Origin: Bacteroidaceae bacterium | GTDB taxonomy: Bacteria; Bacteroidota; Bacteroidia; Bacteroidales; Bacteroidaceae | Reading direction: 5' to 3' | Assembly (NCBI GenBank): GCA_017650105.1 | Contig: JAGCFO010000015.1 | Span: forward strand, 1 to 64,000 | DNA: 64,000 nucleotides | In this document: positions 1 through 64,000 of the stretch, piece after piece | Numbering within the stretch: position 1 is the first letter of the stretch | Layout of the letters: the number at the start of each line of letters is the position of its first letter | Program-made: the position numbers and the translations under genes | The notes under the pieces: generated by a model | Told to the model about the DNA's origin: nothing | The model's input: only the letters and a program-made list of their open reading frames with translations | The model's database searches: none

Positions 1-115
1 CTCTCTGGGCTATGTTGCCCGCCTGTCGCGCCAGGCGCATGGGCAGCTGCGAGAGCTGTTCTTCGTCGATGGGCACGCTATTTCGGCCGTATGAAGCCGT
101 TCGACACCTTTCCAT
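1..115 (-). CDS. Partial CDS, N-terminal end only, unidentified
   Basis: A minus-strand frame starts at an ATG at 115-113 and stays open to the window edge, giving about 38 residues. A TAG lies in frame two codons upstream of the ATG, so the start is well bounded. The N-terminus begins MERCRTASYGRN and continues with SQLPMRLARQAGNIAQR. I do not recognise the family. The alternative is a chance frame, since it is short, but the composition looks coding and its direction makes it divergent from the next gene. Confidence 0.35.
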   Translation of the reverse strand, partial: MERCRTASYGRNSVPIDEEQLSQLPMRLARQAGNIAQR

Positions 116-407
116 ACACTATCTCACGATGTAAAAGAGCGAAGAAAAAGAAGCGTTTTCACCTTATCTCTTATCAGCTACGAAGGTACGACATTTTTCC
201 CGTTTGTGCAAGCAAAAACGGAGATTTTTTTCCACATTTTTTCCTCCTTGTGCCTATCCCTCTGGAGGAGAGAATGTTGGCGGAACGGGGGTCAAAGGCG
301 TCGGACCTTCAATGCTTCAACCCATTTCTTCTCCCCGGCGGCCTCGTGGAGAAGCTTGTGAGACAAAAAGTCGCGCGATAATCTTTTTTTAAAAAAACGG
401 CAAATAA
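116..407. other. Intergenic region without a supported gene
   Basis: This is the left part of a 373-bp gap between two divergent genes. A plus-strand frame at 91-381 is open, but it is rich in Lys, Arg, Phe and Pro, shows no domain and overlaps the minus-strand start. I see no RNA gene or repeat here. The DNA becomes A-rich toward the promoter at 408-439. Confidence 0.4.
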
Positions 408-439
408 TTTGGAGAAAAAGAAAAAAAACGTTAACTTTG
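408..439 (+). promoter_or_regulatory. Bacteroidota-type promoter of the dockerin-like protein gene
   Basis: TTTG at 408-411 and TAACTTTG at 432-439 are separated by 20 bp. This matches the Bacteroidota sigma-ABfr pattern TTTG-N19/20-TAnnTTTG. The start codon at 489 leaves a leader of about 40 nt. Confidence 0.7.
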
Positions 440-488
440 TATCACAAAAACCAATCTTAGCTACTAATCACAAAAAATCTATAAAACT

Positions 489-2888
489 ATGAGACGTATC
501 AAACAATTCTTTCTTCTTGTCTGCCTTCTTGCGGCAGGAACGCAGGGCGCGTGGGCAGAATCGGGTTACAGACTTGAAAAAGAGGCTGTTGCTGTTGGGA
601 ACCTGACTTTTGACTTGTATGAGTGGATTGAAGATGGAGTGAGTGATGACAATAATACTTTTGCCGTGCTCAAGGGCATTTCGGGAACCGCCGAAGAAGT
701 TGTCATCCCCAATACCATCAGAGACGGTTCATTAAAAGTCCCAGTAAAAAATATTAACGGCACCATCTCAAACTCCTATGTTAAAAAGATTACTTTTAAA
801 ACGCTAATATCTTTTAAAGGCTCTTATACTAAATATAATGATTCTAGTTATATTGGTTGGTATTTTGAAGGCAGTCTCAACTGTCCGAGTTTGGAAACAT
901 TGGAGTTTTTGAATGGTTTCAATATAAGTACCACCTATTTCTCGCTCCTCCCCCTGCAATGCGATAACCTGACGACTATTATCATTGGCGGAAGCCAAGA
1001 GCCCTCACTCAGCGGCAGCTGGAGCAAGTATTCGACATCAGATCCCTCCAACATCACAGCCTACGTGGCAGCCTGGTCGCAGGAGACGTGCAACGACATG
1101 CACACAAACGCCTCCGTGTGGAGCCAGTTCCATGCCGTGCTGCCCTACGAGGCCAATTCCGATTCGCCGACGGTGAACTTGACAATCACGGTGGATTGCA
1201 GAAACTATCCTCAGGGGGCACCTGTTGACTTAAACTCAATTTACTATAATTATAATGGAGAGAGTGTCTATGGCGGCCAATCACGCACTTTTGAGGTGGA
1301 AAGAGGCAGCACGGTTGACATTACCGCGTCTTCTTCAAACAACACCTATTCTGTATTTTGGAATAGTAAAACATATCTGAACGGAGTGTATAAGGAACAT
1401 AACGGCTCCTTCAGGGCTACCGATAACTTACAGAATGACCTTCTTATCTATGTGGAATGCGAGCCCGACTGCTACTTCGTGCGTGTGGCTAACCTGAGCG
1501 CTGCAGACACGCCGCACAGCCTCTACTGGAAAGACACTTCTAACCAGGTACACGAGATTGCTCCGCAGAGCTTATTCCTCGTGCCTGTGAAAAAGAACGG
1601 TAGTGGCCAGACCATCTATGCAATGGAAGACGATCACGACAACTACACGCTGCGTGGCTACTGGTACAACGGCGAGGACTATATGTCAAACGACGACCAG
1701 AGCCAGGGCGGCGTACATTATCAGGACGAACTGTGGCAAGGCGATGAGCACCGCCTTGAGTTCACCCTCCAGCCCACCGCCGACCTGCAGGACCGCCAGG
1801 TGCTGATAGGACTCATCGAAGGCAACCCCACCAGCGACAAGCTCACCATCAAGGCTACGCAGGGCGAAGGCGGAGCGATGGAGCTCCAGTATACCCTCGA
1901 TGGGGTAGAACAGTCAAATTGGTATCGCGATCCTCTCTCTGGAGGGGAGTTGCTTGCCAACGTCGACAAGTCGAAACTGGGCAACAACTTCAAGCTGAGA
2001 GTCGTCCCCGAAATTGGCAGGGAGCTCCTCGGAATCTACCTGAACGATTTGTTCCGTGCTGCCTCCGACGCCAATTCGACATCGGGCGACACCCTGACGT
2101 ACTACCTGGGCAACGTGAAGGCGGGGTATGATGTCTATAGCATCAGCGTCGTCTATAAGGACGTGGTCGATTTCTCCATGCGCAAGATTCATGTGAAGAG
2201 TTCAGGCACGCCTTTAGGGTTCTCTCAAATGCGATTGATTGATATGAACACCAAAGAATATATTTGCCAATATGTTCCAAGCAATCTCCCGACCGATTTC
2301 TCTGTGGAACTGCCTATGGGTACGAAATATAGAATAATGTTCTTTAACAAAACAGATGCATTCAGCCTGAAGAGCATGTGGGTCAACGGCCAAGATATTT
2401 TAGACATGACCGCCACTTACACTATCGGAAACTTCGACGACGAGATTTTGTTTGATTTCTTTGTAGATCCAAAAGTCTGCTCCTTCGCCTCCAACGCCAC
2501 TATCAAGTTGAGTAAAATAAATGCAGATGGCACCGAAGAAGACTTTAGCGGAGACAACAACTGGTCATGCCGACAGCTTGGATACGGCGAGGGCTTGAAG
2601 ATTAAGTTCATTCCCGACACTCCCGGGAGCCAGATGACAAAGTTGGTATACAACACCATGGTTCTTGACGTCGCAACCAACGACCACCTGACACAGAATG
2701 CCGACGGCAGCTATACCTTCACGATGACGGCAGATGAGTTGTTAGCCGACAACTACGACGAAACAACCATTCGAATATTCGCCGCATTCGAGGGCGCCTC
2801 GTCAGGTCAGACGTACGACGTGAACGGCGACGGCGAGATTAACGTCTCCGACGTCACTTCGCTGGTGAACAAGATTCTGCACCCGTAA
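489..2888 (+). CDS. Secreted protein with C-terminal dockerin-like repeat
   Basis: The 799-residue product starts with a clear signal peptide (MRRIKQFFLLVCLLAAG, cleavage near residue 23). Residues about 70-170 contain leucine-containing strands with cysteines that loosely resemble BspA-type leucine-rich repeats, but I cannot confirm this. The middle is beta-rich, with many aromatic and Asp/Asn residues, like a surface or carbohydrate-contacting protein. The last about 22 residues (DVNGDGEINVSDVTSLVNKI) form one dockerin type I-like calcium-binding repeat, seen at the C-terminus of many secreted Prevotella proteins. No catalytic domain is recognisable. The gene stands alone behind its own promoter. 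Its function is unknown; adhesion or polysaccharide binding is an inference. Confidence 0.75.
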   Translation: MRRIKQFFLLVCLLAAGTQGAWAESGYRLEKEAVAVGNLTFDLYEWIEDGVSDDNNTFAVLKGISGTAEEVVIPNTIRDGSLKVPVKNINGTISNSYVKKITFKTLISFKGSYTKYNDSSYIGWYFEGSLNCPSLETLEFLNGFNISTTYFSLLPLQCDNLTTIIIGGSQEPSLSGSWSKYSTSDPSNITAYVAAWSQETCNDMHTNASVWSQFHAVLPYEANSDSPTVNLTITVDCRNYPQGAPVDLNSIYYNYNGESVYGGQSRTFEVERGSTVDITASSSNNTYSVFWNSKTYLNGVYKEHNGSFRATDNLQNDLLIYVECEPDCYFVRVANLSAADTPHSLYWKDTSNQVHEIAPQSLFLVPVKKNGSGQTIYAMEDDHDNYTLRGYWYNGEDYMSNDDQSQGGVHYQDELWQGDEHRLEFTLQPTADLQDRQVLIGLIEGNPTSDKLTIKATQGEGGAMELQYTLDGVEQSNWYRDPLSGGELLANVDKSKLGNNFKLRVVPEIGRELLGIYLNDLFRAASDANSTSGDTLTYYLGNVKAGYDVYSISVVYKDVVDFSMRKIHVKSSGTPLGFSQMRLIDMNTKEYICQYVPSNLPTDFSVELPMGTKYRIMFFNKTDAFSLKSMWVNGQDILDMTATYTIGNFDDEILFDFFVDPKVCSFASNATIKLSKINADGTEEDFSGDNNWSCRQLGYGEGLKIKFIPDTPGSQMTKLVYNTMVLDVATNDHLTQNADGSYTFTMTADELLADNYDETTIRIFAAFEGASSGQTYDVNGDGEINVSDVTSLVNKILHP

Positions 2889-2890
2889 GA

Positions 2891-2910
2891 GCGCAAGGCA
2901 AGCCTTGCGC
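2891..2910. other. Perfect hairpin just after the stop codon
   Basis: GCGCAAGGC, AA, GCCTTGCGC form a perfect 9-bp stem with a 2-nt loop, three bases after the stop of the preceding gene. No T-run follows, so it may be a transcript-end stabiliser or a weak terminator. Confidence 0.45.
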
Positions 2911-2950
2911 GATACGCCAGATGATCAGATGCCTTCGGAGATACGCCAGA

Positions 2951-3006
2951 TTATCAAGTAATCAAATAATCGAATAATCAGATAATCAGGTAATCAAATT
3001 ATCAGA
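2951..3006. repeat. 8-bp tandem array, left arm (TAATCAnn units)
   Basis: Seven consecutive 8-bp units vary around TAATCAGA, including TTATCAAG, TAATCAAA, TAATCGAA, TAATCAGA and TAATCAGG. They are the reverse complement of the TCTGATTA array at 3202-3241, so the two arrays form an inverted pair about 200 bp apart. Confidence 0.7.
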
Positions 3007-3201
3007 TAAGGGCGCAAGCGCAGGCAGACAAACTATAAAGAGAGAGAGGGACTCCCGCATGGGGAATCTCACTCTCATTAATTATCAGCGCTTAGCTCTA
3101 ATCAATATTTGATTATCTGATAAATCCACTTCGTGGCCTTTCCTCCTTCTCGCCAGGCAGGGCTCAAGTAAACTTGGCTCTGCTCTTGCTTCGTTAGTCG
3201 G

Positions 3202-3241
3202 TTATCTGATTATCTGATTATTTGATTATCTGATTATCTCA
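3202..3241. repeat. 8-bp tandem array, right arm (TTATCTGA units)
   Basis: Five consecutive 8-bp units of TTATCTGA, one reading TTATTTGA and the last TTATCTCA. The last unit overlaps the stop codon of the minus-strand gene at 3239-3241. A further isolated match (TTGATTATCTGATAA) lies near 3109-3123. The array is inverted relative to 2951-3006. Confidence 0.7.
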
Positions 3242-3790
3242 TTGAGCGTTGGGGTGCATCTTCATGAAGATTTTCAGGTTTGTGAGCACAGACTTAACGG
3301 CCCCCTTACGTAGGTAGGTCTGTGTGGAGTACTTCTCGTTTTCCTGCGTGAACACCAGGCGTTTGCCGAAGAGGCGCTTCTGCACGACAGCTACAGCAGG
3401 GCGCTGCTCGGTCTGCAGCGTGTTGACGACACCGATGCGTGCGGGGAACTCGCGTGTGGTGCCAGCCTCATAGTTGAAGAATTCGATGAGCGACTGGAGA
3501 TTCTCCTTCACCTCGTCGAGGGTGGTGCCCATGTAGAGGCAGGTCTCCCTTATCTGGTCGAAGACGATGAAGGTGCCGGGAATGGCGCTGGCGGGCCCGA
3601 GGCTGAGGTAGTAGCCGAAAGTGCCGTCTTTGTCCTCGAAGGAGAAGAGCTGGTACTGCGATTCGTTGAAGTCGGTGGTGACAATTTCCCAGCGTACACC
3701 GGGATGACCGTGTGTGGAAACAAGGTTTTTCTGAGCAAAAAGGGTAGTGGCGCAGATGAGTGCGGCACAGCAGATGAGTAGTCGTTTCAT
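3239..3790 (-). CDS. Secreted hypothetical protein, 183 aa
   Basis: The product has a typical signal peptide (MKRLLICCAALICATTLFAQ) and a mature part of about 163 residues, without lipobox or membrane segment, so it is probably periplasmic or exported. The mature part alternates beta-type stretches (YQLFSFEDKDGTFGYYLSL) with a basic C-terminal third. I do not recognise a family. It is the last gene before an inverted repeat array and is separated from the upstream HerA-like gene by 129 bp with a hairpin, so it is probably its own unit. Confidence 0.65.
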   Translation of the reverse strand: MKRLLICCAALICATTLFAQKNLVSTHGHPGVRWEIVTTDFNESQYQLFSFEDKDGTFGYYLSLGPASAIPGTFIVFDQIRETCLYMGTTLDEVKENLQSLIEFFNYEAGTTREFPARIGVVNTLQTEQRPAVAVVQKRLFGKRLVFTQENEKYSTQTYLRKGAVKSVLTNLKIFMKMHPNAQ

Positions 3791-3848
3791 TTTGTCAATC
3801 TGATGATTATATGTTAATAGTTAATTGTTCTCGTTTGGTGGTATAATG

Positions 3849-3889
3849 AAACGGAAGTCATCAGCATCGCGGGCTCTCAACTTCCGTTT
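3849..3889 (-). terminator. Hairpin, possible terminator of the HerA-like gene
   Basis: AAACGGAAGT at 3849-3858 and ACTTCCGTTT at 3880-3889 are perfect 10-bp inverted repeats around a 21-nt loop. They lie about 30 bp after the stop of the gene ending at 3920. The T-run is short (TTTCATT on the minus strand), so termination strength is uncertain. Confidence 0.45.
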
Positions 3890-3919
3890 CTAGGGAGGGG
3901 ATGATTCTGTGCGGAGCCT

Positions 3920-5527
3920 TTACTTGAGTATGGTTCCGAGAATGGAGCGGAGTATCTGGCGCGTTGCCGAGCTGGCAGCATTGCCGGCAGCCGTAGCAGC
4001 AGCACCTTTAACGCTACCGCTCTTCGACTTACCCTTGACGGCCTTCTTCACTTCTTTTCCGATGGCGCTTCCCACGCTGGCTGTGACGGCTGTGACGACA
4101 GCCCCAGCCACTACCTGGCCAACGCCCTTCTCGCCCTTTCGGCCTGAGGCTTTGGTTGCCACCTTTCCCGTGCGCGACTTCTTCTCCTCCTCTTTCTGGG
4201 CAAGTTCGCGCGCTGCCTTCTCCTCAGCCTCCTTAGCTGCTGCCTCGCTCTCGGCGAGGAGCACCTCGAAGGCACTCTCGCGGTCAATCATCTTATCGTA
4301 CTTGCCGTAGATGCGGCTGCGGTTGATGATGAGCTCGCGCTCGGAGTCGCTGATGGCACCTATCTGGCTGAGGGGGAAGAGAATTTTTGAGCGCTGTACC
4401 ATAGTGGGAGCGCCCTTCTCGTCGAGGAAGGAGACGAGAGCTTCACCCGTTGCCAGCTCGGTGATGGCCTGTGCGGTGTCGAAGGCAGGGTTAGCGCGGA
4501 AGGTCTCAGCTGCTACGCGCACAGCCTTCTGATCGCGCGGAGTGTAGGCGCGTAGGGCGTGCTGCACGCGGTTGCCCAGCTGACCGAGAACGGTTTCGGG
4601 TATGTCGGTGGGGTTCTGGGTAACGAAATAGACGCCTACGCCCTTGCTTCGGATGAGGCGCACTACCTGCTCAATCTTCTCGAGGAGCGCCTTGGCGGTG
4701 TCGGTGAAGAGCATGTGGGCTTCGTCGAAGAAGAATACCAGCTTGGGGAGGTCCATGTCGCCCACCTCGGGCAGCTGCACGTAGAGCTCGGAGAGGAGCC
4801 AGAGGAGGAAGGTGCTGTAGAGCTTGGGGTTGAGCATGAGCTTATCGGCAGCCAGCACGCTCATCACACCCTTCCCGCCCTCAACGGCAAGGAGGTCGAA
4901 TATATCGAACGAAGGCTCGCCGAAGAAGAGATTGGCTCCCTGCTCCTCGAGGACGAGGAGTGCACGCTGGATGGCTCCCACGCTCATGGGTGAAACGGTG
5001 CCGTAGGTGGTGGTGTACTCCTTAGCGTGCTCGCTCACGTAGTTGAGCATAGAGCGGAGGTCCTTGATGTCGAGCAGCAGCAATCCACGCTCGTCGGCAA
5101 TACGGAATACGATGTTGAGCACTCCTGTCTGCGTCTCGTTGAGGCTCATGAGTCGTGCGAGGAGCTGCGGTCCCATGTTGCTGATGGTGGTGCGCATGGG
5201 GTGTCCCTGCTCGCCGAAGACATCATAGAACCGTACGGGGCAGCCTGCAAACTGGGGATTCTCAATGCCGAACTCGGGCATGCGCTTCTCGATGAAGCTG
5301 CTGAGCTTGCCCGCCTGGCTGATGCCGCTGAGGTCGCCCTTCATGTCGGCCATGAAGCAGGGGACGCCTGCCTGGCAAAACGTTTCGGCCATTACCTGGA
5401 GGGTGACGGTCTTTCCTGTACCTGTGGCTCCGGCGACGAGTCCGTGACGGTTTGCCATCTTGCCGCAGAGGTTGAGCGGGCCTTCCTCGCAATGGGCAAT
5501 GTAGAGTTTGTTGTCTTGGGTTAACAT
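3920..5527 (-). CDS. HerA-like P-loop ATPase (DUF853, YjgR-like)
   Basis: The 535-residue protein belongs to the HerA/FtsK-type ATPases of the DUF853 group (E. coli YjgR family). The Walker A motif GATGTGKT is at residues 33-40, and the Walker B stretch LVFFFDEAH ends at 271. An arginine-finger-type segment ([24 protein letters not shown]) follows. The last about 110 residues are Lys/Ala/Glu-rich with a coiled-coil character and then small residues (Ala/Gly/Val). There is no signal peptide, so it is cytoplasmic. The biological role of this family is poorly known. The gene begins 24 bp after rmlB and is probably co-transcribed with rmlA-rmlB. Confidence 0.88.
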
Positions 5528-5551
5528 ATTCGGTGATTTGTTATTTGGTTT

Positions 5552-6688
5552 TTATCTGTTGGCGTACATCTGCTCGTAATAGCGCTGATAGTCGCCTGAG
5601 GTGACGTTGTCGAGCCAGGCCTGGTTGTCGAGATACCAGCGTACGGTCTTCTCTATGCCCTCCTCGAACTGCAGAGAGGGCTCCCATCCGAGCTCGCGCT
5701 GCAGCTTGGTGCTGTCGATAGCGTAGCGCAAATCGTGCCCTGCTCGGTCGGTGACGTAGGTGATGAGGTCCATGTCGGCATCCTCGGGGCGTCCGAGCAG
5801 ACGGTCGACGGTGCGTATGAGGAGACGTATGATGTCGATATTCTTCCACTCGTTGAACCCTCCGATGTTGTAGGTCTCGCCGTCGTTGCCCTCGTGGAAG
5901 ATGAGGTCGATGGCACGTGCGTGGTCCTCAACGTAGAGCCAGTCGCGCACGTTCTCGCCCTTACCATAGACGGGGAGGGGCTTGCGGTGACGTATGTTGT
6001 TGACGAAAAGGGGTATAAGCTTCTCGGGGAACTGATAGGGCCCGTAGTTGTTGGAGCAGTTGGTGACGACGGTAGGGAGTCCGTAGGTGTCGTGAAAGGC
6101 ACGCACGAAATGGTCTGACGATGCCTTCGCAGCGCTGTAAGGGCTGTGGGGCTGATACTTGAGGTCTTCGGTGAAGAAAGTGTCGCCGTATGCCAAATGG
6201 TGCTTGCCGCTCGAGGCCTTCGTGGAGAAGGGGGGCTCCGTGCCTTCGGGCTTCGTCATCTCAAGGGCACCGTACACCTCGTCGGTGGAGATGTGGTAGA
6301 AGCGCTTTCCCTCGTACTTCTCGGGCAATGCCTCCCAGCAGAGTTTGGCGGCTTGCAGCATCGAGAGGGTACCCATCACGTTGGTACGGGCAAACGTGAA
6401 GGGGTCTTTGATGGAGCGGTCGACGTGACTTTCGGCAGCCAGGTGTATGATGCCGTCAACATGTTCGCGCTGCATGAGGGAGTAGATAGTGTCGAAGTCG
6501 CAGATGTCGGCCTTCACAAAAGTGTAGTTGGGCTTGTCCTCGATATCTTTGAGGTTGGCTAGGTTGCCGGCATAAGTGAGCTTATCGACGTTGATGATGT
6601 GATAGTCGGGGTATTTGTTGACGAAGAGCCTTACTACGTGGCTTCCGATAAAGCCGGCTCCGCCTGTGATGATGATGGTGCGTTTCAT
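5552..6688 (-). CDS. rmlB: dTDP-glucose 4,6-dehydratase
   Basis: This extended SDR enzyme converts dTDP-glucose to dTDP-4-keto-6-deoxyglucose in the dTDP-L-rhamnose pathway. The NAD-binding motif TGGAGFIGSHVVR is at residues 8-20. The Thr/Asp-Glu catalytic segment (HISTDEVYG) and the YxxxK motif (YSAAK) are present. Length 378 is a little over the family norm because of an insertion around ALEMTKPEGTEPPFSTKASS. It lies 9 bp after rmlA in the same direction. rmlC and rmlD are not in the window, so rhamnose synthesis must be completed elsewhere. Confidence 0.95.
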   Translation of the reverse strand: MKRTIIITGGAGFIGSHVVRLFVNKYPDYHIINVDKLTYAGNLANLKDIEDKPNYTFVKADICDFDTIYSLMQREHVDGIIHLAAESHVDRSIKDPFTFARTNVMGTLSMLQAAKLCWEALPEKYEGKRFYHISTDEVYGALEMTKPEGTEPPFSTKASSGKHHLAYGDTFFTEDLKYQPHSPYSAAKASSDHFVRAFHDTYGLPTVVTNCSNNYGPYQFPEKLIPLFVNNIRHRKPLPVYGKGENVRDWLYVEDHARAIDLIFHEGNDGETYNIGGFNEWKNIDIIRLLIRTVDRLLGRPEDADMDLITYVTDRAGHDLRYAIDSTKLQRELGWEPSLQFEEGIEKTVRWYLDNQAWLDNVTSGDYQRYYEQMYANR

Positions 6689-6697
6689 ATACGGGGG

Positions 6698-7564
6698 TTA
6701 GAGTTTGGAAAGTTCAAGCAGGTATTGGCCATAGGATGTCTTCTTGAGGCGGTGTCCCAGCGTTGCCAGCTGCTGCGAGTCGATCCATCCGTTGCGCCAG
6801 GCAATCTCCTCGATGCAGCTGACGTAGAACCCCTGTCGCTTCTGGATGGTGGCTACGAAGTCGGAGGCGTCGAGCAGGCTGTCGCAGTTGCCCGTATCGA
6901 GCCAGGCGAAGCCGCGCCCGAAGACTTGCATGTGGAGCGTTCCCTCCTCAAGGTAGAGACGGTTGAGGTCGGTAATTTCGTACTCTCCGCGTGCGGAGGG
7001 TTTGAGGCGTAAGGCTTTCTCGGTTACCGTATTGTCGTAGAAGTAGAGTCCCGGAACGGCATAGTGGCTCTTGGGATGCTCGGGCTTCTCCTCCAGCGAG
7101 AGGACACGTCCTTCGGCATCCATCTCGGCAACACCATAGGCACGCGGGTCTTTCACATAGTAGCCGAAGATGCAGGCTCCCTTGTCAATAGCGGAAGCGC
7201 GCTTCAGCATAGCACTGAACCCCTGACCGTAGAAGACGTTGTCGCCCAAGATGAGGCATCCGGGCTCACCACCCAAGAAGTCGGCGCCCAGCACGAAAGC
7301 TTGCGCCAATCCGTTGGCGACTTCCTGTACCTTGTACTGGAAACGCATGCCCAGTTCCTCGCCCGTACCCAACAACTGCTCAAACATGGGCAGGTCGCGG
7401 GGGGTGCTGATGATGAGCACGTCGCGGATGCCGGCAAGCATGAGCACCGAGAGGGGGTAGTAGATCATGGGCTTGTCGTAGACAGGCATTATCTGTTTGC
7501 TGATAGCCTTCGAGAGAGGGAAGAGGCGGGTGGCGCATCCTCCGGCAAGTATGATACCTTTCAT
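6698..7564 (-). CDS. rmlA: Glucose-1-phosphate thymidylyltransferase
   Basis: This enzyme makes dTDP-glucose from dTTP and glucose 1-phosphate, the first step to dTDP-rhamnose. The N-terminal signature MKGIILAGGCATRLFPLSKA is the nucleotidyltransferase P-loop-like motif, with Gly-Cys-Ala where most homologues have Gly-Ser/Thr-Gly. KQIMPVYDKPMIYYPL, LILGDNVFYG and EYEITDLNRLYL are further family hallmarks. Length 288 is normal. It is the first gene of rmlA-rmlB-HerA-like, behind a TATCTTTG box at 7605-7598. Confidence 0.95.
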   Translation of the reverse strand: MKGIILAGGCATRLFPLSKAISKQIMPVYDKPMIYYPLSVLMLAGIRDVLIISTPRDLPMFEQLLGTGEELGMRFQYKVQEVANGLAQAFVLGADFLGGEPGCLILGDNVFYGQGFSAMLKRASAIDKGACIFGYYVKDPRAYGVAEMDAEGRVLSLEEKPEHPKSHYAVPGLYFYDNTVTEKALRLKPSARGEYEITDLNRLYLEEGTLHMQVFGRGFAWLDTGNCDSLLDASDFVATIQKRQGFYVSCIEEIAWRNGWIDSQQLATLGHRLKKTSYGQYLLELSKL

Positions 7565-7597
7565 GGCAGTTCTGTTTTATGAGGGTATATTGTTTGG

Positions 7598-7605
7598 CAA
7601 AGATA
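7598..7605 (-). promoter_or_regulatory. -7 promoter element of rmlA
   Basis: The minus strand reads TATCTTTG, a match to the Bacteroidota -7 box TAnnTTTG, 34 bp before the rmlA start. I see no clear TTTG at the -33 position. Confidence 0.5.
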
Positions 7606-7675
7606 GCGCTTTTTTTGATTATTCATGGTTGTTGGCGAAAAAAATGCGGGAGAAGAGGAAAGATTGTGGGCGTCA

Positions 7676-7707
7676 GTTGTGGATTTCAACCTTTTTGTCT
7701 ATATTTG
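7676..7707 (+). promoter_or_regulatory. Promoter of the pectin esterase/GH51 operon
   Basis: TATATTTG at 7700-7707 matches the -7 consensus. GTTG at 7676-7679 is a 3-of-4 match to the -33 box at 20-bp spacing. The position supports a start at 7725 and argues against the longer open frame from 7497, which would put the promoter inside the gene. Confidence 0.6.
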
Positions 7708-7724
7708 TGCCCAAATCAATATTT

Positions 7725-9443
7725 ATGAAAAAAACACTCTTCTTCGCTCTTACGGCACTGCTACTCCTCATCGCTGCTGGGGAGGGAAACCGCAAGCCTA
7801 CTGTGTTCATGATAGGCGACTCCACTATGGCCAACAAGCCGATAAAGGACGGTGCACCCGAGCGAGGGTGGGGGATGATGCTACCTGGATTCTTTACGGA
7901 AGACATAGTGGTAGACAATCATGCGGTGAACGGGCGCAGCTCGAAAAGCTTCATCAACGAAGGGCGCTGGGATGCTGTGCTTAAGAAGATGATGCCCGGT
8001 GACTATGTGGTTATCCAGTTCGGGCACAACGATGAGAAACCTAAGGAGGACCGCCACACCGAGCCTGGCACAACCTTTGATGCCAACCTGCGCCGCTTCT
8101 GCAACGAAACGCTGGAGAGAGGAGCGACACCCATATTGATGAATGCTATCGTGAGGCGTAATTTCAAGGCTCCTGCCGATAGCGTCGTGTCAACAGATGA
8201 CCGCCTGCAACTCTCCGAAGTGGACGAGAGTGGCGAGGGGCTGATCCTTTACGATACGCACGGTGCATACCTTGACAGCCCCCGCAACGTAGCGAAAGAA
8301 CTCGGTGTTCCCTTCGTGGATGCCAATCGCATCACACACGAGCTGGTGCAGGGACTGGGGCGCGACGAGTCGAAAAAACTGTTTATGCATGTGAGCCCCA
8401 AGACGGTGTGGGCGATTCCCGACGGACGTGTCGACAATACGCACCTCAATGTGTACGGAGGGCGTGTTATTGCCGGGCTGCTGGTAGACGCGATAGCAGA
8501 AGCGGTGCCTGCATTGAAACCTTATGTACGACATTACGATTTCGTGGTGGCGAAGGACGGCTCGGGCGATTTCTTCACGCTGCAGGAAGCTATCAATGCT
8601 GTTCCCGACTTCTGCAAGAATCATCGTACCACTATCCTTCTGCGTGCCGGAGAGTATGACGAGAAAGTAAATATTCCCCCTTCCAAAATCAATGTAAGCC
8701 TGATAGGTCAGGAAGGCGCTGTCATAACAGGCTCCGACTATGCCTCGAAGAAGAATGCGCTGGGTGACGATTACAGCACCAGCGGTTCGGCTTCGTGCTA
8801 CATCTGGGCACCAGACTTCTATTGCGAGGGCGTTACCTTCAGCAACACCGCAGGACCTGTTGGACAGGCTGTGGCATGCTTCATAGGTGCCGACAGGGTG
8901 GTGTTCAACTGCTGTCGCTTCCTCGGGCATCAGGACACCCTCTATAATTGGGCACGACGCAGCAGACAGTATTTCCGTGACTGTTACGTAGAGGGAACCG
9001 TCGACTTCATATTTGGCTGGAGCACTGCTGTGTTCGACCAATGCACCATCCACAGTTTAGGAAAGGGATACCTCACGGCACCGTCAACCGACAAGGGCGA
9101 CGGGATGGGGTATGTGTTCCACGATTGTGTGCTCACGGGTTCCGAAGGGGTGAAAGCCTATCTGGGTCGCCCCTGGCGCGAGTATGCCCGCGCTGCTTTC
9201 ATCCGTTGCAAGATGGACAGCCACATACGTCCCGAGGGGTGGCATAACTGGGGAAAGCCTGAGGCGGAAAAGCATGCGTTCTTTGCCGAGTATGGCAGCC
9301 AGGGAGCTGGTGCAAACGAGAAGGCTCGTGTGAAGTGGGCACACACTCTCAAGGAGAAGGATTTGAAGCGTTATGAGACATCTGTGGTACTTGCCGGCTC
9401 CGACGGCTGGAATCCCCTGACTCTGTTCTCGCTCGACGATTGA
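7725..9443 (+). CDS. Secreted acetylesterase-pectin methylesterase fusion (SGNH/CE12-like + CE8)
   Basis: The protein is 573 residues from the ATG at 7725, chosen because a signal peptide (MKKTLFFALTALLLLIAA) starts there and a promoter lies just upstream. Residues about 25-265 are an SGNH hydrolase like rhamnogalacturonan acetylesterases: FMIGDSTMANKP with Ser33, GHNDEKP, and the catalytic Asp237/His240 in DNTHLN. Residues about 270-570 are a CE8 pectinesterase: GHQDTLY with Asp404, GTVDFIFGW with Asp427, and the late LGRPWREYARAAF motif. One polypeptide should therefore remove both acetyl and methyl esters from pectin. The protein is periplasmic or secreted. GH51 follows after 60 bp, probably in the same transcript, consistent with degrading arabinan-decorated pectin. 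Confidence 0.9.
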   Translation: MKKTLFFALTALLLLIAAGEGNRKPTVFMIGDSTMANKPIKDGAPERGWGMMLPGFFTEDIVVDNHAVNGRSSKSFINEGRWDAVLKKMMPGDYVVIQFGHNDEKPKEDRHTEPGTTFDANLRRFCNETLERGATPILMNAIVRRNFKAPADSVVSTDDRLQLSEVDESGEGLILYDTHGAYLDSPRNVAKELGVPFVDANRITHELVQGLGRDESKKLFMHVSPKTVWAIPDGRVDNTHLNVYGGRVIAGLLVDAIAEAVPALKPYVRHYDFVVAKDGSGDFFTLQEAINAVPDFCKNHRTTILLRAGEYDEKVNIPPSKINVSLIGQEGAVITGSDYASKKNALGDDYSTSGSASCYIWAPDFYCEGVTFSNTAGPVGQAVACFIGADRVVFNCCRFLGHQDTLYNWARRSRQYFRDCYVEGTVDFIFGWSTAVFDQCTIHSLGKGYLTAPSTDKGDGMGYVFHDCVLTGSEGVKAYLGRPWREYARAAFIRCKMDSHIRPEGWHNWGKPEAEKHAFFAEYGSQGAGANEKARVKWAHTLKEKDLKRYETSVVLAGSDGWNPLTLFSLDD

Positions 9444-9503
9444 CGCTTGTTTTTGCAATTGATACAAAAAAGACTTGAAGAATATCATTAAAAAGCAAAT
9501 AAT

Positions 9504-11483
9504 ATGAAAAAGACATTCGCGACACTATTTCTTGCCTGCATAGCCCTTACGCTCAACGCGCAGGCTGCCCACGACTGGCAAATCAATCTTAAAAAGGTGG
9601 GTGCCCCCATCCAACCTACCATGTACGGCATCTTTTTTGAAGACATCAACTACGGTGCCGACGGAGGACTCTATGCCGAGAAGGTGAAGAACCGTTCGTT
9701 TGACTTCCCCTTTGCCCTCACCGGCTGGCAGGCTGCAGGCAATGTGGAAGTGCGTCACGACGGGCCTTTTGACAAGAATCCTAACTATGTGCGACTCAGC
9801 AGCAGCGGGCATCACGATAAGTTTACGGCGCTCATCAACGAAGGCTTTTTCGGCGTTTCGGTAGAGAAAGACCATACGTATCGTTTCAGCGTGTGGGCTC
9901 GTGTGCCCGAGGGTGGACGAGATGCCAAAATCCGAGTTGAGCTTGCTCACGCCAACACTATGGACGAGCGGCAGCAGTTCACTCGCAATGAGCTGGTGGT
10001 GAGCAGTTCTGAATGGAAGCGCTACGAACTGGAGATTACTCCACCCCGCACCGATCCGAAGGCACAGCTGCGCATCTTCCTCGTGGGGAATAACAGCGTA
10101 GACCTTGACCATGTTTCCCTCTTCCCCTCCGATGCCTGGAACGGCATCCTCAGAGCTGATCTCGTGCAAGCGCTTGCCGACCTTCATCCGGGCGTGTTCC
10201 GCTTCCCGGGAGGATGCATCGTCGAAGGAACCGATCTTGCCACACGCTACAACTGGAAGAACAGCGTGGGGCCAGCCGAGAACCGTCCACTTAATGAGAA
10301 TCGCTGGCACTACACATTCGACTATCGGTTCTTCCCCGACTATTTCCAAACCTACGGACTGGGTTTCTATGAATTTTTCTGCCTCTCCGAAGCCATTGGA
10401 GCCGCTCCTCTTCCCGTTGTGAGCTGCGGGCTTGCCTGCCAGTTCCAGAATCGCCCCGAGGAGAACGCTCACGTGCCCGTAGATGAGCTGGAACCTTACA
10501 TTCAGGATGCCCTCGACCTTATCGAGTTTGCCAATGGAAGTACGGATACCAAGTGGGGAAAGCTACGTGCCGAGATGGGGCATCCCGAACCCTTCGGACT
10601 GAAATTCCTTGCCGTCGGCAACGAGCAGTGGGGGCAAGAGTACGTCGACCGTGCCGAACCTTTCGTGCAGGCACTCCGCAAGCATCACCCTGAAATCAAT
10701 ATAATAGGTACTGCAGGACCTTACAACGGAGGCGATATGTTTAATTTCCTTTGGCCTGAGATGCGTCGTCTGAAGGTGGACCTTGTGGATGAGCACTTCT
10801 ATGCGCCCGAACGTTGGTTCAAGGCAAACGCAAACCGATATGATAACTACTCACGCAAGGGTCCTAAGGTGTTTGCTGGGGAGTACGCTTGCCACGGAGC
10901 TGACGGCAAGAAGTTCAATCATTTCAATGCCTCGCTCCTCGAGGCCGCCTTCATGACCGGACTTGAACGCAATGCCGACGTAGTCCAGATGGCTACCTAT
11001 GCTCCGCTTTTTGCTCATGTGGAAGGCTGGCAGTGGCGTCCCGATCTTATCTGGTACGACAACCTGCGCAGTGTGCGCTCCTGCAGTTACTATGTGCAGC
11101 AACTCTACAGCACTTATAAAGGTACCAATGTGCTGCCGATGATTGACGAGAACAAGAAGCCCATTGCTGGCAACGACGACCAAGACGGGCTCTACGCTTC
11201 GGCTGTCATCGACAAAGATGCATCAAAAATCTACGTCAAAGTGGCAAATATCACCGATGAAGAGCGTAGTTTCACGATTCATTTCAACGGGCTCTCGAAG
11301 AAGCAGACGCTTGCCGACGGAGAGCGCATCGTGCTTCATAGCGACGATCCTATGCTCGACAACTCCTTGCAAAATCCTACCGCTGTATTGCCGCGGACGT
11401 TCGTACAACCCATCGAGGGAAATGTGTTGCAGACAAAAGTTGCTCCCGCTTCCTTCAACGTCTTCGTGTTTACCATTCAGTAG
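9504..11483 (+). CDS. Alpha-L-arabinofuranosidase, GH51
   Basis: The 659-residue exported enzyme (signal MKKTFATLFLACIALTLNAQA) releases arabinofuranose from arabinan side chains. A carbohydrate-binding-like segment (FRFSVWARVPEGGRDAKI) is inserted after the N-terminal GIFFEDINYGADGGLYAE motif. The (beta/alpha)8 catalytic domain shows the acid/base Glu374 in LAVGNEQWGQE and the nucleophile Glu460 in VFAGEYACHG. The C-terminal beta domain ends near FNVFVFTIQ. It is the second gene of the pectin esterase unit. Family membership is clear; exact linkage preference is inferred. Confidence 0.93.
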   Translation: MKKTFATLFLACIALTLNAQAAHDWQINLKKVGAPIQPTMYGIFFEDINYGADGGLYAEKVKNRSFDFPFALTGWQAAGNVEVRHDGPFDKNPNYVRLSSSGHHDKFTALINEGFFGVSVEKDHTYRFSVWARVPEGGRDAKIRVELAHANTMDERQQFTRNELVVSSSEWKRYELEITPPRTDPKAQLRIFLVGNNSVDLDHVSLFPSDAWNGILRADLVQALADLHPGVFRFPGGCIVEGTDLATRYNWKNSVGPAENRPLNENRWHYTFDYRFFPDYFQTYGLGFYEFFCLSEAIGAAPLPVVSCGLACQFQNRPEENAHVPVDELEPYIQDALDLIEFANGSTDTKWGKLRAEMGHPEPFGLKFLAVGNEQWGQEYVDRAEPFVQALRKHHPEINIIGTAGPYNGGDMFNFLWPEMRRLKVDLVDEHFYAPERWFKANANRYDNYSRKGPKVFAGEYACHGADGKKFNHFNASLLEAAFMTGLERNADVVQMATYAPLFAHVEGWQWRPDLIWYDNLRSVRSCSYYVQQLYSTYKGTNVLPMIDENKKPIAGNDDQDGLYASAVIDKDASKIYVKVANITDEERSFTIHFNGLSKKQTLADGERIVLHSDDPMLDNSLQNPTAVLPRTFVQPIEGNVLQTKVAPASFNVFVFTIQ

Positions 11484-11532
11484 GTTTGGGTAAATACATA
11501 TGATATCCCTTCTTGTATGGGGGGATAGTGGA

Positions 11533-11573
11533 AATAATCTGAGTCCTGTAATTCAAGGGCTCAGATTATTTTC
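11533..11573. terminator. Shared terminator between convergent genes
   Basis: AATAATCTGAG at 11533-11543 and CTCAGATTATT at 11560-11570 are perfect inverted repeats with a 16-nt loop and T-rich flanks. They lie between GH51 (plus) and the GT4 gene (minus), whose stop codon is inside the right arm. The structure could end transcripts from both sides. Confidence 0.65.
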
Positions 11574-12817
11574 TCGTATAGAGTCAATAGTTGGTTGGCA
11601 GATAGGCTGTCGTTATAGCGCGTTCTACTAAGTTCAGCTGCCTCCGAAGCACATTCGGCGAGGCGTGCAGGGTTGGTTAGCAGTTGTTCCAGAGCATCAG
11701 CAAGAGCTTCTGGGCTGTTGGGTTCGTATGTAAGCCCGGCACGTCCTATTATCTCGGAGAAAGAGCCGCTATGTGGCTCTACTGCGGGACGGCCGGCAGC
11801 GAAAGCTTCGCAGAGGTAGAGCCCTATGCCTTCGGGAAAACGTAGCGGAACGGAGAGCACTGTGATGTGGCGGTAAAACTCAAAGTGACTTCTCCAAGTG
11901 TAATCTTTTTCGATGTATACATCCTCGGCATAAGGGTGGAGCGTCTTGTGTACACGGGCTAGAAACTTCTTTTCAGTAGGCATATACCCCCCGCCGATAC
12001 GAAGTTTCAGATGCGGGATGGTGTTTCTCTTTTTCAGCAACACAAAGGCTTCTGCCAAAATGTCAAGTCCGTCAAGCTCATTCATTCGATAGAAGAAACC
12101 GATGGTTGGGCATTCAGGCGACTCGTCAGAGGTGTATCGTGAGATTTCTACTCCCGGGTAGATGACTGTTGGAGGCTCGATGTCGGGCATTCGCTTCTGG
12201 GCTATCTGCTGATAGTAATACGATGTGGTGACAAATTTGTCTATCCATTCAGCGCCGTTATTTATACTTTGCCAAGCCCTTTGGGCATATTCTGGAGCGA
12301 GAGAGTCTATCCACACTTCCTCGTCCTGCAGCGAGCAAACGATGGGCAGTCCGAGTGCCTCCTTTAATGGTTTTGCTACAGCGAGGAGGAGCGTCGACGA
12401 GAGGTGTATCACTTGCGGCTGTATGTCCTTTACCCAACTGACGAGTTCCTCTACATGACGCTTGAAAGCTGAGTCGTCGCCTTCTATCATGCTGAGAGTC
12501 ATCTGCTCCATGCCAGCAGCAGAAGTGGTGCCTGAAAACGAGGCGGCAAGGCGCAGCGAAGCCTTTGAGTCGAGCATCCGACGTATCCAGTGGGGAATGC
12601 GCTTGCGCATCTTCTGCTCGACGTAGAAGGTTGTGGCAGGAAAGAACACGGGAGCCTTGCCTTGCAGCTCACCCAAGAATTCAAGCGGCAGGTAGAGAGG
12701 AACCACCGTCACCTCATGACCCGCTCTGTGAAGAGCTTGGGCCATGAGGTTGTCGCGGTAGCAATTCCCACAGAAGTATCCGTCGCCCGAACCAGGGGAA
12801 ATGAAAAGAATCTTCAT
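11561..12817 (-). CDS. GT4-family glycosyltransferase
   Basis: The 418-residue protein has the GT-B fold of family GT4. The N-terminal acceptor domain starts MKILFISPGSGDGYFCGNCY, with a glycine-rich loop. The C-terminal donor domain contains FRMNELDGLDILAEAF-type segments and the nucleotide-sugar motif region EGIGLYLCEAFAAGRPAV followed by GSFSEIIGRAGLTYEP. No signal peptide or membrane span is visible, so it acts at the cytoplasmic side. It starts 10 bp after the PQQ-like gene and is probably the last gene of the ABC/PQQ operon. Donor and acceptor are unknown. Confidence 0.85.
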   Translation of the reverse strand: MKILFISPGSGDGYFCGNCYRDNLMAQALHRAGHEVTVVPLYLPLEFLGELQGKAPVFFPATTFYVEQKMRKRIPHWIRRMLDSKASLRLAASFSGTTSAAGMEQMTLSMIEGDDSAFKRHVEELVSWVKDIQPQVIHLSSTLLLAVAKPLKEALGLPIVCSLQDEEVWIDSLAPEYAQRAWQSINNGAEWIDKFVTTSYYYQQIAQKRMPDIEPPTVIYPGVEISRYTSDESPECPTIGFFYRMNELDGLDILAEAFVLLKKRNTIPHLKLRIGGGYMPTEKKFLARVHKTLHPYAEDVYIEKDYTWRSHFEFYRHITVLSVPLRFPEGIGLYLCEAFAAGRPAVEPHSGSFSEIIGRAGLTYEPNSPEALADALEQLLTNPARLAECASEAAELSRTRYNDSLSANQLLTLYEKII

Positions 12818-12827
12818 CCGAGCAAGC

Positions 12828-14102
12828 TTACTTTATCTTATATGCATAGAATGCGCCGGCATGACGAACATACAGCACACCATCGGCAATGGCGGGATGT
12901 GCCCAATAGGGCCCGCTGCCCTTGGTGATACGGAATTCGCTGGTAACTTCAAACTTTTCGGGAGTGGCTTTTGCCAGCCCCACCGTGCCGCGTCTCTCAT
13001 CGTAGCAGAAGAGCTTTCCGTCGGCAGCGATGATGGAACCCTTTCCTTTGCCTTCCCAAGCAGTCTCGTACTTCACTTCGCCCGTATTCCAATCGAGGCA
13101 GCACCAGTTGCCGGCATTGTTGTTTATCCAATTGGAGCCGTAAATGTAATCTCCTACAAGCACATAGCCTCCGTGGTGTGTATCGAGGACATCGGTGCGC
13201 CAGGTAACGTCAACGCTCTTCAAATCGTCAGCCAGCTTGAGCTGAAATCCGTTGATGTCGTATCCGTGACAGAAGAAAATCTTCCCATCGCGATAGAGGG
13301 CGGAATTAGGGGCTATATTATCCCAGCGTCCTTGTTTGCCTGTATATTTGGGTCCCCAGTTATCGAAGGTCCACTCAATTTCTCCTGTTTCGGGATTCAC
13401 GCCAAAAGCATTGAGTGCCGTAGAGCCGACAATTTGCCGCTTACCGTTGTATTCGATAAGGATAGGAGAGACGTATCCACTCTTGTCACCCAACGCACGA
13501 GACTTCCAAACTTCTTCGCCCGTCAACTTGTTAAGCGCTACGATAGTTGTTTGGTCTCCGCAAGGAGTGTAGATGACTTTGTCGTCGTACACTAATGGGC
13601 ATTCGCTTGTTCCCCAGTTGCCCGTCTTACGAGCATATTTCTCGCCTCCGTCTACTTTCCAGACGATAGAGCCATTTTCAGCGTTAATGCAGACAACCTC
13701 GCCCATTCCGCTGATGACGTAAACGTTTCCGTCGCTGAAGGTTGGCGTAGTGCGTACTTCAGGATAAGAACCTTTCCAGGGTTTTCCATAAGCAACGGTG
13801 AAAACTTTTGTTCCGTCAAGTTTGTAGCAGTTGAGGACTTCCTGATCTTCCTGATCATTAAGCCCAGTCAGATAGATTCGGTCGTTTACAACTTGTGCGC
13901 TTGAATAACCTTTACCTGCATCCTCTACTTCGAAAATCATTTTCGGGCCTTCTTCAGGCCACGCGTCAAGCAGCCCTGTGTCAGGATAAACCCCGTTGTT
14001 TTGAGGCCCGCGCCAGCCATATTCGCTGGCACCGGAAGTGGTCTGTGCCCCACTCGTAGCACAAATGGCAACAAGAGCCACACTGATAAGAATCTTTTTC
14101 AT
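12828..14102 (-). CDS. Exported PQQ-like beta-propeller protein
   Basis: The 424-residue product has a signal peptide (MKKILISVALVAICATSGA), followed by the hallmark entry motif of this group (GWRGPQNNGVYPDTGLLDAW). Repeated blades contain GxVYxxxxDGKLxxxD-like strands such as VVCINAENGSIVWKVDGG and NKLTGEEVWKSRALG. It resembles BamB/PQQ-dehydrogenase-type propellers, but no PQQ biosynthesis gene is seen in the window and cofactor binding is not implied. Its ATG overlaps the permease stop by 4 bp, so translation is probably coupled to the ABC transporter. Related propellers occur three times in the redox operon upstream. Confidence 0.85.
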   Translation of the reverse strand: MKKILISVALVAICATSGAQTTSGASEYGWRGPQNNGVYPDTGLLDAWPEEGPKMIFEVEDAGKGYSSAQVVNDRIYLTGLNDQEDQEVLNCYKLDGTKVFTVAYGKPWKGSYPEVRTTPTFSDGNVYVISGMGEVVCINAENGSIVWKVDGGEKYARKTGNWGTSECPLVYDDKVIYTPCGDQTTIVALNKLTGEEVWKSRALGDKSGYVSPILIEYNGKRQIVGSTALNAFGVNPETGEIEWTFDNWGPKYTGKQGRWDNIAPNSALYRDGKIFFCHGYDINGFQLKLADDLKSVDVTWRTDVLDTHHGGYVLVGDYIYGSNWINNNAGNWCCLDWNTGEVKYETAWEGKGKGSIIAADGKLFCYDERRGTVGLAKATPEKFEVTSEFRITKGSGPYWAHPAIADGVLYVRHAGAFYAYKIK

Positions 14103-17100
14103 TGTCTGATGGTTTTAGTGTTAATAATTAGGTGAATGATAATCCATGTGATGATACCGAAGAGCGCCAGCAGCGCTAGGGCTACTGTCCAGGCGGATGT
14201 GCTGATTTCCCGGATGCCGGCGCTGATGCTGACGACACTACCGAGGGCTCCTGTCAGAATGGCAAAAAGAGGAACGATGAGTTGCTCTTTTCGCAACATG
14301 CCGACGATGCTCTGCGTGCTGAATCCCAACGTTTGGTAGAGAGCAATCTCTTGCCGGCGTGCTGCGAGGCTCTTCCTAACTACGATGAGCAAACTTGCTA
14401 GCCCTAGCAGAAGCCCCAATCCGCCTAATGACAAGAATATGCTCAGGTATGCATCTGTCACTTCGTAGAATCGGCGAAGTCTGTCGTCGGTTGAGTTTAG
14501 AGATATGCCGTAGTCGGAGAGAGCCGTCTCCAATAGTTGCTGAGTCGTATTGAGCTGAGCGGTTGATTCGTTGTCTATCTTTGTCAATAGGGTTTCAGGG
14601 TTTGGTTTCCTTCCCGCCATGAAGACTCTGCTTCCCGACTCCTCAGGCCAAAGCAGCAGAAACTGTTCTTGAGGCATGATAGCATATCCGTGCAGCACTC
14701 CCGTTGGATACGATGCTGCGATGAGGGCCTTTGCCTCATGTCCGTCGTTGGCCTTGAAAGTGAGCGTGTCGCCCACTTTTTTCATCATGCTCCACGTCAG
14801 AGCCTCCACGTCGATGGCTACAGGCACTATGTTATCTTCCTCTGCATTCAGCATCAGTTTGTCGACGTCGATGCCGAAAGCAGCCATTTGTGAGGTTTCC
14901 ATACCCAACACAGAAGGTATAGAAACTTTGTTAAGGTTCCAGCAGCTTGCCTCGTCTTCGGTGTGCTTGGGCATCTGCAGAAATCGGACATCGTGTGGCA
15001 GTTCTTCTAAGTGAAGATGACGTCGCGAGCGAATGTCGTTCATGTCGTAAAGAAGAGGAACGGCAGTCTCTGCGTAGAGGCTGTATCCTCCTGTTGCCTC
15101 GTGGGAAGAATGCTTGATATCAGGGCGGTTGAGGCCTACCGCGAAAACGGTGAAAATGCCTGTAGCCAGCGTCCAAAACGCTAACGTGTGCTGCCTTTTG
15201 AAGTGACGTATATTGAGCAGAGGGAGTTGCTCAAGGTCGTTAGCAGAGAGGGAGGCTTTTGTCAGGAGTATTCGCCCTCCAATGCTTGCATCCACTATCC
15301 AAAGCAATCCGCACAGCACGAAAACTACCACGCTGTGGAAGATAGCGAAGTTAAGCACGATGAGGGCACATATCATAAGAAGGAGAAGGTAGAAAACTCT
15401 CTTGCGGGAAGAGGCCGTTTTTTCGTAGGAGGAAAAATTTTTTTCCTTTGGGAATAAATTTTTTTTCTTTGCCCATATCGCCGGATTCTTTGCCCATATT
15501 GTAGGCTGCTCACTTCCGCTTATCGATAGCATTTGCCGGCTGATTTCTTTGTTGATTAATATGACGAGCGTGACAAGACAAATTGTCGTTCCTGCAATCC
15601 AGCTGATGAGGAGCGTCTGCGGTGTAACGCGAAGGGTAAACCCGTCGGTGTGGGTAGCTCCATTCCATGCTCCGGCAAGCATGCGTAGCATCAGGAAGGC
15701 ATATCCCAAGCCCAGCAGAAGGCCTATCAGGGTGGGGATGAGAAGCATGGGAGCAACCTCACGAATAAAGCGCTGGCGGATGGCTTTTTTGGAGAAGCCG
15801 AGAGTGTTGAAGAGGCTCACTTCGTCACTCCTGACGGAAAGCATCTCTAAAAGCGGGTTGGCCATCAGAAGGATGGCAGCCAATATGATAAAGAATCCGA
15901 GAGCGAGGAAGAGTCCTGCAAAATCGGTTCCGTTCGATGCAGCGTAGAGAGCCTGCTGACGCGGTTGGATGACGGAAAGTCCCATATCCTCAGGCTTGAT
16001 TTTCTCTATTTGCTCAGATGAAGCAATCACTTTCGTTGCTGCTCCAAAATCGCTGCACCAGTCTTCTCCTACGGCATCGAAGCTAACGAGTGCCTTAGGC
16101 GTTTGTCTCCATTGGCTCCAGTAGTCTTCGTCGGCTTTTGTGATGCGACTCATATCGATGGGCAAGTCACTATCCCAGTCGGTGCATTTCGCTACGCCCG
16201 AGAGACCTGGAAATGATGCTGTGAGTAGGCTGTCACCTGCCATTTGGAGGGTAGAGACGATATTTGACACAACAAACCGATGGCTCCTCGTCTCGAGGCG
16301 CTTCAGTCCTTTCGTCACAACGTAATAATCCATCGTTACCGAATCGCCGACGTTGACGCCCAACCTGCGTGAAGCCTCGTCGCTCAGCACCGTGTTGTCG
16401 CCCTTCAGCTCATCCGTAGCTGTCACGAACGAATAGCTTATCTCGCTGCCGTGAGTGTTGCCAATAGTGTTTACAAAATAGGCCATATAGCGCTGTTCAG
16501 GCTCCATCAGATTCACGATGTTTGTGGGCAGGAACAACCGACTTGTGCCAATGGTGTCTCCCTTTGCGATGATGCCCGAGAAAGAGGGTTCCCAGATTTG
16601 TTGAAAATCGGAAACGGTGAATTCTTTCGGAGAAAGGATGACATTCACGCTCTTCCCGTCCAAATCCATTGCCTCAGCCAGCTGCTGGCGGTTCACGAAG
16701 ACGTTTAGAGGTCTTACCTGTTCGTTGCGGAGAAGCAGATTGCCTCCGTCTTTTGACTTCCTGACGGTGTGCGAAGTGATGCGGAGCGTGCTCGTATGTG
16801 TCTGCGAAACGAAAAGAGCCCCACGCGGCACAAGGCTATTTGAGGGCAAGTGCAGGACAAACGATTCGGTGCCGATGTGTTTGGAAAGCGCTTCGTTCAC
16901 TTGCGCTTTGTGGCTGCCGATGGTGTCTCCCCAAACTGTGACGGGTATCATCTTGGCGTTTCCCTTGTTGTCAGTAGTGGAAACAAAACCTTCGCATACG
17001 AGAAATCCCTTTGCCGATCTGAGAAGGTCGTTGTGAAGAATAGTATCGTTCAGAAAACCATTTCCCGTGTTGACAATCGTAACGGTTTCGCCAAGTCGCT

Positions 17101-17239
17101 CGTTCACTCTGTCGCGCAGCGAGCCTCTGACGGAGTCTCCCAGAACAAGACTTCCTGTCAGCACCGTCATCATCACAGTCACCGCAGCAGCAGCGAGCCG
17201 ATAGAAACGTTTGTAATATGAACGACTGGCTCTGTTCAC
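14099..17239 (-). CDS. FtsX/MacB-type ABC transporter permease
   Basis: This large 1046-residue permease starts with GTG, 3 bp after the ATPase gene. An N-terminal transmembrane helix (RLAAAAVTVMMTVLTGSLVL) is followed by a long periplasmic domain to about residue 450. A first FtsX domain (helices in LFLALGFFIILAAILLMA and following, with EVSLFNTLGFSKKAIRQRF) follows. Two to three central helices come next, then a second periplasmic domain and a C-terminal FtsX domain ending IITWIIIHLII. The layout is that of LolCE/MacB-like exporters that act on envelope substrates rather than importing solutes. Near residues 582-606 the cytoplasmic linker is made of repeat DNA (15418-15505) giving the heptads PTIWAKN and PAIWAKK. 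The substrate is unknown. Confidence 0.88.
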   Translation of the reverse strand: MNRASRSYYKRFYRLAAAAVTVMMTVLTGSLVLGDSVRGSLRDRVNERLGETVTIVNTGNGFLNDTILHNDLLRSAKGFLVCEGFVSTTDNKGNAKMIPVTVWGDTIGSHKAQVNEALSKHIGTESFVLHLPSNSLVPRGALFVSQTHTSTLRITSHTVRKSKDGGNLLLRNEQVRPLNVFVNRQQLAEAMDLDGKSVNVILSPKEFTVSDFQQIWEPSFSGIIAKGDTIGTSRLFLPTNIVNLMEPEQRYMAYFVNTIGNTHGSEISYSFVTATDELKGDNTVLSDEASRRLGVNVGDSVTMDYYVVTKGLKRLETRSHRFVVSNIVSTLQMAGDSLLTASFPGLSGVAKCTDWDSDLPIDMSRITKADEDYWSQWRQTPKALVSFDAVGEDWCSDFGAATKVIASSEQIEKIKPEDMGLSVIQPRQQALYAASNGTDFAGLFLALGFFIILAAILLMANPLLEMLSVRSDEVSLFNTLGFSKKAIRQRFIREVAPMLLIPTLIGLLLGLGYAFLMLRMLAGAWNGATHTDGFTLRVTPQTLLISWIAGTTICLVTLVILINKEISRQMLSISGSEQPTIWAKNPAIWAKKKNLFPKEKNFSSYEKTASSRKRVFYLLLLMICALIVLNFAIFHSVVVFVLCGLLWIVDASIGGRILLTKASLSANDLEQLPLLNIRHFKRQHTLAFWTLATGIFTVFAVGLNRPDIKHSSHEATGGYSLYAETAVPLLYDMNDIRSRRHLHLEELPHDVRFLQMPKHTEDEASCWNLNKVSIPSVLGMETSQMAAFGIDVDKLMLNAEEDNIVPVAIDVEALTWSMMKKVGDTLTFKANDGHEAKALIAASYPTGVLHGYAIMPQEQFLLLWPEESGSRVFMAGRKPNPETLLTKIDNESTAQLNTTQQLLETALSDYGISLNSTDDRLRRFYEVTDAYLSIFLSLGGLGLLLGLASLLIVVRKSLAARRQEIALYQTLGFSTQSIVGMLRKEQLIVPLFAILTGALGSVVSISAGIREISTSAWTVALALLALFGIITWIIIHLIINTKTIRQ
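15418..15505. repeat. 21-bp/AT-palindrome repeat, copy 1, inside the permease gene
   Basis: Two A/T palindromic blocks (AGGAAAAATTTTTTTCCTTT and a following AATAAATTTTTTTTCTTT) are followed by two 21-bp units, TTTCTTTGCCCATATCGCCGG and a degenerate second ending CCCATATTGTAGG. The copy is read through in frame on the minus strand as a Lys/Trp-rich linker of the permease. Confidence 0.65.
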
Positions 17240-17242
17240 TCG

Positions 17243-17935
17243 TTATATTTGGTTATTGAGAATGTTCAGACGCCCATTCTCAAGTTTGTAGATGCTATTT
17301 GCCATTAGGGCAAGCTTTTCGCTGTGGGTTACCATCACAATAGTTGTTCCCAGCTGCTGGTTGACTTTTTGAAGAAGGTTGCCGAGTTCCTGTGCGTGCT
17401 GATTGTCAAGCTGCCCAGTCGGTTCGTCTGCCAGCAGCAGGCTGGGGCGCATGATAAGTGCGCGGCACATTGCCGTACGGCTCTTCTCTCCTCCCGAAAG
17501 CGTGTGGGGCTTTTGGTCTTTCACGAGATGGATATCCATCAGCTCAACGAGTTTCTGCGCCCATTCCGTATAGCTTGACGAGATGACTTTTTGCTGTGCA
17601 AGAACGGGCAGGAGTATGTTCTGCCAAGCGGTAAGTTGAGGCAACAGCCAGTAGTCCTGAAACATAAATCCTATTTCGCGATTGCGAAGCTGCTGCAGCT
17701 TTGCCTCGTCGGAGTAGTCAACAGTCGTCCCGCCGATGATGTAAGTCCCCTCGTCGGGCTTCAGAAGGGTGCCGAGGATATTCAGGAGGGTTGTCTTGCC
17801 TGTGCCCGAAACTCCGGTAACAGCAACGAAGTCGCCCTGCTCGATGTCGAAGTCAAGCCCGTCTAAAACCTTTCGCTCCTGTTCCCTTCCGTCGTCGAAA
17901 CATTTGCGGATGCCTTTCAGTGAAATGTATCCCAT
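17243..17935 (-). CDS. ABC transporter ATP-binding protein (LolD/MacB type)
   Basis: The 230-residue ATPase has Walker A GVSGTGKTTLLN (about residues 40-51), the Q-loop segment MFQDYWLLPQLTAWQN, signature LSGGEKSRTAMCRALIM, Walker B PSLLLADEPTGQLDNQ and the switch His in VMVTHSEKLA. Sequence and pairing with a large FtsX-type permease place it in the LolD/MacB/FtsE class. It is the first gene of ATPase-permease-PQQ-like-GT4, behind a TAACTTTG box at 17965-17958. Confidence 0.92.
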   Translation of the reverse strand: MGYISLKGIRKCFDDGREQERKVLDGLDFDIEQGDFVAVTGVSGTGKTTLLNILGTLLKPDEGTYIIGGTTVDYSDEAKLQQLRNREIGFMFQDYWLLPQLTAWQNILLPVLAQQKVISSSYTEWAQKLVELMDIHLVKDQKPHTLSGGEKSRTAMCRALIMRPSLLLADEPTGQLDNQHAQELGNLLQKVNQQLGTTIVMVTHSEKLALMANSIYKLENGRLNILNNQI

Positions 17936-17957
17936 CTTGTTACCTATTTAAACTTTG

Positions 17958-17965
17958 CAAAGTTA
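17958..17965 (-). promoter_or_regulatory. -7 promoter element of the ABC operon
   Basis: The minus strand reads TAACTTTG, matching TAnnTTTG, 23 bp before the ATPase start. The box overlaps the perfect palindrome AACTTTGCAAAGTT (17951-17964), which could be a regulator site. No good -33 TTTG is visible. Confidence 0.5.
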
Positions 17966-18119
17966 GATAATAAAAATCGATTTTCCGAATAAATTGCCTA
18001 AAAATGAAATAATTACTCTCTAAACTGTCTGTAAACCTCTTTTCATCCCTTGCGGATGGGGATGAAATGTTGTAGCGCTGATGGATGAAAATCTGAAGTG
18101 AAATCGCGATGCAGAATTT

Positions 18120-18230
18120 TCGTAGGACTTTCTCTTTTTTTCGAGAAGGGAAAAATTTTTTTTCTTTCTTCATATCGCGAGATTCCTTCTTCATACGGCG
18201 CGCTTCCTTCTACATACGACGCTTTGCTTT
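18120..18230. repeat. 21-bp/AT-palindrome repeat, copy 2
   Basis: The element begins with the palindromic block GAGAAGGGAAAAATTTTTTT and continues with three consecutive 21-bp units: TTTCTTTCTTCATATCGCGAG, then a variant ATTCCTTCTTCATACGGCGC, then CTTCCTTCTACATACGACGC. The third unit carries the stop codon (18210-18212, minus) of the NuoG-like/propeller gene. Confidence 0.75.
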
Positions 18231-20411
18231 TCCTTCCTCCTGACGACCGAAGCAGAGTAGGGTGCCGCGTGCCGTAAGGATGTAGAATCGGGAGGATACG
18301 ACAGCAGGCGATGAGATAATCTGCTCGCCTGTCTCATATTCCCACAGACATTGCCCAGAGGCAGCATCGTGGATGGAGACAATACCCGTTCTCGTACATA
18401 CCAAAATCCTGTCAGAACAAACCAGCGGGGAGCTTTCTCCCACATCTCCGCGCAGCATTTGCTTCCATCTGATACGTCCGCTCGCACGCTCAATGCAAAG
18501 CAGATATCGCTCGTCGGCAAGCACATACACGGCATCGTCTGTCACAGCGGGCATTGAGAGCATGTTGCCTTCGTCGGATGTGGCAGAGAGTATCTTGCGG
18601 TGTGAACTGACGTGCCCGTCAGAGATGCCGACTTCGTAGACGTCTCCACTATAGTCGGCAACGTAGGCGCAGTCGCCCCATACGGCTGGAGACGCTGGGA
18701 TATAGGCATCCAGACGCAGCGAGTCGGTATACTCTCCCGTTTCGGTGTTAGTGATTCTGAGCCAGGCATCGCATCCTCCAAACAGGGCGAACTGATGCCA
18801 CAAAGCTGCAGCACCGTTTATGTAATAACCCGTGCTGATGCTGCTGACGAGCTGCCCATGAAGGGTGTCGAGGGTATACATACAGTTGTCGTAACTGCCC
18901 ACAAGGATGTGTCCTCGCCCGTCAAGCGTAGGTGATGCGATGATTTGTCCCTCGGTTTGGAAACGCCAGTTCTCGCTGCCGTCAGAAAGAGAAATGGAGC
19001 GTATGAGGCCGTCAATCTGCCCTACGTAGAGCACAGAGTCGGATATGATGAACGAAGCCTCCACGTCGGCTTGCAATTGAAGCTCGCTGACAATGTCTCC
19101 CTGCTCGTTGAAGCCTATCAGCTTCCCGTGTTTGTCGCACACGTAGACGGTTCCGTTGCTCACAATAGGCGATGTTACTGAGCGCACGTTGTGCCGATGC
19201 TCCCAAAGGAGCGTTGGGCCTTCTGGTAGTTTGCGTTTGGAAAAACCGTTCAAAGATGCGTTTCCTCTGAACGAAGTCCACTCCTGGAAGCTCTCTGCGT
19301 CGGAAGAATTTGGCATTCTCCGACAAGAGGAGAAAGGAATGAGAAGGACGAAAAGCAACATGACGATTTTGCGGAATAATGCGCCCGTAGGACAAATGTC
19401 GGCAATACGTTCGTCTACGTGCTTTTTGCTTTCCTCGGGAATGATAACTTGCATATCGAACCCGCGTCGCTCAAAAGTGAACCCATCGTCAGTGTTATAA
19501 ACGCAGAGACCACAGCGAATACATTTGGCAGGCTCGAAGACAAGATTGTTAGTGACACGAATCTGTTCTTTGAAAGGTAGGCTCGATTGCACTCCGTATT
19601 TTGGCAGCTTGATGCTTGCCTCAGTCGCGAGGCTGCGCAACTTACATTTGGCGCGCCCTTCGCAGGAACAGTGGAGACAGCGTGAGGGCTGATTGTAGGC
19701 TTCCCTCATGTGTTGCTTTTCGCTTTCGGAGAAACTGCCGATGCGGCTGAAGAACTGTTCCTTACGCTTTGTGGAGGAAACTGGAGCTACAGGACTCTCA
19801 CTTTTGTCGTCTTTCGATATTTGATTATCGTCATGTTGCGTTGACTGGACGTCTCTTGGTGTTTGATGTTCTACGGATGATGCTTCCTTTTCCTCTAGAC
19901 TTGTATCTGAAAAGTTCCTGATTTCATCTAAGATGCTTCTGATGTTTACAGCGTTGTCAACAGTTCGTCGACGACAAGCTTTCTCGCAGGGAGCCTTGCA
20001 GCCTTCGCAGGAAGTGCCTTCAAGGAGGGTTTTAGCTTGGGCTATTTCATCTCGGTCATAATGGAGGATAGCTTGAGCTACGTCAATCCCTTGCGGGCAG
20101 ACAATAGAACATGGACCTTCGCAGTCGGCTCGATGGTCACTCAGCAGTAGCTCAAGCGAGAGACGGCGTAAGGCATACACCTCGTCTGAATCAGTTTCGA
20201 TGCGCATTCCCTCATAAGGCAGCGTTGAGCATGAGGGAATCATCTGCCCCGAGGTGACATCTTTCACCATACACACCATGCATGAAGGTTCGTGTTGTTG
20301 TCCTTTGGCGTAGCACATTGAAGGGACAGAAATGCCTGCTTCGCGAAGTTCTTCAATTAAGGGACGGTTGCTACTAATGTCGAGGGATTGGCTATTGACG
20401 TATATTCTCAT
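18210..20411 (-). CDS. NuoG-N-like Fe-S protein fused to a PQQ-like beta-propeller
   Basis: I take the start at 20411 (MRIYVNSQSL), which begins the ferredoxin fold; an in-frame ATG at 20534 is upstream within the previous gene. The protein is 733 residues. A plant-type [2Fe-2S] site has Cys33, 44, 47 and 61. A HRADCEGPCSIVC motif (His93, Cys97, 101, 105) and CEGCKAPCEKAC (135, 138, 142, 146) follow, then CLHCSCEGRAKC and CIRCGLCV, with a late CPTG giving further [4Fe-4S]-type ligands. At residues about 348-363 there is one hydrophobic stretch, IVMLLFVLLIPFSSC, which looks like a lipoprotein signal with Cys363. The rest (about 370-733) is a PQQ-like propeller. Topology should be cytoplasmic Fe-S domain, one helix, periplasmic propeller. 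It overlaps the NuoEF gene by 20 bp. Confidence 0.82.
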   Translation of the reverse strand: MRIYVNSQSLDISSNRPLIEELREAGISVPSMCYAKGQQHEPSCMVCMVKDVTSGQMIPSCSTLPYEGMRIETDSDEVYALRRLSLELLLSDHRADCEGPCSIVCPQGIDVAQAILHYDRDEIAQAKTLLEGTSCEGCKAPCEKACRRRTVDNAVNIRSILDEIRNFSDTSLEEKEASSVEHQTPRDVQSTQHDDNQISKDDKSESPVAPVSSTKRKEQFFSRIGSFSESEKQHMREAYNQPSRCLHCSCEGRAKCKLRSLATEASIKLPKYGVQSSLPFKEQIRVTNNLVFEPAKCIRCGLCVYNTDDGFTFERRGFDMQVIIPEESKKHVDERIADICPTGALFRKIVMLLFVLLIPFSSCRRMPNSSDAESFQEWTSFRGNASLNGFSKRKLPEGPTLLWEHRHNVRSVTSPIVSNGTVYVCDKHGKLIGFNEQGDIVSELQLQADVEASFIISDSVLYVGQIDGLIRSISLSDGSENWRFQTEGQIIASPTLDGRGHILVGSYDNCMYTLDTLHGQLVSSISTGYYINGAAALWHQFALFGGCDAWLRITNTETGEYTDSLRLDAYIPASPAVWGDCAYVADYSGDVYEVGISDGHVSSHRKILSATSDEGNMLSMPAVTDDAVYVLADERYLLCIERASGRIRWKQMLRGDVGESSPLVCSDRILVCTRTGIVSIHDAASGQCLWEYETGEQIISSPAVVSSRFYILTARGTLLCFGRQEEGKAKRRM

Positions 20412-22887
20412 ATTTGATGGCATTGAAGTCGCATTCCTCGATACATAGCCCGCACAGGGTGCATAGCTCAGTATCGATGGTATGTTTTTTGTATGGTTCG
20501 AAGGGGATGGCGTCTGCCGGGCAGCAGCGCGCACATTTAGTGCAGCCTATGCAGTCGTCGGTGACGGTGAGGCGAACCATCTGCTTGCAAGAGCCCGTGC
20601 GGCAAATGCCGTTGACATGCTCCTCATATTCATGGCGGAAGTGCCGAAGGGTGGAGAGCACAGGATTGGGAGCCGTCTTCCCCAGTCCGCAGAGGGCTGC
20701 TTTCTGGATGCTCTCGGCTAGTTCTTCCAGCTGTGCGATATCTTGCATTGTGCCCTTGCCCGAACAGATGCGGTTGAGGATGTCGAGCATCCGCCTGACG
20801 CCTACACGGCAGAAAGTGCATTTTCCACAGCTCTCAGACGACACGAAGTTGACAAAATAGCGAGCCACATCCACCATGCAGTCTGTCTCGCTGAGAACGA
20901 CGAGGCCTCCTGAACCCATAATTGCTCCCATGTCCGTCAATGCATCGAAATCAACGGCAGCATCGCACAGATGAGCGGGGATGCAACCGCCTGAGGGGCC
21001 TCCTGTCTGCACAGCCTTGAGCTGCTCGCCCTTCTCCATACCTCCCCCAATATTTTCGACTATCTGGCGAAGGGTAGTACCCATGGGGACCTCGATGAGC
21101 CCTCCGTGACGCACTTTGCCGGCAAGGGCGAACACTTTGGTTCCCTTGCTGCCAGCGGTGCCGATGGCAGCGTAGTCGTCGTGAGTGATAATGTGTGGAA
21201 CTTGGCTCAACGTCTCCACGTTGTTGATGAGCGTGGGGTGACCGAAGAGGCCCTGTTGCGAAGGGTAAGGGGGGCGCAAGTGAGGGAATCCTCGCCGCCC
21301 TTCGATAGAGGCAATCAAAGCGGTCTCCTCGCCGCAAACGAAAGCGCCGGCACCCTCAAAGATGGTGACGTCAGCAGAGAAATCGGTACCAAGTATGTTG
21401 TCGCCCACATAGCCTCGTTGGCGGCAGAGGTCCAACGCTTTACGCACACGGATGACAGCTTGCGGATATTCGGCGCGAATGTAAAAGATGGCACGACGGG
21501 CGCCAACGGCATAGGCGGCAACCAGCAACCCTTCGATGACGCGGAGGGGGTAGCTTTCGAGCAGGATGCGGTCCATGAAAGCTCCCGGGTCACCCTCGTC
21601 GCCGTTGCAGATAACGTATTTGAGAGGGTCGGCTTCACAGGCAACCATTTTCCATTTCTGCCCGGTAGGGAAGCCACCGCCACCTCGTCCCCGAAGACCG
21701 CTCTTCAGTACTTTGTCGATAACGTAGGAGCGGCTTTTCGGAATGAAATTTTGTGAGGGGGACGATAGGTGCTCCCTTTCAGTATCCCCCATTTGATGCT
21801 GAAAATCATCTTTTTCCTTCGGAAATAGGGAAAACCTGAGAGCCTCAAAACCTCCACGGGCAACATATTCATCAATATCGAGGGGATTCATAAGGCCATA
21901 ACCCTCGGTGGAGATACGCAGCTGGCCTTCTAAGAAGTTGTTGATGCGCCGTGTGCGCTCTTCCTCAGGTTGGTATAGGATATTGTCCCATGTCTGGTCG
22001 GAGTGGAAAGAGTCTATTCTGCCAAGCAGAGCGTTGCGCCATCGGCGAAAGGGTGAGGCGGGGCGGAAGTGATGTAACAATACTTCCTTCACTTCATCGG
22101 GGCGTATGTGGGGATAGCGGGTTATGCTTCCGTCGGGCATCGCCACGTCGATGAGAGGAACTTGGTTGCATGCTCCCACACATGACACGGGTTTTATGGC
22201 AATGTTAATACCTAGTTCGCGGCATGCCTCCTCGAGGGCGATTTTTACCTCAGCCGTGCCACTTGCCTGGCAGCAGTTCTCCATACCTAAGCGCACTTCG
22301 CCTTGAATCTCTTTTGCAGGATGCTCTGATGACGTCGACTGATTGGCAGCAAGATAGTCTTGAAACTCCTGTAACACATCTCCTACACGACCCGCCTGTA
22401 CATGACCGAAAATCTTGTTATCAATCTGCACAACAGGTGCCAAGGCACAGCACCCCAGACAGGCAATCTTCTCAATAGAGTAGAGTCCGTCAGAGGTGGT
22501 GATGGTGTCATCGCTCATGTTCAGCTCACGCCGGAAGGAATCATAGACAGTATTTGCTCCCTTGACGTGACAGGCCGTTCCGCAGCAAACCCTAATGGTG
22601 TGTCGCCCATAGGGGAACATCCGGAACTGGGCATAGAAGGTTGCCACCGAGATGGCCTGGGCTTGTGTGATGTCGGTAGTCTCATATATCCTTTCAAGGG
22701 CATCGGATGGCAGATAGCTGAACTCAGCCTGCAACGCCTGGAGAAGAGGTATAACACACTCACGGCTCCGTCCGATGCGTTGAACAAGGGCATCGGTACG
22801 CAGACGGATTGACGAGCGGGCTTCGTCAGGGGATGATATTTTGCAATTCTCGCACGACATGTCTTTAGGAACTCTTTTTGACGACAT
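20392..22887 (-). CDS. NuoE-NuoF fusion, NADH-dependent flavin/Fe-S subunit
   Basis: The 831-residue protein joins three parts. Residues about 20-180 are a NuoE-like thioredoxin fold with [2Fe-2S] ligands Cys101, 106, 143 and 147. Residues 200-260 form a second [2Fe-2S] thioredoxin-like module with Cys205/206, 236 and 240, as in HydB/NfnB-type subunits. Residues 330-760 are NuoF: SGLRGRGGGGFPTGQKW (NADH/FMN), CNGDEGDPGAFMDR, AFVCGEETALIASIEG, and the [4Fe-4S] ligands Cys687, 690, 693 and 733. The end holds two ferredoxin clusters (Cys779, 782, 785, 789 and 809, 812, 815, 819). It should oxidise NADH and pass electrons through Fe-S centres. A later ATG at 22860 is equally possible as start and would remove the overlap with the preceding gene. 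Confidence 0.9.
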   Translation of the reverse strand: MSSKRVPKDMSCENCKISSPDEARSSIRLRTDALVQRIGRSRECVIPLLQALQAEFSYLPSDALERIYETTDITQAQAISVATFYAQFRMFPYGRHTIRVCCGTACHVKGANTVYDSFRRELNMSDDTITTSDGLYSIEKIACLGCCALAPVVQIDNKIFGHVQAGRVGDVLQEFQDYLAANQSTSSEHPAKEIQGEVRLGMENCCQASGTAEVKIALEEACRELGINIAIKPVSCVGACNQVPLIDVAMPDGSITRYPHIRPDEVKEVLLHHFRPASPFRRWRNALLGRIDSFHSDQTWDNILYQPEEERTRRINNFLEGQLRISTEGYGLMNPLDIDEYVARGGFEALRFSLFPKEKDDFQHQMGDTEREHLSSPSQNFIPKSRSYVIDKVLKSGLRGRGGGGFPTGQKWKMVACEADPLKYVICNGDEGDPGAFMDRILLESYPLRVIEGLLVAAYAVGARRAIFYIRAEYPQAVIRVRKALDLCRQRGYVGDNILGTDFSADVTIFEGAGAFVCGEETALIASIEGRRGFPHLRPPYPSQQGLFGHPTLINNVETLSQVPHIITHDDYAAIGTAGSKGTKVFALAGKVRHGGLIEVPMGTTLRQIVENIGGGMEKGEQLKAVQTGGPSGGCIPAHLCDAAVDFDALTDMGAIMGSGGLVVLSETDCMVDVARYFVNFVSSESCGKCTFCRVGVRRMLDILNRICSGKGTMQDIAQLEELAESIQKAALCGLGKTAPNPVLSTLRHFRHEYEEHVNGICRTGSCKQMVRLTVTDDCIGCTKCARCCPADAIPFEPYKKHTIDTELCTLCGLCIEECDFNAIKYENIRQ

Positions 22888-24775
22888 AGAGGCTTTTGTC
22901 GGTACGCACTATCATCATTCCGTCAGTGAAAGCCGGTGTGGCAAAAGTGGGCTCTCCGGTATCGAAACTGGTAATTAACCTGAAGTCTTTTCCTCGAGAG
23001 AAAATGTAGCATTTTCCACTGTTGCTGAAAAGCCATACTTTGCCATCGGCGATGACGGGTGAGGAATAGAAGGGTGTTGTCAACTCATGCTGGACTAATA
23101 CCTCCCCGCTTTCTGTACTATATGCACACACCGCACCGTAACTGGTGGCAACGTAGAGCATATCCTTCGTAGCAACAGGGCTTGAGCATTCGGGCAGATA
23201 GTCTCCTGCCTCCCAAAGGGTTTCGCCACTCTCGGCGTTGATAGCAATGCATGTTGCATACTCGCTGGCAGCATAGACGATGCCGTCTGACGAACAAGGG
23301 CTTGCGCCAACCTCACCGCTCATACACTCTACCCTCCAAAGTTGTTCACCGTCGGAGAGCTTATATGCGGTGATTGCCGGATTACCTGCGACGACGACAG
23401 CTTGACTTCCAGCAACTTTGGTAATGATGGGTGAACTCCAGGCAATCTTGTCGGTGCGGCTTTTGCTCCAGATTTCTCGTCCCGTAGTGGCACTTAGTGC
23501 AAGGAGCCGGGCATTGGAATTGTTGTCGTATTGGACGAGAAGTTCGTTGCCGTACATCAGCAGCGATGATGCGAAACCGTAATGATTATCAGGGATACCG
23601 AGGTTTTTTGCCCAAAGACGCTTGCCGTCCATATCGGCACAAATGATGTCTCCTGTGGCGAAAATGGCACATACTTGTTTGCCATTGGTGGCAACCGTGG
23701 ATGCTGCAAGACCAGTATCCTCAGATACATCGGGCATCGTTGAAGGAGAGCTGGATATGTTGTCAGCCTTAAGAGTCCATCGAAGTTCGCCTGTCCAAAG
23801 GTCGTAGCAATATAGCTCTCGACTTTGGTCGTCGGCACCGGTAAGGAAAATGTTGCGACCGTTGACGACGGGCGAATTGTAACCATGCTTGGGCACAGCC
23901 TTTTGCCAGAGAATGTTTTTGCCGCTTTTGAGGTTCCACGTGGTAGGGATACCTCGGGCTGCCGAACGCCCCGACGAACTATTGCCTCTGAAGGCATTCC
24001 ACGTGAGTTTCGGAGTGGGGAAGGTGTCAGCTGGCGCTTCTTGAATATCAGCTTGGGTAGTTGATGATGTGGCATCAGAAGAGGTCGTGGAAATGGCATC
24101 AGACGAAACAATAACATCTTTTTCTGACGAGGTGTAGACTGCGCTTAGACTGGAGGTAGAGAGACCTTCTGATAGTTCTGAAACATCGGGGAATTGATTG
24201 TTTAAGGTGTCTTCTGACAAGACCTTGTTGCTGTCTCCTTTGGGGTTATTTTCATCAAACAACATAGTGGTGTCAGCTGAAGCAAGAAGTGATTGCTGTG
24301 GCTTCCTTTTGAGTTTGTCCCTGAGAGGAGTGGATGTTAGTAACATTGCGACAAGACCCAAGGAGACAATACCTGCAGTTCCCCAGATAAGATATCGGCG
24401 AGCACGGCTTTTTGTCATCCATTCGTCGATAGGGTCGAGGTCTTTTGTGGGAAGGTCTTTTGCGTCCTTGTAATAAAGCCTGAGGCAGAGAATTGTTGTC
24501 GCAGCCATAGCGAGGAGTATCCAGATTCCTGTCTTGATATGGTTCTCTTGGGTGAAATATGCCTTTCGAGATAGAAGGTCGAGCTGGCGGATTTGCTCTG
24601 CTAATTGGGCGTTGTCTGGATTTGACTCGTTATACTCCTTTAGGGTCTTCATCACTTCTGTCTGTAACGGCGTAGCTTGGCGCATTTGCCAACAGCTGAC
24701 GCCAATCATTGCAGTCACAGCGAGGGCAAATGCCAAAGTGACGAGGGCGATACTTCTATAAAGGTTTCGTTTCAT
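22865..24775 (-). CDS. Membrane-anchored PQQ-like beta-propeller protein
   Basis: The 636-residue protein has three N-terminal membrane segments: SIALVTLAFALAVTAMIGV (about 9-27), GIWILLAMAATTILCL (about 83-98) and YLIWGTAGIVSLGLVAMLL (about 128-146). The loop between the second and third is rich in charge and Arg/Lys (KSRARR), so it is cytoplasmic and the large C-terminal domain is periplasmic. A Ser/Thr-rich linker (about 155-250) leads to the propeller, entered by the typical NAFRGNSSSGRS motif, with repeated blades such as LYCYDLWTGELRWTL and AINAESGETLWEAG. It overlaps both neighbours by about 20 bp, so it belongs firmly to the redox operon. No redox cofactor site is obvious; a docking or scaffold role is an inference. 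Confidence 0.85.
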   Translation of the reverse strand: MKRNLYRSIALVTLAFALAVTAMIGVSCWQMRQATPLQTEVMKTLKEYNESNPDNAQLAEQIRQLDLLSRKAYFTQENHIKTGIWILLAMAATTILCLRLYYKDAKDLPTKDLDPIDEWMTKSRARRYLIWGTAGIVSLGLVAMLLTSTPLRDKLKRKPQQSLLASADTTMLFDENNPKGDSNKVLSEDTLNNQFPDVSELSEGLSTSSLSAVYTSSEKDVIVSSDAISTTSSDATSSTTQADIQEAPADTFPTPKLTWNAFRGNSSSGRSAARGIPTTWNLKSGKNILWQKAVPKHGYNSPVVNGRNIFLTGADDQSRELYCYDLWTGELRWTLKADNISSSPSTMPDVSEDTGLAASTVATNGKQVCAIFATGDIICADMDGKRLWAKNLGIPDNHYGFASSLLMYGNELLVQYDNNSNARLLALSATTGREIWSKSRTDKIAWSSPIITKVAGSQAVVVAGNPAITAYKLSDGEQLWRVECMSGEVGASPCSSDGIVYAASEYATCIAINAESGETLWEAGDYLPECSSPVATKDMLYVATSYGAVCAYSTESGEVLVQHELTTPFYSSPVIADGKVWLFSNSGKCYIFSRGKDFRLITSFDTGEPTFATPAFTDGMMIVRTDKSLYVVKKSS

Positions 24776-26144
24776 CTTTGGTAATAGGTTTCTTCAGATT
24801 CTGTGGGCAATAGTTGAAACATCTTCCGCATGCTACGCAGGAACTGGCCTCAGTCTCGTAGGTCTTTCTGGTACGCTTGGTGGAAAGACGGATAAGCTTG
24901 CATCCAAGTACGAAGCCTATCAATCCCCCTGCAATGGCTGACCAAATACGGTATGACTTTCTCACGCTTAGGACACTTGTCTGTAATTCTTCGGGATCTC
25001 GCCCCATTTCATGGAAAGCCTCAACCTCCGGAGAAAGATTAAAACTTCCGCTAACATTATTCTGTGATTGCAATTGCTCGTATAGCCACACGTCACGATG
25101 GGCGAGGCTTAGCCGTTCGCTTTGACTTTGCAGTAATAGGGCGCCAGATATCGTAAGCAGGGGAAGAATCAATATATATAGGAATATTCGTTTAACTCCT
25201 AAGTTACGTTTTTCCGTTTGTTTGTCGTTGCTTGAGGTAGGTTCGCGAATAGCATCTACTGGGCATGAGTGATGACAGAGCGTACAATTAATACACTTCT
25301 CTGATGTGACTTCAACTCGTCGTTTTGCTAGACTACTCATAAGACCAAGTAATACTCCATAGGGACACAAAAAACGACAGAATGGTCGCCCTACGAAGAC
25401 AGATAGTATTAGAAGGAGTGCTCCAAAAACAATCATTCCAATGTCACCGCCTAATCGGAAAATGCCTATGAATGGGTCGAACTTGCAGATGATGAATTGA
25501 CTACGTGTTGCAGCATATAGAATTGCAAATGCCAAGTATATCCAAGGAATGAGGCCGAGAGCCCAGCTCACAGCGCGTGAGATGCGAAAGTTGTGAATGT
25601 TGACGAGTTCCTGTAAGGCACCCATTGGGCAAACTCCACCACAATATACTCGTCCGAAAAACAAGGCGAATAATAGTGGAAGTAAGAACAATAGCAGGAC
25701 CACCAAAGGAATTGTGTAGTTTCGACCATCAGCCAAAGCTAACGCTACATTTTGTATGGAGCCTATACTGCAGACGCACCCTGTGCGGTAAAAACCGAAA
25801 TACGCCACGGATACGAGGCTTACTCCGATGATTACACGCCTGCTTTTTCTGAAATGGGTAGCCCAGGCTACCATGCCCATCAACAAACACATTAGCACGA
25901 GATCCATCCAAGACCAAAAAGATTCCCAGGGAACTCCGTGGACAATCTCAGGGTACTGATAGCCCTGAGTGAAGTCGGGCTTGGGAAACCGTGCTATCGC
26001 CCCAGCAGGCTCAAAGAAAAGGAAGATTAGCGACAAGAAAACAAAAAACCTTTTCGCAGATAACATCCTTCGGAATCTTGAGTTGCATCTTTTATGGATG
26101 CTTGTATTATTGTTAATCGTTTTTTTTTCCTTAAGTGATATCAT
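24756..26144 (-). CDS. NapH/NosR-like polytopic 4Fe-4S membrane protein
   Basis: The 462-residue protein has about six membrane helices. Two Cys-x3-Cys-Pro motifs at membrane borders (CGGVCPMGA at 168-172 and CRFLCPYGV at 256-260) are hallmarks of the NapH/NosR/CcoG superfamily. A [4Fe-4S] site CINCTLCHHSC lies at 284-294 and a second, CVACGRCFNYC, at 436-446. A further Cys-x-Cys pair (TGCVCSIGS, 123/125) in a predicted loop is not part of the standard set. Family knowledge says such proteins carry electrons between cytoplasmic or quinone donors and periplasmic acceptors. The start could also be the Met at residue 27 (26066), giving a cleaner first helix. Confidence 0.85.
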   Translation of the reverse strand: MISLKEKKTINNNTSIHKRCNSRFRRMLSAKRFFVFLSLIFLFFEPAGAIARFPKPDFTQGYQYPEIVHGVPWESFWSWMDLVLMCLLMGMVAWATHFRKSRRVIIGVSLVSVAYFGFYRTGCVCSIGSIQNVALALADGRNYTIPLVVLLLFLLPLLFALFFGRVYCGGVCPMGALQELVNIHNFRISRAVSWALGLIPWIYLAFAILYAATRSQFIICKFDPFIGIFRLGGDIGMIVFGALLLILSVFVGRPFCRFLCPYGVLLGLMSSLAKRRVEVTSEKCINCTLCHHSCPVDAIREPTSSNDKQTEKRNLGVKRIFLYILILPLLTISGALLLQSQSERLSLAHRDVWLYEQLQSQNNVSGSFNLSPEVEAFHEMGRDPEELQTSVLSVRKSYRIWSAIAGGLIGFVLGCKLIRLSTKRTRKTYETEASSCVACGRCFNYCPQNLKKPITKDETKPL

Positions 26145-26269
26145 TTTCTCTTTTGGAAGCTGACTGTTACGTTATGAGGAAGGAGAAAATCGTCTCGATA
26201 TTGTATACTCCTTTTTCTTGTTCGGATAATAAACTGTTGAAAAATCTGTTGGAATATCAAGTGATAGTT

Positions 26270-26848
26270 TCAAGCGTGGTCTTTCAGCTTATATGCCATA
26301 CTAATCGGAACACGTTTAATTGCGCCCGATACGCAAACTTTCGCAATGGAACACTCATTGCATTGAAGACATCTCTCTTGTTGTATCTGTAGGAATAGCG
26401 AGCCGTTGCCAAACGACGAACATCCTTTTACGCATTTGCCACATCCGTTACATAAGTCCTCATCAATTGTATATTCGAAATAGGGCTCCTCTATAAATTT
26501 GCGTTGAATTGCTCCCGTGGGGCACATAAGGTTTTCTGCAGCTGTGTCAAGTTGCTGCACGCCCTCGCGGTAGTACCCTCCACATAAGTCACAGTATCCA
26601 CAAACTTGGTTTGCATGAAAGCACTTCACTGCGGAAACTCTCATCACACATTCTGTCTCGCAGCGGCCACATTGGAGACAAATCTCGGGATCGATTTGCC
26701 ACATCATGTCACCCTCTTTAGCTGACGTTTTGGAAGCGAGTGCTCCCCCCAGAGCAGCGAGGCTTCCCCCTGCTATCAGAGAGCCGCATGTACGCAGAAA
26801 TTCGCGTCGTTTCATCGGACTCGTGGGACTCTTTTTTTTGTCCTTCAT
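26270..26848 (-). CDS. Tat-exported ferredoxin-like protein (NapG-like), four Fe-S motifs
   Basis: The 192-residue protein begins with a twin-arginine signal (MKRREFLRTCGSLIAGGSL), indicating export of a folded cofactor protein. The mature part has four Cys motifs for [4Fe-4S] clusters: CLQCGRCETEC, CGYCDLC with a later CPTGA, CNGCGKCVKGC, and CLQCNECSIAKVC. This is the NapG/polyferredoxin pattern and fits the NapH-like gene next to it. It would receive electrons at the periplasmic face. 125 bp with no visible gene separates it from the NapH-like gene. Confidence 0.88.
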   Translation of the reverse strand: MKDKKKSPTSPMKRREFLRTCGSLIAGGSLAALGGALASKTSAKEGDMMWQIDPEICLQCGRCETECVMRVSAVKCFHANQVCGYCDLCGGYYREGVQQLDTAAENLMCPTGAIQRKFIEEPYFEYTIDEDLCNGCGKCVKGCSSFGNGSLFLQIQQERCLQCNECSIAKVCVSGAIKRVPISMAYKLKDHA

Positions 26849-26908
26849 TATAGTAGTTTCAATGAATGTTAGGAAATAAATAACGTCTTAGATAGCGAAT
26901 AGGGTTAA

Positions 26909-27997
26909 TTATGCAAGAACTTTAAGGGGGCAGTCAACGGTGCACTGTCCGCAAAGTGTACGTGAGGCGAGGCTTTCGTCGTACTTGTAGATGGAGACAT
27001 TCTTTCCTTTGGTCACTACTATCAAGCCACTTGTTAAATGAAAATCGTATGCTTCATGGCCTCCGCCGAGCGCTTGCGAATCAAGAAGAATTGTTCGAAA
27101 GGAGCCGTCGGCATCATAACAACTAATGCGAGGTATTCCTTTCTCGCTAGTGAGAAGTTCACCTGAAGAAGAGAATGCGATGTAGACGGGATTGCAGCAT
27201 CCACAGAACTCTCCTGGTTTTGAACCTGTTTTTCCCCATGATTTGATAAAGTCGCCATCCAAGGTGTATTCTTCTACAAGATGGCGGCCCGGGTTGGAGC
27301 AGAAAATTCGTTGTCCAAAATGTGTGATAGCGAAAGAGTAGCTGGGTACAACAAATCCGTGAGGACTATTGACAAAACGCTGTAGAGTGCCGTCGAGGGA
27401 ATAGATACAAATGTTTTTGGCTGCTGCGTCGGTAACGTAAACTCTGCCTGCTGTGACGGTTAGCTGGCAGTAATCGGCATCGTCACTACAAGCTTCCCAT
27501 GAAGTAATCGGCTTGCCTTCAGAGGTGTAGACGCTGATTCGTGAGGGATGGAGAATGTAAATATTACCATCTGCAACAGCTATGTCACGCACATCATCAG
27601 TTAGCGTGGCAAGGGTATGTTGGGTCCCTGTGAGTGTCCAAAGAGCTAGTTCATGAGAAGTTGCTACTAATAGATTGTTCTTTTGGGTGCCAGGCTTGTC
27701 ATTCGTGGGTTGTGAGATAGGGAGGATGGCTGAAGCGTTTATCTCATCTTGAAGCGTGAAGACGTTGGCGAGTTTCCATGCTAATAGCTGAGGTGCAGAG
27801 GCAGAGAAAGTCTCGTCTGAATGCTGTGGGTTGGTGTTCCCATAGAATAGCTTGCCTGGATTGGATACCATCTTCCAAAGTTTGGTGCCCGCAGTTCCTG
27901 CAAGTACGGCGCCAATGGCAAGGGAGCCTCCAACTTGAAGAAACTTTCGTCGTGAGGGGTTAGGCTTTGGGGAATCGGGTGTATTGTTCTCTTCCAT
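26909..27997 (-). CDS. Tat-exported NHL-like beta-propeller with C-terminal Cys cluster
   Basis: The 362-residue protein carries a twin-arginine signal (SRRKFLQVGGSLAIGAVLAG). The mature region is a propeller of the NHL/SMP30 type: repeated blades such as GRVYVTDAAAKNICIYSLDG and a KSWGKTGSKPGEFCGCC stretch typical of NHL repeats. The extreme C-terminus reads TLCGQCTVDCPLKVLA, a Cys-x2-Cys-x3-Cys-Pro tail that resembles half of a [4Fe-4S] site; the CGCC within the propeller may add ligands. Use of Tat rather than Sec for a propeller suggests folding or cofactor loading before export. The function is unknown. Confidence 0.8.
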   Translation of the reverse strand: MEENNTPDSPKPNPSRRKFLQVGGSLAIGAVLAGTAGTKLWKMVSNPGKLFYGNTNPQHSDETFSASAPQLLAWKLANVFTLQDEINASAILPISQPTNDKPGTQKNNLLVATSHELALWTLTGTQHTLATLTDDVRDIAVADGNIYILHPSRISVYTSEGKPITSWEACSDDADYCQLTVTAGRVYVTDAAAKNICIYSLDGTLQRFVNSPHGFVVPSYSFAITHFGQRIFCSNPGRHLVEEYTLDGDFIKSWGKTGSKPGEFCGCCNPVYIAFSSSGELLTSEKGIPRISCYDADGSFRTILLDSQALGGGHEAYDFHLTSGLIVVTKGKNVSIYKYDESLASRTLCGQCTVDCPLKVLA

Positions 27998-28059
27998 TTA
28001 TATTGAGTGTTTGTTGTCCTTTTGTTTTTACAATGAGTTTTTTTCAATCCGGTTTGTAT

Positions 28060-29511
28060 TTACAGTGTCTTCTGTGGCGGAATTTCGGTTATTTGGAGAC
28101 AAGTAATGTGTGTGGCATCTCTGACAATTAGATAACCATCAGCATAAGCCATCGGGCCCCAAGCATCGGCTGCATCGTGAATAACTGTCTGATGGTGCAG
28201 TAGGGTTGGAGAATTATTATCTATCTTGTAGACGTAGAGTTCTCCCGTCTCTTTAAGGACGAAAAGCTTGTCGTCGATGATGATGTAAGGGCCGAGTCCG
28301 AATCGTTCATCGGAGGATGAAGTCCACATAGGCTTGTGGAGATCTGTTGGACTATAAATACATATGCGTTCACGCATAGGCCCGCCGTTTTTTGGGAGTA
28401 TGGTGATGATTTTGTTATTGTAGAAGATTGGTGTTTGCTGCTCGGTGGAGAGTCCTTGCTCTGCCTTGTATTGCTCAATGACTTTGGCTGTCCATGTTCC
28501 TGAGTTGGGTGTAACTTGTAGCTGAGCGCCACCGGCTCCGTAGCCTGCACCGAAGAAGAGTTTGTCTGGGGCAATGAGTATAGGGGAAGGTGCTATGACA
28601 GAAGGTTTCCACTCAGTACTTTGCCAAAGGAGCTTGCCTCGGTCTGAGACATCGGCTGAGATACCGCAGACTCCACCGATGGCGGCATAGACGTACATAG
28701 GTTTGCTTCCAAGAGTGATGGGCATAACGGAAGAGTGGGACATGCGAAACCCTGGCGTATTGGGAGTAGCCCAAAGGATATGCCCCGTGTGAAGGTCAAA
28801 CGCAGCTATAAGTGTGTCTTTTCCAGCTGGGGCAAGAATGAGCTGATTGTTATCGACAAGGGGGCATTGTCCAGAGTACCAGAAGGGTATTTCAGACTCA
28901 AAGCGCTTTTTCATATCTAGGCTCCACAGCATGTCGCCGCTTGTCGCATCACAGCACATCACATGTCCCTCAGGTCCTATGGAAGCGATAATGCCGTCAG
29001 AACCTATAGCGGGGATGGTTCGGCTAAATCCATGATTGCGCTTCATGGGGAGACGATACCAACGACGCCACAGTTCAGTTCCGTCAGCAAGGCTTATGCA
29101 GCGGAGGGCATCGCTCGAGAGCTTTTCATCGTAGTCAAGAATGTAGACGCGTCCGTTCCAAACGGCAGGTGCCGCATGGCCTTCACCGGTACTTATTGTC
29201 CAAACGTGACGGAAACTGTCGGGCAGCAAGGTGATGGGCGTAGTACCTGTTATTACAGCCGAGCGCTGAGGCCCTCGGAATCCGTTCCATTGGCTGTGAA
29301 GGTTATTTGACGGGGCTTCAGAACTATAGCGCATAAAAAATTCTCCCACCACAACGTCGTCTGCTTTCCGCAGCGTGCCTTCAGGACGCATGTCAGCGCC
29401 AGGAAGAGATGGCTGCAAGTGCTTTGACGGTGTACTCAAGTGCCAGCCGACGATGACGGCAGTCCAGACTAAGGCTGTGACGATGATAGCTATGCGCTGG
29501 GTCTTTCTCAT
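28060..29511 (-). CDS. PQQ-like beta-propeller protein, N-terminally anchored
   Basis: The 483-residue product has one N-terminal hydrophobic helix (IAIIVTALVWTAVIVGWHL) without a clear cleavage site, so it is probably a membrane-anchored periplasmic protein. The propeller begins with WNGFRGPQRSAVITG and contains blades such as LRCISLADGTELWRRW and FDLHTGHILWATPN. It is the first gene of the redox operon; the next gene starts 62 bp downstream. I see no catalytic residue pattern. It may be a structural partner or a sensor of envelope state, which is inference. Confidence 0.82.
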   Translation of the reverse strand: MRKTQRIAIIVTALVWTAVIVGWHLSTPSKHLQPSLPGADMRPEGTLRKADDVVVGEFFMRYSSEAPSNNLHSQWNGFRGPQRSAVITGTTPITLLPDSFRHVWTISTGEGHAAPAVWNGRVYILDYDEKLSSDALRCISLADGTELWRRWYRLPMKRNHGFSRTIPAIGSDGIIASIGPEGHVMCCDATSGDMLWSLDMKKRFESEIPFWYSGQCPLVDNNQLILAPAGKDTLIAAFDLHTGHILWATPNTPGFRMSHSSVMPITLGSKPMYVYAAIGGVCGISADVSDRGKLLWQSTEWKPSVIAPSPILIAPDKLFFGAGYGAGGAQLQVTPNSGTWTAKVIEQYKAEQGLSTEQQTPIFYNNKIITILPKNGGPMRERICIYSPTDLHKPMWTSSSDERFGLGPYIIIDDKLFVLKETGELYVYKIDNNSPTLLHHQTVIHDAADAWGPMAYADGYLIVRDATHITCLQITEIPPQKTL

Positions 29512-29964
29512 TGGGTATACCTCTTAGATAAAAGGAAAACTCCTTTTTTTACAATCGACGGCTGTTTGTCCTTGTCAATCTAATTTCGTTTTAATGTTTC
29601 CTTGACGTGATTCCTCTCGTTGCCTTACCGATGGTTTACGAAAGAACACTCCTCTTCTGGCATGCGGTTTCACCATTTTCGATGGGCTTGCGCTTTTGCC
29701 TACTCCCCATTTCGCAGCAAAAATAATAAAAATTATTTTTTTCCTTCCTTTAAATGACATTTTAACACTTTTGGGTTGTAAAGTGTCATTTCTCACCATG
29801 AAAAAGGAAAAAAAGCGATTACTTCTCGCAGATAATTATCCAAGCTATGAATCAGGGTTTGGTTCCTATCTCTTGGGTGGAAGAAGGAAATGTAAACAGT
29901 TTCCTTTCGTATAAATGATAATGTCGTTCCTAACAAAAGGAAGACCTTGCCTCAACAGGATTCC
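29512..29964. other. Intergenic region before the redox operon
   Basis: The 453-bp gap separates two minus-strand units. It contains a plus-strand stem AAATGACA (29752-29759) with TGTCATTT (29784-29791), enclosing ACTTT/AAAGT, and an A/T-rich palindrome around 29718-29745. A TATTTTTG on the minus strand (29725-29718) fits the -7 pattern, but it is more than 200 bp from the first gene and has no -33 partner. No gene is supported. Confidence 0.4.
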
Positions 29965-31356
29965 TTAGTGGAAGGCGCTCGTTATGACTCTGACTTCGAG
30001 ATGCTTGGGGTCATTTGCCAAGCAAGTGCTTCCTATGGAAAGATCATGCCTGATTCCTACAGTAGTTGTGACGTTGTTGCTTGTAGTAGTGAGTAGGCTG
30101 ATGGGGACGAGAAGCACGCGATTCCAGTCAGGGAAAAGGGCTTCGTAGTCTTTCGTTGAAGTGGATGGGTGTTCTTCGAGCCATTCGTCACGCTCATTTT
30201 TGCAGCTACTGATAATGTTAGCGATGTTGCCGAAGGTATAAGTGTTGTAAGTGCTATTAAAAGAGGTGTAGACGGATGTCTCGTTGTCAGTAAGCTCGTT
30301 GTTTGCGAAAAACTCCGTCATCTTTGCCTTGCGCACCATGAGAAGAGTCTGGGGTATGCCTGGATGAAACTCTTCGGATGAGTTTCTGTTGTAGCGCGTG
30401 AAGACCATTTTCGCTGAGTTGATAGTATCGTCTTCGGCAGTGATTTCGTCAATAGGAAGTGTTATCTCCGTAAAGATGCCAGCAGGCGTTTTCAGCCAAG
30501 TGCATTCATTGTCTTCAACAAGAGGCTGTAGTCCGTCGTTATGAAAACTGTTTACCTGAAGAACCTCCTGCGAGCCCATAAACTGTGTAGTATATACACT
30601 GTCGTTTGAAGCCATTACGAAACTGACGTTGAGGCTTATCTGGCTGATATTGAGCACTGTTCCGTCGCCTTGAGTGCATCGAACATACACGCCTTGACAA
30701 ATGTTGTCGATAAAGGAAGATGCTCCGTCGAAATACTCGGGGTGTGAACGATACTCCTTTAATATATTATTGCCGATTTCGTTTGGCAGAGGTATGCAAA
30801 CGTTGTGGTAGTGATCTTCATCTTCCAGAACATCGTCATCGAGGGCATAGTCCATCGCTGTGTAGCTTTTTACTGCAATCGGCTCTTTTTCAACGTCGCA
30901 ATAGTCGGCAGGATCGACGTTGGTGTAATAGAGCTGTCCTTCGAGGAGGGGATTGTCAAGGAGGAAGACTTCGAGCTGCATAGCGTTGGATTTGTCGCCA
31001 AACCAGCTCGTGTAGAAGAGACGAAGTTCAGTCTTGATGGTGCTGTCGCCTCGGATGCTGTCAGCAGCGGGGAACACATTCCCTCCTTCAGCGCAGTTGA
31101 ACTGGGTCATAAAGTTCGACTCGAAGATGGTGTTGGTTTCCGGATCGGTATATCGTCCGAAATAGACTGTGCTTGTGCGTCCGAGCACGGAATCGGCGAG
31201 TATGGAGCGGCTGCTGGCGTGGAAGATCCGTGTGTGTACGGCTATGGAGTCCGTGCTGGGTGTTATCGATATTCCTATCGAGCCTGTATTGTCGTCACAT
31301 GCTGCCGCAAACAGAAGCAGGAGGGCAGCGCTGCAGAGAGCAATTGTTTTTTTCAT
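29965..31356 (-). CDS. DUF4270 lipoprotein
   Basis: I choose the start at 31356 (MKKTIALCSAALLLLFAAAC), which gives a textbook lipoprotein signal with Cys at residue 20. The frame is open further upstream to 31446. The mature part of about 440 residues is the Bacteroidota-specific DUF4270 domain, with the family-like entry IGISITPSTDSIAVHT and SVLGRTSTVYFGRYTDPETN. The role of DUF4270 is unknown. It follows the GT5-like gene by 128 bp in the same direction, a pairing conserved in Bacteroidales. Confidence 0.85.
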   Translation of the reverse strand: MKKTIALCSAALLLLFAAACDDNTGSIGISITPSTDSIAVHTRIFHASSRSILADSVLGRTSTVYFGRYTDPETNTIFESNFMTQFNCAEGGNVFPAADSIRGDSTIKTELRLFYTSWFGDKSNAMQLEVFLLDNPLLEGQLYYTNVDPADYCDVEKEPIAVKSYTAMDYALDDDVLEDEDHYHNVCIPLPNEIGNNILKEYRSHPEYFDGASSFIDNICQGVYVRCTQGDGTVLNISQISLNVSFVMASNDSVYTTQFMGSQEVLQVNSFHNDGLQPLVEDNECTWLKTPAGIFTEITLPIDEITAEDDTINSAKMVFTRYNRNSSEEFHPGIPQTLLMVRKAKMTEFFANNELTDNETSVYTSFNSTYNTYTFGNIANIISSCKNERDEWLEEHPSTSTKDYEALFPDWNRVLLVPISLLTTTSNNVTTTVGIRHDLSIGSTCLANDPKHLEVRVITSAFH

Positions 31357-31484
31357 TTTGGTTGATAGGCTGTCAGATGATGTCCGGCTCGTGATCCGAA
31401 ATGTTGCCATATGAGAGAGGAATCTCGGCTTTTCTTTTGTTAGCACTCTGAGAGGGACATTGTCTTAGCCTTCGTTTCAGGTAG

Positions 31485-32303
31485 TTATTCGTTGTCGTTT
31501 GCAACCAGTTCATAGAAATCGTTGCAGGCGGCAGCATAGTTTTCTTGTGGATAGTCAAGGATAGGCTTCCCCAGCTGTCGGGCATAGTCAACGACCTCAG
31601 TGTCAGGTTTGTCTGTGTCGATGATAAGTCCGTCGCAGAAGCGGAGAGCCAGCTTCATGAAGTTGGTATAGTTAAACGGCGCTGTCACATCCCCTACGTC
31701 AAACGGCTCCATGTTGCGTGTGGCGATACTCTCGGGAAGAGTGTCGCAGAAGGGCTCGGCAAACGCATCGTCGTAGAGCGAGATGACAACCTTGGAGTTG
31801 CGGAAGGTGGGCTCGTCTTTGTATAACACCTTGACGTAGAGCCCGATGAGTGCGCCAATCCATCCGTGCACGTGGATAACGTCGGGTGCCCATCCGAGCT
31901 TCTTCACCGTCTCAAGCACGCCGCGCGAGAAGAAGATGGAGCGCTCGTCATTGTCGCTATATCCGGCAGAGCGCAGCTCAGGCTCGCTGATGCGAGTGTG
32001 GCTGAAATAGTCGTCGTTCTCGATGAAGTAGATCTGCATGCGAGCCATCTGGAGCGATGCGACCTTGATGATGAGCGGGTGGTCGGTGTCGTTGATTATT
32101 ATGTTCATGCCGGAGAGGCGGATGACTTCGTGGAGCTGGTTGCGTCGCTCGTTGATATCGCCCCACTTAGGCATGAAAGTACGAGTCTGATGACCCATTT
32201 CCTGAATGTCTTGGGGAAGGTGGCGACATTTCTCACTCGTCTCGTTTGAAACGGTGAAAGGAACGATCTCTTGTGCGACAAAGAGGATTTTGTTTGCCTT
32301 CAT
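31485..32303 (-). CDS. Short starch/glycogen synthase-like protein (GT5 N-terminal domain)
   Basis: The 272-residue protein matches the catalytic N-terminal half of GT5 synthases: KILFVAQEIVPFTVSNETSE, GHQTRTFMPKWGDINERRN, and DVIHVHGWIGALIGLYVK. Full-length GT5 enzymes are about 480 residues with a C-terminal donor-binding domain that is absent here. The usual KTGGL-like loop is replaced by VSNETSEKCRHLP. It is therefore a half-size relative common in Bacteroidales and may not be an active synthase. A clear promoter lies at 32361-32330. Confidence 0.8.
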   Translation of the reverse strand: MKANKILFVAQEIVPFTVSNETSEKCRHLPQDIQEMGHQTRTFMPKWGDINERRNQLHEVIRLSGMNIIINDTDHPLIIKVASLQMARMQIYFIENDDYFSHTRISEPELRSAGYSDNDERSIFFSRGVLETVKKLGWAPDVIHVHGWIGALIGLYVKVLYKDEPTFRNSKVVISLYDDAFAEPFCDTLPESIATRNMEPFDVGDVTAPFNYTNFMKLALRFCDGLIIDTDKPDTEVVDYARQLGKPILDYPQENYAAACNDFYELVANDNE

Positions 32304-32329
32304 TCAATTCGGTGTTATTATTTGGTATG

Positions 32330-32361
32330 CAAAGATAGTGAAATTTTTCTCAAACGACAAA
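32330..32361 (-). promoter_or_regulatory. Promoter of the GT5-like gene
   Basis: On the minus strand TTTG (32361-32358) and TATCTTTG (32337-32330) are separated by 20 bp, a full match to the Bacteroidota consensus. The start codon is 27 bp downstream. Confidence 0.75.
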
Positions 32362-32469
32362 TTCGTGCTCGTTAATTTTGCCAAAAAAACATTAAATACC
32401 CCATTGGCGTTTTTCCAAAATGGGGATGCTTCCTCGAGAATGTGGGTCGAAGATGTTGTCTGAGGGTAG

Positions 32470-32595
32470 AAAAGGGATAATAATTTTTCGAGAAGGAATC
32501 TCGCGATATGAAGAAGGAAAAAACTTTTTTGGGCAAAGAAAAAAGATTTTTGAAGAAAGAAAAAAATTTTTTCCCTTCTTCATATTTCGAAAAAG
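32470..32595. repeat. 21-bp/AT-palindrome repeat, copy 3
   Basis: The element contains GAGAAGGAATCTCGCGATAT joined to GAAGAAGGAAAAAACTTTTT, then a second A/T block ending AAATTTTTTCCCTTCTTC and a CATATTTCG tail. It lies between the 3' end of the hemerythrin/LuxR gene and the GT5-like promoter. Confidence 0.75.
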
Positions 32596-32666
32596 CTTTT
32601 GTGCAGAGAGCAAAATCCTCTCTTCGGAGTGGGGAATTTTCATTAAAAAAGGAGATTCTTTTTTCG

Positions 32667-33638
32667 CTACTCCAGTTCCTCAATCTTCACGAGTCCGTTC
32701 ACAATTGCGTAGATGGTAAGTCCTGCGGGCGAGTGAATCTCCAGTTTGCGGGCTATGTTGCGTCTGTGGGTAAGCACCGTGTTGAGGCTTATATAGAGTT
32801 TGTCGGCTATCTCCTTGTTAGTAAGGCCTTTCACTACGCCTATGACGATTTCTTTTTCCCGAGGGCTGAGCAGCGATGCGTCAGATATCCCTTCCTCGCA
32901 GCAGGGAATGCTTTCGTTTTCCTCCGAGGCACGTTCTTCAAGCAGCTTGACGGCGGGAAGAAACAGATTTTCCTCCACAAGTCCGTGTGCGTTCAGTTCT
33001 TCGTTGCAGATGAAAATGTCGGAAAGCACGTCGTTGAGTGCATAATTGCTGACGGAAGGCGCTGAGTAGTAGCGGATGATGATGTTTTTCAGCTCGTTGA
33101 GTTTTCCGTCGGCTGTTTCGTCGTGCTCTGTATCGAATGCGTCGATTGTGAAACTGCTAGGATGATGGGTAAGTAGGGCGTCAACGTGAGGGAAAACGGT
33201 TTTGTTCTCATAATCCAGATGGGCCCTGACCTCCTCGAAGAAGCTGTCGTAATATTTCAGTATGAGGAGAGGAAATTCGTTGGAAGATGAGTAGTTGACT
33301 GTTCCGATAAGCTTCCTGCGGATAGACGGAAGACTATATTCGAGGAAGTAGGTATGCGACTCGCGCAAGTATTTCAAAAGAGAAGGGAGCGAAATCGTTT
33401 CCGGCTCGGGAATAAAATCCTGCCTGCATCCGTTTCCGACGTAGTTTATGACAGCGAGGAAGGTGGAACAGTCGACGTTGTGTTCTCGGCAAACTTCCGA
33501 GACGCTTTTTTCTCCTACTCCCAATGACATTCCGAATCGGCTCACAATCTGAAGCAGGCTGTATTGTCGGTTGATAAGTTCTGCCATCAAGTCGGTAGGG
33601 CGGAAAAGATGCGTGGTGTGATAGTTTTTCGAAATCAT
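32667..33638 (-). CDS. Hemerythrin-like (RIC/YtfE-type) domain fused to LuxR HTH
   Basis: The 323-residue protein has three parts. Residues about 15-75 (INRQYSLLQIVSRFGMSLG, VSEVCREHNVDCSTFLAVIN) resemble the ScdA-N/DUF542 segment of RIC di-iron proteins. Residues about 85-235 form a helical bundle with possible metal ligands His95, His140-x3-Glu144, His172 and His218-x3-Glu222, as in hemerythrin-like RIC/YtfE. One of the usual histidines after the first helix seems missing. Residues about 255-320 are a LuxR-type HTH (LLSPREKEIVIGVVKGLTNK, SLNTVLTHRRNIARKLE). I infer a transcription factor that senses NO, oxygen or iron. It lies 23 bp after gph, probably in its operon. Confidence 0.75.
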   Translation of the reverse strand: MISKNYHTTHLFRPTDLMAELINRQYSLLQIVSRFGMSLGVGEKSVSEVCREHNVDCSTFLAVINYVGNGCRQDFIPEPETISLPSLLKYLRESHTYFLEYSLPSIRRKLIGTVNYSSSNEFPLLILKYYDSFFEEVRAHLDYENKTVFPHVDALLTHHPSSFTIDAFDTEHDETADGKLNELKNIIIRYYSAPSVSNYALNDVLSDIFICNEELNAHGLVEENLFLPAVKLLEERASEENESIPCCEEGISDASLLSPREKEIVIGVVKGLTNKEIADKLYISLNTVLTHRRNIARKLEIHSPAGLTIYAIVNGLVKIEELE

Positions 33639-33661
33639 TTCAGTTGGCGGGTGTTAATGGG

Positions 33662-34315
33662 TTAGGGGAGGGCAATCGTGAGTATCTGTTCGGGAGTGTG
33701 TACGAGATGCTTGGCTCCGCTTGCGCGCAGCTCCTCTGCCGAGCGGAAGCCCCACGTTACTCCGATGGACTCAACGTGGGCGTTCTCTGCCGTTTGCATA
33801 TCGATGCCTGAGTCGCCGATATACAAGACGTCTTGGACATCTACTCCTGCCTGCTCGATGATAAGGTATACGATAGAGGGGTCTGGCTTCATGGGGAATC
33901 CCTCTCTTTGCCCGAGTACGGTGCAGAAGGGTATGGTTGGGAAGAACCTGCGGATGAGTTTTTCGGTTGCCTGCTGGTATTTGTTGCTTGCTACAGCAAG
34001 CTTGAATCCTGCCTCGTGGAGCGAGGAGAGCACTTCTGTGATTCCTTCGTAGGGATGGCTGTTATCGGCATTGTGCTCATTATAATAGGGAACGAAGGCA
34101 GCGCGCATGCGTAGCACGTTTTCGTCGTTGCGGCTTTCCTCAGGAAGTGCGCTTCGGAAGAGATTGTTGATTCCTCGTCCTACGAAATGATAGTATTCAT
34201 CCACTTCGTGAGTGGGAAATCCGCATTGCTGTAAGGCAAAGTTTGTGGCGTGCGCCAAATCGGCAACGGTGTCGAGCAGAGTGCCGTCCAAGTCAAAGAT
34301 TGCAAGTTTCTTCAT
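33662..34315 (-). CDS. gph: Phosphoglycolate phosphatase-like HAD hydrolase
   Basis: The 217-residue protein is a HAD subfamily IA phosphatase. Motif I is FDLDGTLLDT, with the nucleophile Asp8 and Asp10. Motif II is VASNKYQ, and motif IV is GDSGIDMQTAENA. Length and sequence fit Gph-type enzymes that dephosphorylate 2-phosphoglycolate; HAD substrate specificity cannot be proven from sequence. It lies 6 bp after the DUF4861 gene and 23 bp before the regulator. Confidence 0.85.
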   Translation of the reverse strand: MKKLAIFDLDGTLLDTVADLAHATNFALQQCGFPTHEVDEYYHFVGRGINNLFRSALPEESRNDENVLRMRAAFVPYYNEHNADNSHPYEGITEVLSSLHEAGFKLAVASNKYQQATEKLIRRFFPTIPFCTVLGQREGFPMKPDPSIVYLIIEQAGVDVQDVLYIGDSGIDMQTAENAHVESIGVTWGFRSAEELRASGAKHLVHTPEQILTIALP

Positions 34316-34321
34316 CCCTTC

Positions 34322-35263
34322 TTATTCCTTCAGTTTTTTCTGCCACTTATCAACCCAGCTGTACCAAGCGTCGGCAGAGTGGAATGAACCTTCCCACTCT
34401 TCCTTCGCAGAACAGAAAGCGAGGTAATAGGTAAAGCGGACTTTCTTTTGTGGACGTTTGGTGCCAAGAATGATAAGCAAATTCTCCCCGTCGTTTTCGA
34501 TGGAACGCACAACTTTCTGGTTTGGTACGCAGACGGCAAGACCTACGGTTGCCTTACGCTGGATGTCGGTGGTGTCCTTTGGCCCGTATGCCCAGTTGGA
34601 GCCCCAGGAGGCAACGGATGTTCCAGCCCTTCGCTCGGTGCCGTCGGGAAAGAGGCGCACCCCTGTGCAGAAGGTGCTGGTGATGGGGTTTTTGCAAGTT
34701 ATCTCAATGTCGACGCGCACGTCGCGATGCCCGCTTTCCAGCGTGTAGAGTTGTTTCATATCTAAGATTTGCCCTTCATACTCCCATCCTTCATCGGTAA
34801 TTTCCACAACGGTGCGTTCGGGGCCATATTCAAGGATGCTCTCTGTGCGTTTTTTGACTGGTTCGATAAATGAAGGCTTGCCGTCTTTCATTCCTCTGAA
34901 AGAACCGACGGAAACGGTCGTTCCTGCCCACAGTACATCGTCGCCGTATCCGTTTGCGATATCTTCGGCTGTGGGATAAAACTGAGTATGCGCCAATTCA
35001 AGCCCTTGCCGGCGTTTCCCGTAGATGTCTACCGTTTGCCGATGGTCGAAGTAAACCCGATAAGCAACGAGATTGCTTTCGAAAGCAGGCCCGTGATGAT
35101 GCAAGTTGTTGTAGACATCCACTCCTCCTGGCACGCTCAGCGATTGAATGGGCTTATGGTCGCCTTTCTTATCACTAATGAGCATTTCGGCATATACTTG
35201 TGCTTCTGCCTGAAGTGCAGCGAAGGAAAGGAGGGCGAGTAGAATGGGAATTATGCGTTTCAT
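34322..35263 (-). CDS. DUF4861 secreted protein, pectin-associated
   Basis: From the ATG at 35263 the 313-residue product has a signal peptide (MKRIIPILLALLSFAALQAEA). The mature part matches DUF4861: VYNNLHHHGPAFESNLVAYRVYFDHRQTVDIYGKR is the characteristic region, followed by ELAHTQFYPTAEDIANGYG. The family is repeatedly found with pectin and rhamnogalacturonan degradation genes and may be a glycosidase or lyase; the reaction is not established. It follows GH28 by 70 bp. The frame is open upstream to 35308, but the signal peptide favours this start. Confidence 0.82.
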   Translation of the reverse strand: MKRIIPILLALLSFAALQAEAQVYAEMLISDKKGDHKPIQSLSVPGGVDVYNNLHHHGPAFESNLVAYRVYFDHRQTVDIYGKRRQGLELAHTQFYPTAEDIANGYGDDVLWAGTTVSVGSFRGMKDGKPSFIEPVKKRTESILEYGPERTVVEITDEGWEYEGQILDMKQLYTLESGHRDVRVDIEITCKNPITSTFCTGVRLFPDGTERRAGTSVASWGSNWAYGPKDTTDIQRKATVGLAVCVPNQKVVRSIENDGENLLIILGTKRPQKKVRFTYYLAFCSAKEEWEGSFHSADAWYSWVDKWQKKLKE

Positions 35264-35333
35264 ATCCAATTGTCTTTTTGTTGATAGAAGGGACGGCTTT
35301 TTGTCCATTTTTTTGTTTCACAAAGCATCGGGT

Positions 35334-36941
35334 TTACTTTAGAGGAATCTCGCGTTCGGTTCCAATCTTGTCGTAAACAGTGCCGTTGACTTTCACGTTT
35401 GCTACGCCGCTCATTCTGCAGGCAGGACCTTTAGAGAGAGTTTCGATATGCAAGTCGTTCAGCACAATATCCTGTGCTTCGCAGAAGACAGCACCTTCTT
35501 TGGCGTCGGTAACCGTGAATCTGTCAAGATGAATGTTCTCGATGCGTTTTTCGGGCAATCCGTTGAAGAAGACGGCGCGCCCGGCTCCCTTGCAAACGAC
35601 GTCTTTCACAAAGATGTTGCGGAAGATGGGCGTCGTTTCGTCCACAGCCGGCAACTGAACGGGTGTGGCGTTGCCTTCATCGTCATAAGAAACTTCTTCT
35701 CCCCGTGCTTTTCCCGAATAGAAAAGATTGAAAATCATTGCCTCCGAAGGGATGTTAATCATGTTTATGTTGCTGATGTAGATGTTCTCCACAAGGCCCC
35801 CTCTTCCCCTGCAGCTCTTGAAGCGCAAACCGACATCGGTGCCCATGAATGTGCAGTTGTTCACCCAAATGTTCTGCACGCCTCCGCTCATCTCGCTTCC
35901 CACGACAAAGCCTCCGTGCCCGTGATAAACAACATTGTCGGTGATGATAATCCCGCGAGCCGGCTCAGCATGTCTTCGCCCGTCTTCGTCTTTGCCCGAC
36001 TTGATGCAGATAGCGTCGTCGCCTGCGTCGAAGTGACATCCTGCGATAATCGCGTTGGTGCACGACTCAAGGTCAAGGGCATCGCCGTTTTGTGAGTACC
36101 AGGGGTTGTTGACGGTTACGTTGTGGATGGTGATGTGGTTGCATCCTCTGGGGTGGAGGCACCAAGCGGGCGAGTTCTTGAACGTGCAGCCCTCGATGAG
36201 CACCTTGCGCGAGTGCACAATGTTGAGCAGCACGGGACGGAGCCAGTCGCGGATGCTGTCCCACTGCTCGGGTGTCTCGATTCCCGAAGGATTGTTGAAG
36301 TTTTTGCAAGCCTGCATGCCCTTGATGCTGCCCTCGCTTGGATACCAAGTGTCGCCCAGCGTCACTCCTCCTTTCTTGAGCAGGTTTTTCCATTGGCTGT
36401 CGGTGACTTTGCTCTTCTTCACGGCGCGCCAAGTGTCTCCGTTTCCGTCAAATACTCCGTACCCCGTGATAGCGATGTTCTCACAGTCCCATGCAGAGAT
36501 GGGCGAAGTGCATCGGCGCGTGTCGAGTCCTTCGAAATTCGTGTCGATGATGGGATACAAGCTGTGGTCTCCGCTGAAGTAAACGAGCGCTCCGTGTTCG
36601 CTATAGAGGTTGACGTTATTCTTCAACTGGATGGGGCCTGCCAGCCACAATCCGGCTGGTATCACAACGGTTCCTCCTCCGTGCGAGCTTACCGCATCGA
36701 TGGCCTTGTTGATGGCTTCGTGGCAGAGCGTCTTCCCGTCGGGGACGGCTCCAAACTGGGTAATATCGACACTATAGCTGGGGAACGAGGGTAACTCTAC
36801 TACTTCCATCTCGAAAGGAAGTTGCTTGTAGATGCTCTTGTCGATAGGGTAGTTTTCTTGAGCTGACGTACTGTGGCAGCCGCACAACACGGCAGATGCT
36901 ATCGCTATGCATGCGAGGAAGGGGAATCGGGTGGTTCTCAT
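35334..36941 (-). CDS. GH28 polygalacturonase lipoprotein
   Basis: From the ATG at 36941 (MRTTRFPFLACIAIASAVLC) the protein is 535 residues with a lipoprotein-like signal (VLCGC). A beta-helix entry (ITQFGAVPDGKTLCHEAINK) is typical of GH28. The catalytic motifs are present in variant form: NGDALDLESC, DAGDDAICIKSG, HGGFVVGSEMSGG and GLRFKSC. It should hydrolyse (rhamno)galacturonan chains, probably at the cell surface or in the periplasm. It heads a probable operon with DUF4861, gph and the hemerythrin-like regulator. Confidence 0.9.
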   Translation of the reverse strand: MRTTRFPFLACIAIASAVLCGCHSTSAQENYPIDKSIYKQLPFEMEVVELPSFPSYSVDITQFGAVPDGKTLCHEAINKAIDAVSSHGGGTVVIPAGLWLAGPIQLKNNVNLYSEHGALVYFSGDHSLYPIIDTNFEGLDTRRCTSPISAWDCENIAITGYGVFDGNGDTWRAVKKSKVTDSQWKNLLKKGGVTLGDTWYPSEGSIKGMQACKNFNNPSGIETPEQWDSIRDWLRPVLLNIVHSRKVLIEGCTFKNSPAWCLHPRGCNHITIHNVTVNNPWYSQNGDALDLESCTNAIIAGCHFDAGDDAICIKSGKDEDGRRHAEPARGIIITDNVVYHGHGGFVVGSEMSGGVQNIWVNNCTFMGTDVGLRFKSCRGRGGLVENIYISNINMINIPSEAMIFNLFYSGKARGEEVSYDDEGNATPVQLPAVDETTPIFRNIFVKDVVCKGAGRAVFFNGLPEKRIENIHLDRFTVTDAKEGAVFCEAQDIVLNDLHIETLSKGPACRMSGVANVKVNGTVYDKIGTEREIPLK

Positions 36942-36979
36942 TGGATAGAAAATGATAGTTGCGTTATTGTTACAAGTTA

Positions 36980-37010
36980 CAAAGATAGGCAAAAGTTTGG
37001 AAACGCGAAA
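36980..37010 (-). promoter_or_regulatory. Promoter of the GH28 operon
   Basis: TATCTTTG on the minus strand (36987-36980) with TTTC (37010-37007), a 3-of-4 match to the -33 box at 19-bp spacing. It lies 38 bp before the chosen start codon, supporting the start at 36941 over the frame opening at 36992. Confidence 0.6.
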
Positions 37011-37073
37011 ACATTTTTCTCCTTTTTTATTTTAGCGCGTCCTTTCTTCCCCTTGAAGGCTGTCTGAAACAAA

Positions 37074-37190
37074 AAAGTGGGAGAAGAAGGAATCTTGAAT
37101 TATGGAGAAGGAATCTCGCGATATGAAGAAAGAATCCGGCGATATGAAGAAGGGAAAAATTTTTTTTCCTTCTTCATAATTCTCGGTGGA
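37074..37190. repeat. 21-bp/AT-palindrome repeat, copy 4
   Basis: Units in reverse orientation: GGAATCTCGCGATATGAAGA, then AGAATCCGGCGATATGAAGA, followed by the palindrome GAAGGGAAAAATTTTTTTTC and CCTTCTTCATAATTC. A preceding partial unit reads GAAGGAATCTTGAATTATGG. It lies between the TonB receptor 3' end and the GH28 promoter. Confidence 0.78.
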
Positions 37191-37236
37191 GCCTTCGACG
37201 TTTGAATATCGTCAAGACATTTTCGAGTTGTGTTTC

Positions 37237-39237
37237 TCAGCGCTGTTTGTTGAAGCAGAAAGCGCAACCTATCATCACGTTTGCTCCATCGGTGACAGGA
37301 GTATTCATGTAGTGGTATTCGGGCTTGTAGTTCAGAAGGTTATCAACTGCGAGAGTGAGTTTGAACTTGTCATCAAAACTTTCGCAAGCCGATAGTTTCC
37401 AAAGCATATAGGCTGGGTATTCTACTTGCCTCATGCCTTTCGAGATATCATAATAGTCGATGTATTCTGCGCTTTTCACGCTCGAGAGCATACGCCCGTT
37501 AAGAGTGACGCGAAGTTTGCGCTTTTCGCTTGTCTGCTTCTCCCAGTCGAAGCGCATCATGAGCGCATGTTTGCGTGCCGGGATGTATGGGCTGCTGATG
37601 CTGTTGCCTTCCTTGTCGGAAGGCAGCTGTTCGTGCGTATAAGCATAGGAGAGAGAAGTGCCGAAGCCATTCTCCCAATGCCCTTGAAGCATTATTTCAC
37701 TTCCGTAGACGGAATAAGAATCGAGGTTGATGTACTCGAGGAAGAGCTGGTTCCCTTCATTGGGGAGCATGTGGGGAATACTCGTCGAAATCTTGTTTTG
37801 TACCTTGTTGTAGTAGGCTGATGCCGTGATGCCGTAGTTTCCCTTCTTGTAGTCAGCCGAAACGTTGAAGTTGTGGCTGAGTTCTGCCTTCAATTGCGGA
37901 TTTCCCTTGATAATCCAGATGCCTTCCATATCGAAGAGATAGTATTTCTCCTTGAGCGCAGGCGCCCGAAATCCTCTGCCGTAACCCATACGAAGGTTTA
38001 GTTCTGGCTGGGGCTGATACCGAAGTGAGATTTTTGGGGTAATTTGCGAGTTTTTTCCTTCGGAGAAATAGTCGAAGCGTAAGGCGCTCAGCATCTCCCA
38101 TTTGAATGAGAGAATCCAGTCGTATTGTGCAAAGGAACTGCAGGAATACTGGTTTTTCGAGGGACCTTCAAGATGGGTGTTCAACAGATAGTCGTAGGCG
38201 TATTCGGCTCCTGCCGTGAAGATGTCTCCATCATCCCGAAAATGATTGTACAACGTGCGGAAAGAGTTCTTCACGTTGCTGTAATCGCGAATGTCGTATC
38301 CCGTCAGTCGCTGGAAATCAGACTTGTCGTACTGATCGAAAATATAGGAGGCAACTAAATTGTCTTTTTCCGTAATGTCCCACGTAGCTCGAAGACTTGC
38401 TGCGAAGTCACGATACCTTTCGGGTGTGTCAATCGTTCTGTATACTTCCTGAAAGTAGTATCCCGCGTGCCCCGTGATTTTGAATTTTTCGTTAGGCGTA
38501 AAGGATATCTTGTCGTTCAGGTTCCACTTCTGATTCCCGAAAACAGTCGTATAGACTTGCGCAGCAGGGCTTTCACCGTTATGAACGCTATATGTCTCCC
38601 TTGCCGTCCTTTCCACATTTAATGTGTTGCTCACACTCCCGTTGCTTGTCCCTACAGCCCCTCGGAACCTGCTCTCGCCGTGTTTGGCAACTCTTCCATC
38701 CACATCTATTCTCAACGGCTCCGTCTGCTCTTTGGTAATGATGTTGATGATTCCTCCCGCTGCATTGCTTCCATAAAGAGCGCTACCCGATTCCTTGACT
38801 ATCTCAACCCTTTGAACGTTCGACATCGTGAGGCGGGCAAAGTCTACGTCATCCATCGTTTCCCCGCTTAGCCGCTCTCCATCAACAAGGAATAGGATAG
38901 ATTGCCCTCCGAATCCGTTAAGATTGAGATGCTTAAGCTGATTCATTGCATACGAGAATTCCGCTCCTGGAATCTCTTGGCTGAGTAGTTCTTCCACATC
39001 CGTTGCGTCTGTTTTTTCGATGTCGGAAGCTGAAATCACTCGTGTCAAGACGGGAGCGTCTGCCTTCCATTTATAAGTTTGCGTGCCTGTGACTACAACT
39101 TCGTCCAACGTTTGCTCAGCGCTGTTTGTCGCTGCTTTTCGGCTTACTCTTCGGATGGAATCGGCCGGTTCCTCTTCTGCATGTAAGGAGAGGGAGAGAG
39201 CTGTGAGGAGGATAAGCAAGGCGAAGCTGTGTTTCAT
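37237..39237 (-). CDS. TonB-dependent outer-membrane receptor, heme/cobalamin-receptor type
   Basis: The 666-residue receptor has a signal peptide (MKHSFALLILLTALSLSLHA), a TonB-box-like LDEVVVTGTQ near 44-53, and a plug domain with DVEELLSQEIPGAEFSY, LVDGERLSGE and VEIVKESGSALYGSNAAGGI. The beta-barrel ends NVMIGCAFCFNKQR, with a C-terminal strand. The length and single-operon pairing with an HmuY-like lipoprotein indicate an HmuR-type heme receptor, but the substrate is inferred from the neighbour. No CarboxypepD-like extension is present, so it is not a SusC-type protein. It starts 3 bp after the HmuY-like gene. Confidence 0.88.
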   Translation of the reverse strand: MKHSFALLILLTALSLSLHAEEEPADSIRRVSRKAATNSAEQTLDEVVVTGTQTYKWKADAPVLTRVISASDIEKTDATDVEELLSQEIPGAEFSYAMNQLKHLNLNGFGGQSILFLVDGERLSGETMDDVDFARLTMSNVQRVEIVKESGSALYGSNAAGGIINIITKEQTEPLRIDVDGRVAKHGESRFRGAVGTSNGSVSNTLNVERTARETYSVHNGESPAAQVYTTVFGNQKWNLNDKISFTPNEKFKITGHAGYYFQEVYRTIDTPERYRDFAASLRATWDITEKDNLVASYIFDQYDKSDFQRLTGYDIRDYSNVKNSFRTLYNHFRDDGDIFTAGAEYAYDYLLNTHLEGPSKNQYSCSSFAQYDWILSFKWEMLSALRFDYFSEGKNSQITPKISLRYQPQPELNLRMGYGRGFRAPALKEKYYLFDMEGIWIIKGNPQLKAELSHNFNVSADYKKGNYGITASAYYNKVQNKISTSIPHMLPNEGNQLFLEYINLDSYSVYGSEIMLQGHWENGFGTSLSYAYTHEQLPSDKEGNSISSPYIPARKHALMMRFDWEKQTSEKRKLRVTLNGRMLSSVKSAEYIDYYDISKGMRQVEYPAYMLWKLSACESFDDKFKLTLAVDNLLNYKPEYHYMNTPVTDGANVMIGCAFCFNKQR

Positions 39238-39240
39238 GCA

Positions 39241-40068
39241 TCAATAGGGATAGATGTAGTTGATTGTCAGCACACATTTAGTGCCCTTTTCACTCTGATA
39301 GTTCTCAAGCTGAAGGGCAGCGTAAGTCCCTTCGGGCAGACGAACGATGAAAACGTGGTTGTTGAGGGAGAAGGCTGGGGGAATGGGGGGAATTTCGACT
39401 GTCAGCCAATTCGACAACACTCGGTTTGTCCTTATCCCTTGATTGCCGATAATCCCGTTCAGCATCTGCTCTCGCAATACCCACACGTCGGTTTCGTTCC
39501 ATTCGTCCTCCACAAACGGCGCGTCGGCAAACGAAAGGCTGCTCTCGGGGAGATCTTCCATCCGAGTGAATTCTGTTTCGAAAACCGACGCGCCGTTTGT
39601 CCGAACGTTATTCCTGTGAAAGGCTACACTCCACGCGGAGGGCTCTTCCTGAGTCTCTGTGGGGATAAACTGCTGAAAAACGTTGTGGGAAATACCTGCT
39701 CCGTAGACATCATACCAATAGACGTAGATGCCGTCAGCGTTTTGACTATCAGGATTATCGCTTTTCTGCGTTTCCTCAGTAGGAATGGAAATTCTCACAA
39801 CAGCATCAGAAGGATTGTAGCGTTTGTCTTTCTTCAAACTATCGTCCAGAGCCTTGAAGTCGAGATAATACCAATCGTTCCAGCTTGATGCGTCAATCAG
39901 GAGCCTGCCTGCCTTCTCCTCGGTTTCGGGTGGAGGATTATCGTAGATGTTTTGAAAAATTCCTTCACACGAAACAAGCATTGCGGCAACCGTAAAGGCA
40001 AGCAAGCTTTTTGCCCCAAGCTTGCAAATGGCTGGCAGAAAGGCGAACTTCCTTGTGAGAATTGTCAT
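39241..40068 (-). CDS. HmuY-family lipoprotein
   Basis: The 275-residue product has a basic N-region and lipobox (LLAFTVAAMLVSCEG, Cys about 34). The mature part has the HmuY family pattern: LLIDASSWNDWYYLDFKAL near the start, YVYWYDVYGAG, WSVAFHRNNVRTNGAS and a long beta-rich second half. P. gingivalis HmuY binds heme on the cell surface and hands it to HmuR. The heme-ligating His residues cannot be assigned here. It sits between a calycin-like lipoprotein (10 bp) and the TonB receptor (3 bp). Confidence 0.83.
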   Translation of the reverse strand: MTILTRKFAFLPAICKLGAKSLLAFTVAAMLVSCEGIFQNIYDNPPPETEEKAGRLLIDASSWNDWYYLDFKALDDSLKKDKRYNPSDAVVRISIPTEETQKSDNPDSQNADGIYVYWYDVYGAGISHNVFQQFIPTETQEEPSAWSVAFHRNNVRTNGASVFETEFTRMEDLPESSLSFADAPFVEDEWNETDVWVLREQMLNGIIGNQGIRTNRVLSNWLTVEIPPIPPAFSLNNHVFIVRLPEGTYAALQLENYQSEKGTKCVLTINYIYPY

Positions 40069-40078
40069 TCTCGGCTGA

Positions 40079-40630
40079 TTATTTCGCGCCTTTGCCCGTT
40101 TGGGCGTCTTCAGGAGCCTTTCCTTCGCGGAAAGTGATGGTTGTTCCGCCCATCACGTCGGGAAGAGTAATCGTAATCACTTCGAGAGTGCCTCCCAAGA
40201 CGGCATCATAAGTTCCCGTGTTACCACGATAAGTCATTGTGAGCTTGCCTGTTCCGGATAATTCCTTATCGATTGTCACATCGGTAAACGTTACGTCTCC
40301 CCACTGAGGGTCGGAGAATGTTACCACATAGCTGTTGTCGATTGTGTGTATGCTCAGCAAAGCATCGTTGCCGTAATAGGAGTCAGTAAAATAGGCAGAG
40401 CTGACGTAGATGTAGCCCGAGTAGTCAACGTTGATGGGCTTGAGCTTATTTTCATCGGGCTCGGAGCAAGAGGTCATGAAAGTCAATGCTGCGAAGAGCA
40501 TGAAAAAAGTCCCCAGAAGGCTGCCTGAGGCTAGGCTATTTTTCCCTTCTCGAAAAATATTTTTTCTTTCTTCATCTCGCGAGATTTGTTCTCCAAAAAT
40601 TTTTTTTCCTTCTTGATAATTTTTCTTCAT
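40079..40630 (-). CDS. Calycin-like lipoprotein with repeat-derived N-terminus
   Basis: From the ATG at 40630 the protein is 183 residues. Residues 1-37 (starting MKKNYQEGKKIFGEQISR) are encoded by repeat DNA and are Lys/Glu/Arg-rich. A lipoprotein signal then follows (FFMLFAALTFMTSC, Cys near 50). The mature part has short beta strands with LKPINVDYSGYIYVSSAYF and a second half of GTYDAVLGGTLEVITITLP, like the calycin-type lipoproteins that accompany HmuY and TonB receptors. An unusually long n-region precedes the signal, so the effective start may be the Met at the hydrophobic core. The -7 box at 40675 supports initiation at 40630. Confidence 0.72.
   Translation of the reverse strand: MKKNYQEGKKIFGEQISRDEERKNIFREGKNSLASGSLLGTFFMLFAALTFMTSCSEPDENKLKPINVDYSGYIYVSSAYFTDSYYGNDALLSIHTIDNSYVVTFSDPQWGDVTFTDVTIDKELSGTGKLTMTYRGNTGTYDAVLGGTLEVITITLPDVMGGTTITFREGKAPEDAQTGKGAK
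40540..40630. repeat. 21-bp/AT-palindrome repeat, copy 5, in a lipoprotein N-terminus
   Basis: TTTTCCCTTCTCGAAAAATA is followed by a TTTCTTCATCTCGCGAGATT unit, then a second block, TTGTTCTCCAAAAATTTTTT, and CCTTCTTGATAATTTTTC. The minus strand is translated as the first about 30 residues of the calycin-like lipoprotein. Confidence 0.72.
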
Positions 40631-40667
40631 TTGTCGATAGTGATTAAAGTGTTTTTGAAACTGGCTG

Positions 40668-40699
40668 CAAAGGTATGCCGCTTGCCATTTGCAGTCAAT
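40668..40699 (-). promoter_or_regulatory. Promoter of the HmuY/TonB operon
   Basis: TACCTTTG on the minus strand (40675-40668) and ATTG (40699-40696), a 3-of-4 -33 match at 20-bp spacing. The start codon lies 38 bp downstream. It is divergent from the LuxR-type regulator. Confidence 0.62.
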
Positions 40700-40747
40700 C
40701 CTCATTTTTGATGATTTTTCAAAAAATCGCAGTAGGAAACGAGGAAT

Positions 40748-41356
40748 TTGAAAGATTTTGCCTACATTTGCATCGTGTACACACATATCGAGTTAGCTAT
40801 TGCTGATACCAACGTCTTGACAACGCTCGGCCTTCAGTATATTCTTGCCGACATCATGCCGTCGGCAGACATTTCGATATTCGTCTCTTTCGAAGAGCTG
40901 CAAGCTGCCGACAAGGGGCAGTTTATTCATTACTTCGTCTCCTCGCAAATTTATTTCGGGCACACGGCTTACTTCCGCTCACGCCCTCACCGTACTATCG
41001 TGCTGGTAAACGGCGATATGACCATTTCGGGAGTTCCGACACTCAATGTGAATCAGGGAGAGCAGGCACTTGTCAGAAGTGTGCTCGCTATGCATCAACG
41101 TCCCGGGCATCCTGCAGCTCAAATGGTTCCTATGCGCAAGTCAACCGAACAGCTCCTCTCTCCAAGAGAGACGGAAATAGCCATCTTGCTCTCGCAAGGA
41201 TTAATAAATAAGGAGATAGCAAGCAGGCTCAACATCAGCGTGACAACAGTCATCACCCATCGGAAAAACATTATGGAAAAACTTCATGCCCGTTCTATTG
41301 CCAACATTATCGTCTATGTGGTGATGAATGGGCTTGCCGACGTTTCTGAACTGTAA
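40748..41356 (+). CDS. LuxR-type regulator with receiver-like N-domain
   Basis: The 202-residue protein has a degenerate receiver-like region (HIELAIADTNVLTTLGLQYIL) in which the usual phospho-acceptor Asp is not evident. The C-terminal LuxR HTH runs from LLSPRETEIAILLSQGLINK through VTTVITHRKNIMEKLHAR. The HTH is clearly a paralogue of that in the hemerythrin-like regulator at 32667-33638. The start is uncertain: a TACATTTG box at 40763-40770 lies inside this frame, and the in-frame GTG at 40775 would then be a near-leaderless start. The gene is divergent from the HmuY/TonB operon and heads the TIGR02757-ogt-methylase run. Confidence 0.78.
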   Translation: MKDFAYICIVYTHIELAIADTNVLTTLGLQYILADIMPSADISIFVSFEELQAADKGQFIHYFVSSQIYFGHTAYFRSRPHRTIVLVNGDMTISGVPTLNVNQGEQALVRSVLAMHQRPGHPAAQMVPMRKSTEQLLSPRETEIAILLSQGLINKEIASRLNISVTTVITHRKNIMEKLHARSIANIIVYVVMNGLADVSEL

Positions 41357-41361
41357 AAAAG

Positions 41362-42147
41362 ATGACTGAGAAACTGGCTGAGACGTTGCGTCGTTATGCT
41401 CGGCAGTATGAGACGGCTGAGTTTTTGGAGGGTGACCCTTCGTGGTTCATGCATCAGGTTTGTGGCAAGGAGAATCAGGAATCGATGGCTTTTGTTGCCT
41501 CGTGTCTCAGTTTCGGCAGTCGCCCTCAGTTTATGCCTAAGATACAGTCGATTCTCACTCAGTCAGGAGGAGATGTTGACATGTGGATACGAACGGGAGA
41601 GTTTGAGAAGAGTTTCCAATCGCTTGACAATAAATGCTTTTACAGGCTTTATAGCTGTGGGATGATGTGCCGTTTTCTTCACGCACTCAAGGAACTGCTT
41701 GCCGATTATGGCTCTCTTGGCGATTTTGTCAAAGAAAAAGCATCTGATGGTTTGAAAGCAGTTGATGCTCTTTGCCGATATTTCAGTAAATATGAAATCG
41801 GAACTGTGATTCCCAAAGACTCCAGTTCTGCGTGCAAACGGCTCTGCATGTTTCTCCGCTGGATGGTGCGTAGTGATTCCCCTGTGGATTTGGGACTTTG
41901 GGCAAACTTCATCGATAGGCGCTCGTTAATCATTCCTCTGGATACTCACGTGCTGCAACAATCAATTCAACTCGGATTGTTGAAAACGAAAACAGCCTCG
42001 ATGAGAAGTGCCCGACAATTAACGCAAACCCTTGCTGAAGTTTTTCCTGACGACCCCCTGAAGGGTGATTTCGCCCTTTTCGGTTTAGGAATAAACAGCA
42101 GCGGAAGGAGGACGAAGCCGCATCGGAACTTGCTTGGCGCAAATTAA
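41362..42147 (+). CDS. TIGR02757/DUF2400 family protein
   Basis: The 261-residue protein matches the TIGR02757 family of Bacteroidota and relatives. Hallmarks are EGDPSWFMHQVCGKENQES, AFVASCLSFGSRPQF, KRLCMFLRWMVRSDSPVDLG, PLDTHVLQQSIQLGL and DPLKGDFALFGLG. The HhH-like pattern (helical, with a late DTH) suggests a DNA-glycosylase-related fold, but the activity is not established. It lies 5 bp after the regulator and 15 bp before ogt, so context hints at DNA maintenance. Confidence 0.85.
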   Translation: MTEKLAETLRRYARQYETAEFLEGDPSWFMHQVCGKENQESMAFVASCLSFGSRPQFMPKIQSILTQSGGDVDMWIRTGEFEKSFQSLDNKCFYRLYSCGMMCRFLHALKELLADYGSLGDFVKEKASDGLKAVDALCRYFSKYEIGTVIPKDSSSACKRLCMFLRWMVRSDSPVDLGLWANFIDRRSLIIPLDTHVLQQSIQLGLLKTKTASMRSARQLTQTLAEVFPDDPLKGDFALFGLGINSSGRRTKPHRNLLGAN

Positions 42148-42162
42148 AAAGTAACCGAAAAA

Positions 42163-42753
42163 ATGCCACAGACAACGTTTTACACCACAAACTACGATTC
42201 GCCGATAGGCAAGATAACTCTCGCAAGCGACGGAAAAGCATTGACAGGACTTTGGTTTGTTGGGCAGAAGTACTATGCAGATCAATTGTCTCCTTCTCAC
42301 ACCCAGAAAGACAATTTGCCCCTTTTTGCCGACGTGCGTCTTTGGCTCGACATTTATTTCAGTGCGAAGGCTCCCGATTTCGTTCCTCCTCTCAGTATGA
42401 AAGGAACTGAATTTCAGCTAAGCGTTTGGAAACAGTTACTATCCATTCCTTTCGGCAAAACGTTGACTTATGGCGACATAGCAAGGAAAATAGCGCATGA
42501 GAGAGGGACTTCTTCTTTTTCGGCACAGGCAGTAGGAGGAGCCGTAGGGCGCAACCCTATTTCGCTTATCATTCCTTGTCATCGCGTCATAGGCGCAAAA
42601 GGAAGTCTGACAGGTTATGCTGCTGGAATAGAGAAGAAACGCTGGCTCCTCCAAATGGAGCAGACAAGTGCGGAAGACTCTTTACCGCATGATTTTCAAA
42701 AGGCGGAAGGCCCTTTTCGGCAAGCAGAATCAAGCATAGGCAAAACTATTTGA
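42163..42753 (+). CDS. ogt: Methylated-DNA-protein cysteine methyltransferase
   Basis: The 196-residue protein repairs O6-alkylguanine by transferring the alkyl group to its active cysteine. The motif IIPCHRVIGAKGSLTGYAAG is fully conserved. QLSVWKQLLSIPFGKTLTYG, with the HTH AVGGAVGRNPI, gives the DNA-binding part. The C-terminus carries about 30 extra Ser/Glu/Gln-rich residues after the core. It is in an operon with TIGR02757 and the RsmI-like gene. Confidence 0.93.
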   Translation: MPQTTFYTTNYDSPIGKITLASDGKALTGLWFVGQKYYADQLSPSHTQKDNLPLFADVRLWLDIYFSAKAPDFVPPLSMKGTEFQLSVWKQLLSIPFGKTLTYGDIARKIAHERGTSSFSAQAVGGAVGRNPISLIIPCHRVIGAKGSLTGYAAGIEKKRWLLQMEQTSAEDSLPHDFQKAEGPFRQAESSIGKTI

Positions 42754-42771
42754 ACAATCATTTCTGAAAAA

Positions 42772-43476
42772 ATGGCAGAACTCTATCTAATCCCCGTTAC
42801 TCTTGGCGATACTCCGATTGAGAAAGTGTTGCCCGCATACAATCGAGAAGTTATCTTGAAGTTGCGTTATTTCATAGTGGAAAATGTGCGCTCGGCGCGC
42901 CGTTTCCTGAAAAAGGTGGAACCGGCTATAGATATCGATTCGCTCACATTCAGCGAACTAAACAAGCACACTCCTCCCGAAGTCATCGGCTCCTTTCTGA
43001 AACCTTTAGAGAGAGAAGAGTCTGTGGGGGTTATCTCCGAAGCCGGATGCCCTGCGGTAGCTGATCCAGGAGCCGATGTTGTCGATATCTGCCAGAAGAA
43101 AGGGTGGAAGGTGGTTCCTCTTGTGGGCCCCTCGAGCATCATTCTCTCGGTTATGGCAAGTGGATTCAACGGGCAGAGCTTTGCTTTCAACGGATATCTG
43201 CCGATTGACGTTCACGAGAGGGCGAAAACGCTAAAGACGTTAGAGGCTCGTGCTATTGCCGAGAGCCAAACACAGCTTTTCATTGAGACTCCCTACCGAA
43301 ACTTGAAGATGCTTTCCGACATCCTCTTAAATCTTCACCCTCGCACGCGGGTTTGTGTGGCAGCAGGGCTAACTTGTGAAAACGAATTTGCTGTAACTCA
43401 CACGGTTGCCGAATGGAAACGTCTTCCTGCTCCCCCAATCGACAAGGTTCCCTGCATTTTCCTTATTTATAAATAG
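42772..43476 (+). CDS. Tetrapyrrole-methylase-type SAM methyltransferase (RsmI-like)
   Basis: The 234-residue protein has the SAM-binding pattern of the RsmI family: MAELYLIPVTLGDTPIEKV, VISEAGCPAVADPGADVV, VPLVGPSSIILSVMASGFNG and LFIETPYRNLKM. RsmI methylates 16S rRNA C1402. Here the typical N-terminal GNLGD loop is replaced, and Bacteroidota usually have a second longer RsmI, so this is probably the paralogue of unknown target. It lies 18 bp after ogt. No terminator follows directly. Confidence 0.82.
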   Translation: MAELYLIPVTLGDTPIEKVLPAYNREVILKLRYFIVENVRSARRFLKKVEPAIDIDSLTFSELNKHTPPEVIGSFLKPLEREESVGVISEAGCPAVADPGADVVDICQKKGWKVVPLVGPSSIILSVMASGFNGQSFAFNGYLPIDVHERAKTLKTLEARAIAESQTQLFIETPYRNLKMLSDILLNLHPRTRVCVAAGLTCENEFAVTHTVAEWKRLPAPPIDKVPCIFLIYK

Positions 43477-43835
43477 GAGGACTTTTCTCATCGATGATGC
43501 CGTTTCCTTTGCTGCAAGAGAGGGAAAGGAATGAGCGCAAATAGGCATATTGATTTTTCCCTTTTCCAAAAGAAATTATGGAGAAGGGAAAATTTTTTAT
43601 GAAGAAAGAAAAAAATTTTTTCCCTTCTCGAAAAAAATGATGAAGAAAGTAAAAAAAGTTTCTGTTTGTAAACTATTGACAGGGCGTTCTGAAGGCGATT
43701 GTCATTTTTTTATTAGAAAAATCACAAATTCTTTAGCAAAAATTTAATTTTTCTTTAAACCTTTTCTTTTGTGCGTAGTCATATAATCGACTAAGTTATT
43801 TTAGTTGACAGGTTAAAAAAGGTTAGTTAATTTGG
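43477..43835. other. Intergenic region between the methylase gene and DPP-IV
   Basis: This is most of a 479-bp gap between convergent genes. It holds repeat copy 6 (43556-43645) and then A/T-rich DNA without a gene. The hairpin at 43836-43870 follows. Confidence 0.5.
43556..43645. repeat. 21-bp/AT-palindrome repeat, copy 6
   Basis: Pieces in order: CCCTTTTCCAAAAGAAATTA, TGGAGAAGGGAAAATTTTTT, then ATGAAGAAAGAAAAAAATTT joined to TTTCCCTTCTCG. The Cys-Gly-Cys-Gly core (CGCG) unit is missing in this copy; only the palindrome and GAAGAAGG parts remain. Confidence 0.7.
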
Positions 43836-43870
43836 ATCAAGCACGATGTGAATCGTGCTTGATTGTTTTT
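43836..43870 (+). terminator. Strong rho-independent-type hairpin
   Basis: ATCAAGCACGAT (43836-43847), loop GTGA, ATCGTGCTTGAT (43852-43863), then TGTTTTT. The stem is a perfect 12 bp. It is on the plus strand about 360 bp after the methylase stop, so either the transcript has a long 3' region or an unannotated small RNA ends here. Confidence 0.72.
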
Positions 43871-43955
43871 AGTGTGTTTGTCATTGCGTTCTTTGACTTT
43901 TCATCGGTTTTCTGTCTTGAGCCGTCTGAACGATATAAGCAGGATGTCGGAATGA

Positions 43956-46226
43956 TTATTTGCCTTTCAACTCGCGATTCAGGAAGTTTACCATCCTCTG
44001 GAAAAGGTGATAGCGTGTGTTGCCTCCCGAGATGCCGTGATTGCGGTTAGTATAGACATGCATCTCAAACTGCTTGTCTGCCTGCACAAGGGCTTCTGCA
44101 TACTCGGCTGAATTGCGGAAGTGGACGTTGTCGTCAGCCATTCCATGAACAAGTAGCAAGTGTCCCTCAAGCTTGGGTGCTCGAGCGATAGCTGACGCTG
44201 TGCTGTATCCCTCTCCGTTCTCTCCTGGCGTGCGCATGAATCGTTCGGTATAGACACTGTCGTAGTAGCGCCAGCAAGTGGGGGGTGCGACAGCGATTCC
44301 TGCGCAGAAGACGGGTGCTTCGCTCATTGCCATAAGCGTCATGAACCCTCCGTAGCTCCAGCCCCAGATGGCAATGTGGGCAGCGTCTATGCCTGGAAGG
44401 GAGCCCAGGTAGCGTGCCGTTTCAGCCTGATCGCGTGCTTCGAGAAGTCCCAGTTGCAGATAGGTGCATTTCTTAAACTCTTCGCCTCTGAATCCGGTTC
44501 CACGCCCGTCGACGCAGGCAACGATGATTCCTTGCTGGGCAAGATATGTCTCGTAGGAGAGTCCTCCGAAAAAGCCGTTTCCCCAGCTGTCGGTTACCGA
44601 TTGCGAGTCGGGCCCGCTGTATTGATAGAGGAGGACAGGATATTGCTTTTCTGCCGATTGTATGTCTGCGCCGGCTGGTTTGACAATCCATCCATTAAGG
44701 GAAACGCCGTCGGCTGTTGTGAAAGTGAAGAATTCCCTCGTAGGCATGTCGCTTCCGAGAAGTTGAGCTTTCAGATGCTCGTTTGATACAAGTACGTTTG
44801 CTTTCTTTGCCTTGCTTTCTTCAAGGGTTGCCGCAAGCACAGGCTTTGCAGTTGTCTCGAGGGTAGTAAAGGTAGGCTCGTTGAGGGCAGAAGCCGTGTG
44901 GATGAAATAATTCATGTTGCTGCTGAAGATGGCGCTGTGTGTGCCCTTCGTGGCAGTAATAGCTGTCTTGCGCCCTTTCTTGTCCACTTTATAAATGGCG
45001 CGCTGCAAGGGAGAAGGCTCGCAACTCTCGTAGTAAGCGTCGCCCGTTTTTTTGTCAAATCCGTAGAAGCGAGTTACCTCCCAGTTGCCGGAAGTGAGAG
45101 TGCGTGTGAGACGCCCGGTAAAGTCGTACTGATAGAGATGATTGAATCCAGTACGTTCGCTTTGCAACACAAAGCCGTTGTCGGTCCATTCGATATCCTG
45201 ATAAGTGGGCTCGTTGAGCCAGCCCATGTTTGCTTCCTCGCGCAGAATGAGCTTGCAGACGGTGCTTCGCGCGTTACCCATGTAGATATCCATCCTGTCC
45301 TGATGCCTGTTGAGCGTGACTATAGCGAGCTGGTTCTGGTTCCCCTCGGCGTCTGCTTGCTCTGTGAAGTGGATGCGAGGAATGTAACCGTCTTCGTCAA
45401 GAGGAACGTCCATTTTGCGCGTAACATTTGATTTGATGTCGAATGTATGAACGGTGACTGTGGAATTCTTTACTCCGGGAACAGGATACTTATAAGTATA
45501 GTTGTTGGGGTAGAGATCGTTTTCTGCAATTGCAGGAGCTAATCCTTTAAACATAGGAAACGAATACTCAGGGACGTCGCGCTCTACGCTCTTCACATAA
45601 GCAATCATCTTGCTGTCAGCGCTGAATTCAAAGAAGCGATTCATCGAAAACTCCTCTTCGTAAACCCAGTCGGCGTGCCCGTTAATGACTTCGTTACGCT
45701 TACCGTCATTAGTTACCTGCGATTCGGCATTATTAAACATGAGCTTCACAAGAAAGATGTTGTTGTCGCGTACAAAAGCAATCATCTTTCCGTCAGGAGA
45801 GAAAGTCGGTACTTGTTGAGGACCACCTTGCGAGAGAGGCTCCATCTTGCGGTTTGCAACGCTATAGAGATAATACTCTGCCGTAAACGAACGGCGATAG
45901 ATGCTCTTCGTCTTTGTCTGGAAAAGAATCTTGTCTTCCTGCGGAGAGAGAATGTATCCGTCGAAGTGGTTAAACTCGCATCCTCGGCAGTTGTTGACAG
46001 AGAACAGAGTGTCTACCACTTGCCCTGTTCGGAACGAGAAGCGGAGAATGGCATTCCGCTCGTTGTTAACTTGAGCGTAGTGCTCTCCATCGGCAAGAGG
46101 TTTCACTCCGCCTAAGGAGCGAGCATAGAATCCATAGTTTGCTACTGTCTTAAGGTCAAGGTTTGCAGCAGAAAGCATGCTGAGGCTCAGCAGCATCAGC
46201 GAAAAGGCAGAAAGAATCTTTTTCAT
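43956..46226 (-). CDS. Dipeptidyl peptidase IV, S9B family
   Basis: The 756-residue exported protease removes X-Pro dipeptides. It has a signal peptide (MKKILSAFSLMLLSLSMLSA), an N-terminal eight-bladed propeller with GHADWVYEEEFSMNRFFEFS (the double-Glu DPP-IV motif) and a C-terminal alpha/beta hydrolase domain. The catalytic triad is Ser624 in GWSYGG, Asp698/699 in HGMADDNVHF and His730 in NRNHGISGG. Length and motif order are those of periplasmic DPP-IV of Bacteroidales. It stands alone behind a strong promoter at 46285-46254. Confidence 0.94.
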   Translation of the reverse strand: MKKILSAFSLMLLSLSMLSAANLDLKTVANYGFYARSLGGVKPLADGEHYAQVNNERNAILRFSFRTGQVVDTLFSVNNCRGCEFNHFDGYILSPQEDKILFQTKTKSIYRRSFTAEYYLYSVANRKMEPLSQGGPQQVPTFSPDGKMIAFVRDNNIFLVKLMFNNAESQVTNDGKRNEVINGHADWVYEEEFSMNRFFEFSADSKMIAYVKSVERDVPEYSFPMFKGLAPAIAENDLYPNNYTYKYPVPGVKNSTVTVHTFDIKSNVTRKMDVPLDEDGYIPRIHFTEQADAEGNQNQLAIVTLNRHQDRMDIYMGNARSTVCKLILREEANMGWLNEPTYQDIEWTDNGFVLQSERTGFNHLYQYDFTGRLTRTLTSGNWEVTRFYGFDKKTGDAYYESCEPSPLQRAIYKVDKKGRKTAITATKGTHSAIFSSNMNYFIHTASALNEPTFTTLETTAKPVLAATLEESKAKKANVLVSNEHLKAQLLGSDMPTREFFTFTTADGVSLNGWIVKPAGADIQSAEKQYPVLLYQYSGPDSQSVTDSWGNGFFGGLSYETYLAQQGIIVACVDGRGTGFRGEEFKKCTYLQLGLLEARDQAETARYLGSLPGIDAAHIAIWGWSYGGFMTLMAMSEAPVFCAGIAVAPPTCWRYYDSVYTERFMRTPGENGEGYSTASAIARAPKLEGHLLLVHGMADDNVHFRNSAEYAEALVQADKQFEMHVYTNRNHGISGGNTRYHLFQRMVNFLNRELKGK

Positions 46227-46253
46227 ATTGTGGACGTTTATTGTTTTCTGTTA

Positions 46254-46285
46254 CAAAAGTAACGCTTTCGTCATGCATTCGCAAA
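46254..46285 (-). promoter_or_regulatory. Promoter of DPP-IV
   Basis: TTTG (46285-46282) and TACTTTTG (46261-46254) on the minus strand, 20 bp apart, match the Bacteroidota consensus fully. The start codon is 28 bp downstream. Confidence 0.78.
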
Positions 46286-46304
46286 TGTTTTCAGTTTTTT
46301 TGAC

Positions 46305-46312
46305 TACTTTTG
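46305..46312 (+). promoter_or_regulatory. -7 element of the radical SAM gene
   Basis: TACTTTTG fits TAnnTTTG, 23 bp before the ATG at 46336. No clear -33 box is seen. It is divergent from the DPP-IV promoter, 20 bp away. Confidence 0.5.
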
Positions 46313-46335
46313 TGCCGTTAAAGAGCTAACATCCT

Positions 46336-47259
46336 ATGAAAGAGAGTCTGTACCTTGATTTCCCTACTTTCATGCGACGTCATTTCGACTGCCGCGTGCA
46401 GAAAATCTCTGTCGATGCAGGCTTCACCTGCCCCAATCGTGATGGAACGCTAGGCAAGGGAGGATGCTCTTACTGTAACAATCGGACGTTCAATCCTGCC
46501 TATTGCAATCCGGCTCATCCCGTGCGTCAGCAGGTAGAGGAAGGAGTGCGATTCTTTGCCCATAAGTATCCCGAGATGAAGTATCTTGCCTATTTCCAAG
46601 CATACACGAATACTTACGGAGACTTGTCGCATCTCATCTCGCTTTACGAAGAGGCGTTGTCTGTTCCTGGAGTTATAGGGCTTGTGATTGGAACGCGTCC
46701 CGACTGTATGCCGGATGAATTGCTTGAATACCTTGAGCAATTGTCAAAACGTACGTTTGTAATCGTTGAATATGGAATAGAGAGTGTCAATGATGATACG
46801 CTTCGGAGAATCAATCGAGGGCACACTTTTGCTCAGTCGGCTGAGGCTGTTGAACGTACTGCATCGCACGGAATCTTCGTGGGGGCTCACATGATTCTTG
46901 GTTTGCCGGGAGAAAGTGAGGAGGAAATGTTTCGTCAACCGACTTTGCTTTCGGCTCTTCCCCTAGCCATCTTGAAACTTCACCAACTGCAAATAATTAA
47001 GGATACCCGTATGGCAAAGGAGTTTGCAGCTGAGCCGTCTTCTTTTCATCTTTATGATGTGGATGAGTACATCGATCTCGTTATTCGTTACATTGAGCGT
47101 CTTCGTCCAGACATAGTACTCGAGCGATTTGTCTCCTCTTCTCCGAAAGAATTGCTCATAGCGCCTGACTGGAAACTGAAGAATTATGAGTATGTAGAGC
47201 GCCTGAAGAAAAGAATGCGTCAGCTGGGCACTTGGCAAGGACGGCTTTATTCAAAATGA
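46336..47259 (+). CDS. TIGR01212 (YhcC-type) radical SAM protein
   Basis: The 307-residue protein has the radical SAM cluster cysteines at 32, 44 and 47 in TCPNRDGTLGKGGCSYC, which is the extended motif of the TIGR01212/YhcC family. AYFQAYTNTYGD, VIGTRPDCMPDELL, VEYGIESVNDDTLRRINRGH and MILGLPGESEEEM are the following conserved parts. The substrate of the family is not well established; a tRNA-related role has been suggested for some members. It is a single gene between DPP-IV and feoAB. Confidence 0.9.
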   Translation: MKESLYLDFPTFMRRHFDCRVQKISVDAGFTCPNRDGTLGKGGCSYCNNRTFNPAYCNPAHPVRQQVEEGVRFFAHKYPEMKYLAYFQAYTNTYGDLSHLISLYEEALSVPGVIGLVIGTRPDCMPDELLEYLEQLSKRTFVIVEYGIESVNDDTLRRINRGHTFAQSAEAVERTASHGIFVGAHMILGLPGESEEEMFRQPTLLSALPLAILKLHQLQIIKDTRMAKEFAAEPSSFHLYDVDEYIDLVIRYIERLRPDIVLERFVSSSPKELLIAPDWKLKNYEYVERLKKRMRQLGTWQGRLYSK

Positions 47260-47302
47260 AAAATACTTACTTTTCGGTATTTTCTTGAGCGTATTCCTTT
47301 TA

Positions 47303-47310
47303 TACTTTTG
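47303..47310 (+). promoter_or_regulatory. -7 element of feoAB
   Basis: TACTTTTG matches TAnnTTTG; TTTT at 47280-47283 is a 3-of-4 -33 box at 19 bp. The start codon is 27 bp downstream. I see no obvious Fur box. Confidence 0.5.
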
Positions 47311-47337
47311 TACCTTAGAGATTAACTTACCTGAAAG

Positions 47338-49698
47338 ATGACACTTAGAGAATTAAAAGTAGGGCAAACGGCTGTAGTAGAAGCTGTTGGCGGCGAAGGA
47401 AATCTGCGTCAGCATTTCCTAGATATGGGTATTATTCCAGGAGTTCCTGTCAAGATGATGAAGTATGCCCCAATGGGCGATCCAGTAGAGATACTCATTC
47501 ATGGGTATGCCCTAACGCTGCGTTTAGCCGATGCTGAGAAGATTGACGTTATCCCTTTGGACGCGAAGGAAACCGAAGAGGCGTACGGAAACGAAACAAT
47601 CGTTTCTGAAGAAAGAGGAGGCAAGTATAGCGAATTGCTTCACCCGGGATTGGGAGAAACAGGAAAGTATCACTCAAAAGATCATGAGAATCCTCTTCCC
47701 AAGGATACGAAGCTTACATTTGCTTTGGCGGGACAGCAGAACTGCGGAAAGACGACTCTTTTCAATCAACTAACGGGCGCAAACCAACATATCGGCAACT
47801 TTCCCGGTGTCACCGTTGACAGAAAAGATGGTGTCATCAGGGGATATTCCAATACGTCTGTCACAGATTTGCCGGGCATCTATTCTCTCTCTCCTTATAC
47901 GGCAGAAGAGCGTGTGTCGCGCAAGTTTATCCTTGAGGAAAAGCCGAAAGGAATCATCAACATCGTGGATGCCACGAATATCGAGCGCAATCTCTATCTT
48001 ACCATCCAGCTAATGGAACTGGGAGTCCCTATGGTGCTGGCGCTGAATATGATGGATGAAGTGCGCAACAACGGAGGCACTATCCGCATCAACGAAATGG
48101 AGGAGATACTCGGCATTCCCGTAGTGCCTATTTCGGCAGCGAAAAATGAGGGCGTAGATGAACTTGTGGAGCATGCTGTGCATGTGGCTTCATTCCAGGA
48201 ATGCCCTGTGCGCAAGGATTTTTGCGACAAGAACGAGCACGGAGGCGCTGTGCATCGTTGTCTGCACAGCATTATGCACTTAATAGAGGATCATTGTCAG
48301 ACGTCGGGGCTTCCGCTACGTTTTGCTGCCAGCAAGATAGTGGAGGGAGACGAAATGGTGTTGGAAACGCTGAAGTTGGATGAGGAGGAGAAACACACTA
48401 TCGAGCATATCATCAAGGAGATGGAGCAGGAGCGAGGGCTCGACCGAGAAGCTGCTATTGCTGATATGCGCTATTCCTTCATCAGAAAACTCTGCGCGCA
48501 GACGGTTGTAAAGCCTCGCGTGAGCAAAGAGTATCTACGCAGCCGACGTATCGACAAGGTGCTCACGGGGCGATGGACGGCGCTACCTGTATTTGTTGTC
48601 ATCATGTGTCTTGTCATTTGGCTCAGCATCGACGTGCTTGGCGCGCCGTTGCAGGATTGGCTCGATACGGGCATAACGGCTCTCGGCAGTCTTTGCGAGA
48701 AAGGGATGCGTGCTGCAGATGTAAGCCCGGCAGTCGTGTCGCTTGTCGTGGATGCCATTTTCGGAGGCGTGGGAAGCGTGTTAAGTTTTGTGCCCATCAT
48801 CATCATTCTGTTCTTCTTCCTCAGCATAATTGAGGATAGCGGATATATGGCTCGCGTGGCGTTTGTGTCTGACAAACTGTTGCGCAAACTGGGACTCTCG
48901 GGACGTTCTATTGTGCCCCTCCTGATAGGTTTTGGATGCTCTGTGCCGGCAGTTATGGCTACACGCACGTTGCCTTCTGCACGCGACAGATTGAAAACCA
49001 TTCTGCTGACGCCATTTATGAGTTGCTCGGCAAAGATTCCCATCTACGGCTTCTTCACAGCTGCCTTCTTCCCGGGAAAAGGGGGAGTGGTGCTCATCGC
49101 CCTTTATCTGCTCAGCATCTTTGTCGGCATCGTTGTGGCGCTTCTCACAAAACGTCTCCCGAAGCAGGGAGAAGCAGCGCCTTTTGTTATGGAGTTGCCC
49201 AACTACCGTATGCCGAGCGCGCGGAACGTGTTGATGCTCTTGTGGGACAAGACAAAGGATTTCATCCAGCGTGCCTTCACGATAATCTTTGTTGCCACGC
49301 TTGTCATTTGGTTCTTGCAGTCTTTCAACTTCCGTTTCCAACTGGTGGAGAACGGCGAAGGCAGTATGCTTGCCTGGTTGGCAGGCATTGTGGCGCCTAT
49401 TTTCCGCCCTATGGGGCTGGGAGACTGGCGTGTAGTAACGGCTCTCATCAGCGGATTCCTTGCGAAGGAGAGTGTGGTTTCCACTATGGAAGTGCTTGAT
49501 GTGACTGCCGTTCTGTCGGTTGTTTCTGCCGTTCCTATGTTGCTGTTTTGTCTGCTTTACACGCCTTGTGTGGCAGCTGTCGCAAGCGTCAGGCGTGAGC
49601 TGGGGCCTCGTTGGGCGCTGTTTGTTGTAGTATTTCAATGTCTGATTGCCTGGCTTATCGCTTGGGTAGGATTCCTCATTGCCAATCTGATTGTATGA
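47338..49698 (+). CDS. feoB: Ferrous iron transporter, FeoA-FeoB fusion
   Basis: The 786-residue inner-membrane protein takes up Fe(II). Residues 1-75 are a FeoA/SH3-like domain (LKVGQTAVVEAVGGEGNLRQ, EILIHGYALTLRLADAEKI). The GTPase G domain shows G1 GQQNCGKT at 132-139, G2 FPGVT at 155-159, G3 DLPGIYSL and G4 NMMD. The C-terminal part has about eight helices with the Gate motifs (IEDSGYMARVAF, GFGCSVPAVMATRT). FeoA fusion is usual in Bacteroidota. The 50-residue Cys-rich gene overlaps its stop codon, as is common. Confidence 0.96.
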   Translation: MTLRELKVGQTAVVEAVGGEGNLRQHFLDMGIIPGVPVKMMKYAPMGDPVEILIHGYALTLRLADAEKIDVIPLDAKETEEAYGNETIVSEERGGKYSELLHPGLGETGKYHSKDHENPLPKDTKLTFALAGQQNCGKTTLFNQLTGANQHIGNFPGVTVDRKDGVIRGYSNTSVTDLPGIYSLSPYTAEERVSRKFILEEKPKGIINIVDATNIERNLYLTIQLMELGVPMVLALNMMDEVRNNGGTIRINEMEEILGIPVVPISAAKNEGVDELVEHAVHVASFQECPVRKDFCDKNEHGGAVHRCLHSIMHLIEDHCQTSGLPLRFAASKIVEGDEMVLETLKLDEEEKHTIEHIIKEMEQERGLDREAAIADMRYSFIRKLCAQTVVKPRVSKEYLRSRRIDKVLTGRWTALPVFVVIMCLVIWLSIDVLGAPLQDWLDTGITALGSLCEKGMRAADVSPAVVSLVVDAIFGGVGSVLSFVPIIIILFFFLSIIEDSGYMARVAFVSDKLLRKLGLSGRSIVPLLIGFGCSVPAVMATRTLPSARDRLKTILLTPFMSCSAKIPIYGFFTAAFFPGKGGVVLIALYLLSIFVGIVVALLTKRLPKQGEAAPFVMELPNYRMPSARNVLMLLWDKTKDFIQRAFTIIFVATLVIWFLQSFNFRFQLVENGEGSMLAWLAGIVAPIFRPMGLGDWRVVTALISGFLAKESVVSTMEVLDVTAVLSVVSAVPMLLFCLLYTPCVAAVASVRRELGPRWALFVVVFQCLIAWLIAWVGFLIANLIV

Positions 49699-49847
49699 AC
49701 CTCGCTAGTATCCTCATTCTCACGTTTGTAGCAGCCGTTGTGGTTGTGGCTTTCTGCATCCGACGTCGTCGCATCAACAAGGGCGGAGGTGGATGCTGCG
49801 GCTGTCGGGAAGCTTCCACGTGCCGATTCTATCGCGAAAAGAAATAG
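49695..49847 (+). CDS. FeoB-associated Cys-rich membrane protein
   Basis: The 50-residue protein has one N-terminal membrane helix (MNLASILILTFVAAVVVVAF), a basic IRRRR stretch and a Cys-rich tail (GGCCGCREASTCRFYREKK). It overlaps the feoB stop by 4 bp (ATGA), a pattern typical of FeoB-associated Cys-rich (FeoC-like) proteins in Bacteroidota. It may assist or regulate iron transfer; the mechanism is not known. Confidence 0.85.
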   Translation: MNLASILILTFVAAVVVVAFCIRRRRINKGGGGCCGCREASTCRFYREKK

Positions 49848-49899
49848 GCTCATCTTTTCTCTCGCCTGGAAAGAAATCGCTTTTGAAAAACGTCTTCCT

Positions 49900-50050
49900 T
49901 TTCCCTCTTGATAGGTTTTTCGTGAAGGGAAAGATATGCTTGCTGCAAAATCATTTTTGGAGAAGGAAAAAATTTTTTTCCCTTCTTCATCTCGCGAGAT
50001 TCCTTCTCCAAAAAAAAATTTCCCTTCTCCATATTTCGCAGCGCTTTCTT
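49900..50050. repeat. 21-bp/AT-palindrome repeat, copy 7
   Basis: Pieces in order: GGAGAAGGAAAAAATTTTTT, TCCCTTCTTCATCTCGCGAG, ATTCCTTCTCC, a second A-run with AAAATTTCCCTTCTCC and ATATTTCGCAGCGC. An outlying GTGAAGGGAAAGATATGC precedes it. It lies between the Cys-rich gene and the GH28 promoter and fills most of the 393-bp gap. Confidence 0.76.
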
Positions 50051-50189
50051 TTCTGGTACGCATCGTAGATTTGCCTTATGCCGGCTTTGGCGAATAGTTT
50101 AGGGATTTTGTCTTCCTTTGATTTTTGGTTTCTCTGGCGTTCGGTTCCAGGTATGTATTGTCTCCGGATAAAAAAATCCTCGATTTTAT

Positions 50190-50220
50190 TTTGTTCTCCG
50201 CTCGACTCATCCTATCTTTG
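50190..50220 (+). promoter_or_regulatory. Promoter of the second GH28 gene
   Basis: TTTG (50190-50193) and TATCTTTG (50213-50220) are 19 bp apart, a full match to the Bacteroidota consensus. The ATG at 50241 follows after 20 bp. Confidence 0.75.
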
Positions 50221-50240
50221 TACACACAAAATGCAAGCCA

Positions 50241-51548
50241 ATGAAAAACATCTTCCCTAAAATCCTCATCTTCGCTTTCGCACTGATTGTCTGCATTCCT
50301 GTCGACGGAAAGGTGAGAAAGCAGCGCCCGAAAGCCGACCTTTGGCCCGACGGGACGGAAATCTCCGCGTGGTTCAGAGATACAGCGCACGTCGACATCT
50401 CAACGTTGGGCAAGCAGTACATCATCACCGACTATGGCGTGAAAACTGACTCAACGCTGCTGCAGACGAAAGAAATTCAGTCCGTTATTGATAAGGCGGC
50501 AAGCGAGGGTGGGGGAGTGATAGTCATTCCTAAAGGTACATTCTTGAGTGGCTCGCTCTTCTTCAGGCAAGGCACTCATCTTCATCTCTCTGAAGGCGCT
50601 GTGCTGAAAGGGAGCGACTTCATCGGCGACTTTGCCTTGATGGACACCCGAATGGAAGGGCAGAACCTGAAGTACTTTATGGCGCTTGTGAATGCTGTCG
50701 GGCTGGATGGATTCACCATCAGCGGCAAAGGCACGATTAACGGAAACGGGGAGAGATATTGGCGCTCGTTCTGGCTTCGCCGGCAGTATAATCGGAAGTG
50801 TACCAATCTGGAGGAGATGCGCCCTCGGCTCGTCTTTATCGACAGTTGTCGCAACGTAACCCTCAGCGATGTGCATTTGATGAACAGCCCGTTCTGGACG
50901 TGTCACCTTTATCGCTGCGAGAACGTGAAGGCATTGGGTACCTATACGCACGCTCCTTCCGACGGGCCCGTGAAAGCACCTTCGTGTGATGCCTTCGACG
51001 TAGATGTATGCACAAATGTGCTCATTCACGGATGTTTCATTGATGTCAACGACGATGCTGTTGCCCTGAAGGGAGGCAAAGGGCCTTGGGCTGATAGAGA
51101 CACTCTCCACAACGGGGCTAATCGTAATATCATTATCGAGAACTGCTCGTATGGCTTCTGTCACGGGGCGCTGACGTGCGGAAGCGAAAGCGTCTTCGAT
51201 CATAACATCATCTTGCGTAATTGCCAAATAAACGGCGCCAATCGAATCCTCTGGCTTAAAATGCGTCCCGATACCCCGCAACGTTACGAATACATCACTG
51301 TGCAAAATATTACGGGAAGCGCTACCCGCTTTCTCTACGTGCACCCGTGGACTCAGTTTTTCGATTTGCAAGGACGCGAGGATATCCCATACAGCACTTC
51401 GGAGCATATAACTATTCGCGACTGCCACATGGAGTGCAAGACATTCTTCGATATGGAGGAGAACCCCGAGCAGTATTCGGTGAGCGACTTGCAGGTAATC
51501 AACTGTACCGCAAACGGAGAGCCGATAGCAGCTCCGCAGACGAAATGA
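50241..51548 (+). CDS. GH28-family glycoside hydrolase
   Basis: The 435-residue protein has a signal peptide (MKNIFPKILIFAFALIVCIPVDG) and a GH28 parallel beta-helix. Catalytic motif counterparts are PSCDAFDVDVC, DVNDDAVALKGGKG, CHGALTCGSES and ILWLKMRPD. The Lys-Met instead of the usual Arg-Ile-Lys, and the APSCDAF variant, place it among rhamnogalacturonan/exo-type enzymes rather than classical endopolygalacturonases. It is shorter than the GH28 at 35334-36941 and not lipidated. It follows its own promoter and is 51 bp before the M48 gene. Confidence 0.88.
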   Translation: MKNIFPKILIFAFALIVCIPVDGKVRKQRPKADLWPDGTEISAWFRDTAHVDISTLGKQYIITDYGVKTDSTLLQTKEIQSVIDKAASEGGGVIVIPKGTFLSGSLFFRQGTHLHLSEGAVLKGSDFIGDFALMDTRMEGQNLKYFMALVNAVGLDGFTISGKGTINGNGERYWRSFWLRRQYNRKCTNLEEMRPRLVFIDSCRNVTLSDVHLMNSPFWTCHLYRCENVKALGTYTHAPSDGPVKAPSCDAFDVDVCTNVLIHGCFIDVNDDAVALKGGKGPWADRDTLHNGANRNIIIENCSYGFCHGALTCGSESVFDHNIILRNCQINGANRILWLKMRPDTPQRYEYITVQNITGSATRFLYVHPWTQFFDLQGREDIPYSTSEHITIRDCHMECKTFFDMEENPEQYSVSDLQVINCTANGEPIAAPQTK

Positions 51549-51599
51549 TTCTGAACGAAACCTACGATTTCAAACATCTAATCACAAAATATCGCAACA

Positions 51600-52394
51600 A
51601 TGAAAAAAGTATTATTCCTTCTTTGTGCAGCTGCGTTGGTTTTGAGTAGCTGCTCAAGCGTGCCTCTTACAGGGCGCAGTCGTGTGATGCTTGTCTCCGA
51701 TGCTGATGTCCTCTCAAGCAGCCTTTCGCAGTATTCAGAATACATGAAGACAGCAACGCCCTCAACAAACGCTGCAGGCAAGGCAATGGTGCAGCGTGTG
51801 GGGAAAAATATCGCTGCTGCAGCAGAGAAGTTCATGACCGACAACGGAATGGCTGATGATTTGGCTAATTATAGCTGGGAATTTAATCTTGTCAAAGACA
51901 ACGAGCTGAATGCTTTCTGCATGCCAGGAGGAAAGATTGTCGTTTATGACGGACTTCTGCAGCTCGTTCAGTCAGATGCCGATTTGGCTGTCGTAGTAGG
52001 GCATGAAGTGGCTCACGCTGTAGCAAAACACAGCGCCGAGCGTCTCAGCCAGCAGATGTTGGCTCAGTATGGCGCCGTAGCGTTGGGTACCGTTCTCTCG
52101 ACAAAGTCGGAGGCAGCACAGCAGTTAGGTCAGACCGTCTACGGCTTAGGTGCCAACTACGGCGTGATGCTTCCTTTCTCGCGGAAACATGAGAGCGAAG
52201 CAGACTACATGGGAATTATCTTCATGGCGTTGGCAGGATATGATCCCAACGTTGCTGTAACATTCTGGCAGAAGATGGCTTCTACGGGGCAGAACAACAT
52301 TCCTGCCATTCTTAGCTCTCACCCAAGCGATGAGAAGCGCATAAAGGATTTGCAGAAGAACCTTCCCAAAGCACAGCAGTACTACCATAAATAA
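51600..52394 (+). CDS. M48-family metallopeptidase lipoprotein
   Basis: The 264-residue lipoprotein (MKKVLFLLCAAALVLSSC, Cys18) has the zinc motif HEVAH in VVGHEVAHAVAKHSAERLSQ, with the third ligand Glu in the later HESEADYMGIIFMALAGYD. It is of the BepA/LoiP type without TPR repeats, a periplasmic protease that can clear misassembled outer-membrane proteins. It is probably co-transcribed with the upstream GH28 gene by proximity. Confidence 0.9.
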   Translation: MKKVLFLLCAAALVLSSCSSVPLTGRSRVMLVSDADVLSSSLSQYSEYMKTATPSTNAAGKAMVQRVGKNIAAAAEKFMTDNGMADDLANYSWEFNLVKDNELNAFCMPGGKIVVYDGLLQLVQSDADLAVVVGHEVAHAVAKHSAERLSQQMLAQYGAVALGTVLSTKSEAAQQLGQTVYGLGANYGVMLPFSRKHESEADYMGIIFMALAGYDPNVAVTFWQKMASTGQNNIPAILSSHPSDEKRIKDLQKNLPKAQQYYHK

Positions 52395-52438
52395 GGAGTC
52401 TAACTACTGTTGCGGGAATAGTTCCTTTTTCCCAAAGA

Positions 52439-52520
52439 ATTATTCCTTCTTGGGAGAACCATTATTCCTTCTTGGGAGAAGTGTTATTCCTTCTTGAGAG
52501 AAGTGTAATATCTTTTTGGG
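52439..52520. repeat. 22-23-bp tandem array after the M48 gene
   Basis: Three near-identical units, ATTATTCCTTCTTGGGAGAA plus CC or GTG, at 52439-52460, 52461-52483 and 52484-52505 (the third with GAGAG), then a degenerate fourth ending TTTTTGGG. The word ATTCCTTCTT is shared with the 21-bp dispersed family, so it may be a diverged member. It lies between convergent genes. Confidence 0.65.
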
Positions 52521-52588
52521 TATCTCCCTTTTCAGCAGAAGAGCAAGAAGACTTTCCTCACCTTATTTGTTTGTACTGCCTGTCGTTA

Positions 52589-55069
52589 TTAATAAGAAGA
52601 GACTTCTAAGGAAACTTTTGCAGACTTAAGTCCAGGAGAAGAGGCTTTCAGAGTAACGGAGCCTATTCTTTTCTTTGCCTTAAAGTTGACGACAGCAAGT
52701 GCCCTCCCTTTCCAAACAGGATGTTGGTTGTCGGAATAAGAATCCGTTTCCAGCAAATTAGCGTTGCCGAAACCAAGAAGCTTACCCCATCCTTTCACTT
52801 CAAGAGAAATGCTGTTTGTTGCGTTTGGGACGATGTTTCCTTTCTTGTCAACTACTTCTATTTGATAGTAGCGCAATCCGCAAGCAGCAGGCATAATCTT
52901 TGCTTTCTTTGCCGAAAGGCCCTTATGACTTATTGTGTCGGGCGTGATACGAATGGCATACGGTTCGCCTGCAGTAACTAATGTGCATGCCTTGCTGGCA
53001 ATTTCCTTTCCGTTTTTATCAGCAGGAATAGCTGTCAATGTCCCTTCTTCGTAGGGGAGAGTAAACGTGGCTTTGAATGCTTCAGCTTGAGTCGTGGACT
53101 TCTCTCCAATGAGTTTATCATTCAGATAGAGGCGTACGGATGGGTAACGGCTATAAATATCTACGTCGATGTTCTTTCCTTCCCATCCGGGCCAGTTCCA
53201 GCTTTCCCAAGTGGGCCATACCGACCAAGAAGTCTCTGCTATTTCGCCTCTATATCCCGAAGGCTCGCGCACAGCCATATAGATGCGCGGAGTTTCGTCC
53301 CAGAGGATTTGTCGGTAGTGACTGATGGGCTTACGCCAGCCTGTGATGTCGATATCTCCGCAATAGGCTCCGTGATAAGGCCATTGGCTGTGGTAGTAAT
53401 GCTCTCCGTCGCTTTCTCCCTTATAGTGCCATCTTCCGATGCCCGATTCGCCCAGATAGTCAATAGCTGTCCATACGAAGTCGCCGAGGATGTATGAATT
53501 CTCCTTCACTTTCGTCCAATTGCCGAATGCATCGCGCGGGTAGGATTCTGTTTGCCAGATAACACGCCTAGGCAGACGCTGATGGTCACCTTCAGCCTTA
53601 TGAATGAGATAATTGTATCCTACTATGTCGTGCTCGGCAGCCAGAGCGTCGTAGATTTCCCAATCTCTGTCCCAAGCAGCCAGAGCCGAAGTGATGGGGC
53701 GTGAAGTATCTACCTCGTGGATGGCTTCTGCAAGGTTGTGAGCTATTTTGACTGCTTCGGGAGATTTTCGTTCCATAATCTCGTTTCCTATGCTCCAGCA
53801 GATGACGGATGGATGATTTCTGTCGCGCAGAACCATTGCCTGCACGTCTTTCTTGCTCCACTCGTCGAAATATTTGTGATAGTCGTGCGCGTTTTTTCCT
53901 GCTTTCCATCCGTCGAAAGCCTCGTCAATGACGAGAAGTCCGTATTCATCACATGCTGCGAGGAAGTACTCGGAGGGAGGGTTGTGGCTTGTGCGAACGG
54001 CGTTGAATCCTGCCTCTTTCATGAGCAACACCTTGCGCGCTTCTGCTGTCCAATGTGCTGCGGCACCAAGAATGCCGTTGTCGTGATGAATACATCCTCC
54101 ATTGAACAAGACGGGCTTGCCGTTCAAGAGAAAACCTTTGTCGGCGCTGTACTCGATGGTGCGGATGCCGAAGGAGGAACTCCTCATATCGCAGAAGGGC
54201 TCGGCAAGCTGAGAGACATTGAATGCTGCGTTTTTTGCCGCAACGATGAATTCTGCATTGTAGAGCTGCGGGGTTTCGGGGCTCCACATCTTCGGCTTGG
54301 GAACTTTTCTGTCAAAAGAGAAACGATGCGTCGAATGCGGAGGAATGACAGCTTCGCCGTCCTTCTTGTGCTTTGGCAGAGTGACGATGATATCTCTCGA
54401 GCTGCAGAAAGATCCCAGCCAGACGGCTTGCTCGGAGTCGGTCTCGTTTGTCACATCCACTTCGCAATGAATCGTGGCTTCGTTTTTGTCGGCACGAAGC
54501 GTGGTGATGAAAATGCCGTCCTTCTCGATGTGAATGGGCGAGTAGTATTCGATAGAAACCGAGCGATAGATGCCCGAGCCCGAATACCAGCGACTGTTTT
54601 TCTGCTCTGAGTTGTCGACGCGTACGGCTATCACATTTTCCTGATTCATGAGCAGATAGTCGGTAATGTCGTAGGAGAAAGGAGTGTACCCGTAGGGATG
54701 CACGCCTAAGCTGTGCCCGTTGACGAAAACTTCGGTGTTCATATACACGCCGTCGAAGCAGATTCGGCTGCGGAAATCTTTCGGATTATCCTTCAGCTTC
54801 ATCGTTTTCCTATACCATCCGATGCCTGTCTGAACATATCCTCCGTCGTTCCAACTTGCTGCAAGTGAGTCGAATCCCAGCGTGATGCTCCAGTCGTGAG
54901 GCAGGTCGACATCTTGCCAGAGCCTGTCGTCGAAGGCTTTTTCTTCGGCACCTTTCACATCACCGAGATGGAACTTCCAATCGTTGTTGATAGAGATAAG
55001 TTGCGTAGCCCAAGCGAAAGAAGGGAGCAGAGCGAGCAAAAGAAGGGATAGGAAAATCTGTTTTTTCAT
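52589..55069 (-). CDS. GH2 beta-galactosidase
   Basis: From the ATG at 55069 the protein is 826 residues with a signal peptide (MKKQIFLSLLLLALLPSFAWA). Domains in order: GH2 jelly-roll N-domain (NNDWKFHLGDVKGAEEKAFD), Ig-like domain, TIM-barrel with the acid/base Glu430 in WSIGNEIMERK and the probable nucleophile Glu508 in WQTESYPRD, then DUF4982-like and further beta domains. It is periplasmic and should act on beta-galactosides such as pectic galactan side chains, which is inferred from the pectin genes in the window. The frame is open upstream to 55120. Confidence 0.9.
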   Translation of the reverse strand: MKKQIFLSLLLLALLPSFAWATQLISINNDWKFHLGDVKGAEEKAFDDRLWQDVDLPHDWSITLGFDSLAASWNDGGYVQTGIGWYRKTMKLKDNPKDFRSRICFDGVYMNTEVFVNGHSLGVHPYGYTPFSYDITDYLLMNQENVIAVRVDNSEQKNSRWYSGSGIYRSVSIEYYSPIHIEKDGIFITTLRADKNEATIHCEVDVTNETDSEQAVWLGSFCSSRDIIVTLPKHKKDGEAVIPPHSTHRFSFDRKVPKPKMWSPETPQLYNAEFIVAAKNAAFNVSQLAEPFCDMRSSSFGIRTIEYSADKGFLLNGKPVLFNGGCIHHDNGILGAAAHWTAEARKVLLMKEAGFNAVRTSHNPPSEYFLAACDEYGLLVIDEAFDGWKAGKNAHDYHKYFDEWSKKDVQAMVLRDRNHPSVICWSIGNEIMERKSPEAVKIAHNLAEAIHEVDTSRPITSALAAWDRDWEIYDALAAEHDIVGYNYLIHKAEGDHQRLPRRVIWQTESYPRDAFGNWTKVKENSYILGDFVWTAIDYLGESGIGRWHYKGESDGEHYYHSQWPYHGAYCGDIDITGWRKPISHYRQILWDETPRIYMAVREPSGYRGEIAETSWSVWPTWESWNWPGWEGKNIDVDIYSRYPSVRLYLNDKLIGEKSTTQAEAFKATFTLPYEEGTLTAIPADKNGKEIASKACTLVTAGEPYAIRITPDTISHKGLSAKKAKIMPAACGLRYYQIEVVDKKGNIVPNATNSISLEVKGWGKLLGFGNANLLETDSYSDNQHPVWKGRALAVVNFKAKKRIGSVTLKASSPGLKSAKVSLEVSSY

Positions 55070-55090
55070 AGTTTTAGCCAATATGTTGTG

Positions 55091-55121
55091 CAAAGATAAA
55101 AAAAAGTTCGGAAAGCACAAA
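55091..55121 (-). promoter_or_regulatory. Promoter of the GH2 gene
   Basis: TTTG (55121-55118) and TATCTTTG (55098-55091) on the minus strand, 19 bp apart, match the Bacteroidota consensus. The ATG at 55069 follows after 21 bp, and the alternative start at 55120 would fall inside the promoter. Confidence 0.75.
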
Positions 55122-55144
55122 ACTCCGATAAGAATCTTTCTTAT

Positions 55145-55262
55145 CTTCCCGAAAAATTATCGAGAAGGAAAAAATTTTTTTGGAGAACAAATATCGCCGT
55201 ATGAAGAAGGGAAAATTTTTTTTGGAGAAGGAATAATTTCGCTTCGACAAACAAAAAAGATT
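55145..55262. repeat. 21-bp/AT-palindrome repeat, copy 8
   Basis: Pieces in order: CGAGAAGGAAAAAATTTTTT, TGGAGAACAAATATCGCCGT, ATGAAGAAGGGAAAATTTTT and TTTGGAGAAGGAATAATTTC. It is just upstream of the GH2 promoter and fills much of the 319-bp gap to the HTH gene, whose remainder to 55388 shows no gene. Confidence 0.75.
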
Positions 55263-55388
55263 TTCCCCTCAGAGCACTCTGTCGCGATGCTTGCTATGAA
55301 GATGTTTTTCCCTTCTCGTGCTGCAGGAGAACAGCATTATCGCTTACGGTTTAGGCAGAGAGAGGAAGCGCAGTAGGAGGAAGGTTTT

Positions 55389-55589
55389 TCAATCGCCTTC
55401 CTCCAGTTGGAAAATCTCGTTGACTGAGATGCCGAACACAAGCGACATCTTCAGGGCAAGAACGGTTGATGGATTGAACTTTCCCAACTCTATCGCATTG
55501 ATTGTCTGCCGGCTGACACCCGTCTTCTCAGCAAGTTCCTGTTGCGACATTCGCTGACGCGCGCGTTCTACTCGTATGTTATTTTTCAT
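55389..55589 (-). CDS. Small Xre-type HTH regulator
   Basis: The 66-residue protein is one complete HTH-3/Cro-like fold: RVERARQRMSQQELAEKTGV, SRQTINAIELGKFNPSTVLA and ISVNEIFQLEEGD. It is of the kind paired with small membrane proteins in Bacteroidales and Firmicutes. It overlaps the upstream membrane gene by 11 bp, so it probably regulates that operon, possibly through the dyad at 56070-56085. Confidence 0.88.
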   Translation of the reverse strand: MKNNIRVERARQRMSQQELAEKTGVSRQTINAIELGKFNPSTVLALKMSLVFGISVNEIFQLEEGD

Positions 55590-56040
55590 CGCTATATCGT
55601 TTGTTCTGCACCCAGTAAGAAATCTTGAAAATCAACAGGTAGACGAAAAGCATCCACCAACTATGGCCTAATAGCAATTGATACTTGCCCAAAAACGAGG
55701 GAGAGCACAGCCTTACTATGAAAAAGCTCTTCACGGGCGCAATGATGAGCAGGATGACAAAGATGATTGCCGTAGTTGCAAGGCTTTTCATCCTCAACTC
55801 GGCGATACGCTCATCCTCGATTTTCTCGCGCGAGAAACAAAGGATGATGGCGGATAAGGGTAGTAGCAAGAGGTAGCCCAATTCGCCAAGAATTTCATTT
55901 CCTGTCATCCTACCACTTATTCCGTAATTGCCCCGTATAACAAGCGGGACAAAGATTACAATACTTAGGACAAGTCCTACAATTAAGGCCATAAGGCCTA
56001 CCCACTGCCAAACGTGGGGAAGAAGATGCTGTTTTTTCAT
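55579..56040 (-). CDS. Four-helix membrane protein, partner of the HTH regulator
   Basis: The 153-residue protein has four hydrophobic segments: WVGLMALIVGLVLSIVIFVP, LGYLLLLPLSAIILCF, TTAIIFVILLIIAPVKSFFI and WWMLFVYLLIFKISYWV. Between helices 2 and 3 is a charged loop (SREKIEDERIAELRMKSLAT). The charged loop and the Xre partner recall DUF2178/DUF3796-like systems in which the membrane protein is controlled by the HTH protein. No function is established. Confidence 0.75.
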   Translation of the reverse strand: MKKQHLLPHVWQWVGLMALIVGLVLSIVIFVPLVIRGNYGISGRMTGNEILGELGYLLLLPLSAIILCFSREKIEDERIAELRMKSLATTAIIFVILLIIAPVKSFFIVRLCSPSFLGKYQLLLGHSWWMLFVYLLIFKISYWVQNKRYSDEK

Positions 56041-56064
56041 AACTTTTGAGAATTAAATACGTCG

Positions 56065-56096
56065 CAAAGGTAAAGTATAATTTACATTCGTGCAAG
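56065..56096 (-). promoter_or_regulatory. Promoter and dyad in front of the HTH/membrane pair
   Basis: TACCTTTG (56072-56065, minus) with a CTTG -33-like box (56096-56093) at 20 bp. A dyad GTAAAGTATAATTTAC (56070-56085) overlaps the -7 element and could be the operator of the HTH protein. Confidence 0.48.
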
Positions 56097-56157
56097 TAAA
56101 ATTGACAAAAAGTTTAAAAAACTTTGCAAAAAGTGGAGTATTCTCTCAAGAAGTAGC

Positions 56158-56574
56158 TTAAAACTCTACTTTGCGGGAACCATCTTCCTGTTCTGAAATG
56201 TTGACTCTTACGGTTTCTTCTGGCAAAAGAGACTCAATGAGCTCTGGCCATTCGATAAAACAAAGTCCGTCGGAGGCATAGAAATAGTCTTCGTACCCTA
56301 TGTCATACACTTCGGAAAGGCTCTTGATGCGATAGAAATCAAAGTGGAAGATAGGGCATCCTGAGGGCGTGTCGTATTCGTTTGTTATGGCAAACGTGGG
56401 TGAGGCAACGGCGTCGGTAGTTCCAAGCGTTTCGCATATGGCTTTTATAAAGGTGGTTTTTCCAGCGCCCATCGAGCCGTAGAAGGCAAAGATACGCTTG
56501 TCGCCCACTAAACGGAGGAACTGTTGCGCGGCTTGCCCGATGTCGTCGAGGGAACGTATGATGATAGAAGGCAT
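56158..56574 (-). CDS. tsaE: tRNA threonylcarbamoyladenosine biosynthesis ATPase
   Basis: The 138-residue protein is TsaE, the ATPase needed for t6A modification of tRNA. Walker A is GSMGAGKTTFIKAI; VASPTFAITNEYD and FHFDFYRIKSLSEVYDIGY are family hallmarks, and FIEWPELIESLLPEE is the conserved late motif. It lies 3 bp after porX, so it is transcribed with the T9SS regulatory genes. Confidence 0.93.
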   Translation of the reverse strand: MPSIIIRSLDDIGQAAQQFLRLVGDKRIFAFYGSMGAGKTTFIKAICETLGTTDAVASPTFAITNEYDTPSGCPIFHFDFYRIKSLSEVYDIGYEDYFYASDGLCFIEWPELIESLLPEETVRVNISEQEDGSRKVEF

Positions 56575-56577
56575 AGG

Positions 56578-58128
56578 CTATTTTTTCTTCGATTTCAGCG
56601 AGACAACAGGGATAATCATCTCTTCCATAGAGATTCCTCCGTGTTGGAACGTGTCTCGGTAGTAGGTGACGTAATAGTTGTAGTTGTTAGGGTAGGCAAA
56701 GAAGTTTTCGCCCCAGGCAAAGATGTATGCTGTGCTCAGATTTGGCGAGGGGAGGAAGGCGCGTCTTGGGTCTTTAATCTCGTATACCTCGCGCGGATTG
56801 TAAGCAAGCGTCTTGCCAATCTTGTATCGCAGGTTTGTATTGACGTTCTTGTCGCCGACAACCTTTATGGGGTTCTTCACGCGGATGCTTCCGTGATCGG
56901 TAGTGATGATAATATGGTAGTCGGTTTCTGCTAATCGGCGCAGGAGTTCCCCTACAGCACTATGGCGGAACCAGCTAGCCGTAAGCGAGCGGTAGGCTGC
57001 TTCGTCACCAGTCAACTCTCTGATTGTCTTTGACTCTGTACGCATGTGGGAGAGTAGGTCAATGAAGTTGATGACGACTACATTTAGATCGTTGCGCTCC
57101 AATTCGTTAAACCTGTTCAAGAGTTTCTCTACAGAAGAGGATTCGTTAAATTTATTGTAGGAGAAAGTGTCTTTTCTTCTGTATCGATCGATTTGCGTCT
57201 GAATGAGCGGAGCTTCGTTAAGGTTCTTTCCTTCTTCTTCGTCTTCATCCACCCAAAGGTCTGGGAACATCTGCGCAATTTTATTGGGCATCAACCCTGA
57301 GAAAATAGCGTTGCGAGCATACTGAGTAGCCGTTGGAAGGATGCTGTAATAAAGATCTTCCTCAAAAGTAAACAAATCGGCAATCTCCTGCGAAATGACG
57401 CGCCATTGATCGTAGCGGAAATTGTCAAATACAATAAGGAAAACTTTTTCTCCTTTGTCGAGAACGGGAAATACTTTCTTCTTAAAAATGTCTGGGCTCA
57501 TCAGCGGGCGTTCTTCAGGCTTTTGCATCCAAGTGTCGTAGTTGCGGCAGATGAATCGGGCAAACGACTTATCTGCATCTTGGCTCTGCATGCGTAGCAT
57601 TTCAATCATGTTTCCGTCGGTATGCTCCAGTTCCAACTCCCAATATACCAAGTTGCGGTAAACCTCCTTCCAACCTTCGGCAGTGTCGGCATCGTTTATG
57701 AGAGCAGTAAGCTTGCCGAAGTTTTGCTGATACCCCGTGTTGGTTACTTCTGTCACTATTTCCTTTTTGTGGATATTCTTCTTGAGTGTCAGGAGAATCT
57801 GGTTGGGATTGACGGGCTTGATAAGGTAATCGGCAATCTTGGCTCCGATTGCCTGATTCATGATGTCTTCCTCCTCACTTTTCGTTACCATCACGATAGG
57901 CGTTGTAGGCGATACTTCCTTGATGAGATTCAATGTCTGAAGCCCGCTTAAGCCTGGCATATTCTCGTCAAGTAGAATAAGGTCGTATGCAGTCGTTCTG
58001 CACATTTCAACAGCGTCTCGTCCGTTGTTGGCTGTGTGTACGTCGTAGTCCCTTCCTTTGAGGAAAAGGATGTGAGGCTTTAGAAGCTCTATTTCGTCGT
58101 CAATCCAGAGTAGGGTTCCGTTTTTCAT
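56578..58128 (-). CDS. porX: T9SS response regulator with PglZ domain
   Basis: The 516-residue protein is PorX. Residues 1-120 are a receiver domain with the phospho-acceptor Asp54 in LILLDENMPG and Lys in DYLIKPVNP. The rest is a PglZ/alkaline-phosphatase-like domain (VFLIVFDNFRYDQWR, GLMPNKIAQMFPDLWVDED, ITTDHGSIRVKNP). In P. gingivalis and Flavobacterium, PorX acts with PorY and SigP in control of the type IX secretion system. It lies 3 bp after porW. A porY sensor kinase is not in the window. Confidence 0.93.
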   Translation of the reverse strand: MKNGTLLWIDDEIELLKPHILFLKGRDYDVHTANNGRDAVEMCRTTAYDLILLDENMPGLSGLQTLNLIKEVSPTTPIVMVTKSEEEDIMNQAIGAKIADYLIKPVNPNQILLTLKKNIHKKEIVTEVTNTGYQQNFGKLTALINDADTAEGWKEVYRNLVYWELELEHTDGNMIEMLRMQSQDADKSFARFICRNYDTWMQKPEERPLMSPDIFKKKVFPVLDKGEKVFLIVFDNFRYDQWRVISQEIADLFTFEEDLYYSILPTATQYARNAIFSGLMPNKIAQMFPDLWVDEDEEEGKNLNEAPLIQTQIDRYRRKDTFSYNKFNESSSVEKLLNRFNELERNDLNVVVINFIDLLSHMRTESKTIRELTGDEAAYRSLTASWFRHSAVGELLRRLAETDYHIIITTDHGSIRVKNPIKVVGDKNVNTNLRYKIGKTLAYNPREVYEIKDPRRAFLPSPNLSTAYIFAWGENFFAYPNNYNYYVTYYRDTFQHGGISMEEMIIPVVSLKSKKK

Positions 58129-58131
58129 ATT

Positions 58132-60933
58132 CTATTCTTCTTCATCAAATTGTATTTCGTCCAACGAGCCATTATCTTCGCCCATATCCGACTGGATGCT
58201 GAAGTTCTCGTCATAGAAAGCTTGATATTCGTCGAAGGAATGGCTCTCGAGCAGCAGTTGCAGGTTTTCTTCGCTGATGAGCACCACGCGAATCCCTTCA
58301 AGACGAGTAGCCATTTCCGAATCGGCATAAAGTCGGCGCTGATAACTCAGAGCCTCGTTGAAGTTGAGGAAACCGCTTACCTTCAGCATCGAGATTCCTC
58401 CTTTCTTGTCGGTAGTGATTTCGAAGTTACGCACCATGAATTTCGTGAAATTGTATCGGGCAATTTCAAACAGGAGCTGATTGTCGTTAACGGTACCGTC
58501 TTCGTAGGCAAGCATGAAGATGAATCCTGTGTTTGGCTCAAAGACGAAAGGCTTGACTAACGAATCTGCTTTCTGTTCCTCCGAGCCTGCATTCAAGCGC
58601 CTTTGCCAGATAGAGCCGAGCGTGCCGGATGTCAGCAGACGCCCGTTCTGCAAGCCTTGCGCGATAAGTCCGGCAAGCTCGCTGATTTCGTTTTCGGGAT
58701 ACTTCGAAACGATGTCCTTCAGTTGGTCAAGGAAAGTAGACTGGTCTCCTTCCTGCAAATTGCTCATTGCATCCAGGAAAAGGAATTTTGGCCTATGAGC
58801 ACCCAGCGCATATTTTTCGCCTGATTTTTTTGTGTTGTCGTGCACTTCGCTGTAGCGCGAAGCATTGTAGGCGTTATACGTTGCAGCATATAGCGAGTCT
58901 TCACGATGCTTGCCGTACAAGGCATTTTCCTCAAAGTCAGGATTACTCAATGTCGTTGTAAAGTCGCTATAAGGGAACTGTTCGAAAAGAAGAGCTCGAT
59001 ATTTTTCAGCCAAATCGGTTCGTTTCCAACGCGAATACATGAGATAGAGATTGTAGTACACGACATCCAGCTGCGAAAATCCCGGGAATTGCTTAAGCAG
59101 ACGAGAAAGCGTCTTTTCTGCCAATCCGAAGTCCTCAAGTTTGTCTTTATAGATAAGTCCAGCGTTAAACAGAGCATCCTGAAGTATTGCATTCGACTCG
59201 TCCATCTGCTCTTCCGTGAAGGGGATCTGCTGAATATAGTACATCGGCTCGTGGATGTCTGTCACAAGGCTGTCGGCAACCAGAGCGCTGTCGCTGGCAA
59301 GGGAATCGGCAGGTGCCTTTTCCTCATCATCGTAGTTGTATTCCTCAAAGCTGCTGTCGGCAAGAACGCTCTTGTTTGAACGACGCCAGTTGTCTTCCAG
59401 TTTGCGCCTTCCCCATTTTTCTTGGAAAGCATGCTTGCCCTGTGAAACAAGCTGAGTGTTGTAGAAGTACCACGAACCGTCGCCTGCTCCTGTCATAGTG
59501 GGAGCGCTCGTCTGATTCCGTGCACGAGCGTTGCTAAGCACTTCTTCTCTTCGGGCGTTGCGTGCTTCTGCTTCAGCTTTCTCCTTTTCTTCTTTCTCTT
59601 TCTTTATCACCTCTTTGATGATGCTGTCGACAATAGCCTCTATCTTCTCCATCGGGAGGGTTGCCAGATGCTGAAGGCTGTCTTGCAGCTCAATTGCTTC
59701 GGTGTGCTCAACTAATTCGTCAAGTATTGAAGAGCGCTTGTTCAGCTGGGGATAGTCTTTGCTGTCTTTGTCGATGAGCCCTACGGCTTCTGCATAGCAG
59801 CGCTGGGCGTCGGAATATTTTGCGCGGTTCCAGTAGATGTTTCCCAGATGAAGCAGTAAGATTCCCTTCTCAACACCGTTGCGAGTGCTTTCTGCCGCTC
59901 CTTTTTCGTAGTGCTTGATGGCTTGGATGGTGTCTTTCTGCGCCAGATATATGTTCCCCATCGCATAGTAAACTTGATCCAGATAATCCTTGTTATTCGG
60001 ATCTTTTGCCATTCGGGTTAGAGTCTTCACCATCTTCGGAGCTGTAGTGCCGGAAACTACTTCTGTCTGCTGGATGCGTGCGTTAAACTCCAGCTCGTAA
60101 GGTGGATTTTGTGCAATAGCTTTCTGGAAAGCCTTGTATGCGTCGTTGTCGCGATGTTCTATCTTGTAAATCTGCCCCAACAGGAAATATTCGCGTGCCT
60201 TTTGTTTCTTGCTGCGCCCTTTTCGCTTCACTGCTTTTTCCAGATGAGGGAGGGCTTCCTCGTATCTGTCGTGCCCCAGCAGATAAGAGGCATAAATAGC
60301 TTCGTATTCGTCGGCAAGTTGATAGGGAATGCTGTCTCGGGCTGTTTCGTTGAACAGATGGTCTGCTTCGTAGTTCCAGTCAAGCTCCGCGTAGCATTGA
60401 GCCATTCGCATGCGTGCTTCGGCAACCACTTTAGGCTCTTCGCTGAAGAGTCGGATGATGTAGGCATACGTTGTGGAGGCTTCCAGAAACTCTCCTTTCT
60501 GGAACTGAGCCTTTGCCATCAACATCCAAACGTTGTGCATGAAGGGATTATACTCCTTTTTCGCATACCAAATCTTGTCTTTCTCGCTCAGCGTGCCGCT
60601 TTTGCGCTTGGGCTTCGACTTGATGCTGTGCAGCTTGGATGCTTTTTGCGCTTTCTCAATAGCTTTGTCGAAGCTTCCCGAGCCCATCTTTTGCGTTGTG
60701 GGGCTGCTGACGACGTAAAGGGGAATTACATCCATGTAATTGTCCTTGTGCCCTTTTTCCTGCTGATCGATGCCGTCTTTGTACGCCTCGTTGCCGTTGT
60801 GATACACATTGAAGCGCGTCACAAACGCTTGGTAGAAGCGTTTAGTCGACGTGTTCTCCTTCAGGCTTCCGCAGCTTGAGAAGAAAATCGCTGTCAGCGT
60901 CAGGGCTGCAATGAGTATCTTTTTTCTTGCCAT
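58132..60933 (-). CDS. porW: PorW/SprE-type TPR lipoprotein
   Basis: The 933-residue lipoprotein (MARKKILIAALTLTAIFFSSC, Cys21) has the family entry TSTKRFYQAFVTRFNVYHNG and extensive TPR repeats (residues about 120-420, 600-680). PorW/SprE is required for type IX secretion and gliding in Bacteroidota, linking to the PorN ring. A coiled-coil Glu/Lys/Arg stretch (KKEKEEKEKAEAEARNARRE) splits the TPR blocks. It is followed closely by porX and tsaE. Confidence 0.92.
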   Translation of the reverse strand: MARKKILIAALTLTAIFFSSCGSLKENTSTKRFYQAFVTRFNVYHNGNEAYKDGIDQQEKGHKDNYMDVIPLYVVSSPTTQKMGSGSFDKAIEKAQKASKLHSIKSKPKRKSGTLSEKDKIWYAKKEYNPFMHNVWMLMAKAQFQKGEFLEASTTYAYIIRLFSEEPKVVAEARMRMAQCYAELDWNYEADHLFNETARDSIPYQLADEYEAIYASYLLGHDRYEEALPHLEKAVKRKGRSKKQKAREYFLLGQIYKIEHRDNDAYKAFQKAIAQNPPYELEFNARIQQTEVVSGTTAPKMVKTLTRMAKDPNNKDYLDQVYYAMGNIYLAQKDTIQAIKHYEKGAAESTRNGVEKGILLLHLGNIYWNRAKYSDAQRCYAEAVGLIDKDSKDYPQLNKRSSILDELVEHTEAIELQDSLQHLATLPMEKIEAIVDSIIKEVIKKEKEEKEKAEAEARNARREEVLSNARARNQTSAPTMTGAGDGSWYFYNTQLVSQGKHAFQEKWGRRKLEDNWRRSNKSVLADSSFEEYNYDDEEKAPADSLASDSALVADSLVTDIHEPMYYIQQIPFTEEQMDESNAILQDALFNAGLIYKDKLEDFGLAEKTLSRLLKQFPGFSQLDVVYYNLYLMYSRWKRTDLAEKYRALLFEQFPYSDFTTTLSNPDFEENALYGKHREDSLYAATYNAYNASRYSEVHDNTKKSGEKYALGAHRPKFLFLDAMSNLQEGDQSTFLDQLKDIVSKYPENEISELAGLIAQGLQNGRLLTSGTLGSIWQRRLNAGSEEQKADSLVKPFVFEPNTGFIFMLAYEDGTVNDNQLLFEIARYNFTKFMVRNFEITTDKKGGISMLKVSGFLNFNEALSYQRRLYADSEMATRLEGIRVVLISEENLQLLLESHSFDEYQAFYDENFSIQSDMGEDNGSLDEIQFDEEE

Positions 60934-60982
60934 TCACATATTATAACGCGCGCAAGCGAGGTTTATTGCATATGAGTTGCTC

Positions 60983-61504
60983 TTACCTATTTGCCCTATG
61001 CTCGGCAACAAGCGTGTATGCCTCCTCTTTCAGCACTAGCGGCAGGGCTACTTCTCTCAGTTCCAGGCTTTTCAGCCAGTCTTCTACCTCGTTCGGCTGC
61101 ATGGTGTAGAGCACTTCGCGGAATTCTTCTATCTGACTGTTGTCATAGTCGTTTTCCGATATGCCTCTGTAGGCATCCAATTCCTCGTCGTTGAAGTATT
61201 CTATCTGCTGCCGAAGGGCGCGCAGCATCAGTTCCTTCTCGCACACCTCGTGGGCGCCACAGCACTCCTGAGCTTCCACTCGCTGTAGTTGCTGCTTCAG
61301 TTGCTCCTCGCTCAGCTCAGTCAAGTCGGAGGCGTCTTGCTCCTCAGTCAGCGCTGCGATAATGTCTGCCTTAGTGGGGATTTTTTTCTCGTCGGGTTGC
61401 TGCCTTCTTTTCTTTCGGAACTTCTCATACATCTGAGCCAGCACGATAATGAGTGCTGTTGTGCCGAAGGCGATGAGGATTTTTTGTATGGATGCGTCAG
61501 TCAT
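60983..61504 (-). CDS. Conserved single-helix membrane protein upstream of porW
   Basis: The 173-residue protein has one N-terminal helix (ILIAFGTTALIIVLAQMYEK), then a charged cytoplasmic domain. A CCGAHEVCEKE segment, LRQQIEYFNDEELDAYRGIS, IEEFREVLYTMQ and VEDWLKSLELREVALPLVLK look strongly conserved. I recognise it as a Bacteroidales family of unknown function. It precedes porW by 49 bp and may share its transcript, suggesting a link to T9SS, which is inferred from position only. Confidence 0.72.
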   Translation of the reverse strand: MTDASIQKILIAFGTTALIIVLAQMYEKFRKKRRQQPDEKKIPTKADIIAALTEEQDASDLTELSEEQLKQQLQRVEAQECCGAHEVCEKELMLRALRQQIEYFNDEELDAYRGISENDYDNSQIEEFREVLYTMQPNEVEDWLKSLELREVALPLVLKEEAYTLVAEHRANR

Positions 61505-61579
61505 TTTCTAAGTGTTCTCTTGTCGGTTCCTTGTGGATGATGTTGTTTTTGGCGTGAGGGGCGAAAGGCCTTTTTCTAT

Positions 61580-61675
61580 GTCGGAAATTATTCTTTCTTC
61601 ATCTCGCCGTATTCTTTCTTCATCTCGCGAGATTTGTTCTCCAAAAATTTTTTTTCCTTCTCCATATTTTACGGT
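61580..61675. repeat. 21-bp/AT-palindrome repeat, copy 9
   Basis: Units in tandem: ATTCTTTCTTCATCTCGCCG with T, ATTCTTTCTTCATCTCGCGA with G, then ATTTGTTCTCCAAAAATTTT joined to TTTTCCTTCTCCATATTTT. It ends within the stop-codon region of aroA (61669) and fills the gap to the PorW-upstream gene. Confidence 0.78.
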
Positions 61676-62973
61676 TCATTCTCAGAAGGGTTGGCTTCCG
61701 TGTCGGGCAGGATGTCAATTCCTATCCCAACGCTTTTCAAGTCGTCCCAAAAGGCTGGGTAAGACTTGTTTACCACTTCGGGATGCTCTATTTCGATTTG
61801 TCCGAAACGCAGCACAGCGGGAGCAAAAGACATAGCCATCCGATGGTCTCCGTAAGTGCTGATTCGAGCACATTTCCCGTTGTCGTAAGCCTCGTTTTTC
61901 GTGCCGTCCCAAATCAGTATTTCCTCCGCCTTGTCGTTCCAGTTGCGGCTTTCAACCTTCAGCGCGCATCCCAGTTTGCCCAACTCGTAAGCGAGGGCGT
62001 CAATCCTGTCTGTTTCCTTGATGCGCAGGTTTTCAGCGCCGTAGATGCGGAAGGGAGTGTCGAGCAGAAAATATGCTACTGCCAGCGTGGGTATTAAGTC
62101 AGGCGTGTCGCTGCAGTCGATGCTTATCTCTCCACACATCAGAAGTTGAGGGTCGAGTAGCTCAACACAGATGCTGTCGCCCTGAATGCAATCGGTGTAG
62201 GTGAGCCCTTCAAGTTTCACGCTGTAGGGTATATACAATTTCATCGCCAAAGTCTGCATTGCATACCAATACGATGCTGCGCTCCAGTCACCCTCTATCG
62301 TGAGGGATTTGTCAACGTAGCTGCCGCGCGGAACGATTAGTGAGCCTGTTTCTTCCTCCCACGCTACTTCTATTCCATAGTGCTCCATCAGCGCGCAAGT
62401 CATATCGATGTAGGGAGCGGAGACGATTTTTCCTTCCAAAGTCAACCGGAAGGGTGGGTTTCCTTCCGATGCCGGCTTGATAAGAGGTGTTATCATCAAC
62501 ATTGCCGAAATGTACTGCGAGCTGATGCTCCCGTCCATCGTGAGGCTGTCGCCCGACAGCTCCTTCCCTCTGATGTGAAGCGGAGGAAATCCCTCTTTGC
62601 CTTCGTAGGAGATGTCGGCTCCCAGCTCGCGTAGGGCTTCCACGAGAGTGCCTATTGGGCGCTGTTGCATGCGATTGTTTCCCGTCAGGATGATGTCGCT
62701 GCCTGGTTGGCAAACAAACAGGGCTGTGAGGAAGCGCATAGCGGTGCCGGCGCCCTCGATGTTGATGGTGCCGTTAGCCGAAGCGTCTGTCAAGGCTCTC
62801 CTTATCACTCGCGTGTCGTCGCACTCGGGCAGGTTAGGGATGTTGTCTTGGGCAGGCTCCTTTGACGCCAAGTGGTGTAGCACGAGGGCTCTGGCAGCAA
62901 TGCTTTTCGAAGCCGGAAGGTGAACAGTCCCTTGCAGATTCGTTCGGTTTCGGTCGAATGTCAATCGTATCAT
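61669..62973 (-). CDS. aroA: 3-phosphoshikimate 1-carboxyvinyltransferase (EPSP synthase)
   Basis: The 434-residue enzyme joins phosphoenolpyruvate to shikimate 3-phosphate in aromatic amino-acid synthesis. The N-terminal PASKSIAARALVLHHLA, GAGTAMRFLTALF, DGSISSQYISAMLM and ENLRIKETDRIDALAYELGK motifs are standard. The C-terminal end is short and acidic (PDTEANPSENEP). The -7 box ends 5 bp before the ATG, so its mRNA may be almost leaderless. It is the first and only gene of its unit. Confidence 0.95.
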   Translation of the reverse strand: MIRLTFDRNRTNLQGTVHLPASKSIAARALVLHHLASKEPAQDNIPNLPECDDTRVIRRALTDASANGTINIEGAGTAMRFLTALFVCQPGSDIILTGNNRMQQRPIGTLVEALRELGADISYEGKEGFPPLHIRGKELSGDSLTMDGSISSQYISAMLMITPLIKPASEGNPPFRLTLEGKIVSAPYIDMTCALMEHYGIEVAWEEETGSLIVPRGSYVDKSLTIEGDWSAASYWYAMQTLAMKLYIPYSVKLEGLTYTDCIQGDSICVELLDPQLLMCGEISIDCSDTPDLIPTLAVAYFLLDTPFRIYGAENLRIKETDRIDALAYELGKLGCALKVESRNWNDKAEEILIWDGTKNEAYDNGKCARISTYGDHRMAMSFAPAVLRFGQIEIEHPEVVNKSYPAFWDDLKSVGIGIDILPDTEANPSENEP

Positions 62974-62977
62974 GCTA

Positions 62978-62985
62978 CAAAAATA
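62978..62985 (-). promoter_or_regulatory. -7 element of aroA
   Basis: TATTTTTG on the minus strand fits TAnnTTTG and lies only 4 bp before the ATG at 62973. Transcription would start at or near the initiation codon. No clear -33 box is present. Confidence 0.42.
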
Positions 62986-63056
62986 GGCAAAATCCGCCTT
63001 TTATCCTCATGAAAAGGAAAAATTTTTAGCGAAAGCGCAATTTTTTTCAGAAAAAG

Positions 63057-63088
63057 TTTGGCGGTTCGCTACGTATGGCTTACCTTTG
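63057..63088 (+). promoter_or_regulatory. Promoter of tRNA-Pro
   Basis: TTTG (63057-63060) and TACCTTTG (63081-63088), 20 bp apart, a full consensus match, 31 bp before the tRNA. Confidence 0.8.
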
Positions 63089-63119
63089 CATCCGCTTTCG
63101 AAAGGAAGTACCGATTGTT

Positions 63120-63194
63120 CGGGATGTAGCTCAGCCCGGTTAGAGTACGCGTCTGGGGGGCGTGGGGTCGCTAGTTCGAATCTAGTCATCCCGA
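63120..63194 (+). tRNA. tRNA-Pro, anticodon GGG
   Basis: The 75-nt cloverleaf folds with acceptor CGGGATG/CATCCCG and discriminator A. The D-arm is GCTC/GAGT. The anticodon arm CGCGT-CTGGGGG-GCGTG gives anticodon GGG (reads CCC/CCT). The T-arm is GCTAG-TTCGAAT-CTAGT. The CCA end is not encoded. It is preceded by a full promoter and followed by a terminator at 63209-63238. Confidence 0.95.
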
Positions 63195-63208
63195 CAAATA
63201 GGAGAGAG

Positions 63209-63238
63209 GCGTCTGGCATCAAGCCAGACGCTTTTTTT
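63209..63238 (+). terminator. Rho-independent terminator of tRNA-Pro
   Basis: GCGTCTGGC, loop ATCAA, GCCAGACGC followed by seven T. The 9-bp stem is perfect and the T-run immediate, a canonical intrinsic terminator. Confidence 0.92.
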
Positions 63239-63276
63239 GTTCGTGTAGGGCACAGGACTCATTTTATCCCCGAAAA

Positions 63277-63308
63277 TTTGGCAGCAAGGATTTCTTTTTG
63301 TATCTTTG
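63277..63308 (+). promoter_or_regulatory. Promoter of the terminal outer-membrane protein gene
   Basis: TTTG (63277-63280) and TATCTTTG (63301-63308), 20 bp apart, full consensus. The ATG at 63401 leaves a leader of about 85 nt. Confidence 0.8.
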
Positions 63309-63400
63309 CATCGATAATCGCAAGTCGCTCCCGAAGAGCCCTTTGCCTGAAGAATGGATTTAACAACAAGTTTAACTATTTTATTTTCAAAACAAACAGT

Positions 63401-64000
63401 ATGAAGAAAGTAATGAAAAACGTTATGGCTGTAGCCATGATGATGTTAGTCAGCGCTAGCGCATTCGCACAGTACGACTGGATGAAGAGTTCTCTGACTT
63501 TTGGTTACACCAACGAGTCATTCTCGTCTCTCCTTGGAAAAGAAGTGGTTGCAACTTATCCTAACACATTCGGTTTGGGAGGCCAGTTCAACGAGGCTTT
63601 TGAAATCTTTGATTTCGCCGGAAGAGTTGTTTCAGTCGGACTTGACACCTCTGTTGATTTGAATTACTCGCAGTTCGATCACGCAGGCACCACCCACATG
63701 GGCGAATTTAGCATTCAGGTGGGTCCCGCCGTTTCCTTCCGTCCTACGGATAAGTTGTGTTTTCGTGCTTATGCCAAGATTGCTCCTACCATCGTCGGAC
63801 AGCATATGCCAGACATCGACAAGGGCTATGCAGGGCTTGGCCTGATGACTACCATCGGTGCTACCGCTTGCTTCGGACGCTTCGGACTCGGAGTAGAGCA
63901 GCGCGGAGGTGGAGTTACCCTCATGGAAATCCGCGACAGCAAACTTAACAAAGATGCAAGCAAGGACATCAGTTTCGTAGGCCCGCGCTTCTTCCTGGTA
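63401..64000 (+). CDS. Outer-membrane beta-barrel-like protein, partial
   Basis: An ATG at 63401 opens a frame of 200 codons that continues past the window end. A signal peptide (MKNVMAVAMMMLVSASAFAQ) follows five residues. The mature part has alternating amphipathic strands rich in aromatic and Gly residues (SSLTFGYTNESFSSLLGKE, GEFSIQVGPAVSFRPTDKLC, GYAGLGLMTTIGATACFGRF), like a small porin or OmpA-type barrel. It has its own full promoter. No specific family is assigned because the C-terminal half is missing. Confidence 0.75.
   Translation, partial: MKKVMKNVMAVAMMMLVSASAFAQYDWMKSSLTFGYTNESFSSLLGKEVVATYPNTFGLGGQFNEAFEIFDFAGRVVSVGLDTSVDLNYSQFDHAGTTHMGEFSIQVGPAVSFRPTDKLCFRAYAKIAPTIVGQHMPDIDKGYAGLGLMTTIGATACFGRFGLGVEQRGGGVTLMEIRDSKLNKDASKDISFVGPRFFLV

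Follow-up and report, generated by a model that had tools for sequence, protein, structure and literature searches.

The closest described counterparts of the locus studied here are hemerythrin/CdhR operons of the Bacteroidales. In Porphyromonas gingivalis the operon is PG1236-37, the second gene of which encodes CdhR, and in Bacteroides thetaiotaomicron it is BT_0519-0520; a fused form, PIN17_RS10465, is reported from Prevotella intermedia. According to excerpts of the same report, iron depletion raises PG1236-37 6.9-7.3-fold and BT_0519-0520 16-20-fold, and hmuYR is regulated by CdhR, whose iron binding the paper described in 2023 as yet to be shown (PMC10434189). Excerpts of two further papers present CdhR as an activator of hmu, with both cdhR and hmu down in microaerophilic conditions (PMC10101095), and again as the hmuYR regulator (PMC9666725). 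The low-iron lists of B. thetaiotaomicron and P. gingivalis, as excerpted, also contain BT2473-82 (CcsA, a porin, a thiol oxidoreductase and a peptidase M75), up 62.7-323.7-fold, as well as TetR/ABC loci and the PepSY-TM locus BT3628-29; the increase of feoB is small in P. gingivalis, at 2.2-fold, while the 5.9-fold increase in B. thetaiotaomicron has a p value of 0.25 (PMC10434189).

A second point of reference is the RIC family, represented by YtfE of Escherichia coli and ScdA of Staphylococcus aureus. The di-iron ligands of YtfE are given as His84, His129, His160, His204, Glu133 and Glu208, and its Cys30/Cys31 pair is assigned a role in electron transfer and is required for turnover in some conditions; RIC di-iron sites are described, in the excerpted text, as reactive with NO species (PMC9052748).

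We analysed a 64,000-nucleotide stretch of DNA, referred to here as the window, comprising positions 1-64,000 of contig JAGCFO010000015.1 from a Bacteroidaceae bacterium (assembly GCA_017650105.1). It encodes a protein, P0001, of the type already described, a hemerythrin domain fused to a LuxR-type DNA-binding domain. The operator and regulon that we propose for it are new predictions as far as our searches go: no such operator appears in the titles or abstract openings of the open-licence papers listed, and a CdhR site may nonetheless have been published.

Architecture of the fused regulator and its di-iron-type site

Pfam identifies two domains in P0001, Hemerythrin (PF01814, residues 89-229, 32 bits against a gathering cut-off of 25.3) and GerE/LuxR HTH (PF00196, residues 256-311, 61.1 bits against a gathering cut-off of 23.5), and detects no receiver domain. 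No other protein in the 3.38-Mb assembly, which is 91.5% complete, matches PF01814. An AlphaFold2 model computed from 42 fused sequences has a mean pLDDT of 90.6, with a loose, low-confidence linker before the HTH (residues 245-254), and the HTH matches DegU, VraR and LiaR at Z about 11. Positions of these and the other features discussed are collected in the table.

Table. Features of the window discussed in the text, with the basis for each assignment
Feature	Position	Strand	Basis
Fused hemerythrin-LuxR regulator gene (P0001)	32667..33638	-	ORF and translation, 323 aa, ATG start
Hemerythrin bundle, residues 89-229	32952..33374	-	Pfam, conservation
LuxR/NarL-type HTH, residues 256-311	32706..32873	-	Pfam, model confidence, structural matches
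ScdA_N-like region, about residues 12-66	33441..33605	-	Profile alignment to ScdA
HAD phosphatase gene	33662..34315	-	Pfam HAD_2; shares the regulator's strand and lies 24 bp upstream
hmu operon, predicted target	37237..40786	-	Pfam HmuY and TonB receptor
TonB receptor of hmu operon	37237-39237	-	Pfam
HmuY	39241-40068	-	Pfam
First ORF of hmu operon	40079-40786	-	No Pfam match
-7 box TACCTTTG of hmu promoter	40668..40675	-	21 bp from predicted operator
Weaker predicted operator before hmu operon	40697..40716	-	3 mismatches
Orphan LuxR-HTH protein, 202 aa, divergent from hmu	40748..41356	+	Pfam GerE, 62.6 bits
Predicted operator before feoAB, AATACTTACTTTTCGGTATT	47262..47281	+	2 mismatches to consensus
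-7 box TACTTTTG of feoAB promoter	47303..47310	+	Sequence; 21 bp after predicted operator
Fused feoAB gene for ferrous iron transport, predicted target	47338..49698	+	Pfam FeoA, FeoB
GH28 enzyme	50241-51545		Pfam

Six candidate ligands in P0001 (His95, His140, Glu144, His172, His218 and Glu222) correspond to all six of those in YtfE. We followed them through an alignment of 109 rows, 72 fused (P0001 included) and 37 split, among which at least five pairs of rows are identical and probably represent the same locus fetched twice. His140, Glu144, His218 and Glu222 are present in every row. His95 is found in 108 and lacking only from a truncated row; His172 is found in 103, and each of the six rows without it carries a His one residue earlier. 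In a profile alignment of 29 hemerythrin parts, His95 falls one position away from YtfE His84; the spacing is the same, 45 residues from His95 to His140 and 45 from YtfE His84 to His129. By these alignments a di-iron-type site is conserved far beyond chance, and its occupancy by iron is predicted. A first-pass annotation of this DNA had proposed a RIC/YtfE-like bundle joined to a LuxR domain, with His140-x3-Glu144 and His218-x3-Glu222 among the ligands of a di-iron site, and had suggested that poor ligand conservation would speak against it. Pfam confirms the two-domain arrangement, the motifs lie where they were placed with His95 and His172 as further candidates, and the conservation check, now run over the 109 rows, finds the ligands of this DNA-binding regulator well kept.

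The Cys pair of YtfE and ScdA has no counterpart: none of the 109 rows contains a Cys in columns 36-46 (three rows are gapped there), and Gly40, present in the 106 ungapped rows, together with Val41 occupies the ScdA Cys-Cys position in P0001. Retention of the metal ligands with loss of the Cys pair would be the pattern expected of a sensor. The RIC model TIGR03652 aligns to residues 41-229 at 43.1 bits, below its cut-off of 204.7, and Pfam ScdA_N gives no match in P0001 (E up to 1) or in the 29 hemerythrin parts (E up to 0.01). Run against the PDB, the profile of those 29 parts picks up both ScdA and YtfE (E 3.5e-8 to 8.5e-7) and aligns along the length of ScdA, N-terminal part included. Compared with the ScdA and YtfE structures, the P0001 model superposes over 144-153 residues at Z 14.2-14.9 and an rmsd of 3.2-3.5; because unrelated helical bundles can reach Z about 13, the RIC link rests on the sequence match. 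A Foldseek search with the model returned nothing below 1e-3, the best match being YtfE at 4.8e-3. The RIC likeness of P0001 is thus real but distant.

Fused and split relatives and their neighbourhoods

A scan of named genomes found 247 relatives, of which the best 80 loci were kept; among 151 genomes from the same family, 142 contain a match at 1e-10. Besides the window's own two copies, we assembled 109 loci (all locus counts include about five duplicates), of which 71 are fused, 37 are split and one, cut off, was dropped (L071). In the split form a LuxR-HTH gene encoding about 200 aa comes closely after a standalone hemerythrin gene. One pair of this family is found in Porphyromonas sp. 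HMSC065F10 (L067). The N-terminal half of the split partner gives no Pfam receiver match at E 0.01 in the five partners tested. It models as a receiver (pLDDT 89.9), with a best structural match at Z 16.0 and rmsd 2.0 over 115 residues. Across the 37 partners the phospho-Asp column, picked by eye, contains Asn in 21, Asp in nine, Ser in six and a gap in one, and the Lys column, likewise picked by eye, contains no Lys. The receiver active site, as read from these columns, appears degenerate.

In a tree of 105 rows (four partial rows left out), which merge to 100 different rows, the fused/split label requires nine changes, at least three of them forced by well-supported branches, subject to a long-branch warning. 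This topology suggests that the gene pair fused repeatedly, with loss of the degenerate receiver. In nine split loci (L040, L042, L043, L047, L048, L049, L050, L052 and L057) a gene of one cluster precedes the hemerythrin gene on the same strand; Pfam, applied to the L052 copy, identifies it as a flavin reductase.

We surveyed the neighbourhood of the regulator in the 109 loci with flanks of up to 6 kb, many of 1.5 kb. The fused regulator is adjoined by feoAB in 12 other loci, 11 divergent and one on the same strand. In 12 loci a GGYGE outer-membrane-type protein, two examples of which gave no Pfam match, is encoded divergently from the fused regulator. In a 28-genome test, imelysin (PF09375) was present in 12 of the 19 genomes that carry the regulator and in 0 of the 9 that lack it; in seven of those 12 it lies within about 5 kb of the regulator. 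The HAD phosphatase gene probably shares a transcript with the regulator in the window's genus; the two occur together with a glycosyltransferase-5-like gene in 10 related loci, three of which are duplicates.

Pfam bears out the presence in the window of the heme-uptake genes, feoAB and a GH28 enzyme, all of which the first-pass annotation had noted around the regulator. A link to pectinase genes is not supported: among the 109 loci, GH28 lies beside the regulator in the nearest relative alone, which has no hmuYR there, so the pectinase neighbourhood looks incidental and we rejected the link. Physical closeness of hmuYR was likewise set aside as evidence, since it is not kept in relatives. Another ORF, at 35334-36992, is a GH28-like candidate nearer to the regulator than the Pfam-supported enzyme.

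Elsewhere, the window encodes a protein combining receiver and PglZ domains (56578-58128, minus strand) and a beta-propeller protein in which Pfam matches a 2Fe-2S domain (Fer2_4, 32 bits; 18213-20534, minus strand). The word TTTTCCCTTCTTCATAT occurs in the window at 32506-32585 and 37142-37179, and at other places, several times as an inverted pair. It is a dispersed repeat in its own genome, with 243 matches at up to one mismatch (118 forward, 125 reverse) and none for the reversed control.

A predicted operator and its distance to the -7 box

The intergenic regions of 23 divergent loci contain a palindrome, AATACYCAnnnnTGRGTATT, which was first spotted by eye; these 23 discovery loci are therefore not independent. 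At up to two mismatches it occurs 33 times in 108 regulator loci (1.03 Mb), and the reversed pattern not once. In the stretch from 350 bp before the regulator ORF to 60 bp into it, the palindrome is found at up to three mismatches in 37 of the 71 fused loci and 8 of the 37 split ones (a few loci being duplicates), against 0 of 108 for the reversed control; without the discovery loci the counts are 18 of 48 and 8 of 37. The regulator gene has no such site upstream in the window's genus.

A TAnnTTTG box, with a background of 0.00048 per position, lies exactly 21 bp from 38 of 75 sites at up to one mismatch, 62 of 108 at up to two and 80 of 199 at up to three, compared with 0 of 15 reversed-control sites. 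Of the 84 gaps of 20-22 bp between operator and box, 81 measure 21. Many of the sites in this test come from loci fetched for the palindrome, and the -7 box had no part in their choice. Oriented by the box, the consensus of 81 sites reads AAATACCCATttTTGGGTATTG, 20 bp, TAACTTTGCA. The half-sites, in our view, resemble NarL heptamers, the palindrome overlaps the -33 element (TTG), and its centre would presumably lie near -45 if the end of the box is taken as -7 by convention. A protein bound 21 bp before the box and overlapping the -33 element would most likely be an activator; as a counterpoint, the overlap with the -33 element would be compatible with repression as well.

In the genome to which the window belongs, 38 sites match the operator pattern, as defined from other genomes, at up to three mismatches, against 13 for the control. 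Four of the 38 show the exact spacing, before the porin-imelysin operon, feoAB, a DUF4491 gene and hmu. Operator plus box gives six hits, the two further ones being on contigs 8 and 24, and none with the control. The best site, with one mismatch, is that of the porin-imelysin operon on contig 29 (L127 6096-9219), where a GGYGE outer-membrane-type protein, an imelysin and a small protein lie in a row; neither the first nor the last has a Pfam match, and the row is likely an iron uptake operon. The site before the DUF4491 gene (contig 30, L128 5939-6302) has two mismatches with the exact 21-bp spacing, making its product a candidate iron-regulated protein. Two sites within feoA, at 47414 and 47490, have no spaced -7 box and were treated as chance. 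The hmu promoter falls inside the first ORF of its operon, the true start of which is probably within that ORF. The predicted hmu operator ends about 32 bp before the orphan LuxR ORF, whose HTH region is 43% identical to that of P0001. This orphan is possibly a local heme-uptake regulator and, on sequence grounds, a putative rival binder of the hmu site.

Across 151 genomes, 74 sites at up to one mismatch were counted against 19 for the control (hand-summed), and 60 of the 74 were fetched for gene context. Twenty-six of the 60, a share that has no control, precede iron-stimulon-type genes or the regulator: porin-imelysin (seven), TetR (six, one by Pfam and five by eye alone), feoAB (five), TonB receptor (three), CcsA-type (two), and hmuYR, PepSY-TM and the regulator itself (one each). 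The other 34 are inside genes, unclassified or before other genes. As kinds of genes, not as orthologues, those associated with the operator match the low-iron operons in the excerpted lists mentioned above. Together with the neighbourhood, the predicted operators support the earlier suggestion that iron genes are likely targets.

Of 137 genomes with a hemerythrin match, 103 contain operator plus box at up to two mismatches, compared with 1 of 14 without PF01814, and the control pattern is found in 5 of 151; the Fisher p of 7.6e-7 for this co-occurrence overstates certainty, as does any Fisher value here, because the genomes are related. By form, as read from the match ranges, 72 of 86 fused and 31 of 50 split genomes have the combination; one further genome with hemerythrin (G059) has none. 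In genus g25, operator sites occur in 2 of 2 genomes that have the protein and in 1 of the 6 that lack it; the corresponding counts for g22 are 5 of 5 and 0 of 3. One genome (G104) has no hemerythrin protein yet has two operator sites, and its lack of the protein is possibly an assembly gap. A strong FeoB locus was available in 17 of 18 genomes with the regulator and 8 of 9 without (G001 and G004 dropped); the operator lies upstream of feoAB in 11 of 17 and 1 of 8, respectively (p 0.03), or 11 of 17 and 1 of 7 (p 0.07) when a locus with just 63 bp upstream is removed. The reversed control, at three mismatches, gives 1 of 17 and 0 of 8, and shuffles give 5 of 500.

Proposed iron sensing, alternatives and known systems

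Based on these observations, we think it fairly probable that P0001 is a fused, CdhR-type, iron-responsive activator of iron acquisition with a di-iron sensor. Its RIC-derived hemerythrin domain would hold the di-iron site and serve as the sensor, and its NarL-type HTH would bind the palindrome; P0001 bound over the -33 element, 21 bp before the TAnnTTTG box, would most likely activate transcription. When iron is low, the site would lose iron or change state, and iron uptake genes would be switched on, here feoAB and the porin-imelysin operon, probably hmuYR and possibly the DUF4491 gene. Operator binding, activation, iron in the site and iron loading as the signal are what we infer in this scheme. 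Several observations weigh against it: the three-mismatch hmu site with an orphan LuxR gene alongside, the missing operator before the regulator gene in the window's genus, the two sites in G104, the weak contrast at feoAB, the 34 of 60 fetched sites placed elsewhere or unclassified, the one-residue offset of His95 in the profile alignment and the modest published response of feoB. The site would gauge iron, with O2 or redox possibly the signal. Nitric oxide, oxygen and iron had all been offered as signals in the first-pass annotation; the neighbourhood, the operator sites and published expression favour iron (perhaps O2 or redox). Nothing pointing to NO or Fe-S repair was found in searches that did not query NO genes by name.

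Full retention of the ligand set and the clear relationship to RIC might suggest an Fe-S repair or nitrite-reducing enzyme of RIC type that also carries an HTH. We rejected this identity as highly improbable, given a score far under the RIC cut-off and a complete lack of Cys in columns 36-46 of the 109 rows. Ownership of the operator is a more substantial question. LuxR HTHs can bind similar sites, the orphan adjoining the hmu site has an HTH 43% identical to that of P0001, and the regulator gene itself lacks an operator in the window's genus, so the palindrome could belong to another LuxR-family protein and P0001 could have different targets. We nevertheless doubt this, as many lineages have the operator in front of the fused gene itself, and genomes that lack the hemerythrin protein almost never contain it.

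Two other alternatives keep the regulon and change its logic, and we consider each of them unlikely, if somewhat less so than a different owner of the operator. Hemerythrins react with O2, and the signal at the di-iron site could be O2, redox state or NO. Excerpted reports that RIC di-iron sites react with NO species (PMC9052748) and that cdhR and hmu fall in microaerophilic conditions (PMC10101095) are consistent with such a signal; however, the neighbours, the classified operator genes and the induction described in the excerpts all concern iron supply (PMC10434189). Alternatively, P0001 could be an iron-bound, Fur-like repressor that covers the -33 element when iron is present and releases it when iron is absent. 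Such a repressor would fit both the overlap with the -33 region and the rise of the predicted gene kinds in low iron, as excerpted (PMC10434189), but the near-constant spacing is more typical of an activator, and CdhR is reported to activate hmu (PMC10101095).

An iron-responsive activator is the reading that we also extend, more tentatively and at somewhat less than even confidence for its parts taken jointly, to the Bacteroidales at large. In many of them, a non-Fur, hemerythrin-based regulator may run much of the iron-starvation response by means of a RIC-derived di-iron gauge (perhaps of O2). A NarL-type activator positioned at 21 bp would switch feoAB, porin-imelysin, hmuYR, TetR/ABC, PepSY-TM, CcsA and TonB-receptor operons, and the gene pair would have been fused more than once, the degenerate receiver being lost. 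If this hypothesis is correct, common bacteria of the gut and mouth would use a hemerythrin to gauge iron at the level of transcription. The defined operator with its fixed spacing, the target list and the conserved ligands make the proposal directly testable by experiment.

Several known systems share parts of this design. FBXL5 is a human hemerythrin sensor of iron and O2, and the use of a hemerythrin domain as an iron gauge would be an idea in common; its output, a ubiquitin ligase, is unrelated. With NarL/LuxR-type response regulators such as LiaR, VraR, DegU and NarL, P0001 shares the HTH, and its predicted site is likewise an inverted repeat near the -35 region. In contrast to these regulators, P0001 has no receiver, and its split relatives have a receiver-like domain without most of the usual phosphorylation residues. 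YtfE and ScdA have the hemerythrin fold and six di-iron ligands in common with P0001, the N-terminal region of which is ScdA-like by profile, whereas P0001 lacks the Cys pair, scores far under the RIC cut-off and has an HTH. The nearest match is the hemerythrin/CdhR operon and its fused form PIN17_RS10465, which, as far as the excerpted descriptions allow comparison, combine hemerythrin with a LuxR-type regulator in Bacteroidales and are linked to hmu and low iron, as is predicted for P0001; relative to these, P0001 adds a fused member from another lineage, with an operator and targets now proposed.
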